Positions 1 to 64,000 of a stretch of 64,000 nucleotides of DNA are shown one piece after another (position 1 is the stretch's first letter; each line of letters starts with the position of its first letter). The notes under the pieces were generated by a model that made no database searches, had not been told where the DNA came from, and was given only the letters and a program-made list of their open reading frames with translations. The DNA is from Herbaspirillum chlorophenolicum (GTDB lineage Bacteria; Pseudomonadota; Gammaproteobacteria; Burkholderiales; Burkholderiaceae_D): the NCBI RefSeq assembly GCF_001189955.1, contig NZ_LFLT01000018.1:1-64000 (forward strand), in the 5' to 3' direction. The translations under genes were made by a program, and so were the position numbers.

Positions 1-897
1 ATAAGCCGCACTCAGGCCAACAGCCATTGCCCCGGGGAGAAGACTTTTTAGCTCTTTGTCGACTGCTTCAAACCGACCTGTCGATTTTGACAAGAGAGTC
101 TCAAACTCTTCAATGTTTGATTTCGACAGTTCTTCGTACTGGATGCGAATTTCAGAGAAGGCATCATCTACTCTGTCGCCTAGATTTCCTAGGTTTTCAG
201 AGAGCGCTGTGTAAGCAGATTCCAATTCGTCTTTAAGACCTGGTACGTGAGATACCTTTCCATCCGTCGAGCTTATATCTTCACCATGAATTGCCTTGTG
301 AATGGCATCGATCTCAGTTTTCTTTTTTACTGCATTATTAAGAAGTAGTTGAGCACTTTCGCCGTTCTTCTTAATCTCTGCGAGTAATTCCTTTGTCTCC
401 ACGAGACATTCTGGAAGTTTTTTACTTTCCTCTAAATAGGCAGTGAATTCAGTCGCCTGCTTTTCGAGCAACACAGCAGCCTTGTCTAGCTCATTCTTTT
501 TTTGGTTTACTTCTGCGATAAGCTGCGTTGCTTGAGCCTGAAGCTTTGTGATTTCATCCCGACGCGTGGTTGCATCGGTGACTAATGCCGTAATATCTGC
601 TCGCTCTTTGATGGCCCCAGTCTTGAGCGTACCAATTTCTTCTAGAGCGCTTGTAAAAAGGCCTTCAATGTTCTTGACGTTGCTCTGACTCTCTACCGCT
701 TTTGCGGCCGCTTCTCTGGCGGTGCTCTCTGAAATAGGCGAAGTCGTCCTGACTTCGTCGCGTAGGCTAACTATCTGCTCCTCGGCCGAGCGCTTGTCTT
801 CGGCTACTGCTTTCTGCAACCCCTCTAAAGTGACCCAGATTTTATTTTTGAATTGGTCAAATTCTTGTTGATCGACTTTGGCGTCGAACATCCCCAT
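1..897 (-). CDS. Coiled-coil protein, 3' part beyond window (partial)
   Basis: The frame is open from ATG 897 to base 1 (299 codons) and continues outside the window. AAGGGGGAAAA directly precedes the start; a second ATG at 891 is possible. The product is rich in Glu, Lys, Ala and Leu with long heptad-like stretches (residues about 20-220), so a coiled coil is the visible feature. The last visible residues (LLPGAMAVGLSAAY) turn hydrophobic, which may begin a C-terminal membrane anchor. Codon use is AT-richer than in the rest of the window, consistent with horizontal origin. The gene lies on the element side of the tRNA-like fragment at 1262-1305. I do not recognise a family. Confidence 0.75.
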   Translation of the reverse strand, partial: MGMFDAKVDQQEFDQFKNKIWVTLEGLQKAVAEDKRSAEEQIVSLRDEVRTTSPISESTAREAAAKAVESQSNVKNIEGLFTSALEEIGTLKTGAIKERADITALVTDATTRRDEITKLQAQATQLIAEVNQKKNELDKAAVLLEKQATEFTAYLEESKKLPECLVETKELLAEIKKNGESAQLLLNNAVKKKTEIDAIHKAIHGEDISSTDGKVSHVPGLKDELESAYTALSENLGNLGDRVDDAFSEIRIQYEELSKSNIEEFETLLSKSTGRFEAVDKELKSLLPGAMAVGLSAAY

Positions 898-1261
898 TTT
901 TCCCCCTTGTAGATTAGATAAAGCTTCTTTTTATTGTTAAAACTGTCAAATAATAATTGATTTTATGTTAGGCGGGAATGCAAGCCTGTTGATTTGCGCG
1001 CAGAATTGATCCTTTCCATTTTCCCATCACTCACTGACTTCCGAAGGCGGCTACGCGGTCATCGCCAAAAGTGCAGCAACACTCAGCGCTTTCGGCAACG
1101 ACCCGGCAGTTGAGATATAGAGAGGAAGCGTGCTTGCGTTACTTGCTGCAGTGTCGCAGTGGTTCCAGAGCGAGCGCGCGCGTGACATATTTGATGTTTC
1201 CTTGGCGAAGTTTAGCGAGCGAGAGCGATCCAATATCCAATTAAATCAACGAGTTAATCCA
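898..1261. other. Intergenic stretch, no gene recognised
   Basis: This 364-bp stretch holds the upstream region of the coiled-coil gene, AT-rich near 905-970. A 60-codon open frame on the minus strand (1051-1233) has no ribosome binding site and no protein-like composition. It runs up to the tRNA-like fragment, so it may be the end of an integrated element. Confidence 0.4.
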
Positions 1262-1305
1262 ACTCATAATCCGTTGGTGCCGTGTTCGACTCACGGGGGG
1301 CACCA
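1262..1305 (+). other. tRNA(CAT)-like 3' half, candidate attachment site
   Basis: The segment starts at an anticodon loop CTCATAA (anticodon CAT, 1265-1267), continues with TCCGT as a 3' anticodon stem, a variable loop, a perfect 5-bp T arm (CCGTG, loop TTCGACT, CACGG) and ends GGGGCACCA. No D arm or 5' acceptor strand precedes it, so it is not an intact tRNA. The acceptor strand looks about two bases short of a canonical one, so it may be degenerate. A half-tRNA starting in the anticodon loop and followed by a strong terminator is what integrase-mediated insertion into a tRNA gene leaves at the far end. The intact tRNA and integrase would then lie left of the window. Confidence 0.55.
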
Positions 1306-1311
1306 GTAAGC

Positions 1312-1357
1312 AAAAGGGTTGCAGACCGATGAGATCTGCAACCCTTTTCTCTTTTTT
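1312..1357 (+). terminator. Rho-independent terminator after the tRNA-like fragment
   Basis: A perfect 14-bp stem (AAAAGGGTTGCAGA with TCTGCAACCCTTTT) closes a 9-nt loop and is followed by CTCTTTTTT. It was probably the native terminator of the tRNA gene whose 3' half sits just upstream. Confidence 0.85.
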
Positions 1358-1377
1358 GCTTGTGTCACCGCCGTGTG

Positions 1378-1776
1378 TCAACAGGCACATCGAAACGAAA
1401 ACTGCGAATAATGCTGCGCCAGCAGTTGCAGCATCTCCGGTTCGGTCAAGGGCGGGCCGTCGACCTTGATGCGGGCCGGGAAGAATGTGCAGCGTTGGGG
1501 TTCGATCTTGCCCGCCAGGATGGGGCTGGAGGCAATCGCCGCCGTTACCGCGTAGGGAAAGATCGCATCGGTATGCGTCAGGTCCGATTTCATCACTAGC
1601 CCGGCGCGGATCTGGGTGACGGCCGAATTGTCGGCGATACAGACCACATAGACATTATCAATGCTGCCATAGGTCTCGGGTTCGACCTGGTACATGCAGT
1701 GCGTGGCCGATTGGTCGGCGTCGAACAGGCAGTCCAGCAAAGGCATGGCAAACGCCGCCGAAAATACTTTCCCCAT
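1378..1776 (-). CDS. Hypothetical protein downstream of the TpsA gene
   Basis: A 132-aa protein starts at ATG 1776, chosen because AAAAGGAGAATCACA gives a GGAG motif eight bases upstream; a TTG at 1794 would overlap that site. It has no clear signal peptide or membrane segment. It ends in a Cys-containing tail (FRCAC) and carries scattered cysteines. It lies 57 bp after the TpsA stop on the same strand, so it is probably the third gene of the two-partner secretion operon. I do not recognise the family and assign no function. Confidence 0.6.
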   Translation of the reverse strand: MGKVFSAAFAMPLLDCLFDADQSATHCMYQVEPETYGSIDNVYVVCIADNSAVTQIRAGLVMKSDLTHTDAIFPYAVTAAIASSPILAGKIEPQRCTFFPARIKVDGPPLTEPEMLQLLAQHYSQFSFRCAC

Positions 1777-1833
1777 TGTGATTCTCCTTTTCAAGTCGTC
1801 ATGGCCGCGCGTCGATCAGGGCGGCGCTCGTGC

Positions 1834-4824
1834 TCAGAATGTTTCCGTGATGCCCTGCGGTAGCCGGATGCCGCCGCTGACGATGCGCAGGAACAGTTCG
1901 CCGCTGTGAGCCGGGTCGCTACCTTGCGGCAGCAGGGCCACCGGCGCGTTATAGGATTCGGTGCGGGAACTCTGTTCGCTGGCATAGGATTCAGTACGGG
2001 AACTCTGCTCGCTGGCGATTACGGGAGGAGGGGCGCGCAGCGTGAGCGTGCCATCCATGTAACGCATCACGTAGTTGTTCGAACTCAGGCCCGACACGCC
2101 GATGCGGTACTGCCCAGCCTGGGTTGCGCCTTGCGCATTGCCGCCATATGCCAGGGTGCCGGTCAGCGAAGCTAGGCTGTCGCCGCCGACGAAACCGCTG
2201 TAGCCTGCGCCGTTGCCGCCGGTCCACGGCGTGCCGGCAGTGGCGGCAGCATCATTGGCGGTGACGATCAGCGTGGCAGGGGCAATGCGCAGGCTGGCGC
2301 CGCTGATGGCGATGTCGTAGCCCTCCTGGCCGGAATACAGGCTCCCCAGGCGGAGCGTCCCGGCACCGGTGCTGTAGTTGCCCGCGTCGCGCGCGGCGCT
2401 GGTATAGGTCAACGCGCCCGACAGGACGGCGCCATTGCTGGTGGTATAGCTCAGGGTGCCGCCGGTGGTGCCGTCATAGTCGCGCACGCCGCTAACGACG
2501 GTGACCGTAGTCGGGCGCAGGAAGCTGCGCAACAGCGGCAGCGTATTGCCGTCATAGATGCGCCACTGGCTGCTGCCGGTGCTGTTGCCGATGTCCCAGC
2601 CGGCCGCAGCGTAGGTCGAGGCCAGGCTGGCCTGGCTCGCAGTCAGGCCGCGTGTGAGGGCATCGATTGTGCCGTCGTTGCCGCCGTATCCGGGGCCATT
2701 GGCATCCAGCCAGAACGATGACCGGATGCTGGAGACCGCTCCGTTGTAGCCCACCAGTGCGCCCTGGTACCTCACCGCTGCGCGCACCGACCCGCTGGCG
2801 TAGCTGTAGGAGATGGTGGCGCCCGGCACGTTGTAACCTGCCAGCCCGCCCACGTATTCATCGCCGCTGACGTTGCCCGAGGCGTAGCTGTTGTTCACCG
2901 TGCCGCTGTTGGAACCCACCAGCCCGCCGACGGAGCGCACGCCGCCGACTGTGCCACTGCCCACCGAATCGACGATCCAGCCGGAACTGCCGCCGGCGAC
3001 GCCACCCACGTTGGTCACGCCGTAGACGGTGGCGGCGTTGATGATGTGTTCGCTGCGGGTGTAGTTTTGTCCGACCACGCCGCCGACGTTGTTGTTGCCC
3101 GAGACGTTGCCGCTCACGCGCACGTTATAGAGTTCACCGAAGCTGGTGCCGACGGCGCCGCCGACGTTCTCGTTGCCGCTGATGTTGACGTTGGCCAGGT
3201 TGAGGTTGCGCACCATGCTGCCGCCGCTGGTGTAGCCGATGAAGCCTATCCAATCGCTGGATGGCCGCTGTATCGTCAGGCCCGACACCGTATGCCCCAG
3301 GCCATCGAAGATGCCGCGGAACTCCGCGCCCCTGGTGCCCAGCGGGACAAAGCCCAGCCCGCCGTTCCAGCCGGCCGTGGCGCTCGCATCGATATTGCTG
3401 CCCAGCGCAAAGTAACGGGTGGTGACATTGTCCAGGCTGGCGTTGACGGCTTGCAACGTGGTCAGGTCATTGATCACGGTGTAGTTGTTGCCGGCAATGG
3501 ACAAGCGCGGATTGCTGCCCGACAGGGTGATGGCGGCGTCGCTGACGGTGAAGCGACCGGTGCCACTGGCGGCGCTGCCGCCATTGGCGGTGTTGGGATT
3601 GATGACCAGTCCGGCATGGTTGCCGGTGGCCGTGACATCGGCCTGCACCTTGACGTCGTTGGCGGCCGTCAGGGTCAGCGTGGTGTCGGCGCTCCAGCTG
3701 ACGCGGTCGGTGACCAACAGGTCGCCGCGTCCGGCGCTGCCGCCGCGGCTGCTCTGCAAGACTACGTTGCTGGCGTTGAGGCTGGCGCTCAATGCGGCGC
3801 CGCTGATGTCGCCGCCGCTGGCGGCGACCTTGAAATCCACCGGATCGATCAGCCAGGTGCCGGTCGCGCCGGCAGCGGCGCGAGTGTCGATCCGCACGTC
3901 GTCGGCCACCTGCACGCGGGCGGCGCTGGTCTCGATGAAGCCGCCATCGCCATTGCCGTTGGTGGCGGATGCATCGAGTGTGCCGCCCACCTTGACCAGG
4001 CCGTTCTGCATGTCGCCGATCAGGACGATCTCGCCGTGGCGCCGGTCGACGCTGCGCGCCTGGATCACGCCGGTGTTATTGACCACCGCCTGCGCCAGTG
4101 CGTCGGCCGCTTGTGCACTCAACAGTACGGTGCCGCCATCGGCCACGATCAGCTGGCGGTTCTGCGCCAGCGCCTGCGCGGTGCCCTGGTCGATGCGCAC
4201 CTGCAGCAGGCCATCGCCATTGAAATCGAGCGTCATGGCGCTGCCGGCGGCCAGCGTCACGTTGCCCAGTCGCGCCGTGAGCGTACCGTCGTTGCTGACC
4301 TGGCCTCCCAGCAGCGCGATGAAGCCGCCATCGGCGGCCGTGATCTGGCCGCGATTGGTGACGTTGCCGGCATTGCCGCTGAAGCGCAGTTTTCCATTCA
4401 TGAAATCCTGGTCCGACAGACCAAGGGTGGAGGCCACCAGGCCGTTGACGTTGACGCTGGCGCCGGCGCCGAACAGGATGCCGTTGGGGTTGATCAGGAA
4501 TACCCTGCCGTTGGCGTTGAGATTGCCGAATATCTCGCTGGCGCCGCTGCCCAGTACCCGGTTCAGTGCGATTGCATCGCGCGAGGGCTGCACGAAGTTG
4601 ACGGTTTCCCTGGCGGCGATGTTGAAGCTGTTCCAGTTGATGGCAAGCTTGTCGCTGCCCTGGGTGATGGTGGTGACGGCGCCATTGCTGGCGATGTTGC
4701 CGTTGCCCGCGGTGACCACGCCACCGGTTGGGGCGGCACTGGCGGTGGCGGCTGCCAGCAGCAGCAGGGGAAACAGGGTGGGGCGGCCGTAGGCACGACC
4801 GGCGTGACAGAGAAGTCGAGGCAT
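1834..4824 (-). CDS. Filamentous-haemagglutinin-type exoprotein (TpsA)
   Basis: A 996-aa secreted exoprotein. After a basic, hydrophobic N-terminus ending ASAAP (about residue 31) comes a typical TPS/haemagglutination-activity domain with NFVQPS, NRVLG and FLINPNGILFG (about residues 32-170), the signal recognised by the cognate TpsB pore. Residues about 540-700 hold repeated GLUG-like units (GGxxGxxxG), followed by MBG-type modules (KTV/ATLIVTANDAAA-like, about 780-930). The C-terminal part carries a doubled 11-residue repeat. At under 1000 residues it is short for the family. An AGGA site lies before ATG 4824. It follows its TpsB partner by 33 bp. Likely role: surface adhesin; the ligand cannot be told from sequence. 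Confidence 0.88.
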   Translation of the reverse strand: MPRLLCHAGRAYGRPTLFPLLLLAAATASAAPTGGVVTAGNGNIASNGAVTTITQGSDKLAINWNSFNIAARETVNFVQPSRDAIALNRVLGSGASEIFGNLNANGRVFLINPNGILFGAGASVNVNGLVASTLGLSDQDFMNGKLRFSGNAGNVTNRGQITAADGGFIALLGGQVSNDGTLTARLGNVTLAAGSAMTLDFNGDGLLQVRIDQGTAQALAQNRQLIVADGGTVLLSAQAADALAQAVVNNTGVIQARSVDRRHGEIVLIGDMQNGLVKVGGTLDASATNGNGDGGFIETSAARVQVADDVRIDTRAAAGATGTWLIDPVDFKVAASGGDISGAALSASLNASNVVLQSSRGGSAGRGDLLVTDRVSWSADTTLTLTAANDVKVQADVTATGNHAGLVINPNTANGGSAASGTGRFTVSDAAITLSGSNPRLSIAGNNYTVINDLTTLQAVNASLDNVTTRYFALGSNIDASATAGWNGGLGFVPLGTRGAEFRGIFDGLGHTVSGLTIQRPSSDWIGFIGYTSGGSMVRNLNLANVNISGNENVGGAVGTSFGELYNVRVSGNVSGNNNVGGVVGQNYTRSEHIINAATVYGVTNVGGVAGGSSGWIVDSVGSGTVGGVRSVGGLVGSNSGTVNNSYASGNVSGDEYVGGLAGYNVPGATISYSYASGSVRAAVRYQGALVGYNGAVSSIRSSFWLDANGPGYGGNDGTIDALTRGLTASQASLASTYAAAGWDIGNSTGSSQWRIYDGNTLPLLRSFLRPTTVTVVSGVRDYDGTTGGTLSYTTSNGAVLSGALTYTSAARDAGNYSTGAGTLRLGSLYSGQEGYDIAISGASLRIAPATLIVTANDAAATAGTPWTGGNGAGYSGFVGGDSLASLTGTLAYGGNAQGATQAGQYRIGVSGLSSNNYVMRYMDGTLTLRAPPPVIASEQSSRTESYASEQSSRTESYNAPVALLPQGSDPAHSGELFLRIVSGGIRLPQGITETF
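1951..2016. repeat. 33-bp tandem duplication inside the TpsA gene
   Basis: Two adjacent 33-bp copies (1951-1983 and 1984-2016) differ at three positions and encode ASEQSSRTESY twice near the TpsA C-terminus. A unit length divisible by three keeps the frame, so copy number could vary between strains. Confidence 0.85.
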
Positions 4825-4857
4825 GACGTGTTCCTGTAAGGGTCTATCGGAGGGGAG

Positions 4858-6522
4858 TCAGAAGCTCTTGGCCAGTTGCAGCCAGAAGCGCGGCGACTTG
4901 TCTGGCTCGGCGGTGGCGGCCGGGCCGGTGCGCCAGGCCAGTGTCGTTTGCAGGCGATATCCTTGTGGATGGTTCCAGCGCGCCCCCAGCCCGACGCCGG
5001 ACAGATGGCGCAGATTGGCGCCATCGCTGGCCAGCGGGCTGTGGTTCAGGCGTCCGCGTGCGGCGTCGACGAAGGAAAATGCCTGCCATTGATATGACAG
5101 GGCGCGGCGCAGTTCGACGTTGAGCATGACCGCATCGTCGGCCGGGGCTTCGCCGGAGGGGGAGGCACGCACGGCATAGGGGCCGCCCATCGAGAATTTC
5201 TGTGCCGAATCCAGATTGCCCGCGGCATATTGGGCGCTCAGCTGAAGCAAGCCCTCCCATTGCGATCCCAACGCCTGCAGCCGGGTGGCCTGCAGGCTGC
5301 CATAGGAAAAACGGCCTTCGGTACGGTGCCCGATCTGATCGTCGGCGACCTCGGTGGCCGGCAGTTGCAAGCGGCCCAGCGTCACACCCAGCAGGGCCCG
5401 ACTTTGCCCGCCGCCCAGCCAGCCGTCAGAGCTGTCTACCGTCACTGCGGTAGTGGCGGCATCGATGCGTTTGTTGCGGCGCGAATCGATGAGGCCGATG
5501 CGATCATTGAAGCGCTTGGTTTCCAGGCGCAACTGCAATCCCACATTGAGGCGGCGGCTGCGCACCAGCGGGTAGGCCAGGACTGCCGATCCCAGTCGCG
5601 CGCTACCGGACGCATCGAGCCGCGAAAAGTCGGAGCCCACCCGATACGCCATGGCCGCATACGAAACATTGAGGGTGGCGCCAGCCGCTCCCAGCGGCAA
5701 CTGATAAGCCAGGCGGCCGTAGTTGAATCCGCTGCCGGAGCTAATGGCGTTGAACTGCAGCTGGTCGCCGATGCCCAGGGGATTGTTGAGCGCCAGCGCG
5801 GCGTTGGCATGCACGGCACCGGTATAGCGATTGCCGTGGTTGTCCAGGCTGACTTCGCCTTCGACATTGCGCTCATCGGCCACCTGCACTTCGAGGTCGG
5901 TGCTGCCCACCGAGCTGCCCGGGGTCAAGGCCGAGCGCACTGCCACGCCCGGCAGGTCGTTGATCAACAGCAGCTCCCGTTCCAGCCGGGTGCCGGCCAG
6001 CGGCAAACCCAAGCCGATCCGGTCCAGCCGTTGCCGCAGCGTGGCGCTGTCCATCCGCGATTCGTTATGCAGCCGGATTTCACCCAGCCGTCCTTCCAGC
6101 ACCAGCAGGCGCACCAGGCCCTGGTCCAGCCGCTGGGCGGGCAGATAGGCGCGCGCCAGCAGGTAGCCATGCTCGCGGTAAAAGCAGGTGATGCGGGCGG
6201 TGGCTTCATTGAGCGTGGCCAGGCTGCGCTCCGGGCCGATCAGGTCTTGCAACAGCTGGGCCAGGATGTCTGGTGAAAACGCCACGGCGCCTTCGATACG
6301 AAAACCGCTCACGGCAAATTTTTCCTGACCGATGTCTGCCGGCGGCGGCGTGGCCCCGAGCGGCGCTTCCGGCGGGAGGCTCTGGTTGCCGGGCGCGGCC
6401 AATGGCTGCGCCGGCCGCAGGTCGCGTAGCAGTTCGCCGGCACCCGGCAGGCTCTGCGCGTGGGCCGCCGAGGCGGCCAGGCTCAGTACCGGGCCGATGA
6501 CCCATAGCGTGCGCCGGGACAT
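4858..6522 (-). CDS. Two-partner secretion outer-membrane transporter (TpsB, FhaC/ShlB family)
   Basis: A 554-aa outer-membrane pore that exports the TpsA encoded next to it. The start at ATG 6522 is preferred because the protein then begins MSRRTLWV followed by a signal peptide ending SAAHAQ; a GTG at 6633 would add 37 residues before the signal. A POTRA_2-like domain covers about residues 75-150, then comes a 16-strand-type barrel ending in Phe (LAKSF), the usual outer-membrane signature. The family VRGY-type motif reads YAVRASPSGEA here. No strong ribosome binding site is visible at 6522, so the start is uncertain. Confidence 0.87.
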   Translation of the reverse strand: MSRRTLWVIGPVLSLAASAAHAQSLPGAGELLRDLRPAQPLAAPGNQSLPPEAPLGATPPPADIGQEKFAVSGFRIEGAVAFSPDILAQLLQDLIGPERSLATLNEATARITCFYREHGYLLARAYLPAQRLDQGLVRLLVLEGRLGEIRLHNESRMDSATLRQRLDRIGLGLPLAGTRLERELLLINDLPGVAVRSALTPGSSVGSTDLEVQVADERNVEGEVSLDNHGNRYTGAVHANAALALNNPLGIGDQLQFNAISSGSGFNYGRLAYQLPLGAAGATLNVSYAAMAYRVGSDFSRLDASGSARLGSAVLAYPLVRSRRLNVGLQLRLETKRFNDRIGLIDSRRNKRIDAATTAVTVDSSDGWLGGGQSRALLGVTLGRLQLPATEVADDQIGHRTEGRFSYGSLQATRLQALGSQWEGLLQLSAQYAAGNLDSAQKFSMGGPYAVRASPSGEAPADDAVMLNVELRRALSYQWQAFSFVDAARGRLNHSPLASDGANLRHLSGVGLGARWNHPQGYRLQTTLAWRTGPAATAEPDKSPRFWLQLAKSF

Positions 6523-6802
6523 CTTGCGATTATCCGCACGCAAGCCGGCGGACCACTCCCCTGTTGTGTTTATTGAGGCAACCACGTCGCTTCCCCTTTT
6601 TATCGCCGGGCGAGAAAGCCTGGCTGTCGACACTGCTGGTTTTGTTGCGCCTGTTTATTCGAGGCCGGCGCGTCGAGGCGCTGGCGTGAAAATACTGTAG
6701 GACAATTCGCCGATCGAATGTCTCAACATTCCTCACGCCGGGGAACCGATGTAAAAGTGTTATCGGGCAGTGCTGTCGGGAACAAATGCAGTTTGAACCT
6801 TG

Positions 6803-6830
6803 AAACAAAAACGGCGCCCGAGGGCGCCGT
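6803..6830 (-). terminator. Minus-strand rho-independent terminator
   Basis: ACGGCGCC pairs with GGCGCCGT across a CGAG loop, and on the minus strand the stem is followed by TTTTTGTTT. It ends a minus-strand transcript arriving from the giant-protein operon (12661 down to 7347 and beyond) and separates it from the two-partner secretion operon. Confidence 0.85.
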
Positions 6831-6859
6831 CATCAAGGTCACTGCTTGCTGAAATAATG

Positions 6860-7329
6860 TTACGGGAAGACGCCGAACAGATCGTCGACGTCGTATCTGC
6901 GGTGGGTGCCAGCAGCGGGGCCCGGGTTGGCAGGTTGGTAGTGCTGGTCCACCTCACGCGAAGCGTCAGGCAAGACCGGCGATGTCGTCTGCGGTTTCAC
7001 TTTGCTCCTTTCTCGATCGGTGCGTCTCGCTTGTCTGGTCCGGCCGTTACGTTCCCCCAAGCCTTGCGAACAAGGGGCCGGTCTCTCGTCTGTTTCGGTC
7101 AATGCCGGGGAACTGGCCGCAGCGATATTCTGCTGCGGCCGGATGCGCTATTAGGGTCAGGCGCCTGACCAGGTTTGCCGAGCCATCGGCCGCAGTCGCA
7201 CGGAGCGCCGTGTGAACGTGGCTGTTCGGCGGGAAGCGCGGTCACCGGCCAGGGCGAAGCAGGGGGGGATTCCGCCTTCGCCGGTGCCGTTGCGGTGCGA
7301 CCGATATCGCTCGCGCAAACCATGTTCAT
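6860..7329 (-). pseudogene. Possible small frameshifted coding remnant
   Basis: Between the 144-aa partner gene and the terminator lie two abutting minus-strand frames. One runs from ATG 7329 to TGA 7099 (76 codons, Pro/Ala/Ser-rich). The second starts in the overlapping frame near 7102 and ends DVDDLFGVFP at 6860. Each has weak starts and no clear ribosome binding site. Joined by one frameshift they would give a Pro/Arg/Ser-rich protein of about 155 residues ending just before the terminator. This may equally be non-coding leader or spacer. Confidence 0.25.
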
Positions 7330-7346
7330 GAATGTTGCCGGAGCAG

Positions 7347-7781
7347 CTATGGTTCCATCCAGGCATCATTTTCCTGCTGCTCTTGCTCGTGATGGGCGAC
7401 ATCAGGCTCATCCATGCGCAGCAAGGTCAACAGCAGGCTTGCATGTTCCTGCGCGGGCGCGTCGCCGGTATCAGCGCACGGGTCCCACTGCGGGTCATGC
7501 CTATGCGCCAGCGCCTGCAGGATCATTTCTTCGGCCAGGGCCTGGCAGGCTTGGCTACGGCGTTCGCGTTGCCTGCCGGCAGTCAGGTTGCGCCGTTTTC
7601 CCTTCGGGTGTGGTGGCGCGACAGTTGCGGCCAGATGCAGCGCCAATTGGCGCGTCAGGTCGCGCAGGCCTTGTGCTGCTTCATCGCGCATCTGGAGCAG
7701 CTCCCGGGCGCGGAAGGGATCGGCTTGCATGGCGCGCAGTTGCGCCAGGGGCGGGGCGGTGTTCATCGTGTTTTCCATCAT
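7347..7781 (-). CDS. Small partner protein of the giant effector candidate
   Basis: A 144-aa protein whose ATG overlaps the stop of the 1627-aa gene (ATGA-type overlap), so the two are translationally coupled. It is helical, with charged and Leu-rich stretches and an acidic, Gln/Glu-rich C-terminus. It resembles the 144-aa product at 31196-31630: LAEEMILQAL..DPQWDP here against LAEAMVLGVL..NPQWDP there, with a similar RELL/LR-rich helix upstream. Both copies sit directly after a long Pro-rich protein in a T3S locus, suggesting a dedicated chaperone or co-exported partner (inference). I do not recognise a named family. Confidence 0.75.
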   Translation of the reverse strand: MMENTMNTAPPLAQLRAMQADPFRARELLQMRDEAAQGLRDLTRQLALHLAATVAPPHPKGKRRNLTAGRQRERRSQACQALAEEMILQALAHRHDPQWDPCADTGDAPAQEHASLLLTLLRMDEPDVAHHEQEQQENDAWMEP

Positions 7782-10700
7782 TTGCTCCCGGAGGCTGCAG
7801 CGGCTGGGTAAGCACGGCTCAGCGCATGCTGCAGGCGCGAGGCATGTTGCCTGCCTTCGACGCTGGTCAAGGAAGTGGAGAAGACGTTCCGGTACTTCTG
7901 GGTCAGGAAGGTTTTCATGAAGGGGGCCGCGTGCGTCTCCCAGGTTCGCTTGTAGAGTTCATCGTGCAAGCTTGTTACCTGCTCCGTCGTCAGTGCCGCA
8001 AAGCGTTCAGGATTCTTCTCTTCCGCTCCGGCAAGAAGTTGTTGTACATAGTCCCGGTAGGCTTGCTCAACGGTGAGGGGGAGATCGGGCAGGTGATAGT
8101 GCCGGTTCACGAACAGAGAAAGTTCTTGCCCCAAATCAGTCAACTGCTCTTTCGATAACCTGTCGCTAAGCTGCTTGACCACCGCTTTGGCAGTGGCCAG
8201 GGTCGGTTTGGGTGCTTCCATGTCCGGATGGTTGTCCCCTTTCGCCGTCTCCCATTCGGCGCCGACCAAAATCAGTTTGGGCAACGGTTGGCCGTCTGCG
8301 GACTTGGGGGAAATCGGTTCGATCTGGATCTCGATAACTTCCTCGGTTGGCGCGGCCGGTGTTGGCGGTGCAGATGGAAAAGTCTGTGCACGTTGAGGTC
8401 CTCCGGCGTAAGGGACGTCGCCTGGCATGCCATTCCAGGTGGATGCGCGTCGGGCGCTTCCAGCCCCAAAACCCGGTTGTGGCGGAGTAGCATAGGCGGC
8501 GAAATTCGGCGCCTGATACAGGGCTGGATCAGGGGGGCGGGCGGACCAGGAAGGCGGCGGCGGTGGAGCATAGCCGCCGCTAAACGGCGGGCGCGTATTG
8601 AAACTGTTTCGGCGCGGCATGCCGCCACCGCCGAAGCCGAACGGCGGCGGAGGAGGTGGTGGTGCGGTATTTTCAGGCGGATCGTAGGCGTGAGCGTAAC
8701 GCGGATCGAAATTCGATGAAAATGGATTCGATGCATCGGCGCGCACAAACTTTGGATTCTGCTCGAACGGGTTTTTCCGGTCGAACCTGCGTCGGGAAGT
8801 CGATGCGGCGGGACGCGTGCGGGGGGGCGAGGTTTCGTCCCCTTCTTCATCCGACGAGAGCTGGCCGTAATAGCGCCGGGACTCGCGAATCGGCGTTTCA
8901 TCTTCTGGCCGCCCATCTTCAAAGTATCCCGCATTGCGCGCGGCGGCAGCGGCAGCCCGTGTCTGCTTCCTGGCCTCCGCGGCTTCGGCCTTCGCTGCTG
9001 CAAGGGCCTCCACTTTCTGCTTGAGCTTGTCCGGCGGCGTATCCAGCACCACATAGTACTCATCTTTGTGAGCGGGAATGGCTATTTCTCGATAACCGTC
9101 AAGGTTGAGGAGAACCGGCTTGGGCCGATCGGGAGCCACCACCACATAGGCCAGTATGACACCGGTCACGCCGGAGAGGTCGCGATGGTGCGTCCTGACC
9201 TGTGCCTGGTTGCCGAGGCGCTGCCGGAGCTTGGCAGGCAAGGTATGGAAATTGTAGCTGTACATCTCGGGCCGCGCGGCGGTTTCCGGTGCGGCGGCCC
9301 GGCCGGCATCTTCCTTGGCGCCGGTGGACACCTTGGCATAGCCCCTGGTGGTGGGCTCTTCTGCTTCAGGCGCTGCGGGCTGGGCTGGCGCCGGGCGTCC
9401 GATCGTTTCCTTGCGGCCACTGACGTTGGGATAGGTCGATGCACTCGAGGCGGCGGGTTGCACAGTGGCGGTGCTGGACACCGGGAGCGCACCGCGGCCG
9501 ACCGCTTCCTCCTTGCCGGAAATGCTTGGGTAGGACAAAGCAGTCGAGGTGCGTTGCGATACCTTGGCGGCGGGCGGCTGTGCCGGTTCTTGCTGGCTGG
9601 GTCGATTGACGCCGGGCTTCACGGCCGCCGTCGCAGGCGGCGCGGTTTGTGCCGACGCGACCTGCGCCTTGGCCACGTCCTCTGGCGGCGCCTGCTCGGT
9701 TACCCGCACGGGCGGCGCACTGCGCCAATCCGGCTCTGGCGACGGGAGGGCGGTCTTCTTTTCCGGCGTCGCTTGTTGCTCGTTGGCCTGCGCCGAGGGG
9801 GGCGTCGTGCTCACCACAACTGCTGGTGCATTACGCCAATCCACCGCTTGCGATGTTTCGGTTTCTTTTGCTGCGGTCATTGTGGGCTTTGGGGCTTTGG
9901 CAGGACTTGGCGCCACAGTCGCTGCCGGTGTTTCGACGGTGACCTGAGTGACCTTCGGCACGGCAGTGGACGCGGGTGTCGCGCTTTTGTCCGGCGCTGT
10001 AACCGGTTTGATGACGGCCACAGGCGGTGTCGGGGACGCCGTCGCTGGTTCCGGGGCCTTCGACGTCTTGGCCGGTTCCGACTGCCGTGTGACCACACGA
10101 GGGCTTGCCTGGCTTGCGGCGGGTGGTGTTTCTCGCGTGGTCGTTGGCGATGTGGACGGTTTGCTGGTTGCCACAGGGGCAGGCTGAGCCGAATCCTGCT
10201 TTTGCGCTGCCAAGGTTCTGGCCTGGGGCGCGACCGGAGTTGAAGCTGCCGATGGCGCGGGTACGGCATTATCCACTGCGCCGGTACTGGCCATTGGCAT
10301 TGGCGTCACGATCTTGGTGGCTGCATTGCTGGGGGGGGCCACGGGTTTGGTCGCGTTGTCGACGGCTGTCACCGCTGATGGCTTGGGCTGCTGGACCTTG
10401 GGCGTCGCGGGTACGGACTGTGTCTTTGCCTGCACCGTGTTGCTGGCTTGCCCTGCCGGGCGCGTGACGACCGCAGGCACTGCCTGGCTAACGGCAGGTG
10501 GTGTTGTTTGCGATGCCGATGTGGGCGTGGAGGACTTATTGGCACCGACTGGAGCGGCCGATACGTTATTGGATACAGCTGGCGATGGTTTGGTGACGGT
10601 GCTCGCGACAGGCGTGACGGCCTGACGTACAACGGTTTTTTCCGCTTCCGCCACGACCGATGCGGCCGGTTCAGCATTGGTGGCAACACTATTGCTTTGT

Positions 10701-12661
10701 TGAGCAGGCGTCTTGGCCTGCTTGTCTGCGGCCACGATAGGAGCGGTCGATGCCTTTGCCGGCATCGGGGCAGTGTTTTTTTGCGGCGCGCGTTCGGCAG
10801 CCTCGGGTATGGGGTGGCTCACGTGGCCGGGTGCCTCTGCCGTTGCTGTCGTTGCTGCAGCTTGTTTTCTTTCAACTGCTGGGACAGGCTGGGACGGCGT
10901 GACGGGCATCGACGCTTGCACCGTGACCGGCTTGGTCTGGCTTGCGGCCGCGGTGACGATTGGCGTTGACGCTATCGATGGTGGTGGCGCGGCAGACGTG
11001 GTCCCGCGGGTGCTGGCAGTTGGCTTGGGACCGACGTTTTTCGCGGCGGCATTGGCGGGCGTGCCGCCATCCTGTTGCGGCGCAGTGTTGCGGGTCTCAC
11101 TGGCAACTACGGGCGCTGGCCGGGCGGCGCGGTCGCGCGTCACTGACGGCGCAGGAGTGTCTTCATCCTGGGCGTCTTCCGCCGTGGGCTTGGGCGGTTG
11201 TGACTGTGGGGCGGGCGTGGGCGCCGGCGAAGAGACTGCGCTCTTTGCAACCGGGCTTGGTGCCGCATCAGCGTTGACATTATCCGTGACAGCCACCGCT
11301 GCGGATACTGATACTGGAGGCGCATCCTGCGGTTCAAGCACCGACTCCACCGCATGCTTCTCTGCCACCGGAGTCGCCGGGTCGCGCTTGCGATGATGGG
11401 CCGGCGCGCTGGACTTCTTGGTGTGCGATGAGGAAGCTTTGGTGCGGGCAGGTGTCATGCCCATGCTGGCGGCCATCCATCCAGCGATGCCGCCAGGCGC
11501 TGCCTTCTTCTTGCTCTCGCTACTGGTGCGACCAGCGCGCACGGAGCGCGTGTCATCATTCTTGTCCGACTGGCGTGCAGGCTTTTCCTTGGCCGGCGGC
11601 GTTGATTTTGCTGCAGGGGTGGAATCCCGGCGGGGCGCCTTGGAGGGCGTGGGCGCATCGTCGTCCGAACTTTCAGTGTCGCTGTCGGATTGGTCCAGCT
11701 TGTCCAAGACTTGCTGTTCCAGCTTGGCCAGTTCGGCATGTACCGTATCGAGCAGGCCGCGCAGCTTCTCGGCACTCTGTGCGTACTGGCGCGGCGGCAG
11801 ACTGCCGTCTTCGGACAGCGGAACCGGCATGTCGTCGATTGCCTTCAACTGGCCCTTGAGCTTATTGTTTTCCAGTTTCTCTTCATCAATCTCTTTCAGC
11901 ACGTCGCGTATTTTCAGTTCCGTTTCCCGGCTGACACCGGCCGCATCGAGTTTGTTGTTGAGCGCCGTGAATTTTTCGTCATATTTGGGTAGCTCGTTCC
12001 TGAGGCCATCTCGTCGCTTCTTCAGTGTGGCGATCTCGACATCGATGTCATCCATTTCGGAGGTGAACTGCGCGATCTTTTTATCGAGCGCCTGGCTGCG
12101 ATTCTTGTAATCGCTCTTCCTGATTTCGTTGCGGTCGTGGCGCCGCTTCAGGCTTGACAGATCGTGCTTGTATTCGTGACGTTTTTCCTTCAGATCTTTG
12201 CGTTCGTCATAGTACGAATCGATGTTTTTTTCCACATCGGTCAGGCCGATGCTTTGCTCGGTGCTTTTTTCGTCCTGTACCAGTTCATGTTTTTCGCGCA
12301 CCAGGGCGTGCTGCGATTCGGACATCTTGCCAAAACCGTCCAGCTTCTCCTGATGGGCTTGCAAGCGACTGTCCGACTGCGCCAATTGCTCCTGCAGGCC
12401 TTGGTAAGTCCTGGTATCAGCGGCGAGCCGTGCGGGAATCGACTGCGCCGTGGCGCTCAGCTTGATGAAACGGTTATAGAGTGTGTTCTCGGGTGAGCCG
12501 GTAGCGGCATGCTTGCCGTACTTGGTGATGAACGAGGGGACCGTGACCTGGATCTTGGCTCCAGGTTTTTCGGATTTTTCGCGCGATGTGCGCGTGTGGC
12601 GCGACGCGTGGGATGACGGCTCCGCATGGGATTGGCCGCCTTTGATAAATGCCTTTGGCAT
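7778..12661 (-). CDS. Giant coiled-coil/proline-rich T3S effector candidate
   Basis: A 1627-aa protein with no recognised enzymatic domain. Residues 1-60 are Ser/Thr/Lys/His-rich as in T3S signals. About 75-310 is a highly charged coiled coil and 325-1000 a Pro/Ala/Thr/Val-rich low-complexity rod containing DWRNAP/DWRSAP near 939 and 976. Around 1042, 1075 and 1105 lie three imperfect units, two reading YPxxSGxxExxGR and one YAKVST. A small folded segment near 1130-1200 is followed by two NPF motifs (about 1295 and 1310), a run of seven prolines near 1335 and a helical C-terminus. TGGAGCAAACAGTC precedes ATG 12661. An hrp-box-like promoter lies 135 bp upstream. No signal peptide is seen. Secretion by the T3S system is inferred from context and composition. 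Confidence 0.8.
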   Translation of the reverse strand: MPKAFIKGGQSHAEPSSHASRHTRTSREKSEKPGAKIQVTVPSFITKYGKHAATGSPENTLYNRFIKLSATAQSIPARLAADTRTYQGLQEQLAQSDSRLQAHQEKLDGFGKMSESQHALVREKHELVQDEKSTEQSIGLTDVEKNIDSYYDERKDLKEKRHEYKHDLSSLKRRHDRNEIRKSDYKNRSQALDKKIAQFTSEMDDIDVEIATLKKRRDGLRNELPKYDEKFTALNNKLDAAGVSRETELKIRDVLKEIDEEKLENNKLKGQLKAIDDMPVPLSEDGSLPPRQYAQSAEKLRGLLDTVHAELAKLEQQVLDKLDQSDSDTESSDDDAPTPSKAPRRDSTPAAKSTPPAKEKPARQSDKNDDTRSVRAGRTSSESKKKAAPGGIAGWMAASMGMTPARTKASSSHTKKSSAPAHHRKRDPATPVAEKHAVESVLEPQDAPPVSVSAAVAVTDNVNADAAPSPVAKSAVSSPAPTPAPQSQPPKPTAEDAQDEDTPAPSVTRDRAARPAPVVASETRNTAPQQDGGTPANAAAKNVGPKPTASTRGTTSAAPPPSIASTPIVTAAASQTKPVTVQASMPVTPSQPVPAVERKQAAATTATAEAPGHVSHPIPEAAERAPQKNTAPMPAKASTAPIVAADKQAKTPAQQSNSVATNAEPAASVVAEAEKTVVRQAVTPVASTVTKPSPAVSNNVSAAPVGANKSSTPTSASQTTPPAVSQAVPAVVTRPAGQASNTVQAKTQSVPATPKVQQPKPSAVTAVDNATKPVAPPSNAATKIVTPMPMASTGAVDNAVPAPSAASTPVAPQARTLAAQKQDSAQPAPVATSKPSTSPTTTRETPPAASQASPRVVTRQSEPAKTSKAPEPATASPTPPVAVIKPVTAPDKSATPASTAVPKVTQVTVETPAATVAPSPAKAPKPTMTAAKETETSQAVDWRNAPAVVVSTTPPSAQANEQQATPEKKTALPSPEPDWRSAPPVRVTEQAPPEDVAKAQVASAQTAPPATAAVKPGVNRPSQQEPAQPPAAKVSQRTSTALSYPSISGKEEAVGRGALPVSSTATVQPAASSASTYPNVSGRKETIGRPAPAQPAAPEAEEPTTRGYAKVSTGAKEDAGRAAAPETAARPEMYSYNFHTLPAKLRQRLGNQAQVRTHHRDLSGVTGVILAYVVVAPDRPKPVLLNLDGYREIAIPAHKDEYYVVLDTPPDKLKQKVEALAAAKAEAAEARKQTRAAAAAARNAGYFEDGRPEDETPIRESRRYYGQLSSDEEGDETSPPRTRPAASTSRRRFDRKNPFEQNPKFVRADASNPFSSNFDPRYAHAYDPPENTAPPPPPPPFGFGGGGMPRRNSFNTRPPFSGGYAPPPPPSWSARPPDPALYQAPNFAAYATPPQPGFGAGSARRASTWNGMPGDVPYAGGPQRAQTFPSAPPTPAAPTEEVIEIQIEPISPKSADGQPLPKLILVGAEWETAKGDNHPDMEAPKPTLATAKAVVKQLSDRLSKEQLTDLGQELSLFVNRHYHLPDLPLTVEQAYRDYVQQLLAGAEEKNPERFAALTTEQVTSLHDELYKRTWETHAAPFMKTFLTQKYRNVFSTSLTSVEGRQHASRLQHALSRAYPAAAASGSK

Positions 12662-12795
12662 GACTGTTTGCTCCAGATGTTGGTGAACTGGGCCTTTCGG
12701 TCGATGCTTGCCGCAAGAGGCTGATTGCCTGATGAATCCTTTCTCGCAAGAAGACAGGGCGGGATGACAACGGAACCCGGAAAAGCCCTTGCTTC

Positions 12796-12824
12796 TGAGT
12801 CGGGCGCCGAAGCAAGACGGTTCC
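12796..12824 (-). promoter_or_regulatory. hrp-box-like promoter for the giant effector candidate
   Basis: On the minus strand GGAACC, 16 bases, then CGACTCA. The spacing matches HrpL-type promoters and the downstream half is identical to that of the box at 15242. It lies 135 bp before ATG 12661. Confidence 0.65.
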
Positions 12825-12865
12825 GTGATATCGGTAGCGCTGCATCGATATCGCAGCGCCGCTGG

Positions 12866-13555
12866 TCAATGCAGTGCGCGCGGGCGCGGGCCATGCAGCG
12901 TCGAGAAGCACCAGGTGCCGCTGTCCGGTGAAAAGACGGCGCACTCATCGCCTTGCCCGGTATCGCTCCACAGGGTGTGGTACTGGTGCCTGCCCATGAT
13001 GGGTGCCTTGGACAGGGCGTCATCGGCGCAGAGTGCAAGCTGTTGGTCAGACCAGTTTGAGGTCAGGCGCACCTGTTGGCTGTACTGTTCGCCGCCGACG
13101 CGTTCCCACCATTGCTCGACGAAGTCCAGCACCTCGCGCTCGATGTGCAGCTGCGATATGCCATGCAGCGAATGCGCCATGAGGACCGGCACCGGCAACA
13201 ACGGCGTGATCAGCATCTGCTGGTCGTCGAGCAGCAGGTCGTTGGTATCGGATGCGAAGAATCCCAGCGCCAGCATCAACCTGCGTTGCTGTTCCGGTTG
13301 GCCGGACATGATGCGTTCGAGGTCGATGCGTTCCAGCGGGGCGCGTTGCCAGCCCGGCAGCCCCAGGCCCAGCAACTGCTGGCGGTAGATCTCGGCGTCC
13401 AATGCGGAGGCAAAGGCCAGCACCCCGGCTTCGCCGCCGTTGCGAATATGAAATGTGTGATGGCTTTCTTCGCCGGGCAGGCAGCCGTCGGCCGCCTTTA
13501 CTAATCCCCACAGGCGTGGCGCAATGGTTTGGTCGGCAAAAGTCGGATCGAACAT
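12866..13555 (-). CDS. Hypothetical HrpL-regulon protein
   Basis: A 229-aa soluble protein beginning MFDPTFADQT. The start at 13555 is chosen because CAGGAG lies six bases upstream; ATG 13573 and TTG 13585 in the same frame lack such a site. It is rich in Leu, Trp and His, without signal peptide, membrane segment or recognisable motif. An hrp-box-like site lies about 60 bp upstream and the giant effector candidate follows on the same strand after 205 bp with its own box. An effector or chaperone role is possible from context only. Confidence 0.65.
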   Translation of the reverse strand: MFDPTFADQTIAPRLWGLVKAADGCLPGEESHHTFHIRNGGEAGVLAFASALDAEIYRQQLLGLGLPGWQRAPLERIDLERIMSGQPEQQRRLMLALGFFASDTNDLLLDDQQMLITPLLPVPVLMAHSLHGISQLHIEREVLDFVEQWWERVGGEQYSQQVRLTSNWSDQQLALCADDALSKAPIMGRHQYHTLWSDTGQGDECAVFSPDSGTWCFSTLHGPRPRALH

Positions 13556-13613
13556 GTCGCGCTCCTGGCTCATTGTTGTTGTCAAGCAGGCCGCGCGGGG
13601 CGGCCTGCCAACA

Positions 13614-13642
13614 TGAGTAGCGCAATGTTGCCGACCGGTTCC
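13614..13642 (-). promoter_or_regulatory. hrp-box-like promoter
   Basis: On the minus strand GGAACC, 16 bases, then CTACTCA (one mismatch to CCACNNA). It lies between the aminotransferase homologue stop and the 229-aa gene start, in the orientation of the latter. Confidence 0.55.
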
Positions 13643-13691
13643 GCCGATATTTTCTTTCAGTAGCCGCTTATGCAGATGCGGTTGAGACGGG

Positions 13692-15044
13692 CTACATCAG
13701 CGCCAGAGCTTGCGCGGTCTCATCCACTGCGCGTCCCAGCTTGTCGATCAGTTCGTCCAGATGGGCGTGCTGTGCGATGAGTGCCGGCGCGAGTGCCAGG
13801 CGATCGCCCACGGCGCTCACCAAGAGGCCATGCTGCTGCGCGCGCAAGCTGCAATAGTGCCCGGCCAGGCCCACTTCGTCGAAGCTGGCCCTGCCCTCGG
13901 GAGCCGGTGACAACTGCAGCGCAGCCACCATGCCGCTGCCCTGGATCTGGCCTACCATGGGGTGGCCGTCGAAGCGCTCGCGCAGGCAATACTGGAAATA
14001 CAGGCCGGTATCGTGCTCGACGGTCTTCATCAGACCGTCGTCATCCAGCACGCGCAGGGTGGCCAGTGCGACTGCCGCCGCCAGTGGATGCCCCTGGTCG
14101 GTAAAGCCGTGTGCGAACGGACCGCCCAGGCTGGCGAGCGTGTCGGCCATGCGCTCTGATACTGCCAACGCTCCCATCGGCACGTAACCCGAGGTCAGGC
14201 CCTGGTCCAGGATCATGGCGTCGGGACGGATACCGAAGTGGTCGCTGCCGAACCACCGGCCGCAGCGGCCGAAGCCGCTGACAGCCTCATCCATGCACAG
14301 CAGGATGTCGTACTGTTCGCAGATGCGCTGGATTTCCGGCCAGTAGCTGTAGGGCGGATAAATGACGCCGCCGTTGCCTTGAAACGGTTCGGCCAGGAAC
14401 GCACCTACACGTTGCGGCCCGAGCTCCAGCAGTTTGAGTTCCAGTTCACGGGCTGCAGCCAGGCCGAATTCATATTCGGTCAAAAATCCGTCGTAGCCGA
14501 ACCAGTACGGCGGCGCGATGTGGCACACCTGGTCCAGCGGCAGATCGTCGAAGGCATGGCCGGCGCCATGGCGGCTGCGGCGGTGGCTGATGATGATGCG
14601 CTTGTCTGGCTTGCCGGCCAGTTCCCAGAAATGCCGCACCGAACGGCAGAGCAAGTCGTTGGCTTCGGCGCCGGAGTTGGCGTAGAGCACACGCTGCATG
14701 CCTGGCGGCAGCAGCTTGAGCAGCTTGGTGCCGAGCTCGGACAAGGGCGCATGGGTAGCCTGGAGAAATTGGCCGCTATGGCCCGGCGCGTCGAGCTGGC
14801 CGGTCGCGGCGTGCACCAGGGCTGGATGGCCATGACCGAGCGTGGCGCAGGATTGGCCGCAGACGCCGTCCAGGAATCTGGTGGCATCTGCGTCCCACAC
14901 ATACATGCCTTCGGCTCTGGCGAATACGCGGAGTTGTTCTGGCCGCAGCAGGGCATGGTCCTGGAAGGCGGACCGCACATGGCGTGCAAGATGGATGGCC
15001 CGATGGTCTTGTTTGGCCAGGGCAGGGCCGACGAAATGGTTCAT
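13692..15044 (-). CDS. Class III aminotransferase homologue lacking the PLP lysine
   Basis: A 450-aa fold-type I PLP protein of normal length. Family landmarks are present: the phosphate-binding SGAEAND (124-130), MDEAVSGFGRCGRWFG with Asp252 that would hold the PLP nitrogen, and HGFTDQGHP. The catalytic segment that normally reads AKGLTSGY is DQGLTSGY here: residue 281 is Gln, codon CAG at 14202-14204. Without the Schiff-base lysine normal transamination is not expected. Frame and length are intact, so this is not ordinary decay. A hrp-box-like site lies 64 bp upstream, linking it to the T3S regulon. It could be a pseudoenzyme, a regulator, or an enzyme using another chemistry. Confidence 0.85.
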   Translation of the reverse strand: MNHFVGPALAKQDHRAIHLARHVRSAFQDHALLRPEQLRVFARAEGMYVWDADATRFLDGVCGQSCATLGHGHPALVHAATGQLDAPGHSGQFLQATHAPLSELGTKLLKLLPPGMQRVLYANSGAEANDLLCRSVRHFWELAGKPDKRIIISHRRSRHGAGHAFDDLPLDQVCHIAPPYWFGYDGFLTEYEFGLAAARELELKLLELGPQRVGAFLAEPFQGNGGVIYPPYSYWPEIQRICEQYDILLCMDEAVSGFGRCGRWFGSDHFGIRPDAMILDQGLTSGYVPMGALAVSERMADTLASLGGPFAHGFTDQGHPLAAAVALATLRVLDDDGLMKTVEHDTGLYFQYCLRERFDGHPMVGQIQGSGMVAALQLSPAPEGRASFDEVGLAGHYCSLRAQQHGLLVSAVGDRLALAPALIAQHAHLDELIDKLGRAVDETAQALALM

Positions 15045-15107
15045 GGCAGTGAGCGCATGGCGCTGGTTGTTGCGGTGGAAGGTCGCGGCATGGGCCGCCT
15101 AGATTGA

Positions 15108-15135
15108 TGGGTGTAGCGCCTCGTCCAAGGGTTCC
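15108..15135 (-). promoter_or_regulatory. hrp-box-like promoter for the aminotransferase homologue
   Basis: On the minus strand GGAACC, 15 bases, then ACACCCA (one mismatch to CCACNNA), 64 bp before ATG 15044. It is back to back with the plus-strand box at 15242. Confidence 0.5.
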
Positions 15136-15241
15136 AACGACATGCCGCGCCGGGCATGCCCAGGAAAAAATAAAGTGAAAGCGATTGTTACTGGCCCTGG
15201 CCGTTGAGCTGTCGGCATTGGACGCGCAGTTGCGACGGCGT

Positions 15242-15270
15242 GGAACCGCGCGCGCCAGAAGACCGACTCA
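15242..15270 (+). promoter_or_regulatory. hrp-box-like promoter
   Basis: GGAACC, 16 bases, then CGACTCA, 29 bp upstream of ATG 15300. The downstream half matches that of the box at 12796-12824 exactly. Confidence 0.65.
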
Positions 15271-15299
15271 TCTATCCACTCATTCGATGGAGAAACAAG

Positions 15300-15443
15300 A
15301 TGGACATCAATCCTATCAACACGCTCAATACGGTAGTGAGCAATCCAATCGGCATCATTACCGATCCGCTGGGTACGCTGACCGGCGGTGGTGGCGGCAA
15401 TGGCAACAACGGCGGCGGGTCCAAGAACGGCGATATCGTCTGA
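15300..15443 (+). CDS. Small Gly/Asn-rich exported-type peptide
   Basis: A 47-aa product, MDINPINTLNTVV followed by an Ile/Pro/Leu/Thr segment and a Gly/Asn-rich tail ending SKNGDIV. GGAGAAACAAG gives a good ribosome binding site. It is the first gene after an hrp-box-like promoter and is followed by a 13-bp hairpin and then a CesT-like chaperone gene. Size, composition and context suggest a T3S-exported peptide or structural subunit, but no family is recognised. Confidence 0.6.
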   Translation: MDINPINTLNTVVSNPIGIITDPLGTLTGGGGGNGNNGGGSKNGDIV

Positions 15444-15447
15444 TCGT

Positions 15448-15480
15448 GGCGTTGCGGCGCAATTCACGCGCCGCAACGCC
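15448..15480 (+). terminator. Intercistronic hairpin after the 47-aa gene
   Basis: A perfect 13-bp inverted repeat (GGCGTTGCGGCGC, 7-nt loop, GCGCCGCAACGCC) begins five bases after the stop. There is no U tract, so it may stabilise the upstream message or attenuate the downstream chaperone gene rather than fully terminate. Confidence 0.55.
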
Positions 15481-15519
15481 GCCTTGGCCGCATGATTAAA
15501 AAAATAAAACTGGGGAAGT

Positions 15520-15927
15520 ATGTCGATACACCGTTACCACGCCTTGATCGATCGTTTGTGCGAGCAGTTGTCGATCGAAGTCAAGCCGACCATGTACCAG
15601 GCCGCGCAGATCGAAGTCGATGGAGTCGGCTTCACGCTGTTCCATGCCGGATTGATGTTGTCCGACAGCGTGCACATGCATTGCGATTTCGGCGCGTTGC
15701 CAGGCGCCGCGCGTGAAGCGGTGCTGCTGCGCCTGCTAGAGACGCAGACGCATCTGTTCGGCGTATGCGCGCCGGTGTTCACCTATGACCGCATGCGCGA
15801 CAGCGTCGCCTTGATGTGCCGGTTTCCGCTGAACGAGGAAGCGGATGCGGCATCGACGCTGGAATTGCTGCGCTTCTTTTCCGGTCTGGCAAAGCGCTGG
15901 CGCCAGGATCGATTCACATTCGTGTAG
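15520..15927 (+). CDS. CesT/SycE-type type III secretion chaperone
   Basis: A 135-aa small acidic protein with the class I T3S chaperone pattern: an N-terminal amphipathic helix (YHALIDRLCEQLSI), short strands around IEVDGVGFTLFH and MHCDFG, a long helix REAVLLRLLETQT and a final helix LELLRFFSGLAKRW. It aligns end to end with the chaperone-like product at 57956 (EVDG...CDFG...R..LL...LE). GGGGAAG precedes the ATG. It shares a promoter region with the 47-aa gene and lies between several effector candidates. Its cargo cannot be assigned. Confidence 0.75.
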   Translation: MSIHRYHALIDRLCEQLSIEVKPTMYQAAQIEVDGVGFTLFHAGLMLSDSVHMHCDFGALPGAAREAVLLRLLETQTHLFGVCAPVFTYDRMRDSVALMCRFPLNEEADAASTLELLRFFSGLAKRWRQDRFTFV

Positions 15928-15995
15928 CAAGCCGCAAGCCATCACGAGTGGTGGCCATCTCGTCCATCATTGCCATCGTCACCGTATCGATAACA

Positions 15996-16038
15996 ACGAA
16001 AAAGGGCTGGGTCCTGTGCGATACAGGACCCAGCCCTT
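15996..16038 (-). terminator. Terminator between convergent genes
   Basis: A perfect 16-bp stem (AAGGGCTGGGTCCTGT with its complement, 5-nt loop). Reading on the minus strand it is followed by TTTTT, so it ends the 141-aa gene at 16084; on the plus strand it can also stop read-through from the chaperone gene. Confidence 0.8.
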
Positions 16039-16083
16039 GAGGCCTGATGCGATGCTCTGACCATCCCGCTTCACGGGGCTGGT

Positions 16084-16509
16084 TCAACCACCAGTGATGT
16101 CACCTTGCTGGCCCACGCTGTCGGCCGAATTCTTGCCCTTCACTTGTTGTAATTGATCAACCGGCACGCCGGTCATGGCCGACAGTTTGTTCAGTTCCGC
16201 GTCGGAAATGTTGCCTTTCTTGAGCTTCTTGATCAGGTCCTCGAGCTCATTGGAGCCACCGCCGCCGTCGCCGCCAGCGCCATTGGCGCCATCGGACTGT
16301 GCGGCTTCCGGATGGCGTTTTTGCAGCTCATCCGCAATGGCCTTTTGCTGCCACTGCGGCAGGTTGCCTTGCAGCAGGCCTTGCAGCAGTTCCTGGTCGG
16401 ATTTTCCCGACAAGCCGTCCTTGAAGCCTTTGACTTCATTCGCCGATGGAGTCTCGCTGCCGCCGGTCACGCTGCCGGTGCCGCCATTGAAAGTGATATT
16501 CATGCTCAT
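16084..16509 (-). CDS. Gly-rich acidic secreted-type protein (harpin-like composition)
   Basis: A 141-aa protein with AAGGAA six bases before ATG 16509. It is Gly, Ser, Asn, Asp and Gln-rich, has a single Gly/Asp-rich linker (about residues 78-85) between two short helical segments (DQELLQGLLQGN.. and DLIKKLKKGNISDAEL), and lacks Cys and Trp-rich core features. Small size, acidity, Gly content and lack of Cys resemble harpins exported by Hrp systems, but no sequence identity to HrpZ or HrpN is claimed. An hrp-box-like promoter lies 45 bp upstream. Confidence 0.65.
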   Translation of the reverse strand: MSMNITFNGGTGSVTGGSETPSANEVKGFKDGLSGKSDQELLQGLLQGNLPQWQQKAIADELQKRHPEAAQSDGANGAGGDGGGGSNELEDLIKKLKKGNISDAELNKLSAMTGVPVDQLQQVKGKNSADSVGQQGDITGG

Positions 16510-16553
16510 GCTGTTTCCTTACAAAAATAGGAGGGGCTGGTGTACTGCCACCA

Positions 16554-16582
16554 TGGGTGAACCCGTTCCGTCCTTTGGTTCC
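16554..16582 (-). promoter_or_regulatory. hrp-box-like promoter for the Gly-rich protein
   Basis: On the minus strand GGAACC, 16 bases, then TCACCCA (one mismatch to CCACNNA), 45 bp before ATG 16509. Confidence 0.6.
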
Positions 16583-16779
16583 AGCGTTGGGAAATGAATC
16601 ATGCTCCAATCAAATTTTTTTACGGACCCCGATGAAGCACCTCTTCCAAAATGAGTGGGTGCCATCCCGACCAACGGCGTCATGTCTGGCCCGGAGCAGT
16701 TGTGGAATGTTTCCATCCACAGGGCCGGGTGCCGTGATCAATTGTTTGGCTCGCCGGGAAGAAACATCAGCATCGGGAT

Positions 16780-16808
16780 GGAACCTACGCCCCCTGCCGT
16801 TCCACTTA
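16780..16808 (+). promoter_or_regulatory. Perfect hrp-box promoter
   Basis: GGAACC, 16 bases, CCACTTA: an exact match to the HrpL consensus GGAACC-N16-CCACNNA. It lies 59 bp upstream of the first of three small genes. Confidence 0.8.
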
Positions 16809-16867
16809 GCTGGGACCGCGGGGACACAATGCGCTGCGGTAATTTTTAACTTTTCATGGAGGTTACT

Positions 16868-17026
16868 ATGTCTGCAGGTCCAATCAGTGGTGCATCTACC
16901 GCAAGCACCGCTACCCAGGTGCTTGAGCAGAACGTCGTCAATACGAACGCAGAAATCGCGGCGGCGGATGACCTGTCCCACACGATCGACAAGAAGAAAC
17001 GCGATAACGTCAAGAGCTACATCTGA
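16868..17026 (+). CDS. Small exported-type protein A (52 aa)
   Basis: A 52-aa product preceded by ATGGAGGTTACT (GGAGG site). Its first 15 residues are Ser/Thr/Ala/Gly-rich (MSAGPISGASTAST), then comes a helical, polar segment with LEQNVVNTNAEI and DKKKRDNVKSYI. First gene after a perfect hrp box and followed by two more small genes, so high HrpL-dependent expression is expected. Possible needle/pilus-related or early-exported component; family not recognised. Confidence 0.6.
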   Translation: MSAGPISGASTASTATQVLEQNVVNTNAEIAAADDLSHTIDKKKRDNVKSYI

Positions 17027-17108
17027 TCGGTTGGCGGATAAGTTTTTTGAGTACGGTGGGACTCTTGTGGGTCCCACCTGCATTTCAATCCCGAGTGAGG
17101 AAACGACC

Positions 17109-17321
17109 ATGTCTACTTTCCAGAGCCAGATGGCTGGCGGATATCAATCGCAAGGCAATCCCAGCATGCGCCAGGGCGCTGCTGACCCCATGGTGGGCAA
17201 TGCCCAGGCCGGCGCCGAGCAGGCCATGGAGTTCCAGTTGTGGGTGTCGCAGCAAGCCACCTCGCTGGCCAAGATGAAGGTCTTCGCCACCATGGCCAAG
17301 AACGTCAACGACCAGCAATGA
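17109..17321 (+). CDS. Small exported-type protein B, best needle/pilin candidate (70 aa)
   Basis: A 70-aa product preceded by GAGGAAACGACC. A Gln/Gly/Ser-rich N-terminus leads to a turn (QGAADPMVG) and a C-terminal amphipathic helix, MEFQLWVSQQATSLAKMKVF and onward to VNDQQ. This short helix-turn-helix layout with an FQ..VSQQ-like second helix recalls T3S needle or Hrp pilin subunits such as the EscF/PrgI type, which lack signal peptides. An 8-bp hairpin (17055-17078) precedes the gene. No other needle gene is obvious in the window except possibly the one at 42968. Assignment is tentative. Confidence 0.6.
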   Translation: MSTFQSQMAGGYQSQGNPSMRQGAADPMVGNAQAGAEQAMEFQLWVSQQATSLAKMKVFATMAKNVNDQQ

Positions 17322-17358
17322 TCGCAACGCCGATCCTGCACCGCCATCAGGAGCCCGC

Positions 17359-17532
17359 ATGCAAGATTCGATCAACACCGCCGGCAGTTCAGCCGCGGTA
17401 GCGCGTACCAGCAGCGCGCGCGCCATCCGTACGCAACAGGCTGTCAATGACGAAGTGACCAACGTCGACAACGTCAACATATTCCTCAAATACGCGAAGA
17501 AGGCGGAAGAGACCGCGCAAGCGGCGATCTGA
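17359..17532 (+). CDS. Small exported-type protein C (57 aa)
   Basis: A 57-aa product with CAGGAG before ATG 17359. Ser/Ala/Thr-rich N-terminus, then a helix with VNDEVTNVDNVNIFLKYAKK and an Ala-rich end. It resembles protein A in layout (Ser/Ala leader, TQQAVND against TQVLEQN, then Asn/Asp-rich helix and Lys-rich end), so the two may be distant paralogues. Last gene before the large hairpin at 17609. Confidence 0.55.
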   Translation: MQDSINTAGSSAAVARTSSARAIRTQQAVNDEVTNVDNVNIFLKYAKKAEETAQAAI

Positions 17533-17608
17533 GGTTTCATTGCATCGCCCGGGCGCGCGACAACTCGCACGCCAACCGCCGCAACTGGCCGGTATGGGCA
17601 TCTTCCTT

Positions 17609-17652
17609 GGCGGCGCTGCGGGCATTGCCGGTTCCATGCCTGCGGCGCCGCC
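17609..17652 (+). terminator. Long hairpin ending the small-protein operon
   Basis: A 17-bp stem with two G-U-type pairs closes a 10-nt loop (17626-17635). No U tract follows. It separates the three-gene unit from the next hrp box at 17712. Confidence 0.5.
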
Positions 17653-17711
17653 TTACGTGTGCTCCATCATTTGACGTCATGCCATCCCGCCCGCAATGTC
17701 TGGTGGCCGAT

Positions 17712-17740
17712 GGAACCTGTGCTGCACCACTTGCGACCCA
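17712..17740 (+). promoter_or_regulatory. hrp-box-like promoter for small protein D
   Basis: GGAACC, 16 bases, then CGACCCA (one mismatch to CCACNNA), 50 bp upstream of ATG 17791. Confidence 0.6.
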
Positions 17741-17790
17741 GTACAGCGTCTGATGAAAACCTTTTGTCATTTTTCTTTTGGGAGTCCGCC

Positions 17791-17946
17791 ATGGCAGTAG
17801 AACTTACGACCGAATCGATCAATGCTACGGCAAAGACCATTGCCCAGCAAAATAGCGTGAACGCATCAGCCGAGGAAGTCGATGCTTTCGACGTCATGTT
17901 CAAGATGATGAAAAAGGGTCGCGACGCCGGCCAGCAACTGGTCTAG
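17791..17946 (+). CDS. Small exported-type protein D (51 aa)
   Basis: A 51-aa product with GGGAGTCCGCC before the ATG and its own hrp-box-like promoter. Thr/Asn/Ala-rich N-terminal half, then a helix with EEVDAFDVMFKMMKKGRD. No signal peptide. Its size, separate promoter and position among the other small genes suggest an abundant exported or structural subunit. Not recognised. Confidence 0.55.
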   Translation: MAVELTTESINATAKTIAQQNSVNASAEEVDAFDVMFKMMKKGRDAGQQLV

Positions 17947-18214
17947 GTATCGCAAAGGGGAGAGAGCAGCAAGCGATCCGGGTGCGCCGATGGCGGCACC
18001 TCGGGACCGACGGTGCGGCTTGGGCGCTGCCGGGGCGAGCAATCAAGGGGCCAAGTGAGGCAGGCGGCTTGTCGTCTGGTCCATGCAGCAGCGTCGCACC
18101 ATTTCCATTTCCGCATATTGCCGCGGCCGGCCGCGCCGCGACCTCAGGCCGCTTGTCCCAACGGGACAGCGTGAGCATGTCTTCGGAAAAAACCGCTCCC
18201 ATGTTGGCGGACTG

Positions 18215-18242
18215 GAACTAACAACTTCGTCGAGTCACTCAA
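18215..18242 (+). promoter_or_regulatory. hrp-box-like promoter for the repeat-protein operon
   Basis: GGAACT, 15 bases, then TCACTCA, 121 bp upstream of ATG 18364. Both half-sites are identical to those of the box at 45824 before the pilus region. Confidence 0.6.
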
Positions 18243-18363
18243 CAACGAGTCCGCTATCCCTTGAGTTTTCGTGCGTCATCGTCCGGCAATGGCGAGGTCA
18301 GCAGGTTATTACGCAGTGGTGCGGCCGTCGGAGTAGTTTGTTGCCCCTTTTCCCGGAGAACGT

Positions 18364-20748
18364 ATGTCCAATACATTTACTGTCACATCCAACAACAACT
18401 ATCAGAATGGTTCGCCGGATGGTGAACTGACCCTTACCCTGCGCCTGCGCGGTGCCAACGAGTCCGACTACAACGATATCCACAACGGCAATTCATCGAA
18501 CAAGAATTCGGCCTACGTGGAGTTCGATCTGCCGCCGGCAGCCAAGCGGTTCCTCGACGCCATCCTGGGTACCGGCGGTAACGGTTCCAAGATGTCCGAG
18601 GCCGACGCCGCCAATACCATCAGCCAATTCCAGCAAGACAACAAGACCGGTCGCCTGAAGCCGTCGCAGCTGCAGGAAATGGCCAACGGCTATTTCACCG
18701 GCAAGGATGGCAAGACCACCCGCGTACCGGACAACGTGCAGCAAGCCGCGCAGATAATGATGGCCAATGGCGGCGAGCTGTTCAAGAAGGTCGAATCGGC
18801 CACTGATGGCAAGTACGACGGCGAACTGGGGGAAGGCGACGCCGCCAATGCGATCAAGAAGGGACGCATTTCCGACAAGCCCAGCGGCGGCGGCCAGGAC
18901 TTCAGCGGCCTGCTGCTCAATTTCCTGATGTCCGCCCTGATGAACGGTTCGTTGTCCAAGCACCAGCCTGACGACTACGACGCGGCCAAGACCATCAACC
19001 AGTTCCAGAAAGACAATGACATCGGCCTGCTGTCGATCAAGCAGATGCAAGAGCTGGCCAATGGCTACCACACCGACAAGAACGGCAATACCAAAAAGGT
19101 TTCCAGCGACGTGCAGCAGGCCGCGCAGGCATTCCTGGACAATGATGCCGAATTGTTCAAGCGTCTGGAATCGGCGACCGACGGCAAATTCGACGGCCAG
19201 TTGGGGCAGGGCGACTTTGGCCAGGCACTCTCCAAGGGCCGCCTGTCTCCATCCAGTCAGTCCAACGGGGATTGGTCCAATAACGGCTCGATCACCATCG
19301 ATATCGGCGGCAGCAATGGCGTGAACTTCGGTAATGACCAAAACAGCGGCAAGCCGATGAGCGACAAGGACGCTGCCTTTACCTTCCAGGACTTCCAGAA
19401 GAACAATGGCCTCGACCTGACCTCGCCGCAAGAAATGAAGAAGATTGCCGACACCGGCTACTTCACGGGCAAGGATGGCAAGGAGCATAAGGCGGATCCG
19501 GAAGTCCAGAAGGCCGCCCAGACCTACATGGCCAATGGCGGTGAACTGTACAAGCGCGTCGAGTCGGCCACCGATGGCAAGAACGACGGCATGCTGGGCC
19601 GGGGTGATCCGGACAATGCCTTGAAGAAGGGCCGCCTGGACGGCACCGGCAATGGCAACGGCTATAACAACGGTAACGGCAACAACCCAGGCAACGTCAA
19701 CGGCAACAATGGCCAGAACAATGGCAAGCCGATGAACGACAAGGATGCGGTCTTCACCATGAAGGACTTCATGAAGAACGAGGGTATCGACCTGATTTCT
19801 TCAGGCGGTATGAAGAAGATTGCCGACACCGGCTACTACACCGGCAAGGACGGCAAGGAGCATAAGGCAGATCCGGAAGTCCAGAAAGCCGCCCAGACCT
19901 ACATGGCCAATGGCGGTGAGTTGTTCAAGCGCATCGAGTCCGCCAACACCGGCAAGTACGACGGCTTGTTGGGCCAGCTCGATCCGGACAAGGCAGTCGA
20001 GAAGGGCCGCCTGGACGGCACCGGCAATGGCAACGGCTATAACAACGGTAACGGCAACAATCCCGGCAACGTCAACGGCAGCAATGGCCAGAACAATGGC
20101 AAGCCGATGAACGACAAGGATGCGGTCTTCACCATGAAGGACTTCATGAAGAACGAGGGTATTGACCTGATTTCGTCGGGCGGTATGAAGAAGATTGCCG
20201 ACACCGGTTACTTCATGGGCAAGGATGGCAAGGAGCATAAGGCAGATCCGGAAGTCCAGAAGGCCGCCCAGACCTACATGGCCAACGGTGGCGAGCTGTT
20301 CAAGCGTATCGAGTCCGCCAACACCGGTGAATACGATGGCTTGTTGGGCCAACTCGATCCGGACAAGGCAGTCGAAAAGGGGCGCCTGGACGGGACCAGC
20401 AACGGTAACGGCAACAACCCTGGCAACGTCAACGGCAGCAATGGCCAGAACAACGGCAAGCCGATGAATGACAAGGATGCAGTCTTCACCATGAAGGACT
20501 TCATGAAGAACGAAGGTATTGACCTGATTTCGTCGGGCGGCATGAAGAAGATCGCCGACACCGGCTACTTCATGGGCAAGGACGGCAAGGAGCATAAGGT
20601 AGATCCGGAAGTCCAGAAGGCCGCACAGACCTACATGGCCAACGGCGGCGAGCTGTTCAAGCGCATCGAGTCCGCCAACACCGGTGAATACGACGGCTTG
20701 TTGGGCCAGGTCGATCCGGACAAGGCAGTCGAGAAGGGCAGGCTGTAA
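18364..20748 (+). CDS. Six-repeat Asn/Gly-linked T3S exported-protein candidate
   Basis: A 794-aa protein without signal peptide. After a Thr/Asn-rich leader it has six units of about 95 residues, each ending in ESA..GKxDGxLGxxDxxxAxxKGRL; the last four share near-identical sequence and are joined by Asn/Gly-rich linkers. Each unit carries Asp-x-Asp-Gly-like acidic turns that could bind a metal (inference). The AA..YM...ELF.R.ESA..G..DG pattern recalls tandem units at the N-terminus of HrpF/NolX-type translocon proteins, but no hydrophobic translocator segment is present. It opens a likely operon with 20823, 21450, 21729 and 23425. Confidence 0.8.
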   Translation: MSNTFTVTSNNNYQNGSPDGELTLTLRLRGANESDYNDIHNGNSSNKNSAYVEFDLPPAAKRFLDAILGTGGNGSKMSEADAANTISQFQQDNKTGRLKPSQLQEMANGYFTGKDGKTTRVPDNVQQAAQIMMANGGELFKKVESATDGKYDGELGEGDAANAIKKGRISDKPSGGGQDFSGLLLNFLMSALMNGSLSKHQPDDYDAAKTINQFQKDNDIGLLSIKQMQELANGYHTDKNGNTKKVSSDVQQAAQAFLDNDAELFKRLESATDGKFDGQLGQGDFGQALSKGRLSPSSQSNGDWSNNGSITIDIGGSNGVNFGNDQNSGKPMSDKDAAFTFQDFQKNNGLDLTSPQEMKKIADTGYFTGKDGKEHKADPEVQKAAQTYMANGGELYKRVESATDGKNDGMLGRGDPDNALKKGRLDGTGNGNGYNNGNGNNPGNVNGNNGQNNGKPMNDKDAVFTMKDFMKNEGIDLISSGGMKKIADTGYYTGKDGKEHKADPEVQKAAQTYMANGGELFKRIESANTGKYDGLLGQLDPDKAVEKGRLDGTGNGNGYNNGNGNNPGNVNGSNGQNNGKPMNDKDAVFTMKDFMKNEGIDLISSGGMKKIADTGYFMGKDGKEHKADPEVQKAAQTYMANGGELFKRIESANTGEYDGLLGQLDPDKAVEKGRLDGTSNGNGNNPGNVNGSNGQNNGKPMNDKDAVFTMKDFMKNEGIDLISSGGMKKIADTGYFMGKDGKEHKVDPEVQKAAQTYMANGGELFKRIESANTGEYDGLLGQVDPDKAVEKGRL
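19357..20745 (+). repeat. Four long in-frame tandem repeats in the 794-aa gene
   Basis: Units start at 19357, 19732, 20107 and 20464, giving periods of 375, 375 and 357 bp. The last three are nearly identical at DNA level, differing mainly in the Asn/Gly linker length and a few codons. High identity implies recent duplication or gene conversion and likely copy-number variation. Confidence 0.9.
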
Positions 20749-20822
20749 GCGTTGGTTGGTAGTTGAGCAAGCAGGCGCGATCCGCAGCAGCGATGCCCGG
20801 ATCGCGCCGCAGCAAGGAATAG

Positions 20823-21392
20823 ATGATGAACATGAGAGTCAACCCAGGCATTGATCCCTCCAGGGCCGATGGCCTGGTGAAGCTGATGTGGGAGCACAGC
20901 GAGCTGCTGGACGACTATGCCGTAAGGCAGTCGGTACCGCCTGCGGCGCAGCCCGGCTACGTCGATGCCAAGGCGGCCCCATCGACAGGACTGCCGCCAG
21001 GCAGACGGCCGAGCTGGGCCCAGTCGCCGCGCAGTGTCGGCCGGACCGTGCCATCGGCGCCTTCCAAGGCCGCCCTGACACGCGTGAACCATGCCGGCGA
21101 GCAGGATTTGCCGGCCACCGTGTTTCTCAACGGCGTGAGCGGTTACGTGCCACCGATTCCCCGCGACGACCCGCAAGAAGCACCATTGAAGACCGAAAAA
21201 ACGCGCCAGGCCACGGTGAGCGGCATGGAGCGCGATGAACGGAGGAAGGCCGCCAAGCGGAAAAATTACACGCCGGCGCCAGGCTCGCACACGCCAAACC
21301 AGGTCCGTTATCAATTGTTGCAACGCTCGCGTGCCATCTTGAATCTGGGCTTGCCGGAGATCTATCTGGGCTTGCGTGTGCAGATCGGTTGA
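20823..21392 (+). CDS. Hypothetical Pro/Arg-rich protein
   Basis: A 189-aa basic protein with GCAAGGAATAG before ATG 20823. It is Pro, Arg, Ser and Ala-rich in the middle and ends in a helical patch NQVRYQLLQRSRAILNLGL. No signal peptide or membrane segment. It lies 74 bp after the repeat protein and before the 51-aa gene on the same strand, probably under the 18215 promoter. Not recognised; a T3S substrate is possible from composition and context. Confidence 0.6.
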   Translation: MMNMRVNPGIDPSRADGLVKLMWEHSELLDDYAVRQSVPPAAQPGYVDAKAAPSTGLPPGRRPSWAQSPRSVGRTVPSAPSKAALTRVNHAGEQDLPATVFLNGVSGYVPPIPRDDPQEAPLKTEKTRQATVSGMERDERRKAAKRKNYTPAPGSHTPNQVRYQLLQRSRAILNLGLPEIYLGLRVQIG

Positions 21393-21449
21393 GTGCGAAA
21401 AACTGTTTTCTTCGTATTACGTCATTTTCCAAAAGAAAGGTAAGACGCC

Positions 21450-21605
21450 ATGAAAAACGCTTCCAACCTGGATGATGAAGTCTCGTTCGGGAACGCATCT
21501 CCGTCACGCAGGACACTGCGCCTCGGCGCGCAGCAAGCACTGATGAACGCCGACCTGGACGAGGACTTCCCCTGGCATCGCATCCGTCGCATGTCACGCA
21601 AGTGA
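21450..21605 (+). CDS. Small acidic/basic peptide next to a methyltransferase (51 aa)
   Basis: A 51-aa product preceded by AAAGAAAGGTAAGACGCC. Sequence shows an Asn/Ser/Asp N-terminus, LGAQQALMNADLDEDFPW in the middle and a basic end RIRRMSRK. It sits 57 bp after 20823-21392 and 123 bp before the methyltransferase gene on the same strand. It could be a substrate or adaptor of that enzyme, or an exported peptide. Not recognised. Confidence 0.5.
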   Translation: MKNASNLDDEVSFGNASPSRRTLRLGAQQALMNADLDEDFPWHRIRRMSRK

Positions 21606-21728
21606 GCAGCAGATTGGCGGGATGGCCGGCAGGCAGCCCGGCTTCCCGTCGCCCGGCCGGCCTGGATGACACAAAGGCCGGCGCAGCGGACCACGGATGC
21701 CGCAGCAATCACGCTAGAGGAGAGCGCA

Positions 21729-23282
21729 GTGGAGTGGAATGACAGTTATGAGAAGGGGCTCGACTATGTGCCGACCTTCGCGATGGAGCAAGGCCCGAGC
21801 CATCTGAATTTTGCGTGTGTTTCCTATGGCATCGAGCCGGTGCCGGTCGACGAGCCGTTTACCTACATGGAACTGGGATGCGGATTGGGCCTGATGGCCA
21901 ACGTGTTCGCGGCGGCCAACCCCAAGGGGAAATTCTTTGCGGTCGACTTCATGCCCTCGCATGTGAAGGCCGCCCAGGAAATGGCCGAAGGCGCGCAGCT
22001 GGACAACCTGACCGTGCTCGAGGCCAGTTTCAAGGAAATGGCCGAAGGCAAGATCGCGCTGCCCCAGTTCGATTACGTGACGATGTATGGCATCTACAGC
22101 TGGGTCGATGGCGTCAACCGCGGCCATATCGTGGAATTTCTGCGCCGCTACCTCAAGCCGGGCGGCGTGGTGTATGTCAACTACAACGCCATGCCCGGCT
22201 GGACCGCATCGCTCTCGCTGCGCCGGCTGCTGCGCGAGGCGGCCCGCAACCAGCAGGTCTGCACCAAGGACAAGCTGGCCAAGGGACGCGAGCTGGTGCA
22301 GGGCCTGGTGGACGTCAAGGCTCGCTTCTTCACGCAGATCCAGTCCAGGCAACTGGACTACCGCTTGCAGAACCTGCGCAACGCCGCCGATGACAATTAC
22401 CACGCCCACGAGTATCTGCACGATGGCGCCGATCCCATGTACTCGATCGATGTGATGCGCGAGATGGCCGGGGCCAAGCTCGACTTTGCCGGTTCGGCGC
22501 TGCTGAGCAGCCAGTATCACGATATCTACATGAGCCGCGCGCAGCAGGATTTCCTGGCCTCCATCCCGGACCCGGGCCTGCGCGAACTGGCCTGCGACCA
22601 TATCTGCAACACCCCGTTCCGGCAGGACATCTTCGTGCGCGGGCGCCGCCGCATGGCCCCGGCGCGCCGTCGCCAGTGGCTCGAGCGCTGCGGCCTGGCG
22701 CTCACCATCCCGGTCTCGCAGGTGACGCCGCTGCTAGAGTTTCCGGCGGGAAGATTCGAAGTCGAAGCCGCGCTTTACCAGCCCATCATGCAGGCGCTGC
22801 TCATTCGTCCGCATTCGCTGCTGGAGCTGGCCGCGTTGCCCGAGTTGCGTCAGCGCGCAGTCGGTTTCGATGACGTGGTGCGCCTGGCCTCGCTGTTGCA
22901 CGAGTCGGAGCAATGCGCCATCTTCTTTCTCAGCGCAGCCGGCGTCGACCGCCGCCCGGCCGAGCGCCTGAACCGCCTGCTGGCGGCTTCGGCACGCGAA
23001 TCGGATGCGTTCCAGGTGCTGGCCTCGCCCCTGCTCGGGGGCGGCTTGCGCTCGGGACTGTGCCAGCGCATCGCCTACGACCAGATCGTGCACAACAGCG
23101 TGGCGCATGGCAACTGGGTAGCACCGATGGCGCAGGCCATGCGCCGCGAGAAGCCGGCGCTGGAGCAGGAACAAGACCTCGGCATGGCCATGGCCGATAT
23201 CGCCCAGGGCATCATGGAACAACGCTGGCCAATTTGGAAAAGCCTGAACATGGCGCCGCAACCTTTAACCGACATGGGGTAA
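21729..23282 (+). CDS. SAM-dependent methyltransferase with regulatory-type C-terminal region
   Basis: A 517-aa protein. GTG 21729 is chosen because AGAGGAGAGCGCA precedes it directly; ATG 21666 has no good site. Residues about 30-190 are a class I SAM domain with motif I YMELGCGLGLM and later FAVDFMPSH and FDYVTMYGIYSWVD. The rest resembles the methyltransferase regulatory domain family (PF10119-type architecture), which also occurs in rickettsial protein lysine methyltransferases (established knowledge). The substrate here is unknown. Its place in a T3S operon suggests it may modify an exported protein or be exported itself (inference). Confidence 0.8.
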   Translation: MEWNDSYEKGLDYVPTFAMEQGPSHLNFACVSYGIEPVPVDEPFTYMELGCGLGLMANVFAAANPKGKFFAVDFMPSHVKAAQEMAEGAQLDNLTVLEASFKEMAEGKIALPQFDYVTMYGIYSWVDGVNRGHIVEFLRRYLKPGGVVYVNYNAMPGWTASLSLRRLLREAARNQQVCTKDKLAKGRELVQGLVDVKARFFTQIQSRQLDYRLQNLRNAADDNYHAHEYLHDGADPMYSIDVMREMAGAKLDFAGSALLSSQYHDIYMSRAQQDFLASIPDPGLRELACDHICNTPFRQDIFVRGRRRMAPARRRQWLERCGLALTIPVSQVTPLLEFPAGRFEVEAALYQPIMQALLIRPHSLLELAALPELRQRAVGFDDVVRLASLLHESEQCAIFFLSAAGVDRRPAERLNRLLAASARESDAFQVLASPLLGGGLRSGLCQRIAYDQIVHNSVAHGNWVAPMAQAMRREKPALEQEQDLGMAMADIAQGIMEQRWPIWKSLNMAPQPLTDMG

Positions 23283-23424
23283 CACCATGCTTTGCAGCTT
23301 GAATTTGCTCGTCGCTTGGGAATCCGGCCTGAAAGGGCCGTTTTCATTGGTAGAATCATTGGCCACATCGCGCGCTTCGGCGCGCAAGAACGCACATTGC
23401 GCACAACCAGACAGGATTGCGATC

Positions 23425-23850
23425 TTGCAAGACGAACAAGACGACATTTCCGGACAGGAAGTCAAGCAGCTGCTGCTGGACCTGATGCACTACTCGGGGC
23501 AGAAGGCCGCAGCGCGGCCCGCGCTGGAACTGCAGATCGGCGACATCCTCACCCGTACTTCGGTGGAGCCGGCCGGCATCGACCTCTACCTGTCGGTGAC
23601 AGGCCTGCTGCCGCCGTGCGATGCGCCCATGACAGCCTCGATGGCGCCGCCGGCGGCGTTGAGCGAGGAAGGCAATGACAATTGCGATTTCCTGTGGCAC
23701 GCCGATGAAGGCCGCTACGTGCTGGTCCGCAAGATCGCCCTGCGGACGTTGACCGACGAGCGTGGCGTGATGGATGAAATACTCAATACGGCCGATCTCG
23801 CCACACGCTGTTTCGACGAGATCCGGCCCAAGTCGCCGCCGCGCCGCTAA
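23425..23850 (+). CDS. Small acidic protein, possible T3S chaperone
   Basis: A 141-aa product if it starts at TTG 23425, preceded by GACAGGATTGCGATC; the open frame extends upstream to ATG 23287 but those 46 residues look non-coding. It has an N-terminal helix QEVKQLLLDLMHYSG, strands around LELQIGDILT and DLYLSV, and a C-terminal helix with MDEILNTADLATRCF, a layout compatible with a CesT-like chaperone. Last gene of the plus-strand accessory operon, convergent with the sigma factor gene. Confidence 0.5.
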   Translation: MQDEQDDISGQEVKQLLLDLMHYSGQKAAARPALELQIGDILTRTSVEPAGIDLYLSVTGLLPPCDAPMTASMAPPAALSEEGNDNCDFLWHADEGRYVLVRKIALRTLTDERGVMDEILNTADLATRCFDEIRPKSPPRR

Positions 23851-23884
23851 GCTGGCGCGGCAGCCTGCGCCAGCTTAGCGGCGC
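23841..23884. terminator. 18-bp perfect inverted repeat shared by two convergent gene ends
   Basis: GCGCCGCTAAGCTGGCGC (23841-23858) and its exact complement (23867-23884) flank an 8-nt loop. The arms contain the stop codons of both the plus-strand 23425 gene and the minus-strand sigma factor, and encode the same Arg-Arg-stop on each strand. Probable bidirectional terminator without a U tract. Confidence 0.7.
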
Positions 23885-24615
23885 GAAGAATTCGGGGTGC
23901 TGCTGGAAGAATGTCTGGAAGACACCGGGCTGTTGCCGTATTCGTTGCGCACGGCCGCGCGCACGCGCGAGACGCGGGAACGGACGGTGCCGATGGGGAT
24001 GCTCAATTGTTGCGCAGCCTCTTCGTAGGTGGCGTCGCCGTCGAGTACGGCTTCGAAGGTGTTGCGGATCTGCGGCGACAGTTCGCTCAGCAAGTCGTCC
24101 ACCTTCTGCGCGATCTGCCGCAATTCATAGGCCATGGCCGGGTCGGCGCTGGCGTCCACCAACTGTTCCATGAAATTTTCGTCGACCATTTCATAGCGAT
24201 CGGCGGTGTTGCGGCGCACCTGGTTGCGGGCCAGGTTCAAGGCGATACCGAACAGCCAGGTCGATGGCTTGGACAAGCCCGAAAAACGGTGTGCGCATTT
24301 CATCGCTTCGATGAAGGTGTTCTGCACCACGTCCTCGGCATCTTCGTGGCTGCCCACGTAACGTTGCACGAAGCGCTGCAGATGGGTACGGTGCTGGGTA
24401 TAGAGCGCCACCACGTCGATCTGCACGGCCTGCGGCGCCGGCTCGGCCTGGGTTTGTGCGGCGGTGCCGACGTGTTGATCTTGCCCATGGCGGTCTTCCG
24501 GTTCCTCCGCCTGCAAGTCGTCATCTTGCGCATCGCCCTCTTCGGCGGACAGGTCGACAGCGAAGACGTGGTGGGATTCGAGCTCTATCGTTTGGGCTTC
24601 AAATACTGCTTGCAT
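23875..24615 (-). CDS. hrpL: HrpL-type ECF RNA polymerase sigma factor
   Basis: A 246-aa ECF sigma factor. An acidic 65-residue N-terminal extension precedes region 2 (YTQHRTHLQRFVQRYVGSHE, EDVVQNTFIEA, STWLFGIALNLARNQVRR) and region 4 with the helix-turn-helix YEEAAQQLSIPIGTVRSRVS. It lies divergent to the sctW operon and no other regulator is visible. Boxes of the HrpL consensus upstream of most T3S operons make it their probable reader. No such box is seen before the gene itself, so its expression must be set otherwise. Bordetella BtrS is the comparable sigma factor of another T3S system. The symbol reflects role, not proven orthology. Confidence 0.85.
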   Translation of the reverse strand: MQAVFEAQTIELESHHVFAVDLSAEEGDAQDDDLQAEEPEDRHGQDQHVGTAAQTQAEPAPQAVQIDVVALYTQHRTHLQRFVQRYVGSHEDAEDVVQNTFIEAMKCAHRFSGLSKPSTWLFGIALNLARNQVRRNTADRYEMVDENFMEQLVDASADPAMAYELRQIAQKVDDLLSELSPQIRNTFEAVLDGDATYEEAAQQLSIPIGTVRSRVSRVRAAVRNEYGNSPVSSRHSSSSTPNSSRR

Positions 24616-24823
24616 GGCATTCTCCTTGGGTGAAACACCGGTGTTGGTTGAGTGCGCAAGAGCATCTGGTTGCCTGCGCTCATCTGGTATGGGCGCAAGA
24701 TATCAGCGGGTCCGGCAAGCGTGATCATTCTTTGAACATTCGTGAGACTTTGATAAATGTTGAGGAATTATCCTGCGCCGGTTGGAACCGCCTGACGGCT
24801 GTTTTCCCCATTTGACTGCGCAT

Positions 24824-24852
24824 GGAACCTGCCGCCTGGCGCATGCCACCCA
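24824..24852 (+). promoter_or_regulatory. Perfect hrp box before sctW
   Basis: GGAACC, 16 bases, CCACCCA: exact HrpL consensus. It lies immediately upstream of the preferred sctW start (ATG 24858) and includes part of a longer open frame, which argues against the upstream ATG 24822. Confidence 0.8.
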
Positions 24853-24857
24853 CGGCC

Positions 24858-25895
24858 ATGAATGCCTCCATTAAAGGATCTTCCAATAATCTGCCGCTGG
24901 AACAGCCGCCGGTCGTTCCGCTGCCGCCGCGCGCCAATTCCAATCTGAGACAACATCAGCCGCTGAAGAACCAGGCGCAGATGTTCAACGATGTGGAAAA
25001 CACGCTGCAGGAGACGCTTGAATCATTCAAGGCGCGCAGCGGCACGCGGGTGCTGCATCATCTGAAGCACGCGCTGCAGGACCGCCCGCGCGTGGTGGTG
25101 CCGCGCCAGCCGCAGTCGCAATCGCAAAAGCCCGGGGCTAACGCCAAGCGTGGCGGCGCCGCATCGCGCGGCAACGAGGCGCAGCGCGAAAAGAGCGAGC
25201 GCAGTGAGCCGGTCCAGGCGCTGGACAAGGCGGTGCTCAATGAAGTGTTCGGCGTCAACGGCGACCTGGTGGCCGAAAACCTGTCGATCCTGTTCGCCGG
25301 CCTGGGCCAGTCGCGCCACAAGGATCGCGAGACCCGCGAACGCTTGCAGGAAAAGCTGCTGCAAGAGCAGGAACTGGTGCTGCATGCGGTCAACCTGCTG
25401 CTGCAGACGCGCGAGCGCGTCAAGGATTCGCCCAGCGAAGACCGCGTCAAGGACATGAAGGTGGCCAATGCGACCGGCCAGATCATGGGAGAAATATTCG
25501 GCACCCGCTTCTCGCGCATCCGCGAGGAGCTGGCACAGGACCCCGATATGCCACCGGTACAGATCATCGATGCCGAGAAGGCACCGGTGAACTTGCGCGA
25601 GATACGCTACGTCATCGGCGCCAACCGCGACATTTTGGTGGATGTGTTCCTGTCGACGCTGACCATCGCCCGTTCAGTGGCGAGGAATTTCCCCGGATTC
25701 GTCAACGATGCGCTCGACGTGCTGAGCAGCCACATGGTCGGCTCGATCCTGATGCGCAAGGAAATGCGCGAGCATCCGGAGCGCAGCATGGGGTTGTACG
25801 CACAGTCGATGGACGACGGCAAGGGCTTCAAGCTGGTGCGCTCGGCCTTCAAGATTTCCGATGACATGATCAACAAACTCACACGCATCCAATGA
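24858..25895 (+). CDS. sctW: SctW gatekeeper (YopN/HrpJ family)
   Basis: A 345-aa protein that would sit at the export gate and order secretion of substrates. The N-terminus (MNASIKGSSNNLPLEQ) has T3S-signal composition, a Pro/Gln/Lys-rich region follows, and residues about 110-345 are all helical with repeated Arg/Glu-rich segments typical of the YopN/HrpJ fold. It opens the operon, with the next gene overlapping by four bases in the way yopN precedes tyeA. ATG 24858 lies only six bases after the hrp box, so the message may be nearly leaderless; ATG 24981 is an alternative. Confidence 0.75.
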   Translation: MNASIKGSSNNLPLEQPPVVPLPPRANSNLRQHQPLKNQAQMFNDVENTLQETLESFKARSGTRVLHHLKHALQDRPRVVVPRQPQSQSQKPGANAKRGGAASRGNEAQREKSERSEPVQALDKAVLNEVFGVNGDLVAENLSILFAGLGQSRHKDRETRERLQEKLLQEQELVLHAVNLLLQTRERVKDSPSEDRVKDMKVANATGQIMGEIFGTRFSRIREELAQDPDMPPVQIIDAEKAPVNLREIRYVIGANRDILVDVFLSTLTIARSVARNFPGFVNDALDVLSSHMVGSILMRKEMREHPERSMGLYAQSMDDGKGFKLVRSAFKISDDMINKLTRIQ

Positions 25896-26254
25896 AAGTC
25901 AAAGCCGATAGTGTCGAAGCCATGCTGATCCTGGTGACTGCCGCCGAAACCGGCTGGGGCAAGGGCAAGGTCGCGCAGCTCATGGCGCAGTTGGTGGATA
26001 TGTCCGATACCGACAAGGATCTGCGGGCGCGCGCCTATCGCGAGGTACGCAATGCGATTTCGCAGTTGCCGCTGGGGCTGTGGCCGCAAGACAAGCTGTC
26101 GGCGCGGCGCGAACTGCTCGATGAGCTGAGCCGGCAGATCACGCTGCTGCAGGACCGGATGTCCAACCATCCGACCCTGGCCGAGCTGCGTGAGCAGGAG
26201 TGGCGCGCCACGCTGGCCGGCTCGGTGCGTCGCGCCAACGCGCCGGGCCCATGA
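25892..26254 (+). CDS. TyeA-like gatekeeper partner
   Basis: A 120-aa helical protein whose ATG overlaps the sctW stop. It contains ISQLPLGLWPQDKLSARREL, similar in position and character to the LP-L-..D..R..LLDA segment of TyeA. TyeA binds the C-terminus of YopN to block effector release. In HrpJ and many homologues this module is fused to SctW; here it is separate as in Yersinia. The call leans on gene order as much as sequence. Confidence 0.6.
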   Translation: MKVKADSVEAMLILVTAAETGWGKGKVAQLMAQLVDMSDTDKDLRARAYREVRNAISQLPLGLWPQDKLSARRELLDELSRQITLLQDRMSNHPTLAELREQEWRATLAGSVRRANAPGP

Positions 26255-26318
26255 ACGCGGCCGGCGCAGCAGGGGCAGGGATGATCCGAACCAACGATGA
26301 CGCAGGGGGAACCGCCTT

Positions 26319-26645
26319 ATGAATGACTTGATCGTCCGGCTTATCGCCAAAGCACGATTGCAAAATTCCGTTGCATTGTGCGACCTGGACAGCGGTTTGC
26401 ATGTCTTCGCCTATCCGCTGGAGTACTGCATGCTGGTGGGGCTGGGTGTGGGCGCGGATGCGCCGATGCAGGCCAGCGATCTGCTGCGGCGCCGTGCTGC
26501 CGACCTGCGCCGCTTCGGCGGCTGGTTGCCGGCGCTGTTCAATGACGGCAGCCTGTACGTGGTGCGCCGCCTGAGTTCGGATGAGGAAGACGGCGGGGGG
26601 CTGCTCGATGACCAGATCGCTCTGGGCCGGGAGCTGCTCAATTGA
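26319..26645 (+). CDS. SycN-position T3S chaperone-like protein
   Basis: A 108-aa small protein, starting MNDLIVRLIAKARL, with strands around VALCDLDSGLHVFAY and a C-terminal acidic helix (DEEDGGGLLDD). It occupies the slot of sycN in the order yopN-tyeA-sycN-yscX-yscY-yscV. SycN forms the chaperone of YopN. Sequence similarity is weak, so the call is mainly positional. Confidence 0.5.
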   Translation: MNDLIVRLIAKARLQNSVALCDLDSGLHVFAYPLEYCMLVGLGVGADAPMQASDLLRRRAADLRRFGGWLPALFNDGSLYVVRRLSSDEEDGGGLLDDQIALGRELLN

Positions 26646-27097
26646 TCCATTCCGCCTCCAGCGCCGGCAGCATCCGGCCGCTCCCCTCGGAACTGGGCGA
26701 GCTGGGAGAAATCCATAGCGTCGGCCAGGTCGCGCAGCTTCCCAAGTCGCTGCCGCAACTCACTCCAGGCGAGGAAGCCGCCTCGCTGCCGTCGGCGGAA
26801 CTGCCGGCCGATCCATTGCAGGCGGTGGTCAAGGAGTTCCTCGGCGCCGCCGCCACCTTCGACAATCTGGTCTGGCGTGGGGACCCGATACCGGTCATGC
26901 GCAGTCTGCAGCGCATGATGGTGGAGCATTCCCTGAAGCTTGAGGAAGGCGCGGCGCGCATGCCCATGATGAGCGCCTTGAAGCTGGTGGAAAGTGCAGT
27001 GCAGATGCGTTTGCGGCTGCAGCAGATGAAGCGCAGCCATGCCGATGTCGACACCCCGCAACCGGAGCAAGACAATGCGCAAGAAAAGGCAGCATGA
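26642..27097 (+). CDS. sctX: SctX-like export component
   Basis: A 151-aa protein starting at TTG 26642, overlapping the previous stop, with GGGAG upstream. The N-terminal half is Ser/Leu/Pro/Glu-rich and unstructured; the C-terminal half is helical (RSLQRMMVEHSLKLEEGAAR, LKLVESAVQMRLRLQQMKR), the layout of YscX, an exported protein that binds YscY and the export gate SctV. It lies just before the sctY-like gene, with which it overlaps. Confidence 0.6.
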   Translation: MIHSASSAGSIRPLPSELGELGEIHSVGQVAQLPKSLPQLTPGEEAASLPSAELPADPLQAVVKEFLGAAATFDNLVWRGDPIPVMRSLQRMMVEHSLKLEEGAARMPMMSALKLVESAVQMRLRLQQMKRSHADVDTPQPEQDNAQEKAA

Positions 27098-27404
27098 AGG
27101 AGCGCAGCCTGAGCTGCTGGCGGCGACCGGGCTGGTCTGGGGGCACTTGAACGCCTATCAGTATGAACAGGCCTACCAACTGGCGCTTGGCTGCCTGCAG
27201 CTATGGCCGGCAGATGAAAAATTGCAATTGATGCGCGACCTGGCCGCTGCCGAGGTACTGGAGCCGGTCGATACCGGACGCTTGCGCGTCATGCGCACGC
27301 CCGTCAACGCCGCCTGGATCGATCTGGTGCTGCGACGGCTGGACTATCACACCACAGCCGTACCGGCGCCACGGGCAACGACATCCACAGGGGAATACCA
27401 ATGA
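27075..27404 (+). CDS. sctY: SctY-like TPR chaperone
   Basis: A 109-aa protein; ATG 27075 follows GGAGCAAGACA and lies within the end of sctX. TPR-like helices are visible (LVWGHLNAYQYEQAYQLALG, LQLWPADEKLQLMRDLAAAE), as expected for YscY, the partner of YscX. Its stop overlaps the sctV start by four bases. Presence of X and Y genes is typical of the Ysc family and not of the classical Hrp1 clusters. Confidence 0.65.
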   Translation: MRKKRQHEGAQPELLAATGLVWGHLNAYQYEQAYQLALGCLQLWPADEKLQLMRDLAAAEVLEPVDTGRLRVMRTPVNAAWIDLVLRRLDYHTTAVPAPRATTSTGEYQ

Positions 27405-29488
27405 AAATCATCGGCATCGTCACGCTGCTCAACAAGGTCGCCATGCGCGTGGGGCAGCGCGCCGAACTGCTGGCTGCGGCGCTGGTGATCGGTATCGTCT
27501 TCATGCTGGTGCTGCCGATGCCGATCTGGCTGCTGGACATGCTCATCGCGTTCAGCCTGTGCGCGTCCGGCCTGATCGTCATTGTCGCGATGTACATGCC
27601 CGGTCCCACGGCCTTTTCGACTTTTCCAGCAGTGCTGCTGCTGACCACCCTGTTCCGCCTGGCGATTTCGGTGTCGACCACGCGCCTGATCCTGCTCGAC
27701 GCCGACGCCGGGCACATCGTGGAGACCTTCGGCAACTTCGTGGTGGGCGGCAACCTGGTGGTGGGCCTGGTGATCTTCCTGATCCTGACCGTGGTGCAGT
27801 TCATCGTCATCACCAAGGGCTCGGAACGGGTCTCTGAAGTGTCGGCGCGCTTTTCGCTGGATGCCATGCCCGGCAAGCAGATGTCCATCGACAGCGACTT
27901 GCGCGCGGGCATCCTGACCGCCGAGGAAGCCAAGGCCAAGCGTGCGCACCTGGGCATGGAAAGCCAGCTGCACGGCGCCATGGATGGCGCCATGAAGTTC
28001 GTCAAGGGCGACGCCATCGCCGGCCTTTGCATCGTGGCCATCAACCTGATCGGGGGTATCTCGATCGGTATCGTGCAGCGCGGCATGGAAGCCGGCCAGG
28101 CGATGCAGGTCTACTCCATCCTGTCCATCGGCGATGCGCTCATCGCGCAGATCCCGGCGCTGCTGATCTCGCTGGGCGCGGGCATCATCACCACCCGCGT
28201 CGGCGATGGCGGCGACGAAGGCGACACCAACATCGGCCGCGATATCGCCGGGGAACTGTTCGGCGAACCCAAGGCGCTGCTCACGGCGGCCGGCATCATG
28301 CTGTTGTTCGGCCTGATTCCGGGCATGCCCACCTTCATCTTCGTGAGCCTGGCGGTAGGCTTGGCCGTGGGCGGCGTGGCCGGTTTGCTCAAGCCGCTGG
28401 CCGACGCCGAGATGGCGCGCCAGTCGGAGGAGCAGGAGCGCCAGAACGCCGGCATCGTCGACCTCACCAACTTCGCCGCTACCACGCCGTTTATCCTGCG
28501 CCTGCCAAAGGCCATGCTGGACACCCCGGAAGCCGAACAGATCCGTACGGCGGTGCGCCAGATGCGCAATGCCATCCTGGAAAAGCGCGGCATTCCCGAC
28601 TTGAAGCCGATCGAGTTCGAATTCGAGGATTCGGTACCGGAAGGGCGGGTGCTGTTCATGATGTCCGAGGTGCCGCTGGTCGACGCCGACATCATGCTGG
28701 GCTGGAGCGCCACGCGCGAGCCGCTGGAACGGGTCCAGGAATTGGGCTTCGAAGCCTTCGAACGCAACATTCCGGGGTCGCGCCGGCGTCGCGTCTGGAT
28801 CAAGGTGGACGATCCGGTCAAGCTGCTCGACGCCGGCGTGCTGGCCGAACCCTGGGAAAGGGTGTTCGCCGCCGACGTCGAAGTCGAGATGCTGCGCAAC
28901 TGCCAGATGTTCGTCGGCGTGAACGAAGTGATCCGCTTCACGCGCTGGGCCGAGCGGCGCTATCCGGAACTGGGCAAGGAAGTGGTCAAGACCGTGACCC
29001 TGCCGCGCCTGACCGAAGTGGTACAGCGCCTCACGCGCGAAGGCGTGTCGCTGCGCAACGCGCGGCTGCTGCTGGAGACCACGCTCGATTGGGCGCCCAA
29101 GGAGCGCGATCCCGACGTCATCGCCGACTACGTGCGGCTGGCCTTCAAGCGCCAGCTATGCTTTGAGGCCTCGCGCGACGGGCTCATCGAGGTGATCCTG
29201 CTGTCGCCCGAACTGGAAGACCAGCTGCGTAATGCCATGCGCCAGACCAGCCAGGGCAGCTACCTGGACATCGACTCCGAACTCGAACAGATGATCCTGG
29301 ACCGCTTGAACGAGCTGTCCACCAACGTCAGCACACCCATCGTGCCGCCGGTGCTGGTGACCGCGGCCGACATCCGCCGCTCGGTGCGCAAGCTGATCGA
29401 GGAAGAATTCTTCCCGGTGCCGGTATTCGCCTTTTCCGAGCTGACCCAGCATGCCAAGGTCAAGCCGGTGGGAATGATCGAAGTCTGA
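27401..29488 (+). CDS. sctV: SctV major export gate protein
   Basis: A 695-aa inner-membrane protein of normal length. The N-terminal half has seven to eight hydrophobic segments and the family block TFPAVLLLTTLFRLAISVST, followed by the conserved FHIPEP-type cytoplasmic loop (SARFSLDAMPGKQMSIDSDL; GILTAEEA). Residues about 350-695 form the soluble domain that builds the nonameric ring binding chaperone-substrate complexes. Last gene of the sctW operon by spacing; 247 bp follow before the next gene. Confidence 0.97.
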   Translation: MKIIGIVTLLNKVAMRVGQRAELLAAALVIGIVFMLVLPMPIWLLDMLIAFSLCASGLIVIVAMYMPGPTAFSTFPAVLLLTTLFRLAISVSTTRLILLDADAGHIVETFGNFVVGGNLVVGLVIFLILTVVQFIVITKGSERVSEVSARFSLDAMPGKQMSIDSDLRAGILTAEEAKAKRAHLGMESQLHGAMDGAMKFVKGDAIAGLCIVAINLIGGISIGIVQRGMEAGQAMQVYSILSIGDALIAQIPALLISLGAGIITTRVGDGGDEGDTNIGRDIAGELFGEPKALLTAAGIMLLFGLIPGMPTFIFVSLAVGLAVGGVAGLLKPLADAEMARQSEEQERQNAGIVDLTNFAATTPFILRLPKAMLDTPEAEQIRTAVRQMRNAILEKRGIPDLKPIEFEFEDSVPEGRVLFMMSEVPLVDADIMLGWSATREPLERVQELGFEAFERNIPGSRRRRVWIKVDDPVKLLDAGVLAEPWERVFAADVEVEMLRNCQMFVGVNEVIRFTRWAERRYPELGKEVVKTVTLPRLTEVVQRLTREGVSLRNARLLLETTLDWAPKERDPDVIADYVRLAFKRQLCFEASRDGLIEVILLSPELEDQLRNAMRQTSQGSYLDIDSELEQMILDRLNELSTNVSTPIVPPVLVTAADIRRSVRKLIEEEFFPVPVFAFSELTQHAKVKPVGMIEV

Positions 29489-29735
29489 AAATTGCCCCGG
29501 CTCAAGGAACCGATGTGATGTGGCAGACATATATGGGTCATAGGGGAATCATTGCGCCGCCGTGGACTGCCTGAAGGGTCCTGGCGGGAGCAGGTCCCGA
29601 CGCCTGCGCGGATGACTTGTCTGAAGCGCCGATCGCAGTCTGACACGAACCATTGAACAGAATTGGATTGCGTGCGAATGCCGGTAGATCGCACCTTGCG
29701 AACCGGCAGTTCGCCGCATCCTCACGGAGAACAAC

Positions 29736-31079
29736 ATGCCACCTAACACATTCCCAGGCAATTCCGGCATCCCGCCGGGCTTGCATCCCCAGGACTACCA
29801 GGAGCATCTGGTGCAACCATCGCAAGAGCGCCAATCGCATATGCGCGCTGCGGCGAACATGATTGGTCAACAGTTCGGGCAATTGCGATATGCATTCAAT
29901 ATGCCGCAGCAAGTCCCTCTGGAGAGGCTGGCCCACATCATGAACCAGAAGCTGGGCAACGAAAAACTGGGAGCTGCGCGCACTTCCGAGGTTGAGAACA
30001 GCAACAACGCAATTTTTGCCTATGTCCAACAGGGCATGCGCGAACTTTATTCGGAAGCGGGAGGGGATCTGCGAGAAATGGGGCAGCGTATGCAAAACCC
30101 TGCTCATGGACATCCGCCCAGCATGCAGCGCCGTCCTGTTCCACCAAGGCCGGACGCGGCCCACGAGTACGGATTCACCGCACCCCGGTCGTCGTCACGG
30201 GATGCGGGGGCTGAAGCACTTCGCGCGGCGGTAGGGTTCGACTTCAACAAGTTGTCACCTGAAGTTCAGTTGAACGTAATGGAGCAGGACAAGGCCATTT
30301 CCAAGCGTACTGCACACAACGCCAGGGCCAATACGCAATACAAGACGCCGAGTCAACCTTGGCGCCGCAATAATCATGTGCAAGAGCCGGACCAGCATAC
30401 CGATGCCGATGAGCGTATCGACGAGGACCATCCTTACCAGGACAGCGACGTGCAATCGTTGGAATCGCATCCGCTGTATTCGCCGCCCCGCCGTAATTCC
30501 GTGGACGAGCCAGGTGGTGTCGTTGAGGAGGATATCTACGGCGTGTCCGACGATGAGTCCGATGATGGCGGCAAGCGCCCGCAACTGCCGTCTAGGCATA
30601 CGGCTGTCGAGGCGCACGATGAGGCGCCCAATGCGGCTGACAGTCGACCGGCACTGCCTCCGCGGCGGGCCTCTGAAACGACAATGTCCATGAGCCAGGT
30701 GATGCAGCCTACGGAGTCGCTGTCGGACTTTCCGCCGCCGCCGCGGCGGATGCTGCAAGCGACGGTGACCACGCCTCCAGGTTTCAGGTCCGACTTGCCG
30801 CCGAGACCGATGGCGTCCGCGCGTCCGGAGCCACCGATATCAAATAATGGCAAAGAGCGGCAGTTGCCGCCGCGCCAAGCACAGACACCATCATCTGCGC
30901 CAGGCGCGACTGGTGTGATCAAACGTAAAGCCGCGCCTCAGGTCCAGGCGTCGGCGCAATCCTCGCCGCCGCCGATGATACCGGCCCATGTGAATGATTG
31001 GGTCGTCAACGAGGCCTCGGATAAAGAAGCGGAGTTGCTGTTCCTTGCGCTCGCCTCAAGACTGGGTCGGGCCGTGTGA
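29736..31079 (+). CDS. Proline-rich effector candidate with SH3-ligand and EDIYGV motifs
   Basis: A 447-aa protein with CGGAGAACAAC before ATG 29736 and no signal peptide. Residues 1-125 are helical and Gln/Met-rich. The rest is disordered, with class I/II SH3-type ligands RPVPPRP (133-139), PQLPSR (about 283), PALPPR (about 306), DLPPRP (about 354) and QLPPRQ (about 377). An acidic segment holds EEDIYGVSDDE with Tyr268, the layout of host-phosphorylated tyrosine motifs such as EPIYA. It sits between sctV and sctD, followed by a homologue of the giant protein's partner. No hrp box was found upstream. Effector role is inferred. Confidence 0.75.
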   Translation: MPPNTFPGNSGIPPGLHPQDYQEHLVQPSQERQSHMRAAANMIGQQFGQLRYAFNMPQQVPLERLAHIMNQKLGNEKLGAARTSEVENSNNAIFAYVQQGMRELYSEAGGDLREMGQRMQNPAHGHPPSMQRRPVPPRPDAAHEYGFTAPRSSSRDAGAEALRAAVGFDFNKLSPEVQLNVMEQDKAISKRTAHNARANTQYKTPSQPWRRNNHVQEPDQHTDADERIDEDHPYQDSDVQSLESHPLYSPPRRNSVDEPGGVVEEDIYGVSDDESDDGGKRPQLPSRHTAVEAHDEAPNAADSRPALPPRRASETTMSMSQVMQPTESLSDFPPPPRRMLQATVTTPPGFRSDLPPRPMASARPEPPISNNGKERQLPPRQAQTPSSAPGATGVIKRKAAPQVQASAQSSPPPMIPAHVNDWVVNEASDKEAELLFLALASRLGRAV

Positions 31080-31195
31080 GCCGATCTTTCTCGCTGATGC
31101 AAGCCGGACCTTGCGTCATCGGAGCAATGCAATGGTTGCTGGTCCGGTTCCCGGCCCCGATTGATGTGCCATTTGATGCGACATGGAGCGTATAA

Positions 31196-31630
31196 ATGAA
31201 ATTACTTGCAAAAGAGTTGCAGCCTGCCCGCCCCGAACCGCCGATGACCGCGGCACAGGCGAAGGAGATCATCGATCGCGCCAGCAAGGACGAACGCATG
31301 TCGGCAGAGCTGGATGCGCTGCGGTTGAAATGCTGCACGTTCATCGACAACCTGATGCGCGACGTCAACTTGGACCTGGCGGAAAAGCAGAAGCGCACGC
31401 CCGCTTTGCTGAAGAGCCCGCAGCAGGTCTCGCAGGCTTCCCCCACCTCGTTGCGCTCGGCCTCGCGCGATCGCGAGGCGATGGCGCGCAAGCGGCGCGA
31501 GCTGGCCGAGGCGATGGTGCTGGGGGTCTTGTTCAACCTGGACAATCCGCAGTGGGATCCGCGCGACCCTGGTACTGCACGCTCCGAGGAAAACTTCCTG
31601 GTGGCCCTGGTCAAGAGCGCTTTCAAGTAA
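31196..31630 (+). CDS. Small partner protein of the SH3-ligand-rich effector candidate
   Basis: A 144-aa helical protein with GGAG ten bases before ATG 31196. It shares with the product at 7347-7781 its length, position after a Pro-rich protein and the segment LAEAMVLGVL..NPQWDPR. It begins MKLLAKELQPARPEPP and ends VALVKSAFK. A dedicated chaperone or co-exported partner is the simplest reading. Not recognised as a CesT-type chaperone. Confidence 0.7.
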   Translation: MKLLAKELQPARPEPPMTAAQAKEIIDRASKDERMSAELDALRLKCCTFIDNLMRDVNLDLAEKQKRTPALLKSPQQVSQASPTSLRSASRDREAMARKRRELAEAMVLGVLFNLDNPQWDPRDPGTARSEENFLVALVKSAFK

Positions 31631-31635
31631 TCGAT

Positions 31636-31663
31636 GGAACCAGAGCCGCCGTTGGCTCACTCA
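31636..31663 (+). promoter_or_regulatory. hrp-box-like promoter before sctD
   Basis: GGAACC, 15 bases, then TCACTCA (one mismatch to CCACNNA), 44 bp upstream of ATG 31708. It would drive sctD through sctU and the unknown gene at 39484. Confidence 0.6.
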
Positions 31664-31707
31664 ATGCCAGAGCCCTAGGGCGAACATGTTTCTGATGGAG
31701 CAAGATC

Positions 31708-32760
31708 ATGCATGAACTGCGCATTCTGAACGGTTACCATCGCGGCGCCACGCTGCCGCTGACGGAGCCCGGCGACCTTAGCATCGGCGCCGACGAAGAC
31801 GCGGACGTGGTGCTGGCCGATCCCGGCATCCTGCCACGGCACGCGACTTTTACCCTCGCTGCCGGCGGCTGGACGCTGGCGGCCGCCGATGGCGTCATCC
31901 GCGACGCCCATTCCAACGCGACGCCGCCACAGCTGGCGCTGTCGTTCGGCGATTTCGCCCGCGCCGACCGTATCTGGCTGACCGTGGTGGACGACAGCAC
32001 CCCGTGGAGCGATCCGCCGGCCGAGCCGCAAGACCAGCCGGAGGCGGATGCAGCGGGCGAGGATGAGGCGGCGACACCCGAGGAGGCTGCCGTTGCGCCC
32101 GACGCCATCGCCGCGGCGGACCTGTTCGATCCGAACGAGGAGCAGGCGCTGGAAGCGGCGCAGCAAGCACAGGCGCCCGCGAACCATGCCGCCACCGGCG
32201 ATGGCGGCGAACGCCGTGGGCGCGGCTATCGCATGGTGCTGGTTGCTTTCGTGGCTGCCATCGCCTTGTCGGGCGCGGCGGCCTACGGGTTGACCAGCCA
32301 TCCCGACGTCTCTGCCAAGGAAGCACTGGCGCGCCAGGCCGAGCTCAAGCGCTTGGCCGCCTTGCCGCGCCAGCTGCCGGCCGATGAATTGGAACTGGCG
32401 TTGCGCAAGCGGCTGGATCAGGTCGACCTGCTTAACCGGGTCACGCTCGATCTGGGGCCGCGCGAATGGATCATCCGCGGCGCGCTGGGCGAAGAGGATG
32501 CCGAGCGCCTGCAGCGCATGCTGCGGGCGTTTGCCAAGTCCTATGTGATCGACTTCCCGATCAGCGTCAAGATCGGCAACGCCGAGTCGATGCTGCCGTT
32601 TCGCATCAGCCAGGTAATGACCGGCGTTGATCCCAGCATCGTCACTGACGATGGACGGCGCCTGTACGTGGGCGACGAATATCGCGGCGTGCGGCTGGTG
32701 GCGGTGGCCGGTAACCAGCTCAAGTTTTCAGGCAAGCATGCCCTGAACGTGTCATGGTGA
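31708..32760 (+). CDS. sctD: SctD inner-membrane ring protein
   Basis: A 350-aa single-pass protein. Residues 1-95 are an FHA-like cytoplasmic domain (LRILNGYHRGATLPL), then an acidic Ala/Glu/Asp linker, one membrane segment near 178-195 (MVLVAFVAAIALSGAAAYGL) and a periplasmic part with ring-building folds. This is the YscD/HrpQ plan, forming the outer of the two inner-membrane rings with SctJ. It opens the sctD-U operon and overlaps sctN by seven bases. Confidence 0.88.
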   Translation: MHELRILNGYHRGATLPLTEPGDLSIGADEDADVVLADPGILPRHATFTLAAGGWTLAAADGVIRDAHSNATPPQLALSFGDFARADRIWLTVVDDSTPWSDPPAEPQDQPEADAAGEDEAATPEEAAVAPDAIAAADLFDPNEEQALEAAQQAQAPANHAATGDGGERRGRGYRMVLVAFVAAIALSGAAAYGLTSHPDVSAKEALARQAELKRLAALPRQLPADELELALRKRLDQVDLLNRVTLDLGPREWIIRGALGEEDAERLQRMLRAFAKSYVIDFPISVKIGNAESMLPFRISQVMTGVDPSIVTDDGRRLYVGDEYRGVRLVAVAGNQLKFSGKHALNVSW

Positions 32761-34136
32761 TCGCATCTTCCGCTTTTCGCGAGGATGTCGGCGCGCGCCT
32801 GGCGCAACTGCGCGCGCGCGTGCCCGACTGGCAGGCCGGTTTGCCGCTGCGCCCCGGCTTTACCAGCCAGGGCCGGGTGGCGCAGGTGCTGGGCACGCTG
32901 ATCGAGGCGCATATGCCGCCGGTGCAGATCGGTGAACTGTGCAACCTGTTCAACCCGGAGCAGCCCGGCAAGACCATGCTGGCCGAGGTGGTGGGCTTTA
33001 CCGACAAGGCCTCGATCCTGTCGGCATTGAGCCCGCTGGAAGGGGTATCCACCCGCACCGTGATCGAGCCGCTGCGGCGCGCCCATTCCATCGAAGTGGG
33101 CGACCATCTGTTCGGGTGCGTACTCGATGGCTTCGGGCGCTGGATGTTCCGCGCCCCCGCCGCCAGCGAGAACGTGGCGACCTGGAAAGCCATGTCGCCG
33201 GTCATCCGCGACGCTCCGCCTGCGACCAGCCGGCCGCGCATCTCCACGCCGCTGGCCACCGGGGTACGCGCCATCGACGGCTTGCTGACCATGGGCATCG
33301 GCCAGCGCATCGGCGTGTTCGCCGGTCCTGGTTGCGGCAAGACCACGTTGATGGCCGCCATTGCGCGTGGCTGCCAGGCCGACGCCATCGTGTTCGGGCT
33401 GATCGGTGAACGCGGCCGCGAACTCAACGAATTCCTGGAGCACGAGCTCGACGCCGAACTGATCCGCAAGACCGTGGTGGTGTGCGCCACCTCCGATCGC
33501 ACTTCCATGGAGCGCTCGCGCGCCGCCTTTACCGCCACGGCGATTGCCGAAGGCTTTCGCGACCGCGGCAAGAAAGTGCTGCTGCTGGTCGATTCGCTCA
33601 CCCGTTTTGCGCGCGCCCAGCGCGAGATCGGCCTGGCTGCGGGCGAGCCGCCGGCGCGCGGCGGCTTCACGCCCTCGGTCTATACCATGCTGCCGCGTCT
33701 CATCGAGCGCGCCGGCGGCACGCCGCAGGGATCGATCACCGCCATGTACACCGTGCTGGTGGACGGCGAATCGGCTTCCGACCCGATCGGCGATGAAGCC
33801 AAATCGCTGCTCGACGGCCACATCCTGCTCACGCGCAAGCTGGCCGAGCAGGGCCATTATCCCGCCATCGACGTGCTGGCCAGCATCAGCCGCGTGATGA
33901 GCAACGTCACCACGCGCGAGCACCGCGGGGCGGCTTCGCAGTTCCGCGAACTGATGGCCCGCTACCAGGAAATGGAGTTGCTCATCCGCCTGGGCGAATA
34001 CAAGTCCGGTACCGATCCGGTGGCCGACCGTGCGATGGCCTTGCGGCCGGAGCAATTGAGCTTTCTGCGCCAGGACACCAGCACCAGTTCCGATTTCGAG
34101 CAAGCCATCGATACCCTGATGGGCATGGCCGAATGA
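32754..34136 (+). CDS. sctN: SctN type III secretion ATPase
   Basis: A 460-aa ATPase of the FliI/YscN family, normal length. Walker A GPGCGKTT lies near residues 191-198, Walker B-type VLLLVDSLTRFARAQREIGL near 280, followed by the family block GEPPARGGFTPSVYTMLPRL. It strips chaperones from substrates at the sorting platform. It overlaps sctD at the 5' end and sctO at the 3' end. Confidence 0.97.
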   Translation: MVIASSAFREDVGARLAQLRARVPDWQAGLPLRPGFTSQGRVAQVLGTLIEAHMPPVQIGELCNLFNPEQPGKTMLAEVVGFTDKASILSALSPLEGVSTRTVIEPLRRAHSIEVGDHLFGCVLDGFGRWMFRAPAASENVATWKAMSPVIRDAPPATSRPRISTPLATGVRAIDGLLTMGIGQRIGVFAGPGCGKTTLMAAIARGCQADAIVFGLIGERGRELNEFLEHELDAELIRKTVVVCATSDRTSMERSRAAFTATAIAEGFRDRGKKVLLLVDSLTRFARAQREIGLAAGEPPARGGFTPSVYTMLPRLIERAGGTPQGSITAMYTVLVDGESASDPIGDEAKSLLDGHILLTRKLAEQGHYPAIDVLASISRVMSNVTTREHRGAASQFRELMARYQEMELLIRLGEYKSGTDPVADRAMALRPEQLSFLRQDTSTSSDFEQAIDTLMGMAE

Positions 34137-34633
34137 GAGGCGCAAGCGGATTTGGCGCCAAGCCGGCCAGGCGCGAGGTGATCGACGTACCCGAGCCGCG
34201 CCGGCCGGACCGCCGGCTCGACCAGCTGCTGCACGTGCGCAAGCAACGCCTGAGCCGCCTGGAACGCGAATGCAATGAGGCGCGCGCGCAATGGCGCGAA
34301 CTGCGGGCCGACCTGACCCGCCAGAAACAGGCGGCGCGTCAGGCCAAGATACGCGCCCATGAAGAATGGCTGGCTGCGCGCTCGGCGTTCTTCAGCATGG
34401 CCTTGACCAATGGCGAGTTCAGCCGCGCCAAGACGGTCTACGAAAAAATGAAGATCGAGGCCGACGTGCTGCACATCGAATGCCGTGCGTATGCCGCCCG
34501 CTGTCGCGCTTCAGGTGTCGAATTCTTTCTGGCCAGGCAGCATGTGACCGACGCCACCAAGCAGCAGGAAAAACTGGGCGTGCTGCGCGACGAAATGAAG
34601 GCGGCGCTGCTGGCGCAAAACGCGGAGGCGTAA
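34133..34633 (+). CDS. sctO: SctO stalk protein (YscO/HrpO family)
   Basis: A 166-aa basic, almost wholly helical protein with long Arg/Glu/Gln-rich coiled-coil stretches (residues about 30-150), the FliJ/YscO plan. It links the ATPase to the export gate. ATG overlaps the sctN stop by four bases, and sctP follows after two bases. Confidence 0.82.
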   Translation: MRGASGFGAKPARREVIDVPEPRRPDRRLDQLLHVRKQRLSRLERECNEARAQWRELRADLTRQKQAARQAKIRAHEEWLAARSAFFSMALTNGEFSRAKTVYEKMKIEADVLHIECRAYAARCRASGVEFFLARQHVTDATKQQEKLGVLRDEMKAALLAQNAEA

Positions 34634-34635
34634 GC

Positions 34636-35277
34636 ATGACCCTGATCCCGATTTTTTCTCTGTTGAGCGAATCTCCATCCAGCGTGCCGCCGCCCAAGCC
34701 GCGCCGGCCGGTGCTGCCGCCCAAGCCGGTGGCGCTGCCGGCGCGCGAGGAAGCGCCCGAGCCGCGCCCGGCGCCACGCCAGGCGCAGCCGCAGCGTGCC
34801 GGCACCGCTGCGCGCGGCGCGGCGCCAGGCAGCGCCAAGTCGGGTGCGCGCCAAGCCGCCGAGCGCGACCAGCGCGACGCCGCCACCGACCACGATCAAA
34901 TGCTGCTGGGCCAGGGCGGCCTGATGCCGCTGCCGCCGCAGACCGGTGGTGGTGGCGGCAGCCAGCAAGGCGACGCACAAGGCGAGGGGGAGCAAGACAT
35001 GGGCGGCGGCACGGGTGCCGTCCTGGCAAGCGGCGAACTCGATTGCGACATGCTGGCCGGGCTGCTGCCGACCGAGGGTGATGACGGCATCTTCGAAGTG
35101 CTGCTGCCTGACGGCTCCAGGCTGGGCGTGGCGGTGGATATCGGAGAGCATCATGTTGCCTATCTGCTTACCCCCTCCTCGGAACAGTTCCGTGCGCAAA
35201 TAAATAAGAAAAAAATGGAACTGCAAAAAGCCCTGATGCAACGTATGCAGACAGATGTCAGGCTTACGGTGCTGTAG
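34636..35277 (+). CDS. sctP: SctP needle-length/substrate-switch protein
   Basis: A 213-aa protein at ATG 34636, with GGAGGCGTAAGC upstream. Residues 10-65 are Pro/Lys/Arg-rich (PPPKPRRPVLPPKP), residues 70-130 Gly/Gln/Asp-rich, and the C-terminal 80 residues form a compact domain with LLPTEGDDGIFEVLLPDGS. Disordered Pro-rich N-terminus plus small C-terminal domain, between sctO and sctQ, is the YscP/HrpP arrangement. It is short compared with YscP. Confidence 0.75.
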   Translation: MTLIPIFSLLSESPSSVPPPKPRRPVLPPKPVALPAREEAPEPRPAPRQAQPQRAGTAARGAAPGSAKSGARQAAERDQRDAATDHDQMLLGQGGLMPLPPQTGGGGGSQQGDAQGEGEQDMGGGTGAVLASGELDCDMLAGLLPTEGDDGIFEVLLPDGSRLGVAVDIGEHHVAYLLTPSSEQFRAQINKKKMELQKALMQRMQTDVRLTVL

Positions 35278-35369
35278 AGCGGGCGGGCTGCGGTCGCAGT
35301 GGCATTGCGACATGGCTTGACCGGTTTTCTCCGTGGCCTGTGCCGATCCACTCGCATCCACAGGCGTTC

Positions 35370-36593
35370 ATGTCCGACCTTTCCCAAGATTTTTCTTCGC
35401 CAGGCGCCCAGCGCTGGGACTTGCTGGCCGAAGCGCCGGTGGTGTCGCGCCCGCAGGCCGAATTGAGCCGGCTGGTCGGGCGCGGCATGCGACTGGCCTG
35501 GCCGGGTGCTGCCGAACTCCTGGTGCTGCCTGCCGCCGCGACCAACACGCAGCGCCCGGGCGTGCAGTTGGACCTGGCCGCCGGCGCGCTACTGGTGGCA
35601 GATGGCGAGCGCCTGGTCAATGCCATGTGCGGCATCGACATCGCTGCCGCCCCGCTTGATGGCGAGGCTTGGCCAAGCTGGTTGGCCGGGGCCATCGCCG
35701 GCCGCCTGCAAGACACGCCGCTGGCCTGGCTGCAGGGGCTGCGGCCAGTCGCTCCCGAGGCCGGAACGGATGGCCTGCTGCCGCTGGGGCTACGCCTGCG
35801 CGATGGCCGGCATGCCATCGATACCACCGGCTGGGCCCCGCTGTCGCTGTGGCAGGCGATGCTGCGCGAGGCCACGCCGCTACGGCTGCCGCGTGCGCGC
35901 TGGCTGCCGCTGGCCGTGAGCGCCATCGTCCCGCTGGCACGCCATCGCATGCCGCGCACGGCGTTCGATGCGCTGCGTTGCGGCGATCTCATCTTGCCGG
36001 ATTCGCCGTGTTTCGACATCGACGGCACAGGACGTCTGCTCCTGGCCCAACGCCACTGGCGGGTGCAATACCTGGATCGCCAGCGCCTGCAAATATTGTC
36101 AGAGGAGGAAGACGTGGACTACCAACAGTACGAAGAGGCACGCGACGAACACGATGAAGATCTCGCCGACGACGGCGCACAGGAGCGGCCCGACGGCTCC
36201 CAGCCGGACCAGGCGGAAGCAGTGCAGGCCGAGGATCTGTATCAGGACGATGAAGCTGCCGATCGCATCGACCAGCAACTGGCCGAGCCGGACCTGCAGG
36301 CCGATGGCCAGAGCGAGACCGGTGCCGATGCCGCCTTGGGCCAGCCGCACCCGGCCGGCGCAGACAAGCTGAGCGGCAAGATCGTGATGTCGCTGCGTTT
36401 CGAACTGGGGCGGTTGAACCTGACGCTGGACCAGCTCGGCGCGCTCGGCGAGCAAAGCGTGCTGGTGCTGCATGACGCCTCGCCGCAGTCGATCGCCATC
36501 AGCGCTGCCGGCGTGCAGGTTGGACGGGGCGAGGTGGTGGCGGTGGACGGCCGGCTGGGAGTGCGCATCACCCAGTGGAGCGGGGCATGCTGA
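35370..36593 (+). CDS. sctQ: SctQ sorting-platform (C-ring) protein, unsplit
   Basis: A 407-aa protein from ATG 35370; a GTG at 35340 is possible. An N-terminal SpoA-like region is followed by a very acidic linker (about residues 245-330, Asp/Glu/Gln-rich) and a C-terminal SpoA domain (LRFELGRLNLTLDQLGALGE, GRGEVVAVDGRLGVRI). Pseudomonas syringae splits this gene into hrcQA and hrcQB; here it is one frame. An internal ATG at 36387 could give a separate C-terminal product, as known for other SctQ genes. The end overlaps sctR. Confidence 0.88.
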   Translation: MSDLSQDFSSPGAQRWDLLAEAPVVSRPQAELSRLVGRGMRLAWPGAAELLVLPAAATNTQRPGVQLDLAAGALLVADGERLVNAMCGIDIAAAPLDGEAWPSWLAGAIAGRLQDTPLAWLQGLRPVAPEAGTDGLLPLGLRLRDGRHAIDTTGWAPLSLWQAMLREATPLRLPRARWLPLAVSAIVPLARHRMPRTAFDALRCGDLILPDSPCFDIDGTGRLLLAQRHWRVQYLDRQRLQILSEEEDVDYQQYEEARDEHDEDLADDGAQERPDGSQPDQAEAVQAEDLYQDDEAADRIDQQLAEPDLQADGQSETGADAALGQPHPAGADKLSGKIVMSLRFELGRLNLTLDQLGALGEQSVLVLHDASPQSIAISAAGVQVGRGEVVAVDGRLGVRITQWSGAC

Positions 36594-37249
36594 GCGGGCA
36601 GTTCGATGTCGTTTCCTTCTCGGTACTGCTGGCGCTCATGGCGCTGGTGCCATTGATGGTCGTGACGACCACCTCTTTTTTGAAGATATCGCTGGTGCTG
36701 CTGGTGCTGCGCAACGCCATCGGCGTGCAGCAGGTGCCGCCCACGCTGGCTATCTACGGGATCTCACTGGCCCTGTCGGTGTTCATCATGGCACCCACCG
36801 TGCAGGAAGTCGGCAAGCGCGCCATGGCGGTCGACACCACGCATCCGGCCGCTTCGCGCAGCACGCCAATTCTGCAGCGAGCGCAAGATTCCTTCGAGCC
36901 GCTGCGCCAATTCATGCTCAAGATGAGCCGCGCCGAGCAACGCGAGATGTTCCTGGCCTCGGCCAAGAAGCTGTGGCCCAAGGAAGCGGCCAAGGATGCC
37001 CAGGCTACCGACGCGCTGATCCTGATTCCCGCCTTCGTGGTGTCGGAGTTGCAGACCGGGTACGAGATCGGCTTCCTGATCTACATTCCGTTCGTGGTGA
37101 TCGACCTGTTGATTTCCAACTTGCTCATGGCGCTGGGTATGCAGCAGGTGAGCCCGCAGACCATCACCATTCCGCTCAAGCTGTTGCTGTTTACGCTGGT
37201 CGGCGGCTGGGCCAAGCTGCTCAATGCCCTGGCCATGTCTTACCTGTAA
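36587..37249 (+). CDS. sctR: SctR export apparatus protein
   Basis: A 220-aa inner-membrane protein. ATG 36587 is chosen because GGAGCGGGGC precedes it; it lies inside the end of sctQ. The family block VVTTTSFLKISLVLLVLRNA is intact and four membrane segments are visible. SctR, S and T build the export gate. Confidence 0.96.
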   Translation: MLSGQFDVVSFSVLLALMALVPLMVVTTTSFLKISLVLLVLRNAIGVQQVPPTLAIYGISLALSVFIMAPTVQEVGKRAMAVDTTHPAASRSTPILQRAQDSFEPLRQFMLKMSRAEQREMFLASAKKLWPKEAAKDAQATDALILIPAFVVSELQTGYEIGFLIYIPFVVIDLLISNLLMALGMQQVSPQTITIPLKLLLFTLVGGWAKLLNALAMSYL

Positions 37250-37295
37250 CGCGCCTGACGCGCGAATTCGCCTCACCCAACTCCAGGAGCCCGGC

Positions 37296-37559
37296 ATGAC
37301 CGATACCATCACCTATTTCCAGCAAGGCCTTTGGATGGCCGTCATGATGTCGGCGCCGCCGCTGCTGATCGCCACCTTATGCGGCATGGGAGTGTCGCTG
37401 ATCCAGGCCGTCACCCAGATCCAGGACCAGACGCTGCCTTATGTGGTCAAACTGGTGGCGGTGGCGGTGACGCTGGCCAGCATGGGACGCTGGATCGGCG
37501 TGGAGATGATCCGCCTGGCAGAGCTGGCCTTCACCATGATTCCCGACATCGGACGCTGA
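37296..37559 (+). CDS. sctS: SctS export apparatus protein
   Basis: An 87-aa protein with two membrane segments and the conserved SLIQAVTQIQDQTLPYVVKL. CCAGGAGCCCGGC provides the ribosome binding site. Export gate component with SctR and SctT. Confidence 0.96.
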   Translation: MTDTITYFQQGLWMAVMMSAPPLLIATLCGMGVSLIQAVTQIQDQTLPYVVKLVAVAVTLASMGRWIGVEMIRLAELAFTMIPDIGR

Positions 37560-37563
37560 GCAG

Positions 37564-38352
37564 ATGCCGACTTCGCTGCTGCTCGACATCAATGCCGTGC
37601 TGGTGACCATGGCCCTGGTCACGCCGCGCGTGCTGGTGTGCCTGGTGATCCTGCCCGGCTTCGGCCTGAACGTGCTGACCGGCATGGCCAAGAACGCCGC
37701 GGCCATGGCGATTGCCTTGCCGGCAGCGCTGCCGACCTTCTACTTCGTGCAGCGCAACGCGCCGGACATGCTCACTTCGGGCGTGATCGTGTTCAAGGAA
37801 GCCATCATCGGCTTGATCTTCGGCATCCTCATGGCCATTCCGCTGTGGGTGGTGCAGTCGATCGGATCGATCTTCGACAGCCAGCGCTCGCCGATCCAGA
37901 TCCAGGCCAACAACGCCTCGGTCGACCGCGATGCCAGCGCCATCGGCGCCATGCTGTTGCAGGCAGTGGTGCTGGTGATGGTGCAAGCCGGCATGTTCTC
38001 CGCCATGGCGCGCATCCTGATCGAGAGCTATGCGGTATGGCCGGCGTATGAACTGATGCCGCCGTTCGAACCTGGCCATTTCGACATCGTCATCAAGCGC
38101 TTTGGCGAATTGCTCTGGTACATCGTGGTGTATGGCGCGCCGGTGCTCATTCCCCTGATGCTCATCGAATTCGGCTTTGCCATCATCGGGGTGTTTGCCT
38201 CCAACCTGCAGGTCTCGTTCGCCTCGGCCCCGATCAAGAGCCTGGTGGGCCTGGTGATCCTGCTGCTCTACTGGTCCACGTTTTCCCATTACGTGGCGGG
38301 AGATTTCACCCATTTGCTCGACCTGGTGGCGAGCTTGATGGAAATACCTTGA
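37564..38352 (+). CDS. sctT: SctT export apparatus protein
   Basis: A 262-aa inner-membrane protein of the FliR/YscT family, with several hydrophobic segments and the family block FKEAIIGLIFGILMAIPLWV followed by IGSIFDSQRSPIQ. It starts four bases after the sctS stop. Confidence 0.95.
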   Translation: MPTSLLLDINAVLVTMALVTPRVLVCLVILPGFGLNVLTGMAKNAAAMAIALPAALPTFYFVQRNAPDMLTSGVIVFKEAIIGLIFGILMAIPLWVVQSIGSIFDSQRSPIQIQANNASVDRDASAIGAMLLQAVVLVMVQAGMFSAMARILIESYAVWPAYELMPPFEPGHFDIVIKRFGELLWYIVVYGAPVLIPLMLIEFGFAIIGVFASNLQVSFASAPIKSLVGLVILLLYWSTFSHYVAGDFTHLLDLVASLMEIP

Positions 38353-38367
38353 TCGCAGGGAGGATGC

Positions 38368-39474
38368 ATGAGCGACGAAAAGAGCGAAGAGCCGACCGAC
38401 AAGAAGATCGAGGATGCCAAGGAGAAGGGCCAGATCGCCGTCAGTCGCGATCTGGCCCGGCTGGCCACGCTGGTAGTGGTGATGGAAACAGTGCTGGCTA
38501 CCGAATCGCTGTGGCGCGGAGCCTTGTTCAACATCATGAACGGCGGCATCGAAGGCGTGGGGCAGGATTTCCGCACCGTGATGGAAAACCAGCTGACCGC
38601 CTCGCTGACCTTGCTGGCAGTGTTCTTCGTCGGCGCCTTCATCATCTGCCCGGTGGTGGCGGTGGCAGCGCATTGGGGGCAGTTCGGCGTGCTCATCGCC
38701 ACCGAGTCGCTGCAGCCCAAATTCGACAAGCTCAATCCGGTCAACGGCCTCAAGCAGCTGGTGTCCAAGAAAAAGCTGATCGAGCTCCTGATCACGGTGG
38801 GCAAGGCCGGGCTGATCGCCTTTCTGATGTACAGCGCCATTCGCGGCCAACTGGCCAATATCGTTACGCTGGCAGGCGGCGAGCCCAAGGATATCTACGA
38901 AGCCTTCCTGACGCTGATCCGTTCCATCTTCCACATGATCGCGGCGGTGTGCCTGGTCTTGGGTGCGATCGATTTCGCGGTGCAGAAATACTTCCACAAG
39001 AAAGAGCTGATGATGGACAAGGAAGAGATCAAGCGCGAATTCAAGGAATCCGAAGGCGACCCCATGATCAAGGGGCAGCGCAAGCAGCTGGCGCGCCAGT
39101 GGGCCAACGAAGCGCCTGCGGCCAAGACCGAGGAGGCCAATGCGGTGGTGGTCAATCCCACCCACTTCGCGGTGGCCATGTTCTACGATAGTGCCGAGGC
39201 CATGGTGCCGATGGTGCTGGCCAAGGGGAAAGACGACGTGGCCCAGGCCATGATCCGGCGCGCCCATGAATGCGGCATCCCGGTGATTCGCCACGTCTGG
39301 CTGGCGCGCACCTTGTACGCCACTTGCCGCGACGACACGGCGGTGCCGCGCAGCAGCTACCAGGCGGTGGCGCAGGTGTACGCGGTGGTACACGAGATGC
39401 TGGCCAGCGGCGATACCCAGCGCGTGGTGGAACTGGAGTCGCTGGGCGAGCCACCTGTCCCGGCAGCCTTATAG
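38368..39474 (+). CDS. sctU: SctU autocleaving export switch protein
   Basis: A 368-aa protein of the FlhB/YscU family. It begins MSDEKSEEPTDKKIEDAKEK as is typical, has four membrane segments (about residues 30-210), and a cytoplasmic domain with the autocleavage motif NPTH at residues 263-266. Self-cleavage there switches export from needle/rod to later substrates. GGGAGGATGC precedes the ATG. Confidence 0.97.
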   Translation: MSDEKSEEPTDKKIEDAKEKGQIAVSRDLARLATLVVVMETVLATESLWRGALFNIMNGGIEGVGQDFRTVMENQLTASLTLLAVFFVGAFIICPVVAVAAHWGQFGVLIATESLQPKFDKLNPVNGLKQLVSKKKLIELLITVGKAGLIAFLMYSAIRGQLANIVTLAGGEPKDIYEAFLTLIRSIFHMIAAVCLVLGAIDFAVQKYFHKKELMMDKEEIKREFKESEGDPMIKGQRKQLARQWANEAPAAKTEEANAVVVNPTHFAVAMFYDSAEAMVPMVLAKGKDDVAQAMIRRAHECGIPVIRHVWLARTLYATCRDDTAVPRSSYQAVAQVYAVVHEMLASGDTQRVVELESLGEPPVPAAL

Positions 39475-39483
39475 GGAGGACGC

Positions 39484-40050
39484 ATGGCCAATCCGCACGA
39501 TATCGTCGACCCTACCGCACTGCATCCCGAACGAATGGCGCCGGGCGAGGCCCGCAACCGGCGCACGCGCCACGAAATCGAGCTGCGTATCGTGGCCCAT
39601 CGACGGCAGGCGGCCGCTGAACGGCAGGCTGACATCGATGCCGGCGCCGATGCCGCCGCGCCAGACAGCGGCCAGTCGCTCATCGGCGCGCTGGCCGATG
39701 GCGCGCCGCCCAAGCGGGGCGGCGACGATATCCTGAGCTGGTCGCTGACGGCGGTCTTTCGTTTTGGCGGCGACCTCATCGCCGACGACGAGCCGGCATC
39801 GCAACGCCACACCATCATCGGCAGCGGCGACCGCGCCCATCATCTGGCCATGGCGCCGGGAACGCCCGCACCGCAGCCACGCCAGCCCAGCGCCAGGCGC
39901 GACGCGCTGATCATGCCACCCAAGCCCAAATCCAGGGCCGAGTGCCAACGGCGCTGCGGCAAGAACGGGTTTTGCGATCCTTCCTCGGACCTGGGCTGCG
40001 GCGGCGAGCATTGCGGCAATCCGCTCATGCGCCATCCAGGCATGCTGTGA
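39484..40050 (+). CDS. Unknown protein with Cys-rich C-terminus
   Basis: A 188-aa soluble protein nine bases after sctU. The N-terminal two thirds are polar, Ala/Arg/Asp-rich. The C-terminus packs five cysteines (ECQRRCGKNGFCDPS, then GCGGEHCG), spaced as in small metal-binding or disulfide modules. Such Cys clusters are not part of standard sct proteins. It closes the sctD operon before the sctI promoter. Not recognised; could be an early substrate, a chaperone or an effector. Confidence 0.65.
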   Translation: MANPHDIVDPTALHPERMAPGEARNRRTRHEIELRIVAHRRQAAAERQADIDAGADAAAPDSGQSLIGALADGAPPKRGGDDILSWSLTAVFRFGGDLIADDEPASQRHTIIGSGDRAHHLAMAPGTPAPQPRQPSARRDALIMPPKPKSRAECQRRCGKNGFCDPSSDLGCGGEHCGNPLMRHPGML

Positions 40051-40068
40051 CAGCGGCGTTGCATCGCT

Positions 40069-40096
40069 GGAACCTTCCGTTGCCGTTTTCCACTCA
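40069..40096 (+). promoter_or_regulatory. hrp-box promoter before sctI
   Basis: GGAACC, 15 bases, CCACTCA: exact half-sites with N15 spacing, 35 bp upstream of ATG 40132. It would drive sctI through sctC. Confidence 0.75.
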
Positions 40097-40131
40097 AGAA
40101 CTGTTCAGTCAGATTTCGATGGAGTGGAAAT

Positions 40132-40536
40132 ATGCAGCAAGCGCCATTACAGCCAAGCGTGACCCTGAACGACCAGTCCGCCGGCGGACCCCGCAGCAAC
40201 GGCCTGCACATGGAGATCCAGTCCGGCAGCGCTGAAGGCGAGCATTTCAAGGCCATGTTCGAGCAGTACATGAACAAGGATGCAATGCGCATCAAGCCCA
40301 ACACCAATTCGCTGGGCAGCGCGCTGGCGCAGCGCACCACCGGCCTGGCATCCGAAATCAAGCAAGACCAGATGTATGTCTCCAAACTGCTCGAGAAGGC
40401 CAGCGTCAGCGGCGACTCCATGCAGCTCATGCGCGCCATGATGGCGCTGAGCGATTACCAGATCCGTGTGCAGACGATTTCCAAGACCGTATCCAAGGCG
40501 TCTTCCTCTGTCGATTCACTGACCAAACTTCAATAA
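40132..40536 (+). CDS. sctI: SctI inner rod protein (HrpB/YscI family)
   Basis: A 134-aa protein without signal peptide. The C-terminal helix MRAMMALSDYQIRVQTISKT and following VSKASSSVDSLTKL is the conserved rod/needle-adaptor segment of the YscI family. It is followed by sctJ, as hrpB precedes hrcJ. Confidence 0.88.
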   Translation: MQQAPLQPSVTLNDQSAGGPRSNGLHMEIQSGSAEGEHFKAMFEQYMNKDAMRIKPNTNSLGSALAQRTTGLASEIKQDQMYVSKLLEKASVSGDSMQLMRAMMALSDYQIRVQTISKTVSKASSSVDSLTKLQ

Positions 40537-40550
40537 CCGGGGGCATGCAT

Positions 40551-41453
40551 ATGCCGAAGACAAGCAATCTGCAGCCGCGCAGACCGGTGGCGCGCGGCAT
40601 CCTGTTACGCGACCTGGCGCGCCTGGCCTGCCTGGCCATGCTGCTGGTGCTGTTGAGCGCTTGCAGCAGGATGGTCATCCTGCAGGCCGGATTGACCGAT
40701 GCCGACGCCAACGAAATCATCCTGACCTTGAACCGCCAGGGGATCGAGGTCGACAAGCAGAAGAGCAAGGAAGGCGTCACGCTGCTGGTCAAGGACGCCG
40801 AGCTTTCGCGCGCCACCGAAACCATGACTGCGGCAGGTCTGCCGCGTCGCAGCCTGTCCAACCTGGGTGAAGTATTCAAGAAGCAGGGCATGATCTCTTC
40901 GCCCATGGAAGAGCGCATCCGCTACATCCACGGCCTGTCCGAAGAACTGGAGTCGACCATGCTGCAGTTCGACAACGTGGTGGCGGCGCGCGTGCACGTG
41001 GTGCTGCCGGAGCGCATCGCGCCGGGCGAGCCGATCCAGCCTTCTTCGGCCGCCGTGTTCATCAAGTACCGCCCGCCGCTGGATGAAGACGCGGTCATGC
41101 CGCGCATCCGCCGGCTGGTCGCATCCAGCATTCCGGGCCTGGCCAGCGAGGATGGGCGCAACAAGGTGTCGGTGGTGATGATGCCGGGCGAAGCGCCGGC
41201 GCCAGGGATCGAATGGACCATGTTCGGACCATTCACCGTGGCCGCGGCATCGGCTACAGGGCTGGCGCTGAGCTTCGGCCTGCTGTTGATAGTGGCCCTG
41301 GCCAGCCTGGGTTACATCGGCTTGCAAAAGGCGCTGCGTCATCCGCGGCTCAACCGCCTGGTCGCCAACTTCGTCGCACGCCGCGCCGGGAAGGCGGCCG
41401 AGAAGCAGGCCGAGAAGCAGGCCAAGGCGCAGCAGAGTACGCAGGGTACGTGA
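40551..41453 (+). CDS. sctJ: SctJ inner-membrane ring lipoprotein
   Basis: A 300-aa lipoprotein. Start at ATG 40551 is favoured by a GGGGG motif; ATG 40545 is also in frame. The lipobox LLSAC gives Cys38 as the lipidated residue. The YscJ core includes the family blocks LNRQGIEVDKQK and EERIRYIHGLSEELE, and a C-terminal membrane segment lies near residues 240-262. Basic tail rich in Lys, Gln and Ala. Confidence 0.95.
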   Translation: MPKTSNLQPRRPVARGILLRDLARLACLAMLLVLLSACSRMVILQAGLTDADANEIILTLNRQGIEVDKQKSKEGVTLLVKDAELSRATETMTAAGLPRRSLSNLGEVFKKQGMISSPMEERIRYIHGLSEELESTMLQFDNVVAARVHVVLPERIAPGEPIQPSSAAVFIKYRPPLDEDAVMPRIRRLVASSIPGLASEDGRNKVSVVMMPGEAPAPGIEWTMFGPFTVAAASATGLALSFGLLLIVALASLGYIGLQKALRHPRLNRLVANFVARRAGKAAEKQAEKQAKAQQSTQGT

Positions 41454-42046
41454 TGCAGGAGGCCTTGTCGGACGATTTCCTCGATTGGTGGTTTGCGCCC
41501 TGGACGTATGGGGAGCTTGCCGCCGGCTCGGGTGTGATCGGGCAGGTGGCAGCCAGCACACTGGGACGGCGCGACAGCTACCGTCACTGGTGCGAGCAAC
41601 ATGCCGTGGCCGCCGTGCTGCCGGCATCGGCGGACCTGCGCTGGCAGGGCGCGGCGCTGCGCGATGCGCAGCAATTCGCGCTGGCGGCAACCTTGTACGG
41701 CGGCTTGTTCGCCGCACGCGCCCGGCGCACCGAAGAACTGGCGGGGCTGACGGCGCCGCACCGGCGCTGGTGCCTGAGCGTAGCGCTGACACAGCCGCTG
41801 GCCGGATGGACCTCCGAGCTGCCCGGTCCGCTGGCCAACGCACGCACACGAGGTGTGCTGGAACTGGCGTTGCGGCTGGAGCAGGCGTTTCCCGGGATGT
41901 GGTCGCGGCTACGGCTGCTGCTGGCGCCTGCCGACGATGTACAGATGGCGCCGCAACTGCGGCAGCCGCTGCCGGAGACGGTGCGGCTGCGCGAGCGCGA
42001 GCGCACTTGCTGGCAATTATGCGTCGCGCGCGCGGCGGCGTCCTAG
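41453..42046 (+). CDS. sctK: SctK sorting-platform protein (HrpD/YscK family)
   Basis: A 197-aa Trp- and Leu-rich soluble protein whose ATG shares one base with the sctJ stop. Position between sctJ and sctL is that of hrpD in Hrp1 clusters. SctK links the cytoplasmic SctQ pods to the inner-membrane ring. Sequence conservation in this family is low, so the call relies on order and size. Confidence 0.7.
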   Translation: MQEALSDDFLDWWFAPWTYGELAAGSGVIGQVAASTLGRRDSYRHWCEQHAVAAVLPASADLRWQGAALRDAQQFALAATLYGGLFAARARRTEELAGLTAPHRRWCLSVALTQPLAGWTSELPGPLANARTRGVLELALRLEQAFPGMWSRLRLLLAPADDVQMAPQLRQPLPETVRLRERERTCWQLCVARAAAS

Positions 42047-42844
42047 ATGAGTGCCGAGAACGGAGTCTGGAACATCATGCAGCAAGAACAGGCAATGAAT
42101 TCTTTTTGCGTCGCTGCGCTGGCGCTGCCGCAGTCGCTGCGTCCGCGCTTTGGCGTGGTGAGATCGGAAGCCTTCGCCGTGACCGACGAGGCCGGCCAGG
42201 CTGCCGCGCGCATGCTGGAGCAAGCCCGCCAACAAGCGGATGACCTGATGAAAAAGGCGCGCCGGCAGGCCGATCACCTGATGCGCGACGAACAGCGGCG
42301 AGTGGCCGAGGAGGCGACCCAACTGGTGCAGGTGCTGCAGCAAATGCAATGCGAGGTGCTCGAGCAGGCACAGGAATTGGCCATCGAGCTGGCCCAGCTC
42401 ACATTCGATCGCCTGGTGCTGGAGACTACTCCGCGCGAACGGCTGGAGGCGGCTTGCCGGCGGGTACGCGCGGAGGCGCCGCCGAAACTGGCCGAGGCGG
42501 TAGCCTGGATGCATCCGCTGGACAAGGCCGAACTGGCCGCAGCCGACGCCATGGCATGGCAGATCAGGGAAGACGATCGCTTGCCGCGCGGCACCTGCCG
42601 GCTGGAGGCCGCCAGCGGCGAATGGCGCGCGCAGTTCGACCTGGCAGCGGCCGCCTTGCGCGCAGCGCTGGCAGAATTCGGCGCGCTTGGCGCGCCGGCG
42701 GTCGATCAGAACCACGTTGCAGACCATGAGCAAGGGGACGACAACCCGAACGCCCCCGAAGCGCATGGCCAGGACGAGGAACAGGAGCATGCCGACGAGA
42801 GCGAAGAGGAAGAGCAGGGCGCTGGCGCCTCATGGCGGAGATAA
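42047..42844 (+). CDS. sctL: SctL ATPase stator (HrpE/YscL family)
   Basis: A 265-aa protein with a long Ala/Gln/Glu/Arg-rich helix (residues about 45-120, AARMLEQARQQADDLMKKAR) followed by a compact C-terminal domain and an acidic tail. This is the FliH/YscL plan; it binds and restrains SctN. Start at ATG 42047 directly follows the sctK stop; ATG 42077 is an alternative with GGAG upstream. Confidence 0.82.
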   Translation: MSAENGVWNIMQQEQAMNSFCVAALALPQSLRPRFGVVRSEAFAVTDEAGQAAARMLEQARQQADDLMKKARRQADHLMRDEQRRVAEEATQLVQVLQQMQCEVLEQAQELAIELAQLTFDRLVLETTPRERLEAACRRVRAEAPPKLAEAVAWMHPLDKAELAAADAMAWQIREDDRLPRGTCRLEAASGEWRAQFDLAAAALRAALAEFGALGAPAVDQNHVADHEQGDDNPNAPEAHGQDEEQEHADESEEEEQGAGASWRR

Positions 42845-42967
42845 AAGTTGAGACTTTTGTGGGGCATGCGAGCGAACCGGATGGCAGGGGGAGGGCACAT
42901 ATCCATGCATTCCCATCTGTCAATCGTGAATCGGCACGCCGGTTTGCTTACGCAAAGGAGAACGACC

Positions 42968-43201
42968 ATGTCCGCCAACAGCCATCCTTATTTGCAGACG
43001 CTCGGCAAGCTGAACAATCGCTTCGAATCGACTGCCGATCAGCTGAGCGATTTCAACCGGCGCCAGGCCGATGGCGAACATCCTGATCCGGCCGAATTCA
43101 TGGACTTGCTCAACAAGCAATCGGTCACGCGCACGGCCATGACCGCGCAGTTCGGCCTGCTGCAAAAGCCGCTCAAGACCGTCCTCAGCGAAACCCGTTA
43201 A
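42968..43201 (+). CDS. HrpF-position small protein (needle-like or needle chaperone)
   Basis: A 77-aa protein with CAAAGGAG before ATG 42968. Two helices flank a HPDPAEFM turn, like needle subunits of the EscF type, but hrpF in the same slot of Hrp1 clusters is a small co-chaperone acting with HrpG. The next gene is a chaperone-like protein in the hrpG slot, so either a SctF needle with its chaperone or an HrpF/HrpG pair is possible. See also the 70-aa candidate at 17109. Confidence 0.65.
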   Translation: MSANSHPYLQTLGKLNNRFESTADQLSDFNRRQADGEHPDPAEFMDLLNKQSVTRTAMTAQFGLLQKPLKTVLSETR

Positions 43202-43204
43202 CCC

Positions 43205-43624
43205 ATGCGGTCCGAAGAACTGGAGCAGTGGCTATTGGCGCTGCCCCTGTCGGAACCGTGTGAAATCGACGGCGAACGCGTTTATTTCAACATTGCCGAC
43301 GATGGCGCGGAGCTTGGCCTGATCTTGCTCCCGCACCCGTCCGACGCCCAGATTACCGAAGCCATCCGCGCCGGATTCCAGGGCGCCCTGGAGTTCGAGG
43401 CGGGCCTGGGCATCGGCGAGGATGGCGCATTGTTGCTCAATCGTTGGCTGCCCCAGGCCGAGACCTGGTTCGACGCCGCCGACGCACTCGAGGATTTGCT
43501 CAACCAGGCCGGTCTGTGGCGGGCCGCCCTGGGATACGTCACGAAGACCGGCATCCGGCGGGATACCGGAATCAATCGGGCCGAAGAGCGCTTGCGCGCG
43601 GCCATCAAGGGGGATACACCATGA
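43205..43624 (+). CDS. HrpG-position chaperone-like protein
   Basis: A 139-aa acidic protein with T3S chaperone features: N-terminal helix EELEQWLLALPLSE, strands around CEIDGERVYFNIADDG and LGLILLPHP, and a later helical part. It lies four bases after the 77-aa gene and overlaps sctC, the slot of hrpG. In Pseudomonas syringae HrpG binds the negative regulator HrpV; no hrpV is visible here. Confidence 0.65.
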   Translation: MRSEELEQWLLALPLSEPCEIDGERVYFNIADDGAELGLILLPHPSDAQITEAIRAGFQGALEFEAGLGIGEDGALLLNRWLPQAETWFDAADALEDLLNQAGLWRAALGYVTKTGIRRDTGINRAEERLRAAIKGDTP

Positions 43625-45720
43625 ACGTCAGAGAAACCATCAAGTCCTGGGGCATCGGCATGCTGCTGGCCGTGCTGCTGCTGTGGGGCACCACGCTGCA
43701 TGCGGCGGTGCCGGCGGCATGGAAGGATGGTGGATTTTCCATCAATGCCAATGGCCTGACGGTGCGCGGCGTGCTGGATGAATTTTCACGCACCTACGGC
43801 GTGCGCCTGCAGATGAGCGCCGACGGCGGCCAGATCATCAAGGGCCGGGTCAAGGCCGACAACGGCGTGGAATTCCTCAACCGGTTGACCGGTTCCTACA
43901 AGATGCGCTGGTTTGTCTACAACGATACGCTGTACGTGGTGCCGTCGACCGACAATACCTCCTCGCGCATGCAGGTCGGCGACGACGCCGTGATGGATGC
44001 CAAGGCTGCGCTGGTCGGCCTGGGCCTGTTCGATGAGCGTTTCGGATGGGGCGAGTTGCCGGACGAAGGCGTGGTCATCGTCAGCGGCCCGCGCGCCTAC
44101 GTGGACCTGGTGCGGGAGGTGCTCATGCCCACCGGCAAGAAGGAAAAACTGCGCGGGCGGCAGGTCATGCTGTTTCGCCTGACTTACGCTACTGCCAATG
44201 ACCGCGTCATCAATTCGCGCGGCAAGGCCGAGACCATCCCCGGCATCAAGACCATCCTCACCAATCTGCTCATGGGCGCGCATGGCGGTGAAAAACTCAC
44301 CGGCAGCAGCAACCGCTTCGACGCCGATAGCCGCAAGCGTTCGCGCACCGGCAAGATCAGCCGCAGCGAGTCAAGCGAAGGCAACCCTGGAAGTGGCGAG
44401 CGTTTTTCGCCCCTGTTTGCCGCACCCGGCAGTAACGGGCGCAACAACCTGATGGCCCCGGGCGCATCCCAGGGCGACTATGACAATGGCGCGGGCGCCG
44501 GTAACGGACAGGAAGGCGAGGGCAAGAACCAGCCGCCACGCATCGAAGCCGATCCCACCCTCAATGCCATCATGATCTATGACGACATCGCCAAGAAAGA
44601 GATGTATGCGTCGCTGATCGCCCAGCTCGACGTCAAGCCCCAGCAGGTCGAGATCGAGGCGCTCATCGTCGATATCGACCGCAGCCGGCTGGCCGAAATG
44701 GGCGTGGAGTGGGGCGTGCGCGCCGGAGTGGTCGATACCGTGGTCAACGGCACCACCACCCAGTCCAGAGGCACCAACCTGCCGTTGCCGGGCGCGACCC
44801 TGCTCATCAGCGATGCGGCGCGTTTCTATGCCCGCCTCAAGGCGATGGAATCGAACGGCGAGGCCCGCGTGCTGGCGACCCCGACCGTGCTGACGCTGGA
44901 CAATGTGGCGGCGGTGCTGGACCTGAGCCAGAGCGCCTACGTATCGATGATCGGCGAGCGCGTGGCCGACATGTCCGATATCACGGCAGGGACCATGCTG
45001 CGCGTGATCCCCCGCATCATCAATGACGGCGGCCACACCCGGGTGCGGATGGAAGTCGATATCGAAGACGGCTCGCTGAACAACAACGATACCAATACCT
45101 CGACCACCACCAATGGCAGCGGCAGCACCAACATCGCCGCCAGCGTGACCCGGTCGACCATCAATACCCAGGCCATCATCGATGCCCAGCAGACGCTGAT
45201 GATCGGTGGCTATCGTGCCGAGTCGCTGATCCGCAACAAGCAGAAGGTGCCGGTGCTGGGCGACTTGCCGCTGGTGGGCGGATTGTTTCGCAGCGAGTCC
45301 AAATCCAACAGCACCCGCGAGCGACTGTTCCTGATCACGCCGCGCATTACCAGTTTCGATGGCACCCGCCTGGCATCCAATACGGCAGCCCGCGGCAAGG
45401 CAGGCGCGGCGCCGGCCAATCCGATGCCGCCGACCGCGCCCCCATCGGCGCCAGGCATGCCGCCGATCCCGGTACCGGCGCCAGTCAACAGTTCGCAGAT
45501 ATTGCCGGCGCCTGCGGCAGCGGCCACCTCCAGTAGCACGCCACCGGCCATGCTGCCCCTGCCGGCGAATCCACCGGCGTCGAGTACGCAAAGCGCAACG
45601 GAAGAGCCGGCGCTGGCCAGTACGGCGCCTGCGGGTGGCTCGTTGATGGGGGTGCGCCTGCCGCTGCGCAAGACCAAGAACCGTTGCGTCAGGCCTGGCG
45701 GTATCGTCGGGATTCTCTAG
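43621..45720 (+). CDS. sctC: SctC outer-membrane secretin
   Basis: A 699-aa secretin. A signal peptide (MNVRETIKSWGIGMLLAVLL, cleaved after LHAA) is followed by N0/N1 and N3-type domains, then the secretin core with VEIEALIVDIDRSRLAEMGV, VLATPTVLTLDN and the closing block VPVLGDLPLVGGLFRS. The last 110 residues are Pro/Ala/Ser-rich, longer than usual, and could bind a pilotin or outer-membrane partner; no hrpT-like pilotin gene is apparent. A terminator follows. Confidence 0.95.
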   Translation: MNVRETIKSWGIGMLLAVLLLWGTTLHAAVPAAWKDGGFSINANGLTVRGVLDEFSRTYGVRLQMSADGGQIIKGRVKADNGVEFLNRLTGSYKMRWFVYNDTLYVVPSTDNTSSRMQVGDDAVMDAKAALVGLGLFDERFGWGELPDEGVVIVSGPRAYVDLVREVLMPTGKKEKLRGRQVMLFRLTYATANDRVINSRGKAETIPGIKTILTNLLMGAHGGEKLTGSSNRFDADSRKRSRTGKISRSESSEGNPGSGERFSPLFAAPGSNGRNNLMAPGASQGDYDNGAGAGNGQEGEGKNQPPRIEADPTLNAIMIYDDIAKKEMYASLIAQLDVKPQQVEIEALIVDIDRSRLAEMGVEWGVRAGVVDTVVNGTTTQSRGTNLPLPGATLLISDAARFYARLKAMESNGEARVLATPTVLTLDNVAAVLDLSQSAYVSMIGERVADMSDITAGTMLRVIPRIINDGGHTRVRMEVDIEDGSLNNNDTNTSTTTNGSGSTNIAASVTRSTINTQAIIDAQQTLMIGGYRAESLIRNKQKVPVLGDLPLVGGLFRSESKSNSTRERLFLITPRITSFDGTRLASNTAARGKAGAAPANPMPPTAPPSAPGMPPIPVPAPVNSSQILPAPAAAATSSSTPPAMLPLPANPPASSTQSATEEPALASTAPAGGSLMGVRLPLRKTKNRCVRPGGIVGIL

Positions 45721-45763
45721 TGTCCCGAGTCAGAACACTAGGGCCTGCTTATCATCCCGCAGC

Positions 45764-45795
45764 AAGGGAGCGCCACGGCGCTCCCTTTGCGTTTT
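45764..45795 (+). terminator. Terminator after sctC
   Basis: AAGGGAGCGC pairs with GCGCTCCCTT across CACG, followed by TGCGTTTT. It ends the sctI-sctC operon, just before the next hrp-box-like promoter. Confidence 0.8.
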
Positions 45796-45823
45796 GGGGG
45801 CGCAGATTTTTTCGTCGGGCGGT

Positions 45824-45851
45824 GGAACTGCCGCTCAGCCAGTTTCACTCA
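45824..45851 (+). promoter_or_regulatory. hrp-box-like promoter upstream of the type IVb pilus operon
   Basis: GGAACT, 15 bases, then TCACTCA, with the same half-sites as the box at 18215. It lies 29 bp after the sctC terminator and points into the pilus region (pilL ATG 46286). The intervening 430 bp could be a long leader or carry a small gene. Confidence 0.6.
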
Positions 45852-45905
45852 TGTTCAGCGACCGGACAGTCAGGTGATGGCTGGGTGGTCGGCCAACAGG
45901 AAACG

Positions 45906-46109
45906 GTGTGCAAGGACGGCGAGATTGCTGTTTCGTCCAGTTCCGGTGCGGTCATATTTGTTGAGAATTTCACGCCCCGGTTTAGTTACACTGTGCAACA
46001 TGTTGAGACGGAAAGCGCCAGCAAACGCTGGCCGGGCAAGGACAGGGATCATCGCATGGCGTACCGCGCCGACGTTGAATTGTTCACTGCAATGGTGAGC
46101 AAGCGATGA
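45906..46109 (+). CDS. Possible small protein in the pilus operon leader
   Basis: A 67-aa frame from GTG 45906, preceded by ACAGGAAACG. Sequence MCKDGEIAVSSSSGAVIF with later YRADVELFTAMVSKR has balanced, protein-like composition, unlike the other frames here. It lies where hrpT or hrpV would be in Hrp1 clusters but resembles neither by eye and has no lipoprotein signal. The remaining leader (46110-46285) shows nothing recognisable. Confidence 0.35.
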   Translation: MCKDGEIAVSSSSGAVIFVENFTPRFSYTVQHVETESASKRWPGKDRDHRMAYRADVELFTAMVSKR

Positions 46110-46285
46110 AAGAGATGCAAAAGAATTAAGCAACATTCGAAACTCGGGCAACAGCACATTTTCAGGATTTCAAGCGATTTCAGGCCGGGCATTACCCGTT
46201 CCGTTTCGCACCGGCGGCCTTGCGCATGCAAGACGCAGGGGACTCTGTTTGCCTTTTTTTAACGTTGTCGTTCAAGGGATGCGTC

Positions 46286-46942
46286 ATGGTTCGCTCAAAC
46301 ATTGCAGGCTGCTGCCACGGCAGGCGGTTCAGGTTGGTGGCTTGCGCTTTTGTTGTCACGCTGGGCTCGGGCTGGGCCAGCCAGGCCGCTGCGCAAGCGG
46401 CGCTGCCGTCCATGAGGTATGTCGGTACCACGACCTTTGCCAGCGCCGAGGATGGCCGCTTCCAGTTGGTGGCCGGCGAGCCGGAACTGGATGACTGCGA
46501 CCCGTTGCCGCTGGCCAGGGCTGCGCTCGCCAGCGATACGCTGGTGCTGGCCAAGGCCGACACCGACAAGAAGCCGGTAGTCCGCCCGGCACGGGCCGGC
46601 AAGAGCGCTGTCACCACCGAAACCTTGATCGATGCGGCGCCAATGGCAGCCGCGCCGGCAGCCATCGCCGTGTCCGCCGACGCCACCCGCACCTGGGAGA
46701 TCGTCGTCTCCGACAAGACCCTCAACGCCACCATGGCGCGCTGGGCTGCTGCGGCCGGATGGCAACTGCTGTGGGAGTTGCCGGTGGACTATGCCGTCGA
46801 GGCCCGCACGCAGGTCCGCGGCACATTCGAAGAAGCCGTGTCGATCGTCGCCAGCAGCATGGAGTCGGCAGAAATTCCAATGAAAGCAGTCTTTTATCAA
46901 GGCAACAGAGTGTTGCGCATCATGGCCAAGGGGAGCGAATGA
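46286..46942 (+). CDS. pilL: PilL/TcpQ-type pilus assembly protein
   Basis: A 218-aa periplasmic protein; ATG 46286 follows AAGGGA. Signal peptide to about ASQAAAQA. The C-terminal 85 residues form the TcpQ-type domain (WEIVVSDKTLNATMARWAAA, WELPVDYAVEA, AVSIVASSM) found in PilL of R64-type pili and TcpQ, which assists the secretin. Much shorter than plasmid PilL. It overlaps pilN by four bases. Confidence 0.82.
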   Translation: MVRSNIAGCCHGRRFRLVACAFVVTLGSGWASQAAAQAALPSMRYVGTTTFASAEDGRFQLVAGEPELDDCDPLPLARAALASDTLVLAKADTDKKPVVRPARAGKSAVTTETLIDAAPMAAAPAAIAVSADATRTWEIVVSDKTLNATMARWAAAAGWQLLWELPVDYAVEARTQVRGTFEEAVSIVASSMESAEIPMKAVFYQGNRVLRIMAKGSE

Positions 46943-48747
46943 TGAGGGCCTATTCCAGCAAACTGCCGCTGCTGTTGCCGCTGGCAATCCTGATCGCCGG
47001 TTGCAGCGGGCTGGCCAACAAGCTTGAGGTCAAGGTTGACGAGGAGGCCGAACGCGCCGCTCGCCTGAGCCGCGACGTGGGCCGCACCGCGCCCGGCACC
47101 GTCATGCCGTCGTCCCCGCTGGTCAAGCACGAAGCCGGGATCTGGCTGGGCAAGACGCCGATCAAGCTAGGCCAGCCTTCGCTGCCGCCGATCTTCTATG
47201 AACCGACTACCTTTGATCGCACCATCAATTCGCTGACCGAACTGGCTGAACGGATCACCCTGCGCTCGGGCATACCGAGCAAGGTCAGCCCGGACGCGCT
47301 GGAAGTCTCCGGTGGCGCGTTCCGCTCGCGCGGCGTTCCGGGCTTGCCTGGCCTGCCCGGTGCGGCAGGACGCGGCGCCCCCGGCATGGTGCCGGGGGCT
47401 GGCCCCATGCTGCCCCTGCCCGCTGGCACTCCCGGCGAAGGCATGAGCAGCCCCGTGCAGCCGGGACGCGGCCCGGCGGCCAATACCGGCCAGGCCCAGC
47501 CGACCTTCACCGACATGCCCAATGGCGTGCGCATTGCCTATAACAGTGGCTCGCTGAAGGGCTTGCTCGATACCGCCGCCGCCCGTTTCGGGGTGTCGTG
47601 GAAGTTCAGCGATGGCGTGATCCAGTTCTTCCACACCGAATCGCGCAACTTCCAGATCAGCGCCATTCCGGGTGACTCGACCTTCTCGGCCACCGTCACC
47701 AGTGGCGCGACCTCCACCGGCGGCACCGGTGGTGGCAGTGGCGGCGGCGGCGGTGGTTCCGGTGGCGGCGGCAGCTCGTCCTCGGGCGTGAACGCCAACA
47801 ATACCCAGAACACCCAGGTCGCGTCCAAGCTGTCGGTCTATACCGGACTGGAGTCGGCGATCAAGGTGATGCTGTCGCCGTATGGCAAGGTGCTGGCTTC
47901 GCCTGCCACCGGTTCCATCACGGTGGTCGATACTCCTGATTCGTTGGAACGCATCTCGTCCTACATCGATGGCGAGAACAAGTCGCTGTCGCGCCAAATT
48001 GCCATCAACGTGACCGTGCTGTCGGTCATCTTGCGCGATTCGGACCAGTACGGTATCAACTGGACCGCTGTCTACCGCAGTCTCAACAGCAAATTCGGCA
48101 TCTCCAACGCCTATGAAGGTGCTACGACCACCGGCCTGGTGTCGTTCACCGCCGGCGTCCCGGCCGGCGGGACCTCCAAGTTTGCGGGTAGCCAGGCGGT
48201 GATGCAGGCGCTGTCCGAGCAAGGCCGGGTGCGGCGCCAGACCACCGCATCGGTGGTGACGCTCAATAACCAGCCGGTGCCGGTGCAGGTGGCGCGCCAG
48301 ACGACCTACCTGCAATCGCTGCAAACCTCGCTGGTAGCGCAGGTCGGGTCGACCACGTCGCTCACGCCCGGCGTGGTCACGGCCGGATTCAACATGAGCA
48401 TCCTGCCGCACATGCTGACCAATGGCACCGTGATGCTGCAGTTCTCCACCGACATCTCGACGCTGCGCCGCATCCGCACCATCATCGGCACCAGCGACTC
48501 CGACGGCAAGGTCACCTCGCAGATCGAGTCGCCCGAGCTGGACACCCGCAACTTCCTGCAGCGCGTGGCGATGAAGTCCAACGAGACCCTGATCATCAGC
48601 GGCTTCGAGCAGACCGACGACGACCTGGGCCGCTCGGGCGTCGGCGAGGCCAAGAACATGGCGCTGGGCGGTGGTTTCTCGGCATCCACCAACAAGGAGG
48701 TGATCGTGGTGCTGATTACCCCGGTGGCCATGGGCCCGGCGTCCTGA
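46939..48747 (+). CDS. pilN: PilN type IVb pilus secretin (lipoprotein)
   Basis: A 602-aa outer-membrane secretin with lipobox LIAGCS near the N-terminus. A Gly/Pro-rich stretch (about residues 133-190) and a Gly/Ser linker (about 258-285) separate the N domains from the secretin core, which includes AINVTVLSVILRDSDQYGIN and ends IVVLITPVAMGPAS. This is the PilN/BfpB class, distinct from the T3S secretin upstream. Confidence 0.93.
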   Translation: MMRAYSSKLPLLLPLAILIAGCSGLANKLEVKVDEEAERAARLSRDVGRTAPGTVMPSSPLVKHEAGIWLGKTPIKLGQPSLPPIFYEPTTFDRTINSLTELAERITLRSGIPSKVSPDALEVSGGAFRSRGVPGLPGLPGAAGRGAPGMVPGAGPMLPLPAGTPGEGMSSPVQPGRGPAANTGQAQPTFTDMPNGVRIAYNSGSLKGLLDTAAARFGVSWKFSDGVIQFFHTESRNFQISAIPGDSTFSATVTSGATSTGGTGGGSGGGGGGSGGGGSSSSGVNANNTQNTQVASKLSVYTGLESAIKVMLSPYGKVLASPATGSITVVDTPDSLERISSYIDGENKSLSRQIAINVTVLSVILRDSDQYGINWTAVYRSLNSKFGISNAYEGATTTGLVSFTAGVPAGGTSKFAGSQAVMQALSEQGRVRRQTTASVVTLNNQPVPVQVARQTTYLQSLQTSLVAQVGSTTSLTPGVVTAGFNMSILPHMLTNGTVMLQFSTDISTLRRIRTIIGTSDSDGKVTSQIESPELDTRNFLQRVAMKSNETLIISGFEQTDDDLGRSGVGEAKNMALGGGFSASTNKEVIVVLITPVAMGPAS

Positions 48748-48757
48748 GGAAGATGAC

Positions 48758-50023
48758 ATGGCCGGCTATATCACCACACTAGAGAAGCACAAGTTCGTCT
48801 GCGGCCTGTTCTGGCAATCGCTGTCCAAGCCGCGCGAACTCAACCGTGAAGCCGCCGAGCTGGGCCGCCGGATCGATTCCGACCTGATGGTGGTCCGCAT
48901 GGACCACACCACGGCCCAGGCCGGTTTTGCCCAGACCAGGGACGGCATCAAGCGCGGCATGTATTCGCTGGCCGCGGTGGTATCAAAGACGCTGGCCATC
49001 GAAGGTGCGTTCTACGACGGCGAGCAGCAACCGGTGCACAACTGGCTGGGCGCCTTCAAGCTGCCTGACGGCCACTGGGTCTACTTCGCGGTGCGCGACG
49101 CCAACTTCCTGCCCAATGGCGACTTCGCCGGCACCAAGGAAGAGGTGCTCGACCGCTTGCACAACGATTACGCGCTGGGCGGATGGAACGTGGTGCTGGG
49201 TGAGGACGAGTTGCGTTCGTTCGGCTTTCACAACTTCCAGCCGCGCGACATCAAGAGCTTCATCCCGCAGCGGCCGGACGGCAGCATCCGCATCCACAAG
49301 TGGTGGGGCATGCGCCAGATCGGCGGCCGCCCCAGCTGGGTGCCGATGGCCGCTGCCGCCGCCGTGATTGGCGCCGTGGCGCTGGGCGGCACCTACGGGT
49401 GGAAGATCTACCAGCAGAAGAAGGAAGAGCGTGAACGCGAGATCGCCATGCAGCAGGTGCGCGAAAGATTGATGCGCGAAGCCTCGGTGGCCGCGCGTCC
49501 CTGGGCCAAGAAGGCCTCGCCGGTGAGCCTGATGCAGAGCTGCCAGAAACAGTTCACCCATCCCACGGCAGGCGGCTGGGTGCTGGAGTCCTATACCTGC
49601 ACCCAGGAGGCGCAGACCTATGCATGGGGCCGGGGCATGTCGACCGTGGCCATGTTGCGCGAGCAGATGCCGGACGCCGTCGTGGAAGCGACGGGAGAGC
49701 GTGCCAGCTACGCGCGCCCCCTGAAATTGCAGGCGCCGCAGAACGAAGATTTGAAAGACACCCGCGAGACGCTCGAGCCGTTGCTGTCGCGGCTGCAGAT
49801 GATGGGGGTGCCGATCAAGGTCAGCACTGCGCCGACGCCGCAATTGAATACGAGCGACCAGCAGTGGCAGCCCAATTGGCGCAGTTACCTTTTCAAGCTC
49901 GTCGCCGGCGGCATGGAGCCGCTGGAGATCGCCGAGATTCTCAACCGGCCGGGTGTGCGGGTCGACAAGGTGGTTTATCAAGGATCCCAGTGGATCATGG
50001 AGGGAACGATATATGCGAAATAA
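48758..50023 (+). CDS. pilO: PilO pilus accessory inner-membrane protein
   Basis: A 421-aa protein with GAGGAAGATGAC before the ATG. One membrane segment lies near residues 195-215 (PMAAAAAVIGAVALGGTYGW) between an N-terminal cytoplasmic domain and a C-terminal periplasmic part. Size, topology and order (N-O-P-Q) match R64 PilO, part of the inner-membrane assembly platform. It overlaps pilP. Confidence 0.88.
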   Translation: MAGYITTLEKHKFVCGLFWQSLSKPRELNREAAELGRRIDSDLMVVRMDHTTAQAGFAQTRDGIKRGMYSLAAVVSKTLAIEGAFYDGEQQPVHNWLGAFKLPDGHWVYFAVRDANFLPNGDFAGTKEEVLDRLHNDYALGGWNVVLGEDELRSFGFHNFQPRDIKSFIPQRPDGSIRIHKWWGMRQIGGRPSWVPMAAAAAVIGAVALGGTYGWKIYQQKKEEREREIAMQQVRERLMREASVAARPWAKKASPVSLMQSCQKQFTHPTAGGWVLESYTCTQEAQTYAWGRGMSTVAMLREQMPDAVVEATGERASYARPLKLQAPQNEDLKDTRETLEPLLSRLQMMGVPIKVSTAPTPQLNTSDQQWQPNWRSYLFKLVAGGMEPLEIAEILNRPGVRVDKVVYQGSQWIMEGTIYAK

Positions 50024-50519
50024 GACCATTGCGCTCAAGACCGCTATTGCAGCGCTGGCGGTAGCAAGCGGGACGGCGTTTCCCGTCCACGCCGAGAGCA
50101 CCTCCGAGAGCCTGACCCGGATCGAGGCCGAGACCATGGTCTTGAAGGCGCGGGAAAAGCAGCTCGAAGTGCAAGCCAGCATCGTCACCAAGCAAAACGA
50201 GATCGCTGCCCGGCAAAGCGTGACGGCCGCGCTCAACCAGCCCGAGGTGGTGGGCGACCCGGTGGTGCGCGCCATCGAAGGCATCGGCAGCCGCATGTAT
50301 GCCACCTTGCAATTGAGCGATGGCAGCATGGTCGATGTGCAACAGGGCGACACCCTGCCCGGCGGGATGAAGATTGTCGCGGTGCACCCGCGCGAGGTAC
50401 TGGCATCCAACAAGGGACGCCAGTTCCGCCTGGGAACCTATGCGCCGGTGCTGACCGGATTCAACCCGAACTTCCCCGGACCGGGCGTGCCTCCGGCTGC
50501 ACGAGGAGTCGCGAGATGA
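50013..50519 (+). CDS. pilP: PilP pilus biogenesis protein
   Basis: A 168-aa periplasmic protein, starting at ATG 50013 within the pilO end (GGAGGGAACGATAT upstream). Signal peptide ends near PVHAES. A helical region is followed by a small beta domain with LSDGSMVDVQQGDTLPGGMK, the R64 PilP plan. It overlaps pilQ by four bases. Confidence 0.88.
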   Translation: MRNKTIALKTAIAALAVASGTAFPVHAESTSESLTRIEAETMVLKAREKQLEVQASIVTKQNEIAARQSVTAALNQPEVVGDPVVRAIEGIGSRMYATLQLSDGSMVDVQQGDTLPGGMKIVAVHPREVLASNKGRQFRLGTYAPVLTGFNPNFPGPGVPPAARGVAR

Positions 50520-52129
50520 AACTGCGCCTGCCACGCCGCCGCGAACAGCCGCAAGGCACGCCCGCCGGCACCCATGACGACGTACCGCGCTTCGACGGCC
50601 TGCAGGTGTTGAGCCACGGCGGCCTGTTCGAGGCCAGCCAGGAAGAGCGCAAGCTGCTGTGCCTGCTGGGTGACGGCCGTCTGCTGGTCGTGGCCGGACA
50701 AGAGCTCAATCCCCATGTCATGTCCTACCAGGGACGGCTGGAGCGGCTGGGGCAGCCGTATCAGGTGGAGTCCAGCGGGGTCGAGGTGATCTACCGCATC
50801 AACCGCATCGGCGGCGTGTTGCCCGAGGAGCGCCACCAGGAGCACACTATGATGCAGGTCACCGCCAAGGACCTGCTCAACAAGGCTTGCCGTTCACGCG
50901 CCTCCGATATCCATCTTCGGGTGCGCAAGAACTGCACCGAGATCTACTTTCGCATCCACAACGACCTGGTGCCGGTAGGCGGCCAGACCCGCGAATATGG
51001 CGACCGCCTGCTGGCTACCTTGTATGGCGCCATGACCTCGGTCTCGGATAGCTCCTACAAGCCCACCGAGCGCCAGGACGCCGCCATCTCGGATCGCGAC
51101 AAGCTGCCGCCGGCGCTGTACGGCGTGCGTATTGCCACCGTGCCCACCAGCGAAGGCTCGGTCATGGTGATGCGTCTGCTCTATAACGATGCCGGCGACA
51201 ACATCGATCTGCGGCCGCTGGGTTTTTCCGAAGCCCATGCCATCGCGCTGCAAAAGTTGAAGGAGCAGCCGGTCGGCCTGAACATCATCAGCGGCCCCAC
51301 CGGCTCGGGCAAGTCGACCACGCTGCAGCGGGTGCTGACCGGCGAGATCATCGAAGCCGAAGGCAAGCTGCACGTGCTGACCATCGAGGACCCGGTCGAA
51401 TACCCGATCGAAGGCGCGGTACAGACCGCCGTGACCAATGCCGGCAGCGAAGAAGAGCGCTCGCGCGCCTTTGCCGCCGCCATCTCCAACGCCATGCGGC
51501 TGGACCCCGACACCATCATGATCGGCGAGGTGCGGGATCGCGCCACCGCGCAAAACGCCCTGCGCGCCTCGATGACCGGGCACCAGGTGTGGACCACGGT
51601 GCACGCCAACAGCGCCCTGGCCATCGTCGACCGACTGCTGGACCTGGGTTTGCCCGCCAGCCTGGTGGCCGACCACCACGTGGTGACCGGCCTGATCAGC
51701 CAGCGCCTGGTCAAGAAGCTGTGCCAGTGCTGCCGGCAGCCGCTGGCGAAGAATCCCGAAGCGCTGCCGCCGGCCATGCTGGCGCGGGTGCGCCAGGCGG
51801 TGTCGGCCAATCTGGAAGGTGTCTGCGTGACCGGCCCGGGATGCGAAGAATGCAAGGGGCAGGGTACGGTGGGACGTTCGGTGGTGGCCGAGATCATCAT
51901 CCCGGACGACCATTTCTTCCGACTGGTGCGCCAGGGAGAGAAGACCGAGGCGCTGAAGTACTGGGTCAACGAACTGGGCGGCAGGACCATGCTGGAGCAC
52001 GCCATCGAGAAAGTGGCGCGCGGCGAACTCGACCCGCGCATGGCCGAGCGGGTGGTGGGTCACCTGGTCTATGACCGCGCGCCGGTGTTGCCCTTTCTGA
52101 CCGTGGTGGAGGGGCGCAGTGCTACCTGA
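50516..52129 (+). CDS. pilQ: PilQ type IVb pilus assembly ATPase
   Basis: A 537-aa GspE/PilB-superfamily ATPase. Walker A GPTGSGKST lies near residues 259-267, Asp-box LTIEDPVEYPIEGAVQT follows, Walker B-type TIMIGEVRD and His-box TTVHAN come later. Near the C-terminus paired cysteines (CQCC and CEEC) form the metal-binding tetracysteine element of extension ATPases. Powers pilus assembly with PilR. Confidence 0.95.
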   Translation: MKLRLPRRREQPQGTPAGTHDDVPRFDGLQVLSHGGLFEASQEERKLLCLLGDGRLLVVAGQELNPHVMSYQGRLERLGQPYQVESSGVEVIYRINRIGGVLPEERHQEHTMMQVTAKDLLNKACRSRASDIHLRVRKNCTEIYFRIHNDLVPVGGQTREYGDRLLATLYGAMTSVSDSSYKPTERQDAAISDRDKLPPALYGVRIATVPTSEGSVMVMRLLYNDAGDNIDLRPLGFSEAHAIALQKLKEQPVGLNIISGPTGSGKSTTLQRVLTGEIIEAEGKLHVLTIEDPVEYPIEGAVQTAVTNAGSEEERSRAFAAAISNAMRLDPDTIMIGEVRDRATAQNALRASMTGHQVWTTVHANSALAIVDRLLDLGLPASLVADHHVVTGLISQRLVKKLCQCCRQPLAKNPEALPPAMLARVRQAVSANLEGVCVTGPGCEECKGQGTVGRSVVAEIIIPDDHFFRLVRQGEKTEALKYWVNELGGRTMLEHAIEKVARGELDPRMAERVVGHLVYDRAPVLPFLTVVEGRSAT

Positions 52130-53192
52130 TATCAACCGCCTGTGGGCCAAGACGCAATTCACCGATACGGCGCGGCTGCGCCTGTACCGCAAGATGTCCA
52201 AGATGCTCAGCAACGGTTTGCCGCTGTTGAAGGTGCTGGAAGAATTGCGCGACCGCGAATCGCATAACGGCAAGAAATCCAAGGAGCCGCTGGCGATCAT
52301 CCTCGACGATTGCCGCCGCAGCGTGCAGAACGGCCGGCTGCTGTCGGAAGCGCTGGATGGCTGGGTGCCGAAGTCGGAGCAGATGATCCTGATGGCCGGC
52401 GAGCAGTCCGGCAAGCTGGAGCCGACCCTGATCTCGGTGGTCAACGTGGTCCAGGCGCGCAAGAAGATCAACGCGGTGATCGTGGGCGGCATGGCTTATC
52501 CGCTGGCGATCCTGGGCTTGGTGCTGTCGTACATCTACCTGTTCGGGGCCAAGGTCATTCCGCAATTCACGACCATGATGGACCCCAACAAGTGGCAGGG
52601 GGCGGCGCGCTCGCTGTACCTGATGTCGCTGTGGGTGCAGCACTGGATGGGATGGACCTTGTTGGGCATCGCCGTGGCGCTGGTGATCCTGTTCGCGTCG
52701 CTGCCCCGCTGGCGCGGCAGCCTGCGCATCTGGGCCGACCGTGCGCCGCCTTATTCGATCTATCGCCTGATGGTGGGCAGCGGTTTCCTGCTGGCGTTCT
52801 CGGCCCTGCAAGGCGCCGGCGTGACAGTGGAAAAGGCGCTGATGCGCTTGTCCAGCGGCGCCCAGCCCTGGTTGCGCGAACGTCTCGATGGCGCGTTGCT
52901 GGGCGTACGTTCGGGCCTGAACTGTGGCGAGGCGTTGCGCAATACGGGATATCAGTTTCCGTCGAAGGAAGTCATCGACGATCTCTGCGTCTATGCGGAG
53001 TACAAGGGATTCGCCGAGGCCTTGCAGCTGTTGGCGGATGAATGGATGGAGCAGGGGGTGGAAATCATTTCCCTGCGCATGAAGCTGGTCAACGGACTGG
53101 CGGTGGTCACCATGGCGGTGGTCATTGGTTGGCTGGTGATCGGGTTCTTCGGGATTCAGCAGGAAATTGCGGCACTTGCCCGCGCTCATTAA
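52119..53192 (+). CDS. pilR: PilR pilus inner-membrane platform protein (GspF family)
   Basis: A 357-aa polytopic protein beginning at GTG 52119 inside the pilQ end, with GGAGGGGCGCA upstream. Two T2SSF-type repeats with RKMSKMLSNGLPLLKVLEEL and MRLSSGAQPWLRERLDGALL, plus three to four membrane segments, match PilR/TcpE/BfpE. Confidence 0.93.
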   Translation: MLPDINRLWAKTQFTDTARLRLYRKMSKMLSNGLPLLKVLEELRDRESHNGKKSKEPLAIILDDCRRSVQNGRLLSEALDGWVPKSEQMILMAGEQSGKLEPTLISVVNVVQARKKINAVIVGGMAYPLAILGLVLSYIYLFGAKVIPQFTTMMDPNKWQGAARSLYLMSLWVQHWMGWTLLGIAVALVILFASLPRWRGSLRIWADRAPPYSIYRLMVGSGFLLAFSALQGAGVTVEKALMRLSSGAQPWLRERLDGALLGVRSGLNCGEALRNTGYQFPSKEVIDDLCVYAEYKGFAEALQLLADEWMEQGVEIISLRMKLVNGLAVVTMAVVIGWLVIGFFGIQQEIAALARAH

Positions 53193-53231
53193 TGCTCTTA
53201 ACGCAGTTCTTTCTTCCAACAGGGGTTAATC

Positions 53232-53783
53232 ATGCACGTCGAAAAAATGAGTGGTTCACACGCCAGGGAAATTCGCTCCAACAGCAAGGTCGCCCGCCAG
53301 CAAGGCGCGTCGCTGCTGGAAGGCATTGCCTACCTGGGCATCGCCGCCATCGTGGTGATGGGGGCGATCTCGCTGCTGACCGGCGCCTTCAGCAGCGCCA
53401 AGTCGAACCAGGCCAATGAAGAAGTGATCGGCTTGCGTACCGCGGTGCGCAAGCTGTATATGGGGCAGACGTATCCAACCGCCGGCATCCCGACCCTGCT
53501 GCAAACCGCCAAGGCCGCGCCCGGCACGCTGGCCGCCGACGGCACCACGCTCAAGAACAGCTGGGGCGGCACAGTAGCCATCGCCGGATCCGGAACCGGC
53601 TTCCAGATCACCTATCCATCGGTGCCGAAAGACGTTTGTGTGAGCATGTTGTCGGGCGCCAATGGCTGGACCTCGGTGCAGACCAACGGTGGAACCACCC
53701 TGACTACTTTCCCGCTCACGGCCGATAACGCCACTACCCAGTGTTCGGCGGCCGACAACTCCATCGTCTACACATCGAGCTGA
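53232..53783 (+). CDS. pilS: PilS major type IVb prepilin
   Basis: A 183-aa prepilin. A 25-residue leader ends RQQG, cleaved before ASLLEG, with Glu at mature position 5 and a hydrophobic helix (IAYLGIAAIVVMGAISLL). Long leader and small non-Phe first residue mark type IVb. Two cysteines in the C-terminal half (DVCVSM and TQCSA) give the usual disulfide loop. No pilU-type prepilin peptidase lies in the window, so processing must use one elsewhere. Confidence 0.94.
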   Translation: MHVEKMSGSHAREIRSNSKVARQQGASLLEGIAYLGIAAIVVMGAISLLTGAFSSAKSNQANEEVIGLRTAVRKLYMGQTYPTAGIPTLLQTAKAAPGTLAADGTTLKNSWGGTVAIAGSGTGFQITYPSVPKDVCVSMLSGANGWTSVQTNGGTTLTTFPLTADNATTQCSAADNSIVYTSS

Positions 53784-53855
53784 TTACCGGCGCTGTGACG
53801 AATGCGCTGGCGGGCGCAGCTGCACCCGCCAGCCCGACCTAACGGAGGGCTCCTC

Positions 53856-54353
53856 ATGTGGAACGCTGCAGTAGTGGCCATCCTGATCGCGGTGGCGGGC
53901 GTGTTTGCAACCAAAAACTCGCGGACGCTGGATGGCGTCCAGGCCAGCCTGGCCGCCAGCACGGCGGCCGAGATGGGCATCTATCGCAACGCCGTCATCA
54001 ATTATTTCACCGCGCATGATTCAAGCCCGGGCGTCGTCACCACGGCCGTCCTCAAGAGCGGCGGCTACCTGCCGTCGTGGAGCCGCCTGTACCAGCAGAG
54101 CACGCCGCTGGCATGGAGCAATTACCGCGACGCCTCCGGCATCATCTACATCTACACCACGACGCTGCCGGACCGTAATCTGGTCGCCGAACTGGCCAGC
54201 CTGGCGCAGAACTCGGTCTTGTTCGGCGTCTATGACAGCACTACCAACAAATTGCAGTCGCCGACAGCCGGCAACACCAATATCCCGACCTCCGCCATTT
54301 CCGCCATGTCGATCCCCAACGGTGCGCCGGTGTGGATCGCAATGATCAAATGA
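53856..54353 (+). CDS. pilM: PilM-like pilus protein
   Basis: A 165-aa protein; ATG 53856 follows AACGGAGGGCTCCTC. A hydrophobic N-terminus (AAVVAILIAVAGVF) is followed by a soluble Ser/Thr/Ala/Tyr-rich region. Size and layout match R64 PilM, an accessory protein of unclear function. In R64 it precedes pilN; here it lies between pilS and pilV, so the order is rearranged. Confidence 0.75.
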   Translation: MWNAAVVAILIAVAGVFATKNSRTLDGVQASLAASTAAEMGIYRNAVINYFTAHDSSPGVVTTAVLKSGGYLPSWSRLYQQSTPLAWSNYRDASGIIYIYTTTLPDRNLVAELASLAQNSVLFGVYDSTTNKLQSPTAGNTNIPTSAISAMSIPNGAPVWIAMIK

Positions 54354-55798
54354 ACATGATGCCGACCCGTCCTCCTTCTGCCATGCGTCGCCAAAGCGGT
54401 GTTGCGATGCTCGAAATCCTCGGTGCGCTCGCCATCGGCGCCATCCTCGTGATGAGCCTGTCCAGCATGATGGATACCTCGCTGGAAGACACCAAGGGCC
54501 AGCAGGCGTCCTATTACCAGTCGCAGATCGTGGCCGCCGGGCAAAAATACATCGCTGCCAAGGCCGCCACGCTGACGACTTCATTGCCGGCAGCGGGATC
54601 GTTGCTGGCGGTAGGCGTGGCGCAACTCAAGACTGAAAAATTCCTGTCCGATGGGACCGCTGCCAAGAATGTCTATGGCCAGACGCCGTGCGTGCTGATC
54701 CGCCAGCCCGATCCCGGCGGCAACCCGGGCAAGTTCGATGCGCTGGTGGTCACTACCGGCGGCGACCAGATTCCCGAGAAAGTGCTGCCCGTGGTTGCCG
54801 CCAACGCCGGACCCAACGGCGGTTATATCAGCACCTTCGACTTCAACAACGCCAAGGGAAGCAACTGGAGCAGCAGCACGACCTCTTATCGGACCACCAC
54901 CTGCAGCGGGGGCACCAACCTGAGCGGTAGTGCCAGCGACGGCGGCCACCTGGCATCCAATCTCTTTTTTGATGGGCCGGGGCAGTCTTCTGCCGATTAT
55001 CTCTATCGCAATGTTATTTCCGGGCGTCCCGAGTTGAACCGGATGAATACGCCGATCCGCATGGCGGACATGGCGCTGGTGAGCTCCGGAGCGAGCTGCC
55101 TCGATGCGGATGGCGTGAACCGGGCTGCCGTTGCCATCGACTCCGTCACGCGCGGCCTGCTGGTATGCGGCACGAACAACGTATGGAGTTCGCCCTCGCA
55201 GTGGAAAGACCCGGTGCAGAACTACGCCGACCTTCCAGGCGCCGGCAATACGGCGGGCGACGTGCGCATGGTCAGGGGCCTGGCGCGCGCCTTCACCTTT
55301 AACGGTGCGAACTGGGTCGCGCTGGCGGTGGACCAGAACGGCAACATGAACGTGCCCGGCACGTTGACCGCCGGCGATGTCACCACCGGCAATGTCACCG
55401 CCAGCAATGTGAATGCCGGCAACGTCAATGCCTCGCAAAATATCGTGGCCGGTGGAACTATTCATGCCACTGGCGACATTAGTACTAGTAACAACGTTTC
55501 GGCCGACCTGGACGTCAACGCCGCGCGTGCGGTCAATGCAAAGGACGTCTATGTCGCCCATAACGTGGTCACCGAGGGGGTGCAAGTCAATCGCTGGATA
55601 TCGTCGCCGGCTTTCACCGTCGGCAACAATACCTTTGTCGCCGGTACGCCTTGCAACTATGCGATTTACGATCCGTGGGAAAACTCGACCCACATCGTGT
55701 ATCCGTTCGGGACGATCGTCATGGACAGTAACTACCGGCCGCTTATTTGCGGCGCAGACAAGACAATGAGATATGCAAATGGAACTTATTCACCCTGA
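54350..55798 (+). CDS. pilV: PilV minor pilin/tip adhesin
   Basis: A 482-aa prepilin-like protein. Leader ends RRQSG, cleaved before VAMLEILGAL. The shaft domain (about residues 20-330) is followed by a repetitive VTxxNVxAxNV region typical of trimeric fibre stalks and a C-terminal knob with two cysteines (GTPCNYAIYD, RPLICGAD). R64 PilV is the tip adhesin whose knob is varied by a shufflon; no recombinase or inverted knob cassettes are seen here. Confidence 0.88.
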   Translation: MNMMPTRPPSAMRRQSGVAMLEILGALAIGAILVMSLSSMMDTSLEDTKGQQASYYQSQIVAAGQKYIAAKAATLTTSLPAAGSLLAVGVAQLKTEKFLSDGTAAKNVYGQTPCVLIRQPDPGGNPGKFDALVVTTGGDQIPEKVLPVVAANAGPNGGYISTFDFNNAKGSNWSSSTTSYRTTTCSGGTNLSGSASDGGHLASNLFFDGPGQSSADYLYRNVISGRPELNRMNTPIRMADMALVSSGASCLDADGVNRAAVAIDSVTRGLLVCGTNNVWSSPSQWKDPVQNYADLPGAGNTAGDVRMVRGLARAFTFNGANWVALAVDQNGNMNVPGTLTAGDVTTGNVTASNVNAGNVNASQNIVAGGTIHATGDISTSNNVSADLDVNAARAVNAKDVYVAHNVVTEGVQVNRWISSPAFTVGNNTFVAGTPCNYAIYDPWENSTHIVYPFGTIVMDSNYRPLICGADKTMRYANGTYSP

Positions 55799-56255
55799 AC
55801 GACCCCGCTGGCTGGTGCGCCTGCTGTTGCAGACCGCCGCCCTGATCCTGGCCTGCCTGGCTTGCGCGCCGGCACTGGCTTGCTGGAATGAGGTGGCTTC
55901 GTGGTACGGCGTCAACGTGCACCTGCTGTACGCGATCGCCAAGACCGAGTCCAACCTGAACCCCAAGGCCATGAACAAGAACAAGAATGGCAGCTATGAC
56001 ATCGGCATGATGCAGATCAACAGCAGCTGGCTGCCAACACTGCGCAAGTACGGTGTTACCGAAGAACAATTGAAGGACCCCTGCGTGAATCTCCAGGTGG
56101 GGGCCTGGATCCTGGCCCAGAACATGGCGCGCATGGGCCTGACCTGGGAGGCGGTAGGCGCTTACAACGCGCGTAATCCGCAACTGCGTATCAAGTATGC
56201 CCAGAAGGTATACAAGAACATACCCCAAGAGATACTGATGCAGGCGTCCAGATAA
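55773..56255 (+). CDS. pilT: PilT-type (R64) lytic transglycosylase
   Basis: A 160-aa exported SLT-fold enzyme overlapping the end of pilV; ATG 55773 or 55779. Signal peptide ends near PALAC. Catalytic Glu lies in AIAKTESNLNPKAMN, followed by YDIGMMQINSSWLPTL and AVGAYNARNP. It opens peptidoglycan for the pilus. It could also serve the injectisome as IagB/HrpH-type enzymes do. The name follows R64; it is unrelated to the retraction ATPase PilT. Confidence 0.9.
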   Translation: MQMELIHPERPRWLVRLLLQTAALILACLACAPALACWNEVASWYGVNVHLLYAIAKTESNLNPKAMNKNKNGSYDIGMMQINSSWLPTLRKYGVTEEQLKDPCVNLQVGAWILAQNMARMGLTWEAVGAYNARNPQLRIKYAQKVYKNIPQEILMQASR

Positions 56256-56642
56256 TGTTAATGGGCCCCGGGCCAGGCTTGAAGGCAATGCGCAAATGAT
56301 TTAAACGCGAAAGGGAGGTGGCATGCATCCTTCGATTGAATTTTCGCTCGACCTACGATATTTCGCTCAATTGGCCGGTTGATGACTCAGCAGGCGGGAT
56401 ACCGTTATGTACGCATAAATATTAGTTTTTGCGAACAATTGCGACGGCGCGAGCAGGTATAGTAGACTCCCCTTTCATGATGTCAGTTGTCGGACCGATC
56501 ATGGAAAACACCTTTGGTGGGCGGTCAAATCCTTGCACAGCCCGGGGTCGCGGCGGTCAAACATGTCGGAGAAAGCAGCGGGAAGCAGTCCGTCGCTCTC
56601 CCATCAAGACTAAAAAGTGCTTTACAAAAATCAGGTGGCCGA
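56256..56642. promoter_or_regulatory. Intergenic region with possible sigma-70-type promoter
   Basis: This 387-bp gap separates the pilus operon from the ATPase gene. An AT-rich patch (56410-56440) precedes TATAGT at 56458-56463, a plausible -10 element, but no convincing -35 at standard spacing. No hrp box is seen. The longer reading frame that would start at 56487 lacks a ribosome binding site. Confidence 0.35.
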
Positions 56643-57740
56643 ATGTCAAATGACCATTTCCACGCACGCGATCTCCAACGGGAATTGCTCGCGCTCGTCA
56701 ACTCTACGCAGACTTTCTCGGACATTCATATCGAGCAAGACCAACCGCTGATGCTCAAGACGCCGCGCGGTTGGCAGCAGGTGCACGATATGCCGGTGTC
56801 GATCGAAAACCTGGCGCCGTTGCTGGCGGCCATTGACGAAGACTGGGAAGACAAGATCATCGATGGCGCGCTGGATTGCCCGTTCGTGCTGGGGGAATGG
56901 CGCTTGCGCTGCAATATCTACCGCATGGGACGCGGCAGCAAGGTCGCCGTCTCGATCCGCCGCTTTCCGCTCGAGCCACTGGCGCTGGAGCGCACCGGTT
57001 TGCCAAGTTACGTAAAGACGGTGCTCGAAGCGACCAAAGGCATCATCCTGGTGACCGGCCCCACGGGCGCCGGCAAGACCACCACCATTGCGTCGATGCT
57101 CGATTACATCAATTCGACCCGGCATGGCCACATCATCACCATCGAAGAGCCGATCGAATACGAGCTGCAACGCAAGCAGTCGCTGATTTCGCAAAAAGAG
57201 GTTCCGACCGACACTGAAAGCTTTTCGTCAGGATTGCGCGAGGCGTTGCGGCAAAAGCCGGATGTGCTGATGGTCGGCGAGATCCGTGATTTCGATACCG
57301 CCGACACCGTCTTGCACGCCGGCGAATCGGGCCACCTAGTGCTGGCTACGCTGCATACCAGCAGCGCCGTGCGCGCCATCACCAAACTGTTGAGTTTCTT
57401 TCCGCAGGACCAGCGCGCCCAGCGGGCTGCCACGCTGGCCGAGAGCCTGGTGGGGGTGATCTTCCAGAGCCTGTTGCCGTCCGAAGACGGCGAGCATCAC
57501 GTCATGGCCAGTGAAATGGTGTTCAACAACAACCAGCAGATCGCCGCCTACATCAATGACCCGGCCAAGCTGCACATGATCAATGACTTCATGAAACGCA
57601 AGGAAGACAACATGTCGCGCAGCCTCAACGAAGTGCTGTTGCAACTGGTGCACAAGAAGAGCGTATCGGCGCGCGATGCGCTGCGGGTGGCCTACAACCG
57701 GCTGGAACTGCATGAAATGCTCAACAGCGCCAAGCGCTAG
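56643..57740 (+). CDS. PilT-family pilus retraction-type ATPase
   Basis: A 365-aa ATPase with AGGTGG before ATG 56643. Walker A GPTGAGKTTT lies near residue 139, Asp-box TIEEPIEYEL, Walker B-type VLMVGEIRDFDTADTVLHAG and His-box ATLHTSSA follow. Length and lack of the tetracysteine element fit PilT/PilU retraction motors, not extension ATPases. R64-type clusters normally have no such gene, so this pilus may retract. A terminator follows. Confidence 0.88.
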   Translation: MSNDHFHARDLQRELLALVNSTQTFSDIHIEQDQPLMLKTPRGWQQVHDMPVSIENLAPLLAAIDEDWEDKIIDGALDCPFVLGEWRLRCNIYRMGRGSKVAVSIRRFPLEPLALERTGLPSYVKTVLEATKGIILVTGPTGAGKTTTIASMLDYINSTRHGHIITIEEPIEYELQRKQSLISQKEVPTDTESFSSGLREALRQKPDVLMVGEIRDFDTADTVLHAGESGHLVLATLHTSSAVRAITKLLSFFPQDQRAQRAATLAESLVGVIFQSLLPSEDGEHHVMASEMVFNNNQQIAAYINDPAKLHMINDFMKRKEDNMSRSLNEVLLQLVHKKSVSARDALRVAYNRLELHEMLNSAKR

Positions 57741-57765
57741 ATAGCGTACACGGCGTCATGCCCGG

Positions 57766-57796
57766 AAGCGACCTTCGAATGAAGGTCGCTTTTTTT
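57766..57796 (+). terminator. Rho-independent terminator
   Basis: AAGCGACCTTC pairs with GAAGGTCGCTT across GAAT and is followed by TTTTT. Ends the retraction-type ATPase transcript. Confidence 0.92.
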
Positions 57797-57899
57797 ATGC
57801 CTTCCGTATCCCGATGGGCCAACCGGGATAGGGCGGGCGCGCGGCCACCTGTTCCTGTGTCCTGGGGCATGAATTTTCTCTCAACGATCTTCAATGTCC

Positions 57900-57928
57900 G
57901 GAACCACACTTGCTGCACCGGGCACCCA
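57900..57928 (+). promoter_or_regulatory. hrp-box-like promoter of the chaperone-effector operon
   Basis: GGAACC, 16 bases, then GCACCCA (one mismatch to CCACNNA), 27 bp upstream of ATG 57956. Confidence 0.6.
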
Positions 57929-57955
57929 TGGGTGAAACCACAACAAGAGGAACCC

Positions 57956-58357
57956 ATGTCCAGAAGCCGCTTTATTGAATTGACCAATGACTTCTGCGCG
58001 ATCGCCAATATCGATCAGCCAGAACTGATGGTGCAAGGTAACGCCATCGAAGTCGATGGCATCGATTTTTTCGTCCAGTACGATGAGGAGTTCTCGCCCG
58101 ATCACCTCATCGTCTATTGCGATTTCGGCACGCCCCCCCAGGAGCGCCTGCTGGACGCCTATCAGGCCCTGCTCGAAACCAACATGCTGATCTACGCAGC
58201 CAATTCTCCCGCCTTCATGCTGGGGCCGGACCAGCGCGTAACGTTCGGCTACCAATGCCGGCTCAACGAGCTGCGTGCACCCGAACTGATGACGATCCTG
58301 CTCAACCTGGCCGAACAGGCCAGGGATTGGCGCACCGACCATTTCCTGGACGCCTGA
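57956..58357 (+). CDS. CesT/SycE-type type III secretion chaperone
   Basis: A 133-aa acidic protein with AAGAGGAACCC before the ATG. Helix-strand layout of class I chaperones: RFIELTNDFCAIANI, then IEVDGIDFFVQYDEE, LIVYCDFG, a long helix around YQALLETNM and a final LLNLAEQARDW helix. It is a paralogue of the product at 15520. The next gene encodes an effector candidate, the usual chaperone-cargo arrangement. Confidence 0.8.
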   Translation: MSRSRFIELTNDFCAIANIDQPELMVQGNAIEVDGIDFFVQYDEEFSPDHLIVYCDFGTPPQERLLDAYQALLETNMLIYAANSPAFMLGPDQRVTFGYQCRLNELRAPELMTILLNLAEQARDWRTDHFLDA

Positions 58358-58406
58358 GCATATCGCTGGCGCCCCCCGAGACAACCGTATTCAACCAGGA
58401 GCCATC

Positions 58407-59861
58407 ATGGGTCCCATCGATAACAAGCCCGTCAATTCCCCGGGCTACTTCCACCACATTGACGACGCGAGCAAGACCTCCACTGCGCTGCGCTCGACCT
58501 TTAATCCCAGCCCCAACAACAAGATCACCAACATGCTGGCGCGCCACCATATGCCGCGCGCGGCCGGCATGGTCAACGCGGTGCGCGACCTGGACCTGTC
58601 GATACGCAAGTCCTGGAGCCAGCGACGGCTCGACAGCGCCCGGAGCAAGCTTGAAAAAATGACCGGAGCGGAAGAAAAGCCTGGCGCCTTCGACTTGCAG
58701 CGCCAGCGCGCGGAACAGCACGAGCACAACATCCGTCGCCTGAACGGAAAGCAGTTCATAGGTCAGGATGCCAGGGCTGGCCGCCTGGATCATCAAACTG
58801 TTAGTGAGTTAGATGAGGCCCTGCAATCGCATCTGCAAGGGAAAGGCTATGTTCCCTTGTCCGGCTTGAGCGATGCCAAGCCCGAGAGCGTTCGAAGCCG
58901 GTATCTGAGCGACATCAACGACAACCATCGCATCAAGGTGCATTCCGATGGGCCACCCCGGTTGGCCAGCTATGTCGCCAATCGGGTCAGCGCTGCTTAT
59001 GATCGCGGCGCAAGCGGCGCCGCCAGCCGCACTCGCAGCACGCTGCAGCACGCGCTGGTAGGGATCCAGGGCGCGGCCTTGTCCGTCAAGGGGGCGGTGG
59101 CGGGAAGCCTGATCGAGAGCAAGCACCTGGATGCGGGTGGCCGGGCGCGCATGGACGTGCGGGCGGCGCGTAGCGAGCAGAAGCGCACCATGTTGCAGGC
59201 TTCCCTGAAGGGAAATGAAGTGCTCAAGCAGGCCTATCGCGATGTCGTGGAGGAGCAGGCCAAGTCGGCCCGTGCCAGGTTCGCGCCCAGCGACAACCCG
59301 GATCAACCCAGCTATGTGGTTCGCTCGGCTGGGGACGGCAAGGCGCCTCCGCAGACGCGCTCCTGGGAGCGTCGTATCAATCAGCTCCGCCAGCAGCCTG
59401 ATGTCGCGCCGGCAGCGGCGACGCTGGAGTCGCAGTCGACCGGTTACAGCACGGATGGCAGCATAGACAAGCCCGATGCCGAACAAGGTGCGCCACGCAA
59501 GCCTGGACGGCTGGCGCGCTTTGCCCTGGCCGCGAGCAATCTGCGCAACAAACGCGACTTGCACAAGGCCAGCGGAGATATGACATTGGTTTTTGCCAAG
59601 GTCATCGGCGTCAACAGCGAGCAACAGCATGCCGCTCACATGAGGGATTTGAAGCAGAGTCTCACCGCCAGCGACAAGGCCGGCCATAAGTATGTGGCAC
59701 GCCGTTCTTTGCTGCAGGGGACGTTGATCGAGACCCTGGCAAAACCGGAGATGCGAGAAATGTTGGACAGATCGTTCCCGACCCAGAGGCGGGTGCATGA
59801 TGACCTGCCGTGGCAGTCGCGGCCCACGCGACCCACGCCGCGCGATGACGAAGAGGCTTGA
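58407..59861 (+). CDS. T3S effector candidate, all-alpha, unknown fold
   Basis: A 484-aa basic, largely helical protein without signal peptide. The N-terminus (MGPIDNKPVNSPGYFHHIDD) has export-signal composition, and a chaperone gene lies 49 bp upstream under an hrp-box-like promoter. Arg/Ala/Gln-rich helices dominate, with disordered patches near residues 290-370 and a Pro/Arg/Asp-rich end. A mildly hydrophobic stretch (LVGIQGAALSVKGAVAGSLI) lies near 215-235. No catalytic motif recognised. The stop overlaps the next gene by one base. Confidence 0.75.
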   Translation: MGPIDNKPVNSPGYFHHIDDASKTSTALRSTFNPSPNNKITNMLARHHMPRAAGMVNAVRDLDLSIRKSWSQRRLDSARSKLEKMTGAEEKPGAFDLQRQRAEQHEHNIRRLNGKQFIGQDARAGRLDHQTVSELDEALQSHLQGKGYVPLSGLSDAKPESVRSRYLSDINDNHRIKVHSDGPPRLASYVANRVSAAYDRGASGAASRTRSTLQHALVGIQGAALSVKGAVAGSLIESKHLDAGGRARMDVRAARSEQKRTMLQASLKGNEVLKQAYRDVVEEQAKSARARFAPSDNPDQPSYVVRSAGDGKAPPQTRSWERRINQLRQQPDVAPAAATLESQSTGYSTDGSIDKPDAEQGAPRKPGRLARFALAASNLRNKRDLHKASGDMTLVFAKVIGVNSEQQHAAHMRDLKQSLTASDKAGHKYVARRSLLQGTLIETLAKPEMREMLDRSFPTQRRVHDDLPWQSRPTRPTPRDDEEA

Positions 59862-60388
59862 TGACCATCATGCTTGACCTGACCCAATCGCAACCGCCAT
59901 CGTGGATGGCCTTTGAACATACCCGCCACGTGCGCTGGCACGAGATCGAGGCCATGGTGCAGCGGCACCAGGCCGAGATTGCGGCGCGCTACGACTTGCT
60001 GGTGGCGATCCTGCGCGCCGGCAGTCCGGTCGCGGCTCTGATTTCCCGCAGTACCGGTTTGCCCATCGACTATCTGGTCTGCAGTCGACGCAATCCCCAG
60101 CCGCAGTTCCTGGATGGTCCGGCGCGGGCGCCGCACGGGCGCCGTATCCTGCTGGTGGACGATGTCTGCGGCAGTGGCTGGACCTTTGAACGCTGCCGGC
60201 GCTACTGCGAAAGGCTGGACAACCAGGTCGGCACCTTCAGCGTGTTTCGCTGTGACGCGCCTGGCATGTTCGCACCCGATTTCAGCATGGACGCCGATCC
60301 GCGCCATTACCTGCGCTGGCCCTGGGAGTACCAGGTTGAAAGCGAGATGCCGGGGTATGCGCAGGCGATCGCGGATCACGCGGCGTAG
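59861..60388 (+). CDS. Orphan type I phosphoribosyltransferase-fold protein
   Basis: A 175-aa protein with AAGAGGCTTG before ATG 59861. The PRPP-binding loop ILLVDDVCGSGWTF lies near residues 90-103, and LLVAILRAGSPVAALIS forms the PPi-loop strand and helix. This is the PRTase fold, similar to xanthine-guanine or orotate enzymes but with a divergent hood. Coupled to the effector candidate in the same operon, unlike housekeeping PRTases. It could act in the cell, or be exported; the substrate is unknown. Confidence 0.78.
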   Translation: MTIMLDLTQSQPPSWMAFEHTRHVRWHEIEAMVQRHQAEIAARYDLLVAILRAGSPVAALISRSTGLPIDYLVCSRRNPQPQFLDGPARAPHGRRILLVDDVCGSGWTFERCRRYCERLDNQVGTFSVFRCDAPGMFAPDFSMDADPRHYLRWPWEYQVESEMPGYAQAIADHAA

Positions 60389-60435
60389 CCGGACCGCCGT
60401 GCCGTATTACATAAGTTTATTGACTGCACTGATGC

Positions 60436-60460
60436 AAAAGGCGCCCGTCGGCGCCTTTTT
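60436..60460 (+). terminator. Rho-independent terminator
   Basis: AAAAGGCGCC pairs with GGCGCCTTTT across CGTC, extended by another T. Ends the chaperone-effector-PRTase operon. Confidence 0.88.
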
Positions 60461-60537
60461 GCTTTTCTACCTACTGCTATTACTGCGGGACGCAGGAAGG
60501 CCAACACCCGGTGTTTCGCGTCGTGCCGTTTGTCATG

Positions 60538-60566
60538 GAACTGTCATGCCGGCCGTCGTTACCAAT
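60538..60566 (+). promoter_or_regulatory. Weak hrp-box-like site
   Basis: GGAACT, 16 bases, then TTACCAA: two mismatches to CCAC in the second half. It lies 147 bp before ATG 60714 in the right orientation. Weakest of the set. Confidence 0.3.
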
Positions 60567-60713
60567 GGTCGGACGGGCAGCTTGAAGATCGCAAATCCGG
60601 TTTCGCCGCCTGTCTCCGCATAACTTATACGCATCGTTGGCGCCAATGCCCGATGCGACACCTGGCGCGATATTGCGCCCCAATCAACAACGCATACGAA
60701 AGAACGCAAGATC

Positions 60714-63380
60714 ATGACTAGCATCGCAAACACACCTGGCCTGCATCCGACCCAGTCTATCCAATCAATTCAGTCCGACTTCACCACCGCCACAACCAGT
60801 TCGGACGCCACCGCCGGCTCCAAGAAACTGCACGTCTCTCTGGAAGAATTTGCCGCCCGCCAGCCCAATAGCCAGGTCAACCATCGCATCATCGTTGGCG
60901 CCGGTCCACGCGGTACGGCACAGGTCTGCGAAGACCTGCTGTTCATGCTGGAGCACAAGAAAGACTTCCTGAAGCTGGGCCAGAACAAGGACTACCGCAT
61001 GGAGACCACCCTGATCGAACGCAAGCCCAAGGATTGGGTAGCGCGCGGTAACGGCTGGGGTCCCGACCAAGGCGTGGGTACCGTCAATACCTCGCCAGAA
61101 AAAGCACAGAAGCACAAAGAGCGCCTGAGCGCGCTGTACAAGGAATTTCGCGCCGAACTCGGTAGTAAGTACGCCGAAAAGAACCCAATTGCACACGCTG
61201 CCCTGGAAACCGCCTTCAAGGCGCCGGAAGGCACCGATGATGCCCCGACCACGGGCCGTGCTGCACTGACTCGCGCCGACCAAGGGCAGGAAGAACTGGA
61301 TCATTTCACTGATCTGTGCAAACTGGCGCACGAAACCTTTCCGTTCTTGAAAATCAACGTGATCACCGAAGCCTCGGTGGACAAGATCGATATCTCGGAC
61401 GCCGCTAATCCCAAGGTCCTGGTGCGTAACGTGAAACAGCCCGGTTCTTCCGCAGTCGAGCTCAGTGCTCGCGGTCTGGTGCTCAACACCGGCACCACCG
61501 TCAAGAATCCGATCTCGGACACGGAAGTGCAAAAGCTCACCTTTGCAAAACCGATGAACCAGGAGGATCTGAATGAGTTCCTGGGCGCCAAGGGCCTGCT
61601 TGACGCCGAGGGCGAATTGAAACAAGGCGCCAAGGTGCTGGTGGGGGGGACCGGCCTGTCGCTGTACGATCAACTGATCGCCCTGCACGGTTCGATGAAG
61701 CTGATGGAAGTCGACGAGCAGTCGCCCTTCGGCTACAAGCTGACCGACGCCGCCAAGGCTAAATACCAGGGCGCGCTGACCGTGGTCAGCTTCACGGGGG
61801 GCAAGTGGATCTCACCACGCCATACCAACTCTGCGGAGTGGACCCAGGAGAAAAAGCCCCTCGGCACCGCCGAAGAGCTGCATGCAATGTACCTGCACCA
61901 GGATGGCCAGGAAGTCTATAAGAGCTTTGCCAAACTGGCCATTGCGTCGGTGGCGACTACCTTGCGCATGACAATAGATGAAGTTCACCAGACCGGCCTG
62001 ACCACCGAGGCATTGCTGGCGGCGCAGGGTGATTCGACCTTGAAGCACATGGACAAGCTGACGCAAGCCACCAGGCTGACCGGCCCGGCCCGCGAGCAGG
62101 CTTTGAAGGAAGCCACCTGGACGCTGGAAGGCGCCCGGCGCCAGGCTTACCTGCCAATGATCCTCGGCTATGGCCCGACCGAAAATCCGGATGAGACCAT
62201 TGCCCGCATGACTGAACTGGCGCCGCTGACATTCAAGGGGCGCGCCGGTTACCTGATGGAGCGGGCGCAGCCGGCCGGTGTGACTACCAGCGAAGTTGCC
62301 CGCGGCCGCGGTAACAAGGAAGAGATGGACGTGCTCACCACGCTGACCAACGACATCACTGCATCGCCTTTCCGCGTGCATTATTTTGCGGTGATGCTCA
62401 AGGAAGCGGGTATTCTCGATTATCAGCGAGGCAGCTATGGCGATTTCAAGGTCAAACCGGGCGACAACCAGATCGAATTCAAGGGCCGCGACATGGCAGC
62501 ATCGGCCAAGTTCGACGTCTTCGTGGTATCGCCCACGTTCGATCGCAAGGCTGAACCGGCACTGCAATCGCTGGCTGGCCAGGTGGTTCCGGTTGACGAG
62601 AGCCTGCCAGACCTGCCAGCACTGACCGGCAACCGCTTGATGACCCGCGTTAAGGTGGAAGCAGGCGAAGATGCTCGTGTGCCAGTCCAGGACTTCGGCT
62701 ACAACGGCGCCGGCGCGGCGCTGCCCGGGACGCGGTCCAAGGTCGGTCTGGTGTCGTATGACGTCAATAACCGCGATTCGGCCTACGATGTGAGCCCAGG
62801 CTTGACGCTGCGCCGCATGGCCCAGGAGCACCTGTATGCCGCCAAGTTGTCCGGTGCGGCGTTCGAAGAAGTCGAGCGTCTGTATGACAAGCACGCCAAA
62901 GTGGCTCCGGCTGCATTCAAGGCCGAGGTGGGCCCGTTCAGCGACGCCTTCGACTCGGGCGAGAAGAAGGCCGCCTTCGTCACTGCCATCGATGACGCGA
63001 TCAAGCAGGATCCAGCAGCGCTCAACAAGGGCGATACCTTCGCCGTATTGGCTGACCTGTTCGCCCGAAGCAAGCTGGGTCCGGACACGGCCGGTGTAGT
63101 GGCCAAGTATATGGCCGACAATCCTGCCAAGTTCGGTGTCGAAGGTGATGAGCGCATGCGCGCCTTCGTGGCAGCCGGTATCGAATACAACAGCAAGAAA
63201 GACGAGCTGCCCAAATTCGAGCCGGCCGACCAGCAGAAGTTGTTTGCCCGCTCGGTGGATTATCCGCTGCACGTGCACCAGGCCGTCTATGAAGAAGCCA
63301 AGCAGATCGCGGAGGACCGCCGCAATGAACCGAAGATCCGTCGCCGTCCGAATTTCGATACGATTAGCCGAGGCGCATGA
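60714..63380 (+). CDS. Large FAD/NAD(P)-binding protein, T3S-associated
   Basis: An 888-aa protein. The first 40 residues are Ser/Thr/Gln-rich without hydrophobic signal, as in T3S substrates. A Rossmann motif IIVGAGPRGTAQV starts near residue 58, with further nucleotide-fold pieces VLNTGTTVKN and VLVGGTGLSLYDQL, so a FAD-NAD(P)-binding oxidoreductase-like domain covers about 55-650. The last 180 residues are a separate helical domain. It follows a terminator and is followed by one, so it is monocistronic. Metabolic monooxygenase and exported enzyme are both possible; context and N-terminus favour the latter. Confidence 0.7.
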   Translation: MTSIANTPGLHPTQSIQSIQSDFTTATTSSDATAGSKKLHVSLEEFAARQPNSQVNHRIIVGAGPRGTAQVCEDLLFMLEHKKDFLKLGQNKDYRMETTLIERKPKDWVARGNGWGPDQGVGTVNTSPEKAQKHKERLSALYKEFRAELGSKYAEKNPIAHAALETAFKAPEGTDDAPTTGRAALTRADQGQEELDHFTDLCKLAHETFPFLKINVITEASVDKIDISDAANPKVLVRNVKQPGSSAVELSARGLVLNTGTTVKNPISDTEVQKLTFAKPMNQEDLNEFLGAKGLLDAEGELKQGAKVLVGGTGLSLYDQLIALHGSMKLMEVDEQSPFGYKLTDAAKAKYQGALTVVSFTGGKWISPRHTNSAEWTQEKKPLGTAEELHAMYLHQDGQEVYKSFAKLAIASVATTLRMTIDEVHQTGLTTEALLAAQGDSTLKHMDKLTQATRLTGPAREQALKEATWTLEGARRQAYLPMILGYGPTENPDETIARMTELAPLTFKGRAGYLMERAQPAGVTTSEVARGRGNKEEMDVLTTLTNDITASPFRVHYFAVMLKEAGILDYQRGSYGDFKVKPGDNQIEFKGRDMAASAKFDVFVVSPTFDRKAEPALQSLAGQVVPVDESLPDLPALTGNRLMTRVKVEAGEDARVPVQDFGYNGAGAALPGTRSKVGLVSYDVNNRDSAYDVSPGLTLRRMAQEHLYAAKLSGAAFEEVERLYDKHAKVAPAAFKAEVGPFSDAFDSGEKKAAFVTAIDDAIKQDPAALNKGDTFAVLADLFARSKLGPDTAGVVAKYMADNPAKFGVEGDERMRAFVAAGIEYNSKKDELPKFEPADQQKLFARSVDYPLHVHQAVYEEAKQIAEDRRNEPKIRRRPNFDTISRGA

Positions 63381-63430
63381 GGCAGGTTGTTCGATTGTAG
63401 CGGCCAACCTTTAGGTCGCTAGCAATTTGA

Positions 63431-63465
63431 AAAATGGCGGGAAGGATTATCCTTCCCGCCATTTT
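63431..63465. terminator. Bidirectional terminator
   Basis: A perfect 16-bp stem (AAAATGGCGGGAAGGA with its complement) around TTA, with A and T runs at its base, between the convergent 888-aa gene and enoyl-CoA hydratase gene. Confidence 0.92.
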
Positions 63466-63512
63466 CTTTGATTGAATTGCAGCACACCCAACGGTGTGCC
63501 ATCGATAACGCC

Positions 63513-64000
63513 TCAGTCTGCTTCCCGCATCCACTCATCGAGCACGACGCGATGCACGGACAGAAATGGCCTTTCGACCGGTAGCGCCATGCGGGCGCGC
63601 AGCGATGGGCCGGCGCGCAAACGGGCGCCAACGCGCACGGCGTCCGCGGTCATGTCGACCGAGCCGGGTGCTATGGCAATGGCGCGAATCAGTTTGCTCG
63701 ATGCTTGCTGCGCCTGGGCGTCGCCCAGCAGCAGTGACGCGATCAGGGCCGTAATATGCTCATCGAGCGCTTCAGGCGCAACGACCTCATGGACCAGGCC
63801 GAGTTCTGCCGCCCGCACTGCGGTAAGTTGTTCGCTGGTTTGAAAATAGCGCTGGCACTGGCGGGCGCCAATGGCGCGCACCAGGTGCGGCGTGATGACA
63901 GCAGGTGCCATGCCGAGATTGTCGTCGACCATCGTGAAGCGCACATGGTCGGCTGCGATACCTATATCGCAGGCCGCAATCATTCCTGCCCCGATGCCGA
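63513..64000 (-). CDS. Enoyl-CoA hydratase/isomerase family protein (5' part beyond window)
   Basis: The C-terminal 162 residues are visible; the frame is open to the right edge. GIGAGMIAACDIGIAAD matches the crotonase oxyanion-hole/substrate region, followed by FTMVDDNLGMAPAVI and the usual ARCQRYF, LTAVRAAELGLVHEVV. The Glu-rich catalytic loop typical of hydratases reads MVDDNLGMAPA here. Methylglutaconyl- or enoyl-CoA hydratase activity is plausible. It appears to mark the return to ordinary metabolic genes. Confidence 0.9.
   Translation of the reverse strand, partial: GIGAGMIAACDIGIAADHVRFTMVDDNLGMAPAVITPHLVRAIGARQCQRYFQTSEQLTAVRAAELGLVHEVVAPEALDEHITALIASLLLGDAQAQQASSKLIRAIAIAPGSVDMTADAVRVGARLRAGPSLRARMALPVERPFLSVHRVVLDEWMREAD

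Follow-up and report, generated by a model that had tools for sequence, protein, structure and literature searches.

Why does a pilus operon lie inside the type III secretion (T3SS) gene cluster of Herbaspirillum chlorophenolicum, and is it switched on together with the injectisome? Little is understood of the way in which bacteria come into contact with a host cell, of a plant or otherwise, ahead of type III injection. In the window (the whole 64,000-nucleotide stretch of DNA that was analysed), sctV, D, N, Q, R, S, T, U, I, J, and C lie upstream of a type IVb pilus operon, pilL-N-O-P-Q-R-S-M-V plus a lytic transglycosylase gene, which is followed by a PilT-family ATPase gene. The Hrp-type injectisome set (sctC, J, V, N, R, S, T, U, Q, and D) is present in one cluster. 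The pilus operon is flanked upstream by sctC (43444-45720, plus strand), whose product matches the T3SS secretin profile TIGR02516 with 414 bits, and downstream by a chaperone-effector operon. The analysis suggests, with a probability of roughly two in three, that the pilus is evolutionarily coupled to the Hrp-type injectisome and is co-expressed with it in part, through a promoter with two inputs.

The complete type IVb pilus set that had been predicted between sctC and the chaperone-effector operon was borne out by profile matches, with all genes on the plus strand. The TcpQ-domain protein PilL (46286-46942, scanned as the ORF 46220-46942) matches PF10671 with 91 bits, and the type IVb secretin PilN (46942-48747, scanned as the ORF 46759-48747) matches the NCBIfam profile TIGR02520 with 496 bits against a cut-off of 288. 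They are followed by pilO (48758-50023; PF06864, 164 bits) and a pilP-like ORF (49953-50519), which was assigned by its position and a weak T2SSB match (24 bits, below the cut-off). The pilQ gene (50516-52129; PF00437, 254 bits) encodes the assembly ATPase (T2SSE), and pilR (52119-53192; PF00482, 96 bits) encodes the inner-membrane platform protein (T2SSF). The major pilin PilS (53232-53783; PF08805, 70 bits) has a 25-residue leader and the mature start ASLLE, as read off the sequence, and is thus a long-leader pilin with a non-Phe mature start. Next come pilM (ORF 53802-54353, start probably near 53857; PF07419, 36 bits) and the gene of the minor tip pilin PilV (54356-55798; PF04917 Shufflon_N, 58 bits). 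The predicted structure of PilV is of modest confidence (mean pLDDT 70.9, pTM 0.40), and when it was compared with the PDB for an adhesin domain, no match was found at E 0.001 or better. The IagB-like lytic transglycosylase (55773-56255; PF01464, 81 bits), the counterpart of PilT of R64, has IagB as its best NCBIfam match (131 bits, below the cut-off of 208). The second ATPase (56643-57740) belongs to the PilT/PilU (retraction) family, with 300 bits to TIGR01420, just under the cut-off of 319, and its best solved relatives are PilT proteins (211 bits). Ralstonia TapV was rejected as a parallel to this ATPase, since the consulted part of PMC7214476 describes it as a FimV-like LysM/TPR protein.

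Features of the R64 type are found in one array: a TcpQ-domain PilL, the PilN secretin, PilO, the ATPase, the platform protein, and the SLT protein, together with a PilV that has the Shufflon_N constant region. Judged from these predicted proteins, the pilus encoded here is of type IVb and R64-like. The protein set matches that of the thin pili (pilL-V) of R64-type conjugative plasmids, and the gene order is presumably similar. Among plasmid relatives of PilO, the best-ranked one has 42% identity, and all 92 matched records stay below 60%. The cluster differs from R64 in the added PilT-family ATPase; a prepilin peptidase (PilU) of its own was not seen among the ORFs of the window scanned with Pfam.

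What could switch on this operon? A gene for an ECF sigma factor lies at 23875-24615 on the minus strand (Sigma70_r2, 65 bits; Sigma70_r4_2, 34 bits). It is of the ECF type by both Pfam and NCBIfam, and the name HrpL is absent among the best 25 of its 88 NCBIfam matches; it is called HrpL here because of its position in the cluster, the hrp boxes, and the literature. Another ECF gene on the contig (C90:86060-86635) was rejected as a candidate for HrpL because genes for FecR and a TonB receptor come after it. Upstream of pilL, an hrp box, GGAACT-N15-TCACTCA, lies at 45824-45851 on the plus strand and fits the HrpL-regulon consensus GGAAC(C/T)-N15/16-(C/T)CACNNA. As the original prediction had stated, its half-sites recur at another site in the window: exact GGAACT-N15/16-TCACTCA occurs at 45824 and 18214 only, with none expected. 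A looser pattern has 7 matches in the window, compared with 0.19 expected. A still looser one has 26 matches genome-wide, 11 of them on this contig, and since a reversed control gives 43 genome-wide, that total is uninformative and only the clustering counts. A Ralstonia-type hrpII box was not seen when the sequence was inspected by eye.

Is the pil hrp box conserved? It is kept in 8 of the 12 orthologous gaps of Herbaspirillum-type loci (0.016 expected), with half-sites 89% identical, as against 35% in the spacers and 40-42% in the flanks (in this set the G025 gap was left untrimmed at the sctC end, which adds about 300 coding nt to it). Family-wide, 15 of 48 usable loci have an hrp box before pil, this locus included (0.12 expected), and such boxes also occur in Massilia-type loci and in Rugamonas rubra. 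The box is missing from 4 of the 12 Herbaspirillum-type loci and from 33 of the 48 usable loci overall, and none was found before pil in seven Duganella/Pseudoduganella loci (L061, L064-L067, L069, and L091). An hrp box ahead of sctI, about 5-6 kb before the position of the pil box, is found in all 11 genomes whose T3SS region was covered. The hrp box before pilL is not a product of chance, and the control of pil through it appears to depend on the clade.

It had been supposed that this hrp box is the only promoter-like element of the gap, which turned out to be wrong. About 100 nt downstream of it, a second element lies at 45950-46006 on the plus strand: GGTCATATTTGTTGAGAAT, followed by a hexamer resembling TAnnAT (here TACACT) that begins 30 nt from the anchor. 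Its first 18 bases are single-copy in the genome at up to 2 mismatches. A sigma-70 consensus promoter was not found at the element, the spacing of which is unusual, and no riboswitch rose above noise when the pilL leader was searched against Rfam. The element is present in 12 of 12 Herbaspirillum-type loci; 15 of the 48 usable loci have neither element. Both elements of the gap show sequence constraint. The proposal that pil is under the T3SS sigma factor is supported by the constrained hrp box, but exclusive control by this factor is unlikely because the second element is more widely conserved, being present in 27 of 48 usable loci, of which 18 lack the hrp box.

Might the pilus be controlled mainly one level above HrpL? 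A gene for an OmpR-family response regulator (by Pfam), probably the published HrpG, lies just past the window (contig 64757-65512, minus strand). It is a serious possibility, though not the one I favour, that this locus-encoded regulator would bind CTCA/TGAG direct repeats at hrpL, at the old pil promoter, and at the effector operon, with the hrp box of pil as a later feed-forward link. Homologues with 48% identity or more to the query, a Rugamonas protein, were found in at least 20 of 44 other sequences scanned, a lower bound because several of them stop short of where the gene would be expected. Their genes lie in the slt-ATPase2 gap, divergent from pilL, in the slt-hrpL gap, or downstream of the effector genes. 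The direct repeats CTCAAC..TCAA..CTCA..TTCA of the hrpL promoter (24731-24765, minus strand) occur in 19 of 22 hrpL upstream regions. When a matrix trained only on hrpL upstream regions was used to seek the best site per 500-nt region, that site fell on the old pil element in every one of the 14 non-Herbaspirillum loci that have the element, L060 aside (p 0.005-0.075 each, values that are not independent because the loci are related). The second element of the non-Herbaspirillum loci thus seems to resemble the hrpL-promoter repeat, which may point to the OmpR-type regulator encoded in the locus. In contrast, in L060 and the 12 Herbaspirillum-type loci the score of the pil element does not exceed that of shuffled sequence (p 0.11-0.91); of these, only G000 and G007 have a significant matrix site, 36 nt further on (p 0.035). 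The orientation of the repeat at pil is also opposite to that at hrpL, and a strong matrix site at 6721 in the window has no evident meaning.

At the effector operon, matrix and pattern searches found an hrpL-promoter-like repeat, TCTCAACGATCTTCAA (57879-57894, plus strand), just before the hrp box (57900-57928, plus strand, found by the hrp-box patterns), downstream of which lies a CesT-type chaperone gene (57956-58357, plus strand; PF05932, 34 bits; scanned as the ORF 57758-58357). The repeat is the second-best site of the matrix in the window (21 bits), and the genome has no other perfect match to the pattern. In 6 of 10 loci, this one included, YTCA-N6-YTCA lies 20-21 nt before the effector-operon hrp box, compared with 1 in 1000 shuffled stretches; this favours control by the upstream regulator, while the absence of the repeat in G001, G032, G004, and G031 speaks against it. 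Somewhat more doubtful is a wider proposal for the family of Herbaspirillum, Massilia, and Duganella, in which the pilus and the Hrp injectisome would form a composite system, the OmpR-type regulator of the locus would act through a common CTCA/TGAG direct repeat to switch on hrpL, pil, and an effector operon, and the hrp box that places pil under HrpL would have come later, perhaps more than once (in Herbaspirillum, Massilia, and Rugamonas).

Several findings support the favoured reading, in which the pilus and the injectisome are coupled in evolution. All 12 Herbaspirillum-type loci share the order sctC-pilLNOPQRSMVT-ATPase-cesT (the cesT genes of G019 and G025 are only 28-29% alike), and linkage extends far beyond this strain. 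Of the findings that the original prediction had named as counting against it, a promoter-like element of pilL apparently independent of the sigma factor was found, while a junction peculiar to this strain can be excluded. Family-wide, 42 of 392 genomes have both PilO and SctD, compared with 5.5 expected, and in 35 of the 42 the two lie within 52 kb. In the genus, PilO and a close SctV (82% or more) are found in the same 12 of 34 genomes. Between G019/G025 and G020, FlhA is 96% identical, far more than the T3SS core (79%) and the pil core (71%), so that the two halves of the locus have moved or diverged together. Against this reading, G007 has the T3SS half nearest to that of this genome, but the pil half is about equally near to those of G021, G007, and G022, so that the halves have partly different histories.

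It seems unlikely that linkage is the whole explanation, with the pilus operon and the T3SS travelling as a genomic island and the pilL hrp box barely affecting pilus output. In favour of linkage only, an island has been proposed in print (PMC3093359), in each of the 34 genus genomes the pilus and this type of T3SS are either both found or both not found, and many loci have no pil hrp box. On the other side, the half-sites are kept though the spacers diverge, hrp boxes before pil also occur in lineages with a rearranged T3SS, and in G089 and G211 PilO and an SctD match lie far apart, although these matches, no more than 39% and 34% alike, may be part of another T3SS.

It is very improbable that read-through from the sctC operon accounts for pil transcription, with no need for a promoter in front of pil. 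The two are adjacent on the same strand, with about 570 nt between them here and short gaps in Duganella-type loci. However, two terminator-like hairpins follow sctC (45764-45806, plus strand; 1.2 expected by chance in the region), and similar stems with paired base changes were seen by eye in G007, G021, and G022. The two constrained promoter-like elements also argue against read-through, as does the sctC-pilL distance of about 1.9-2.0 kb in Massilia-type loci, with a divergent regulator gene between.

The view that this arrangement is not standard needs a qualifier, since adjacency of pil and T3SS genes was published in 2011 for H. seropedicae SmR1 (PMC3093359), where the hrp/hrc genes adjoin pilNOP-gspE-bfpE-pilSVT as they do here. 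The consulted parts of that paper describe HrpL and hrp boxes before the hrp/hrc operons and propose an island, and contain no pil hrp box, second element, family-wide association, or upstream-regulator link. H. rubrisubalbicans M1 likewise has an HrpL-type cluster with six hrp-box operons and hrpG about 10 kb downstream of hrcC; the whole words 'pil' and 'pili' are absent from the text of that paper, and the parts consulted do not discuss pil (PMC3487950). As far as the searched open-access PMC papers show, the family-wide co-occurrence of pilus and T3SS, the apparently clade-dependent hrp-box control, and the likeness of the second element in non-Herbaspirillum loci to the hrpL repeat are new. 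In EPEC, the bundle-forming pilus, also of type IVb, and the LEE-encoded T3SS have common regulation, in which PerA induces bfp and PerC activates LEE1; EPEC differs in that bfp and per are mostly plasmid-borne, apart from LEE, and in using an AraC-type activator and PerC and no ECF sigma factor, according to the parts of PMC6094958 consulted. Other candidate precedents were rejected: the Janthinobacterium text consulted reports no injectisome genes (PMC8929069), that on Hamiltonella has a Tad cluster as the type IVb pilus and draws no link from it to the T3SS (PMC5322557), and the paper on the P. syringae HrpL regulon lacks the words pilus, pili, adhesin, and attachment (PMC3879358). In a dual RNA-seq study of H. 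seropedicae on maize, as far as consulted, T3SS genes were not differentially expressed and a pilV (which one is unstated) was repressed in one comparison, which counts against co-expression of pil and T3SS (PMC10965572). No test of the effect of HrpL on pil was found in the parts consulted of the H. seropedicae RNA-seq literature.

From the observed genes, linkage, conservation, and constraint on both elements, transcription, order of action, and function may be proposed as follows for the favoured reading, a partly co-expressed pilus with a two-input promoter. One input would be the older pil promoter at 45950-46006, probably activator-dependent, from which the pilus could be made without HrpL. 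The other would be the added hrp box at 45824, read by HrpL; when HrpL is made, the T3SS operons, pil, and the chaperone-effector operon would rise together. The pilus would most likely act in attachment or in close contact, either ahead of injection or while it takes place, and may be able to retract by means of the PilT-family ATPase.

In Herbaspirillum, as in several of its relatives from soil and plants, pil lies beside a T3SS, and the two seem to be partly co-activated. This suggests that the pilus and the injectisome may be used together when a host is met. The loci with and without a pil hrp box offer natural variation in which two wiring designs can be compared. Retained beside the injectisome across the family, and preceded by a constrained hrp box in several lineages, this pilus is a concrete and testable candidate for the contact step.

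As originally predicted, a type IVb pilus set lies between sctC, the last gene of an Hrp-type type III secretion system (T3SS) cluster, and a chaperone-effector operon. Pfam and NCBIfam confirmed the set pilL-N-O-P-Q-R-S-M-V-slt (46286-56255, plus strand), followed by a PilT/PilU-family ATPase gene (56643-57740, plus), a hrp box (57900), and a CesT-type chaperone gene. By its position inside the T3SS cluster, an ECF sigma gene (23875-24615, minus) is the putative hrpL. The window covers positions 1-64000 of a contig that is 103.7 kb long, in a 5.3-Mb draft genome. The top match of the pilus transglycosylase encoded by slt (55773-56255, plus) is the T3SS protein IagB (131 bits, below the cut-off), and this enzyme might serve the pilus and the T3SS alike. 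Downstream of the chaperone gene, 58407-59861, 59858-60388, and 60714-63380 (plus) encode candidate secreted proteins; two of them (484 and 888 aa) have no Pfam matches, and one ORF has a phosphoribosyltransferase domain. The T3SS cluster also contains a methyltransferase gene with a MethyTransf_Reg domain (21666-23282, plus). Several tiny ORFs (about 50-70 aa; 16869-17947, plus), some sharing a KKGRD..QL end, lie behind a hrp box at 16780 and possibly encode needle or filament subunits; a similar tiny ORF lies behind a hrp box in Rugamonas (L076:20987-21142). The left edge of the window (7778-12661 and 1834-6633, minus) encodes a 1627-aa protein that matched no Pfam family, along with a TPS/ShlB two-partner secretion pair.

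Is the hrp box before pilL (45824..45851) real? The pattern GGAACT-N15/16-TCACTCA was found at only two sites in the window, 18214 and 45824 (0 expected); the half-sites of the two boxes match, as had been claimed. A looser pattern had seven matches in the window (0.19 expected). With a still looser one, the genome-wide total (26 matches versus 43 for the reversed control) is not above the control, but 11 of the 26 are clustered on this contig. Twelve orthologous loci, including the window, share the order sctC-pilLNOPQRSMVT-ATPase-cesT (hereafter Herbaspirillum-type loci), and eight of their sctC-pilL gaps have a hrp box (mean of 0.016 expected in 2000 shuffles). Between loci, the identity is 89% in the half-sites, 35% in the spacers, and 40-42% in the flanks. 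A hrp box precedes sctI in all 11 genomes whose T3SS region was available. The hrp box before pilL is real. Two terminator-like hairpins lie between sctC and this box (1.2 expected in the scan), and G007, G021, and G022 have similar hairpins with paired changes, as judged by eye.

The claim that the hrp box is the sole promoter-like element before pilL did not hold. About 100 nt downstream of the box, GGTCATATTTKTTGAGA is common to all 12 Herbaspirillum-type loci and is followed by a TAnnAT-like hexamer 30-31 nt from the anchor. This second element (45950..46006) is a single copy in the genome at up to two mismatches. Its core was also found, frequently as the direct repeat TGTTGAG-N3-TGTTGAG, in Duganella, Pseudoduganella, Undibacterium, and other related loci. 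Of the 51 pil loci surveyed, 48 were usable, with upstream sequence exceeding 600 nt. The second element is present in 27 of these and a hrp box in 15 (0.12 expected); nine carry both, and 15 neither. L062, L065, and L068 have the second element and no sctC in the flank examined; their SctD matches are, respectively, 452 kb distant, on a different contig, and 18 kb distant. I read the second element as the older pil promoter. Since its spacing does not fit the sigma-70 consensus, an activator is likely to be needed.

Beyond the Herbaspirillum-type loci, a pil hrp box was found in the metagenome-assembled genome 67-32 (L060), in five Massilia-type loci (G164, G189, G208, G228, and G248), and in Rugamonas rubra. 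The Massilia-type loci showed no copy of the older element, which the hrp box may thus have replaced. G001, G031, G019, and G025 lack the pil hrp box and keep the sctI box; seven named Duganella/Pseudoduganella loci also lack it, and four of them (L066, L067, L069, and L091) have a sctI box. This patchy distribution argues that some lineages brought the pil genes under HrpL, possibly in separate events.

The association of the two systems extends over the family. PilO was found in 12 of 61 genomes, each of them one of the 34 that belong to the window's genus, and the same 12 have a close SctV (at least 82% identity). Among 392 family genomes, 45 have SctD (E 1e-12), 48 have PilO (E 1e-40), and 42 have both (5.5 expected; Fisher p 3e-46, which is overstated because the genomes are related). 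SctD occurs without PilO in G016, G070, and G259, and PilO without SctD in G102, G196, G349, G381, G384, and G399. The joint locus is conserved in many relatives. In 37 of the 42 genomes the two genes share a contig, within 52 kb in 35 of them and at 452 kb (G211) and 2.0 Mb (G089) in the others. In the remaining five they are on separate contigs; even so, sctC adjoins the pil genes in one of these (G004). When one genome per species (84,980 in all) was scanned with two conserved PilO peptides, at least 40 named loci emerged, surely an incomplete set, and 20 of the 40 have a sctC match (at least 46% identity) upstream of pil. In the ten Burkholderia/Paraburkholderia/Robbsia loci (L081-L090), no secretin matches sctC at more than 30%. 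In the Alcaligenaceae bacterium SAGV5 (L058), the pil locus is followed by a chaperone and an effector-like gene, and the roughly 9 kb upstream gave no match to T3SS genes. Pseudoduganella namucuonensis (L061) has two PilV matches in one pil locus (18167 and 19701). L061, L071, L074, L075, L076, and L080 have an added ATPase-like match between pilS and pilM (25-32% to the island's ATPases).

FlhA was used as a one-gene proxy for species. By FlhA, the window's genome (G000) pairs with G021 (98%) and G007 with G022 (97%). The T3SS core of G000 is nearest to that of G007 (96%; G021, 87%), its pilL sides with the T3SS (88% to G007, 64.5% to G021), and its pil core is about equally near G021 (95%), G007 (94%), and G022 (93%). 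Thus, the T3SS together with pilL seems to have passed between members of the genus, with the joint locus unbroken. G019/G025 and G020 are 96% identical in FlhA, 79% in the T3SS, and 71% in pil, while G020 and G010 are more similar in the T3SS (96%) and pil (94%) than in FlhA (92%). Thus, both halves appear to move together.

In Rugamonas rubra, slt, an OmpR-type response regulator gene, and hrpL lie in that order on one strand. Of 44 other sequences scanned, at least 20 encode a homologue of this regulator (at least 48% identity), located between slt and the second ATPase gene or, in Massilia-type loci, divergent from pilL. The homologue in the window's genome lies just beyond the window (contig 64757-65512, minus), and in G019 and G025 it is about 10 kb downstream of sctC. 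Since the hrpG gene of H. rubrisubalbicans is placed at this position in the available text of its description (PMC3487950), the regulator is probably HrpG. A repeat, YCTCAAC..TTCAA..CTCA..YTCA, is kept in 19 of 22 hrpL upstream regions; in G001 (L035/L036) other sequence stands in its place, and hrpL itself matches at 80%. A matrix trained on the hrpL upstream repeats alone was applied to the pil upstream regions. With the 12 Herbaspirillum-type loci and L060 set apart, 14 loci bear the older element, and in all 14 the matrix has its best site there, on the opposite strand (p 0.005-0.075 each). In the 12 Herbaspirillum-type loci and L060, the element does not score above shuffles (p 0.11-0.91). 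G000 and G007 have a better site 36 nt beyond it (p 0.035). Thus, outside Herbaspirillum, hrpL and pil plausibly share one regulator; for Herbaspirillum itself, this is unproven. The second-best site in the window, 57879, is directly upstream of the effector-operon hrp box and is the sole perfect copy among eight genome-wide matches to the repeat with up to one mismatch (control, two); the third, 6721, has no evident meaning. YTCA-N6-YTCA lies 20-21 nt before the effector-operon box in six of ten loci tested (G000, G007, G010, G020, G021, and G022, not G001, G004, G031, or G032) versus 1 of 1000 shuffled stretches.

The adjacency itself is already known: the accessible part of a report on H. 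seropedicae describes pil genes contiguous with hrp/hrc, hrp boxes upstream of hrp/hrc operons, and a possible island (PMC3093359). The six hrp-box operons listed for H. rubrisubalbicans in the accessible part of that report do not include pil (PMC3487950). A precedent for regulation common to a T3SS and a type IVb pilus is EPEC, where, however, the pilus is most often plasmid-borne and the regulators are others, according to the part of the source available (PMC6094958). No description of a type IVb pilus under HrpL control, or of a family-wide pil-T3SS association, was found in the accessible open-access literature. What goes beyond the published reports found is the constraint on the pil hrp box, the second, older element, the pil-T3SS association across the family, and the candidate for an upstream regulator.

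Joint control of the locus is partly supported: the linkage and the constrained pil hrp box stand, and an exclusive role of that box is unlikely. The confidence of the predicted PilV model is too low for an adhesin domain to be recognized. Judged from the sequences, species with a pil hrp box would activate the T3SS operons, the pil genes, and the effector operon jointly through HrpL, and the older promoter would give pil a second input independent of HrpL. The PilT-family ATPase suggests that the pilus may retract, and the pilus would probably mediate attachment or close contact.
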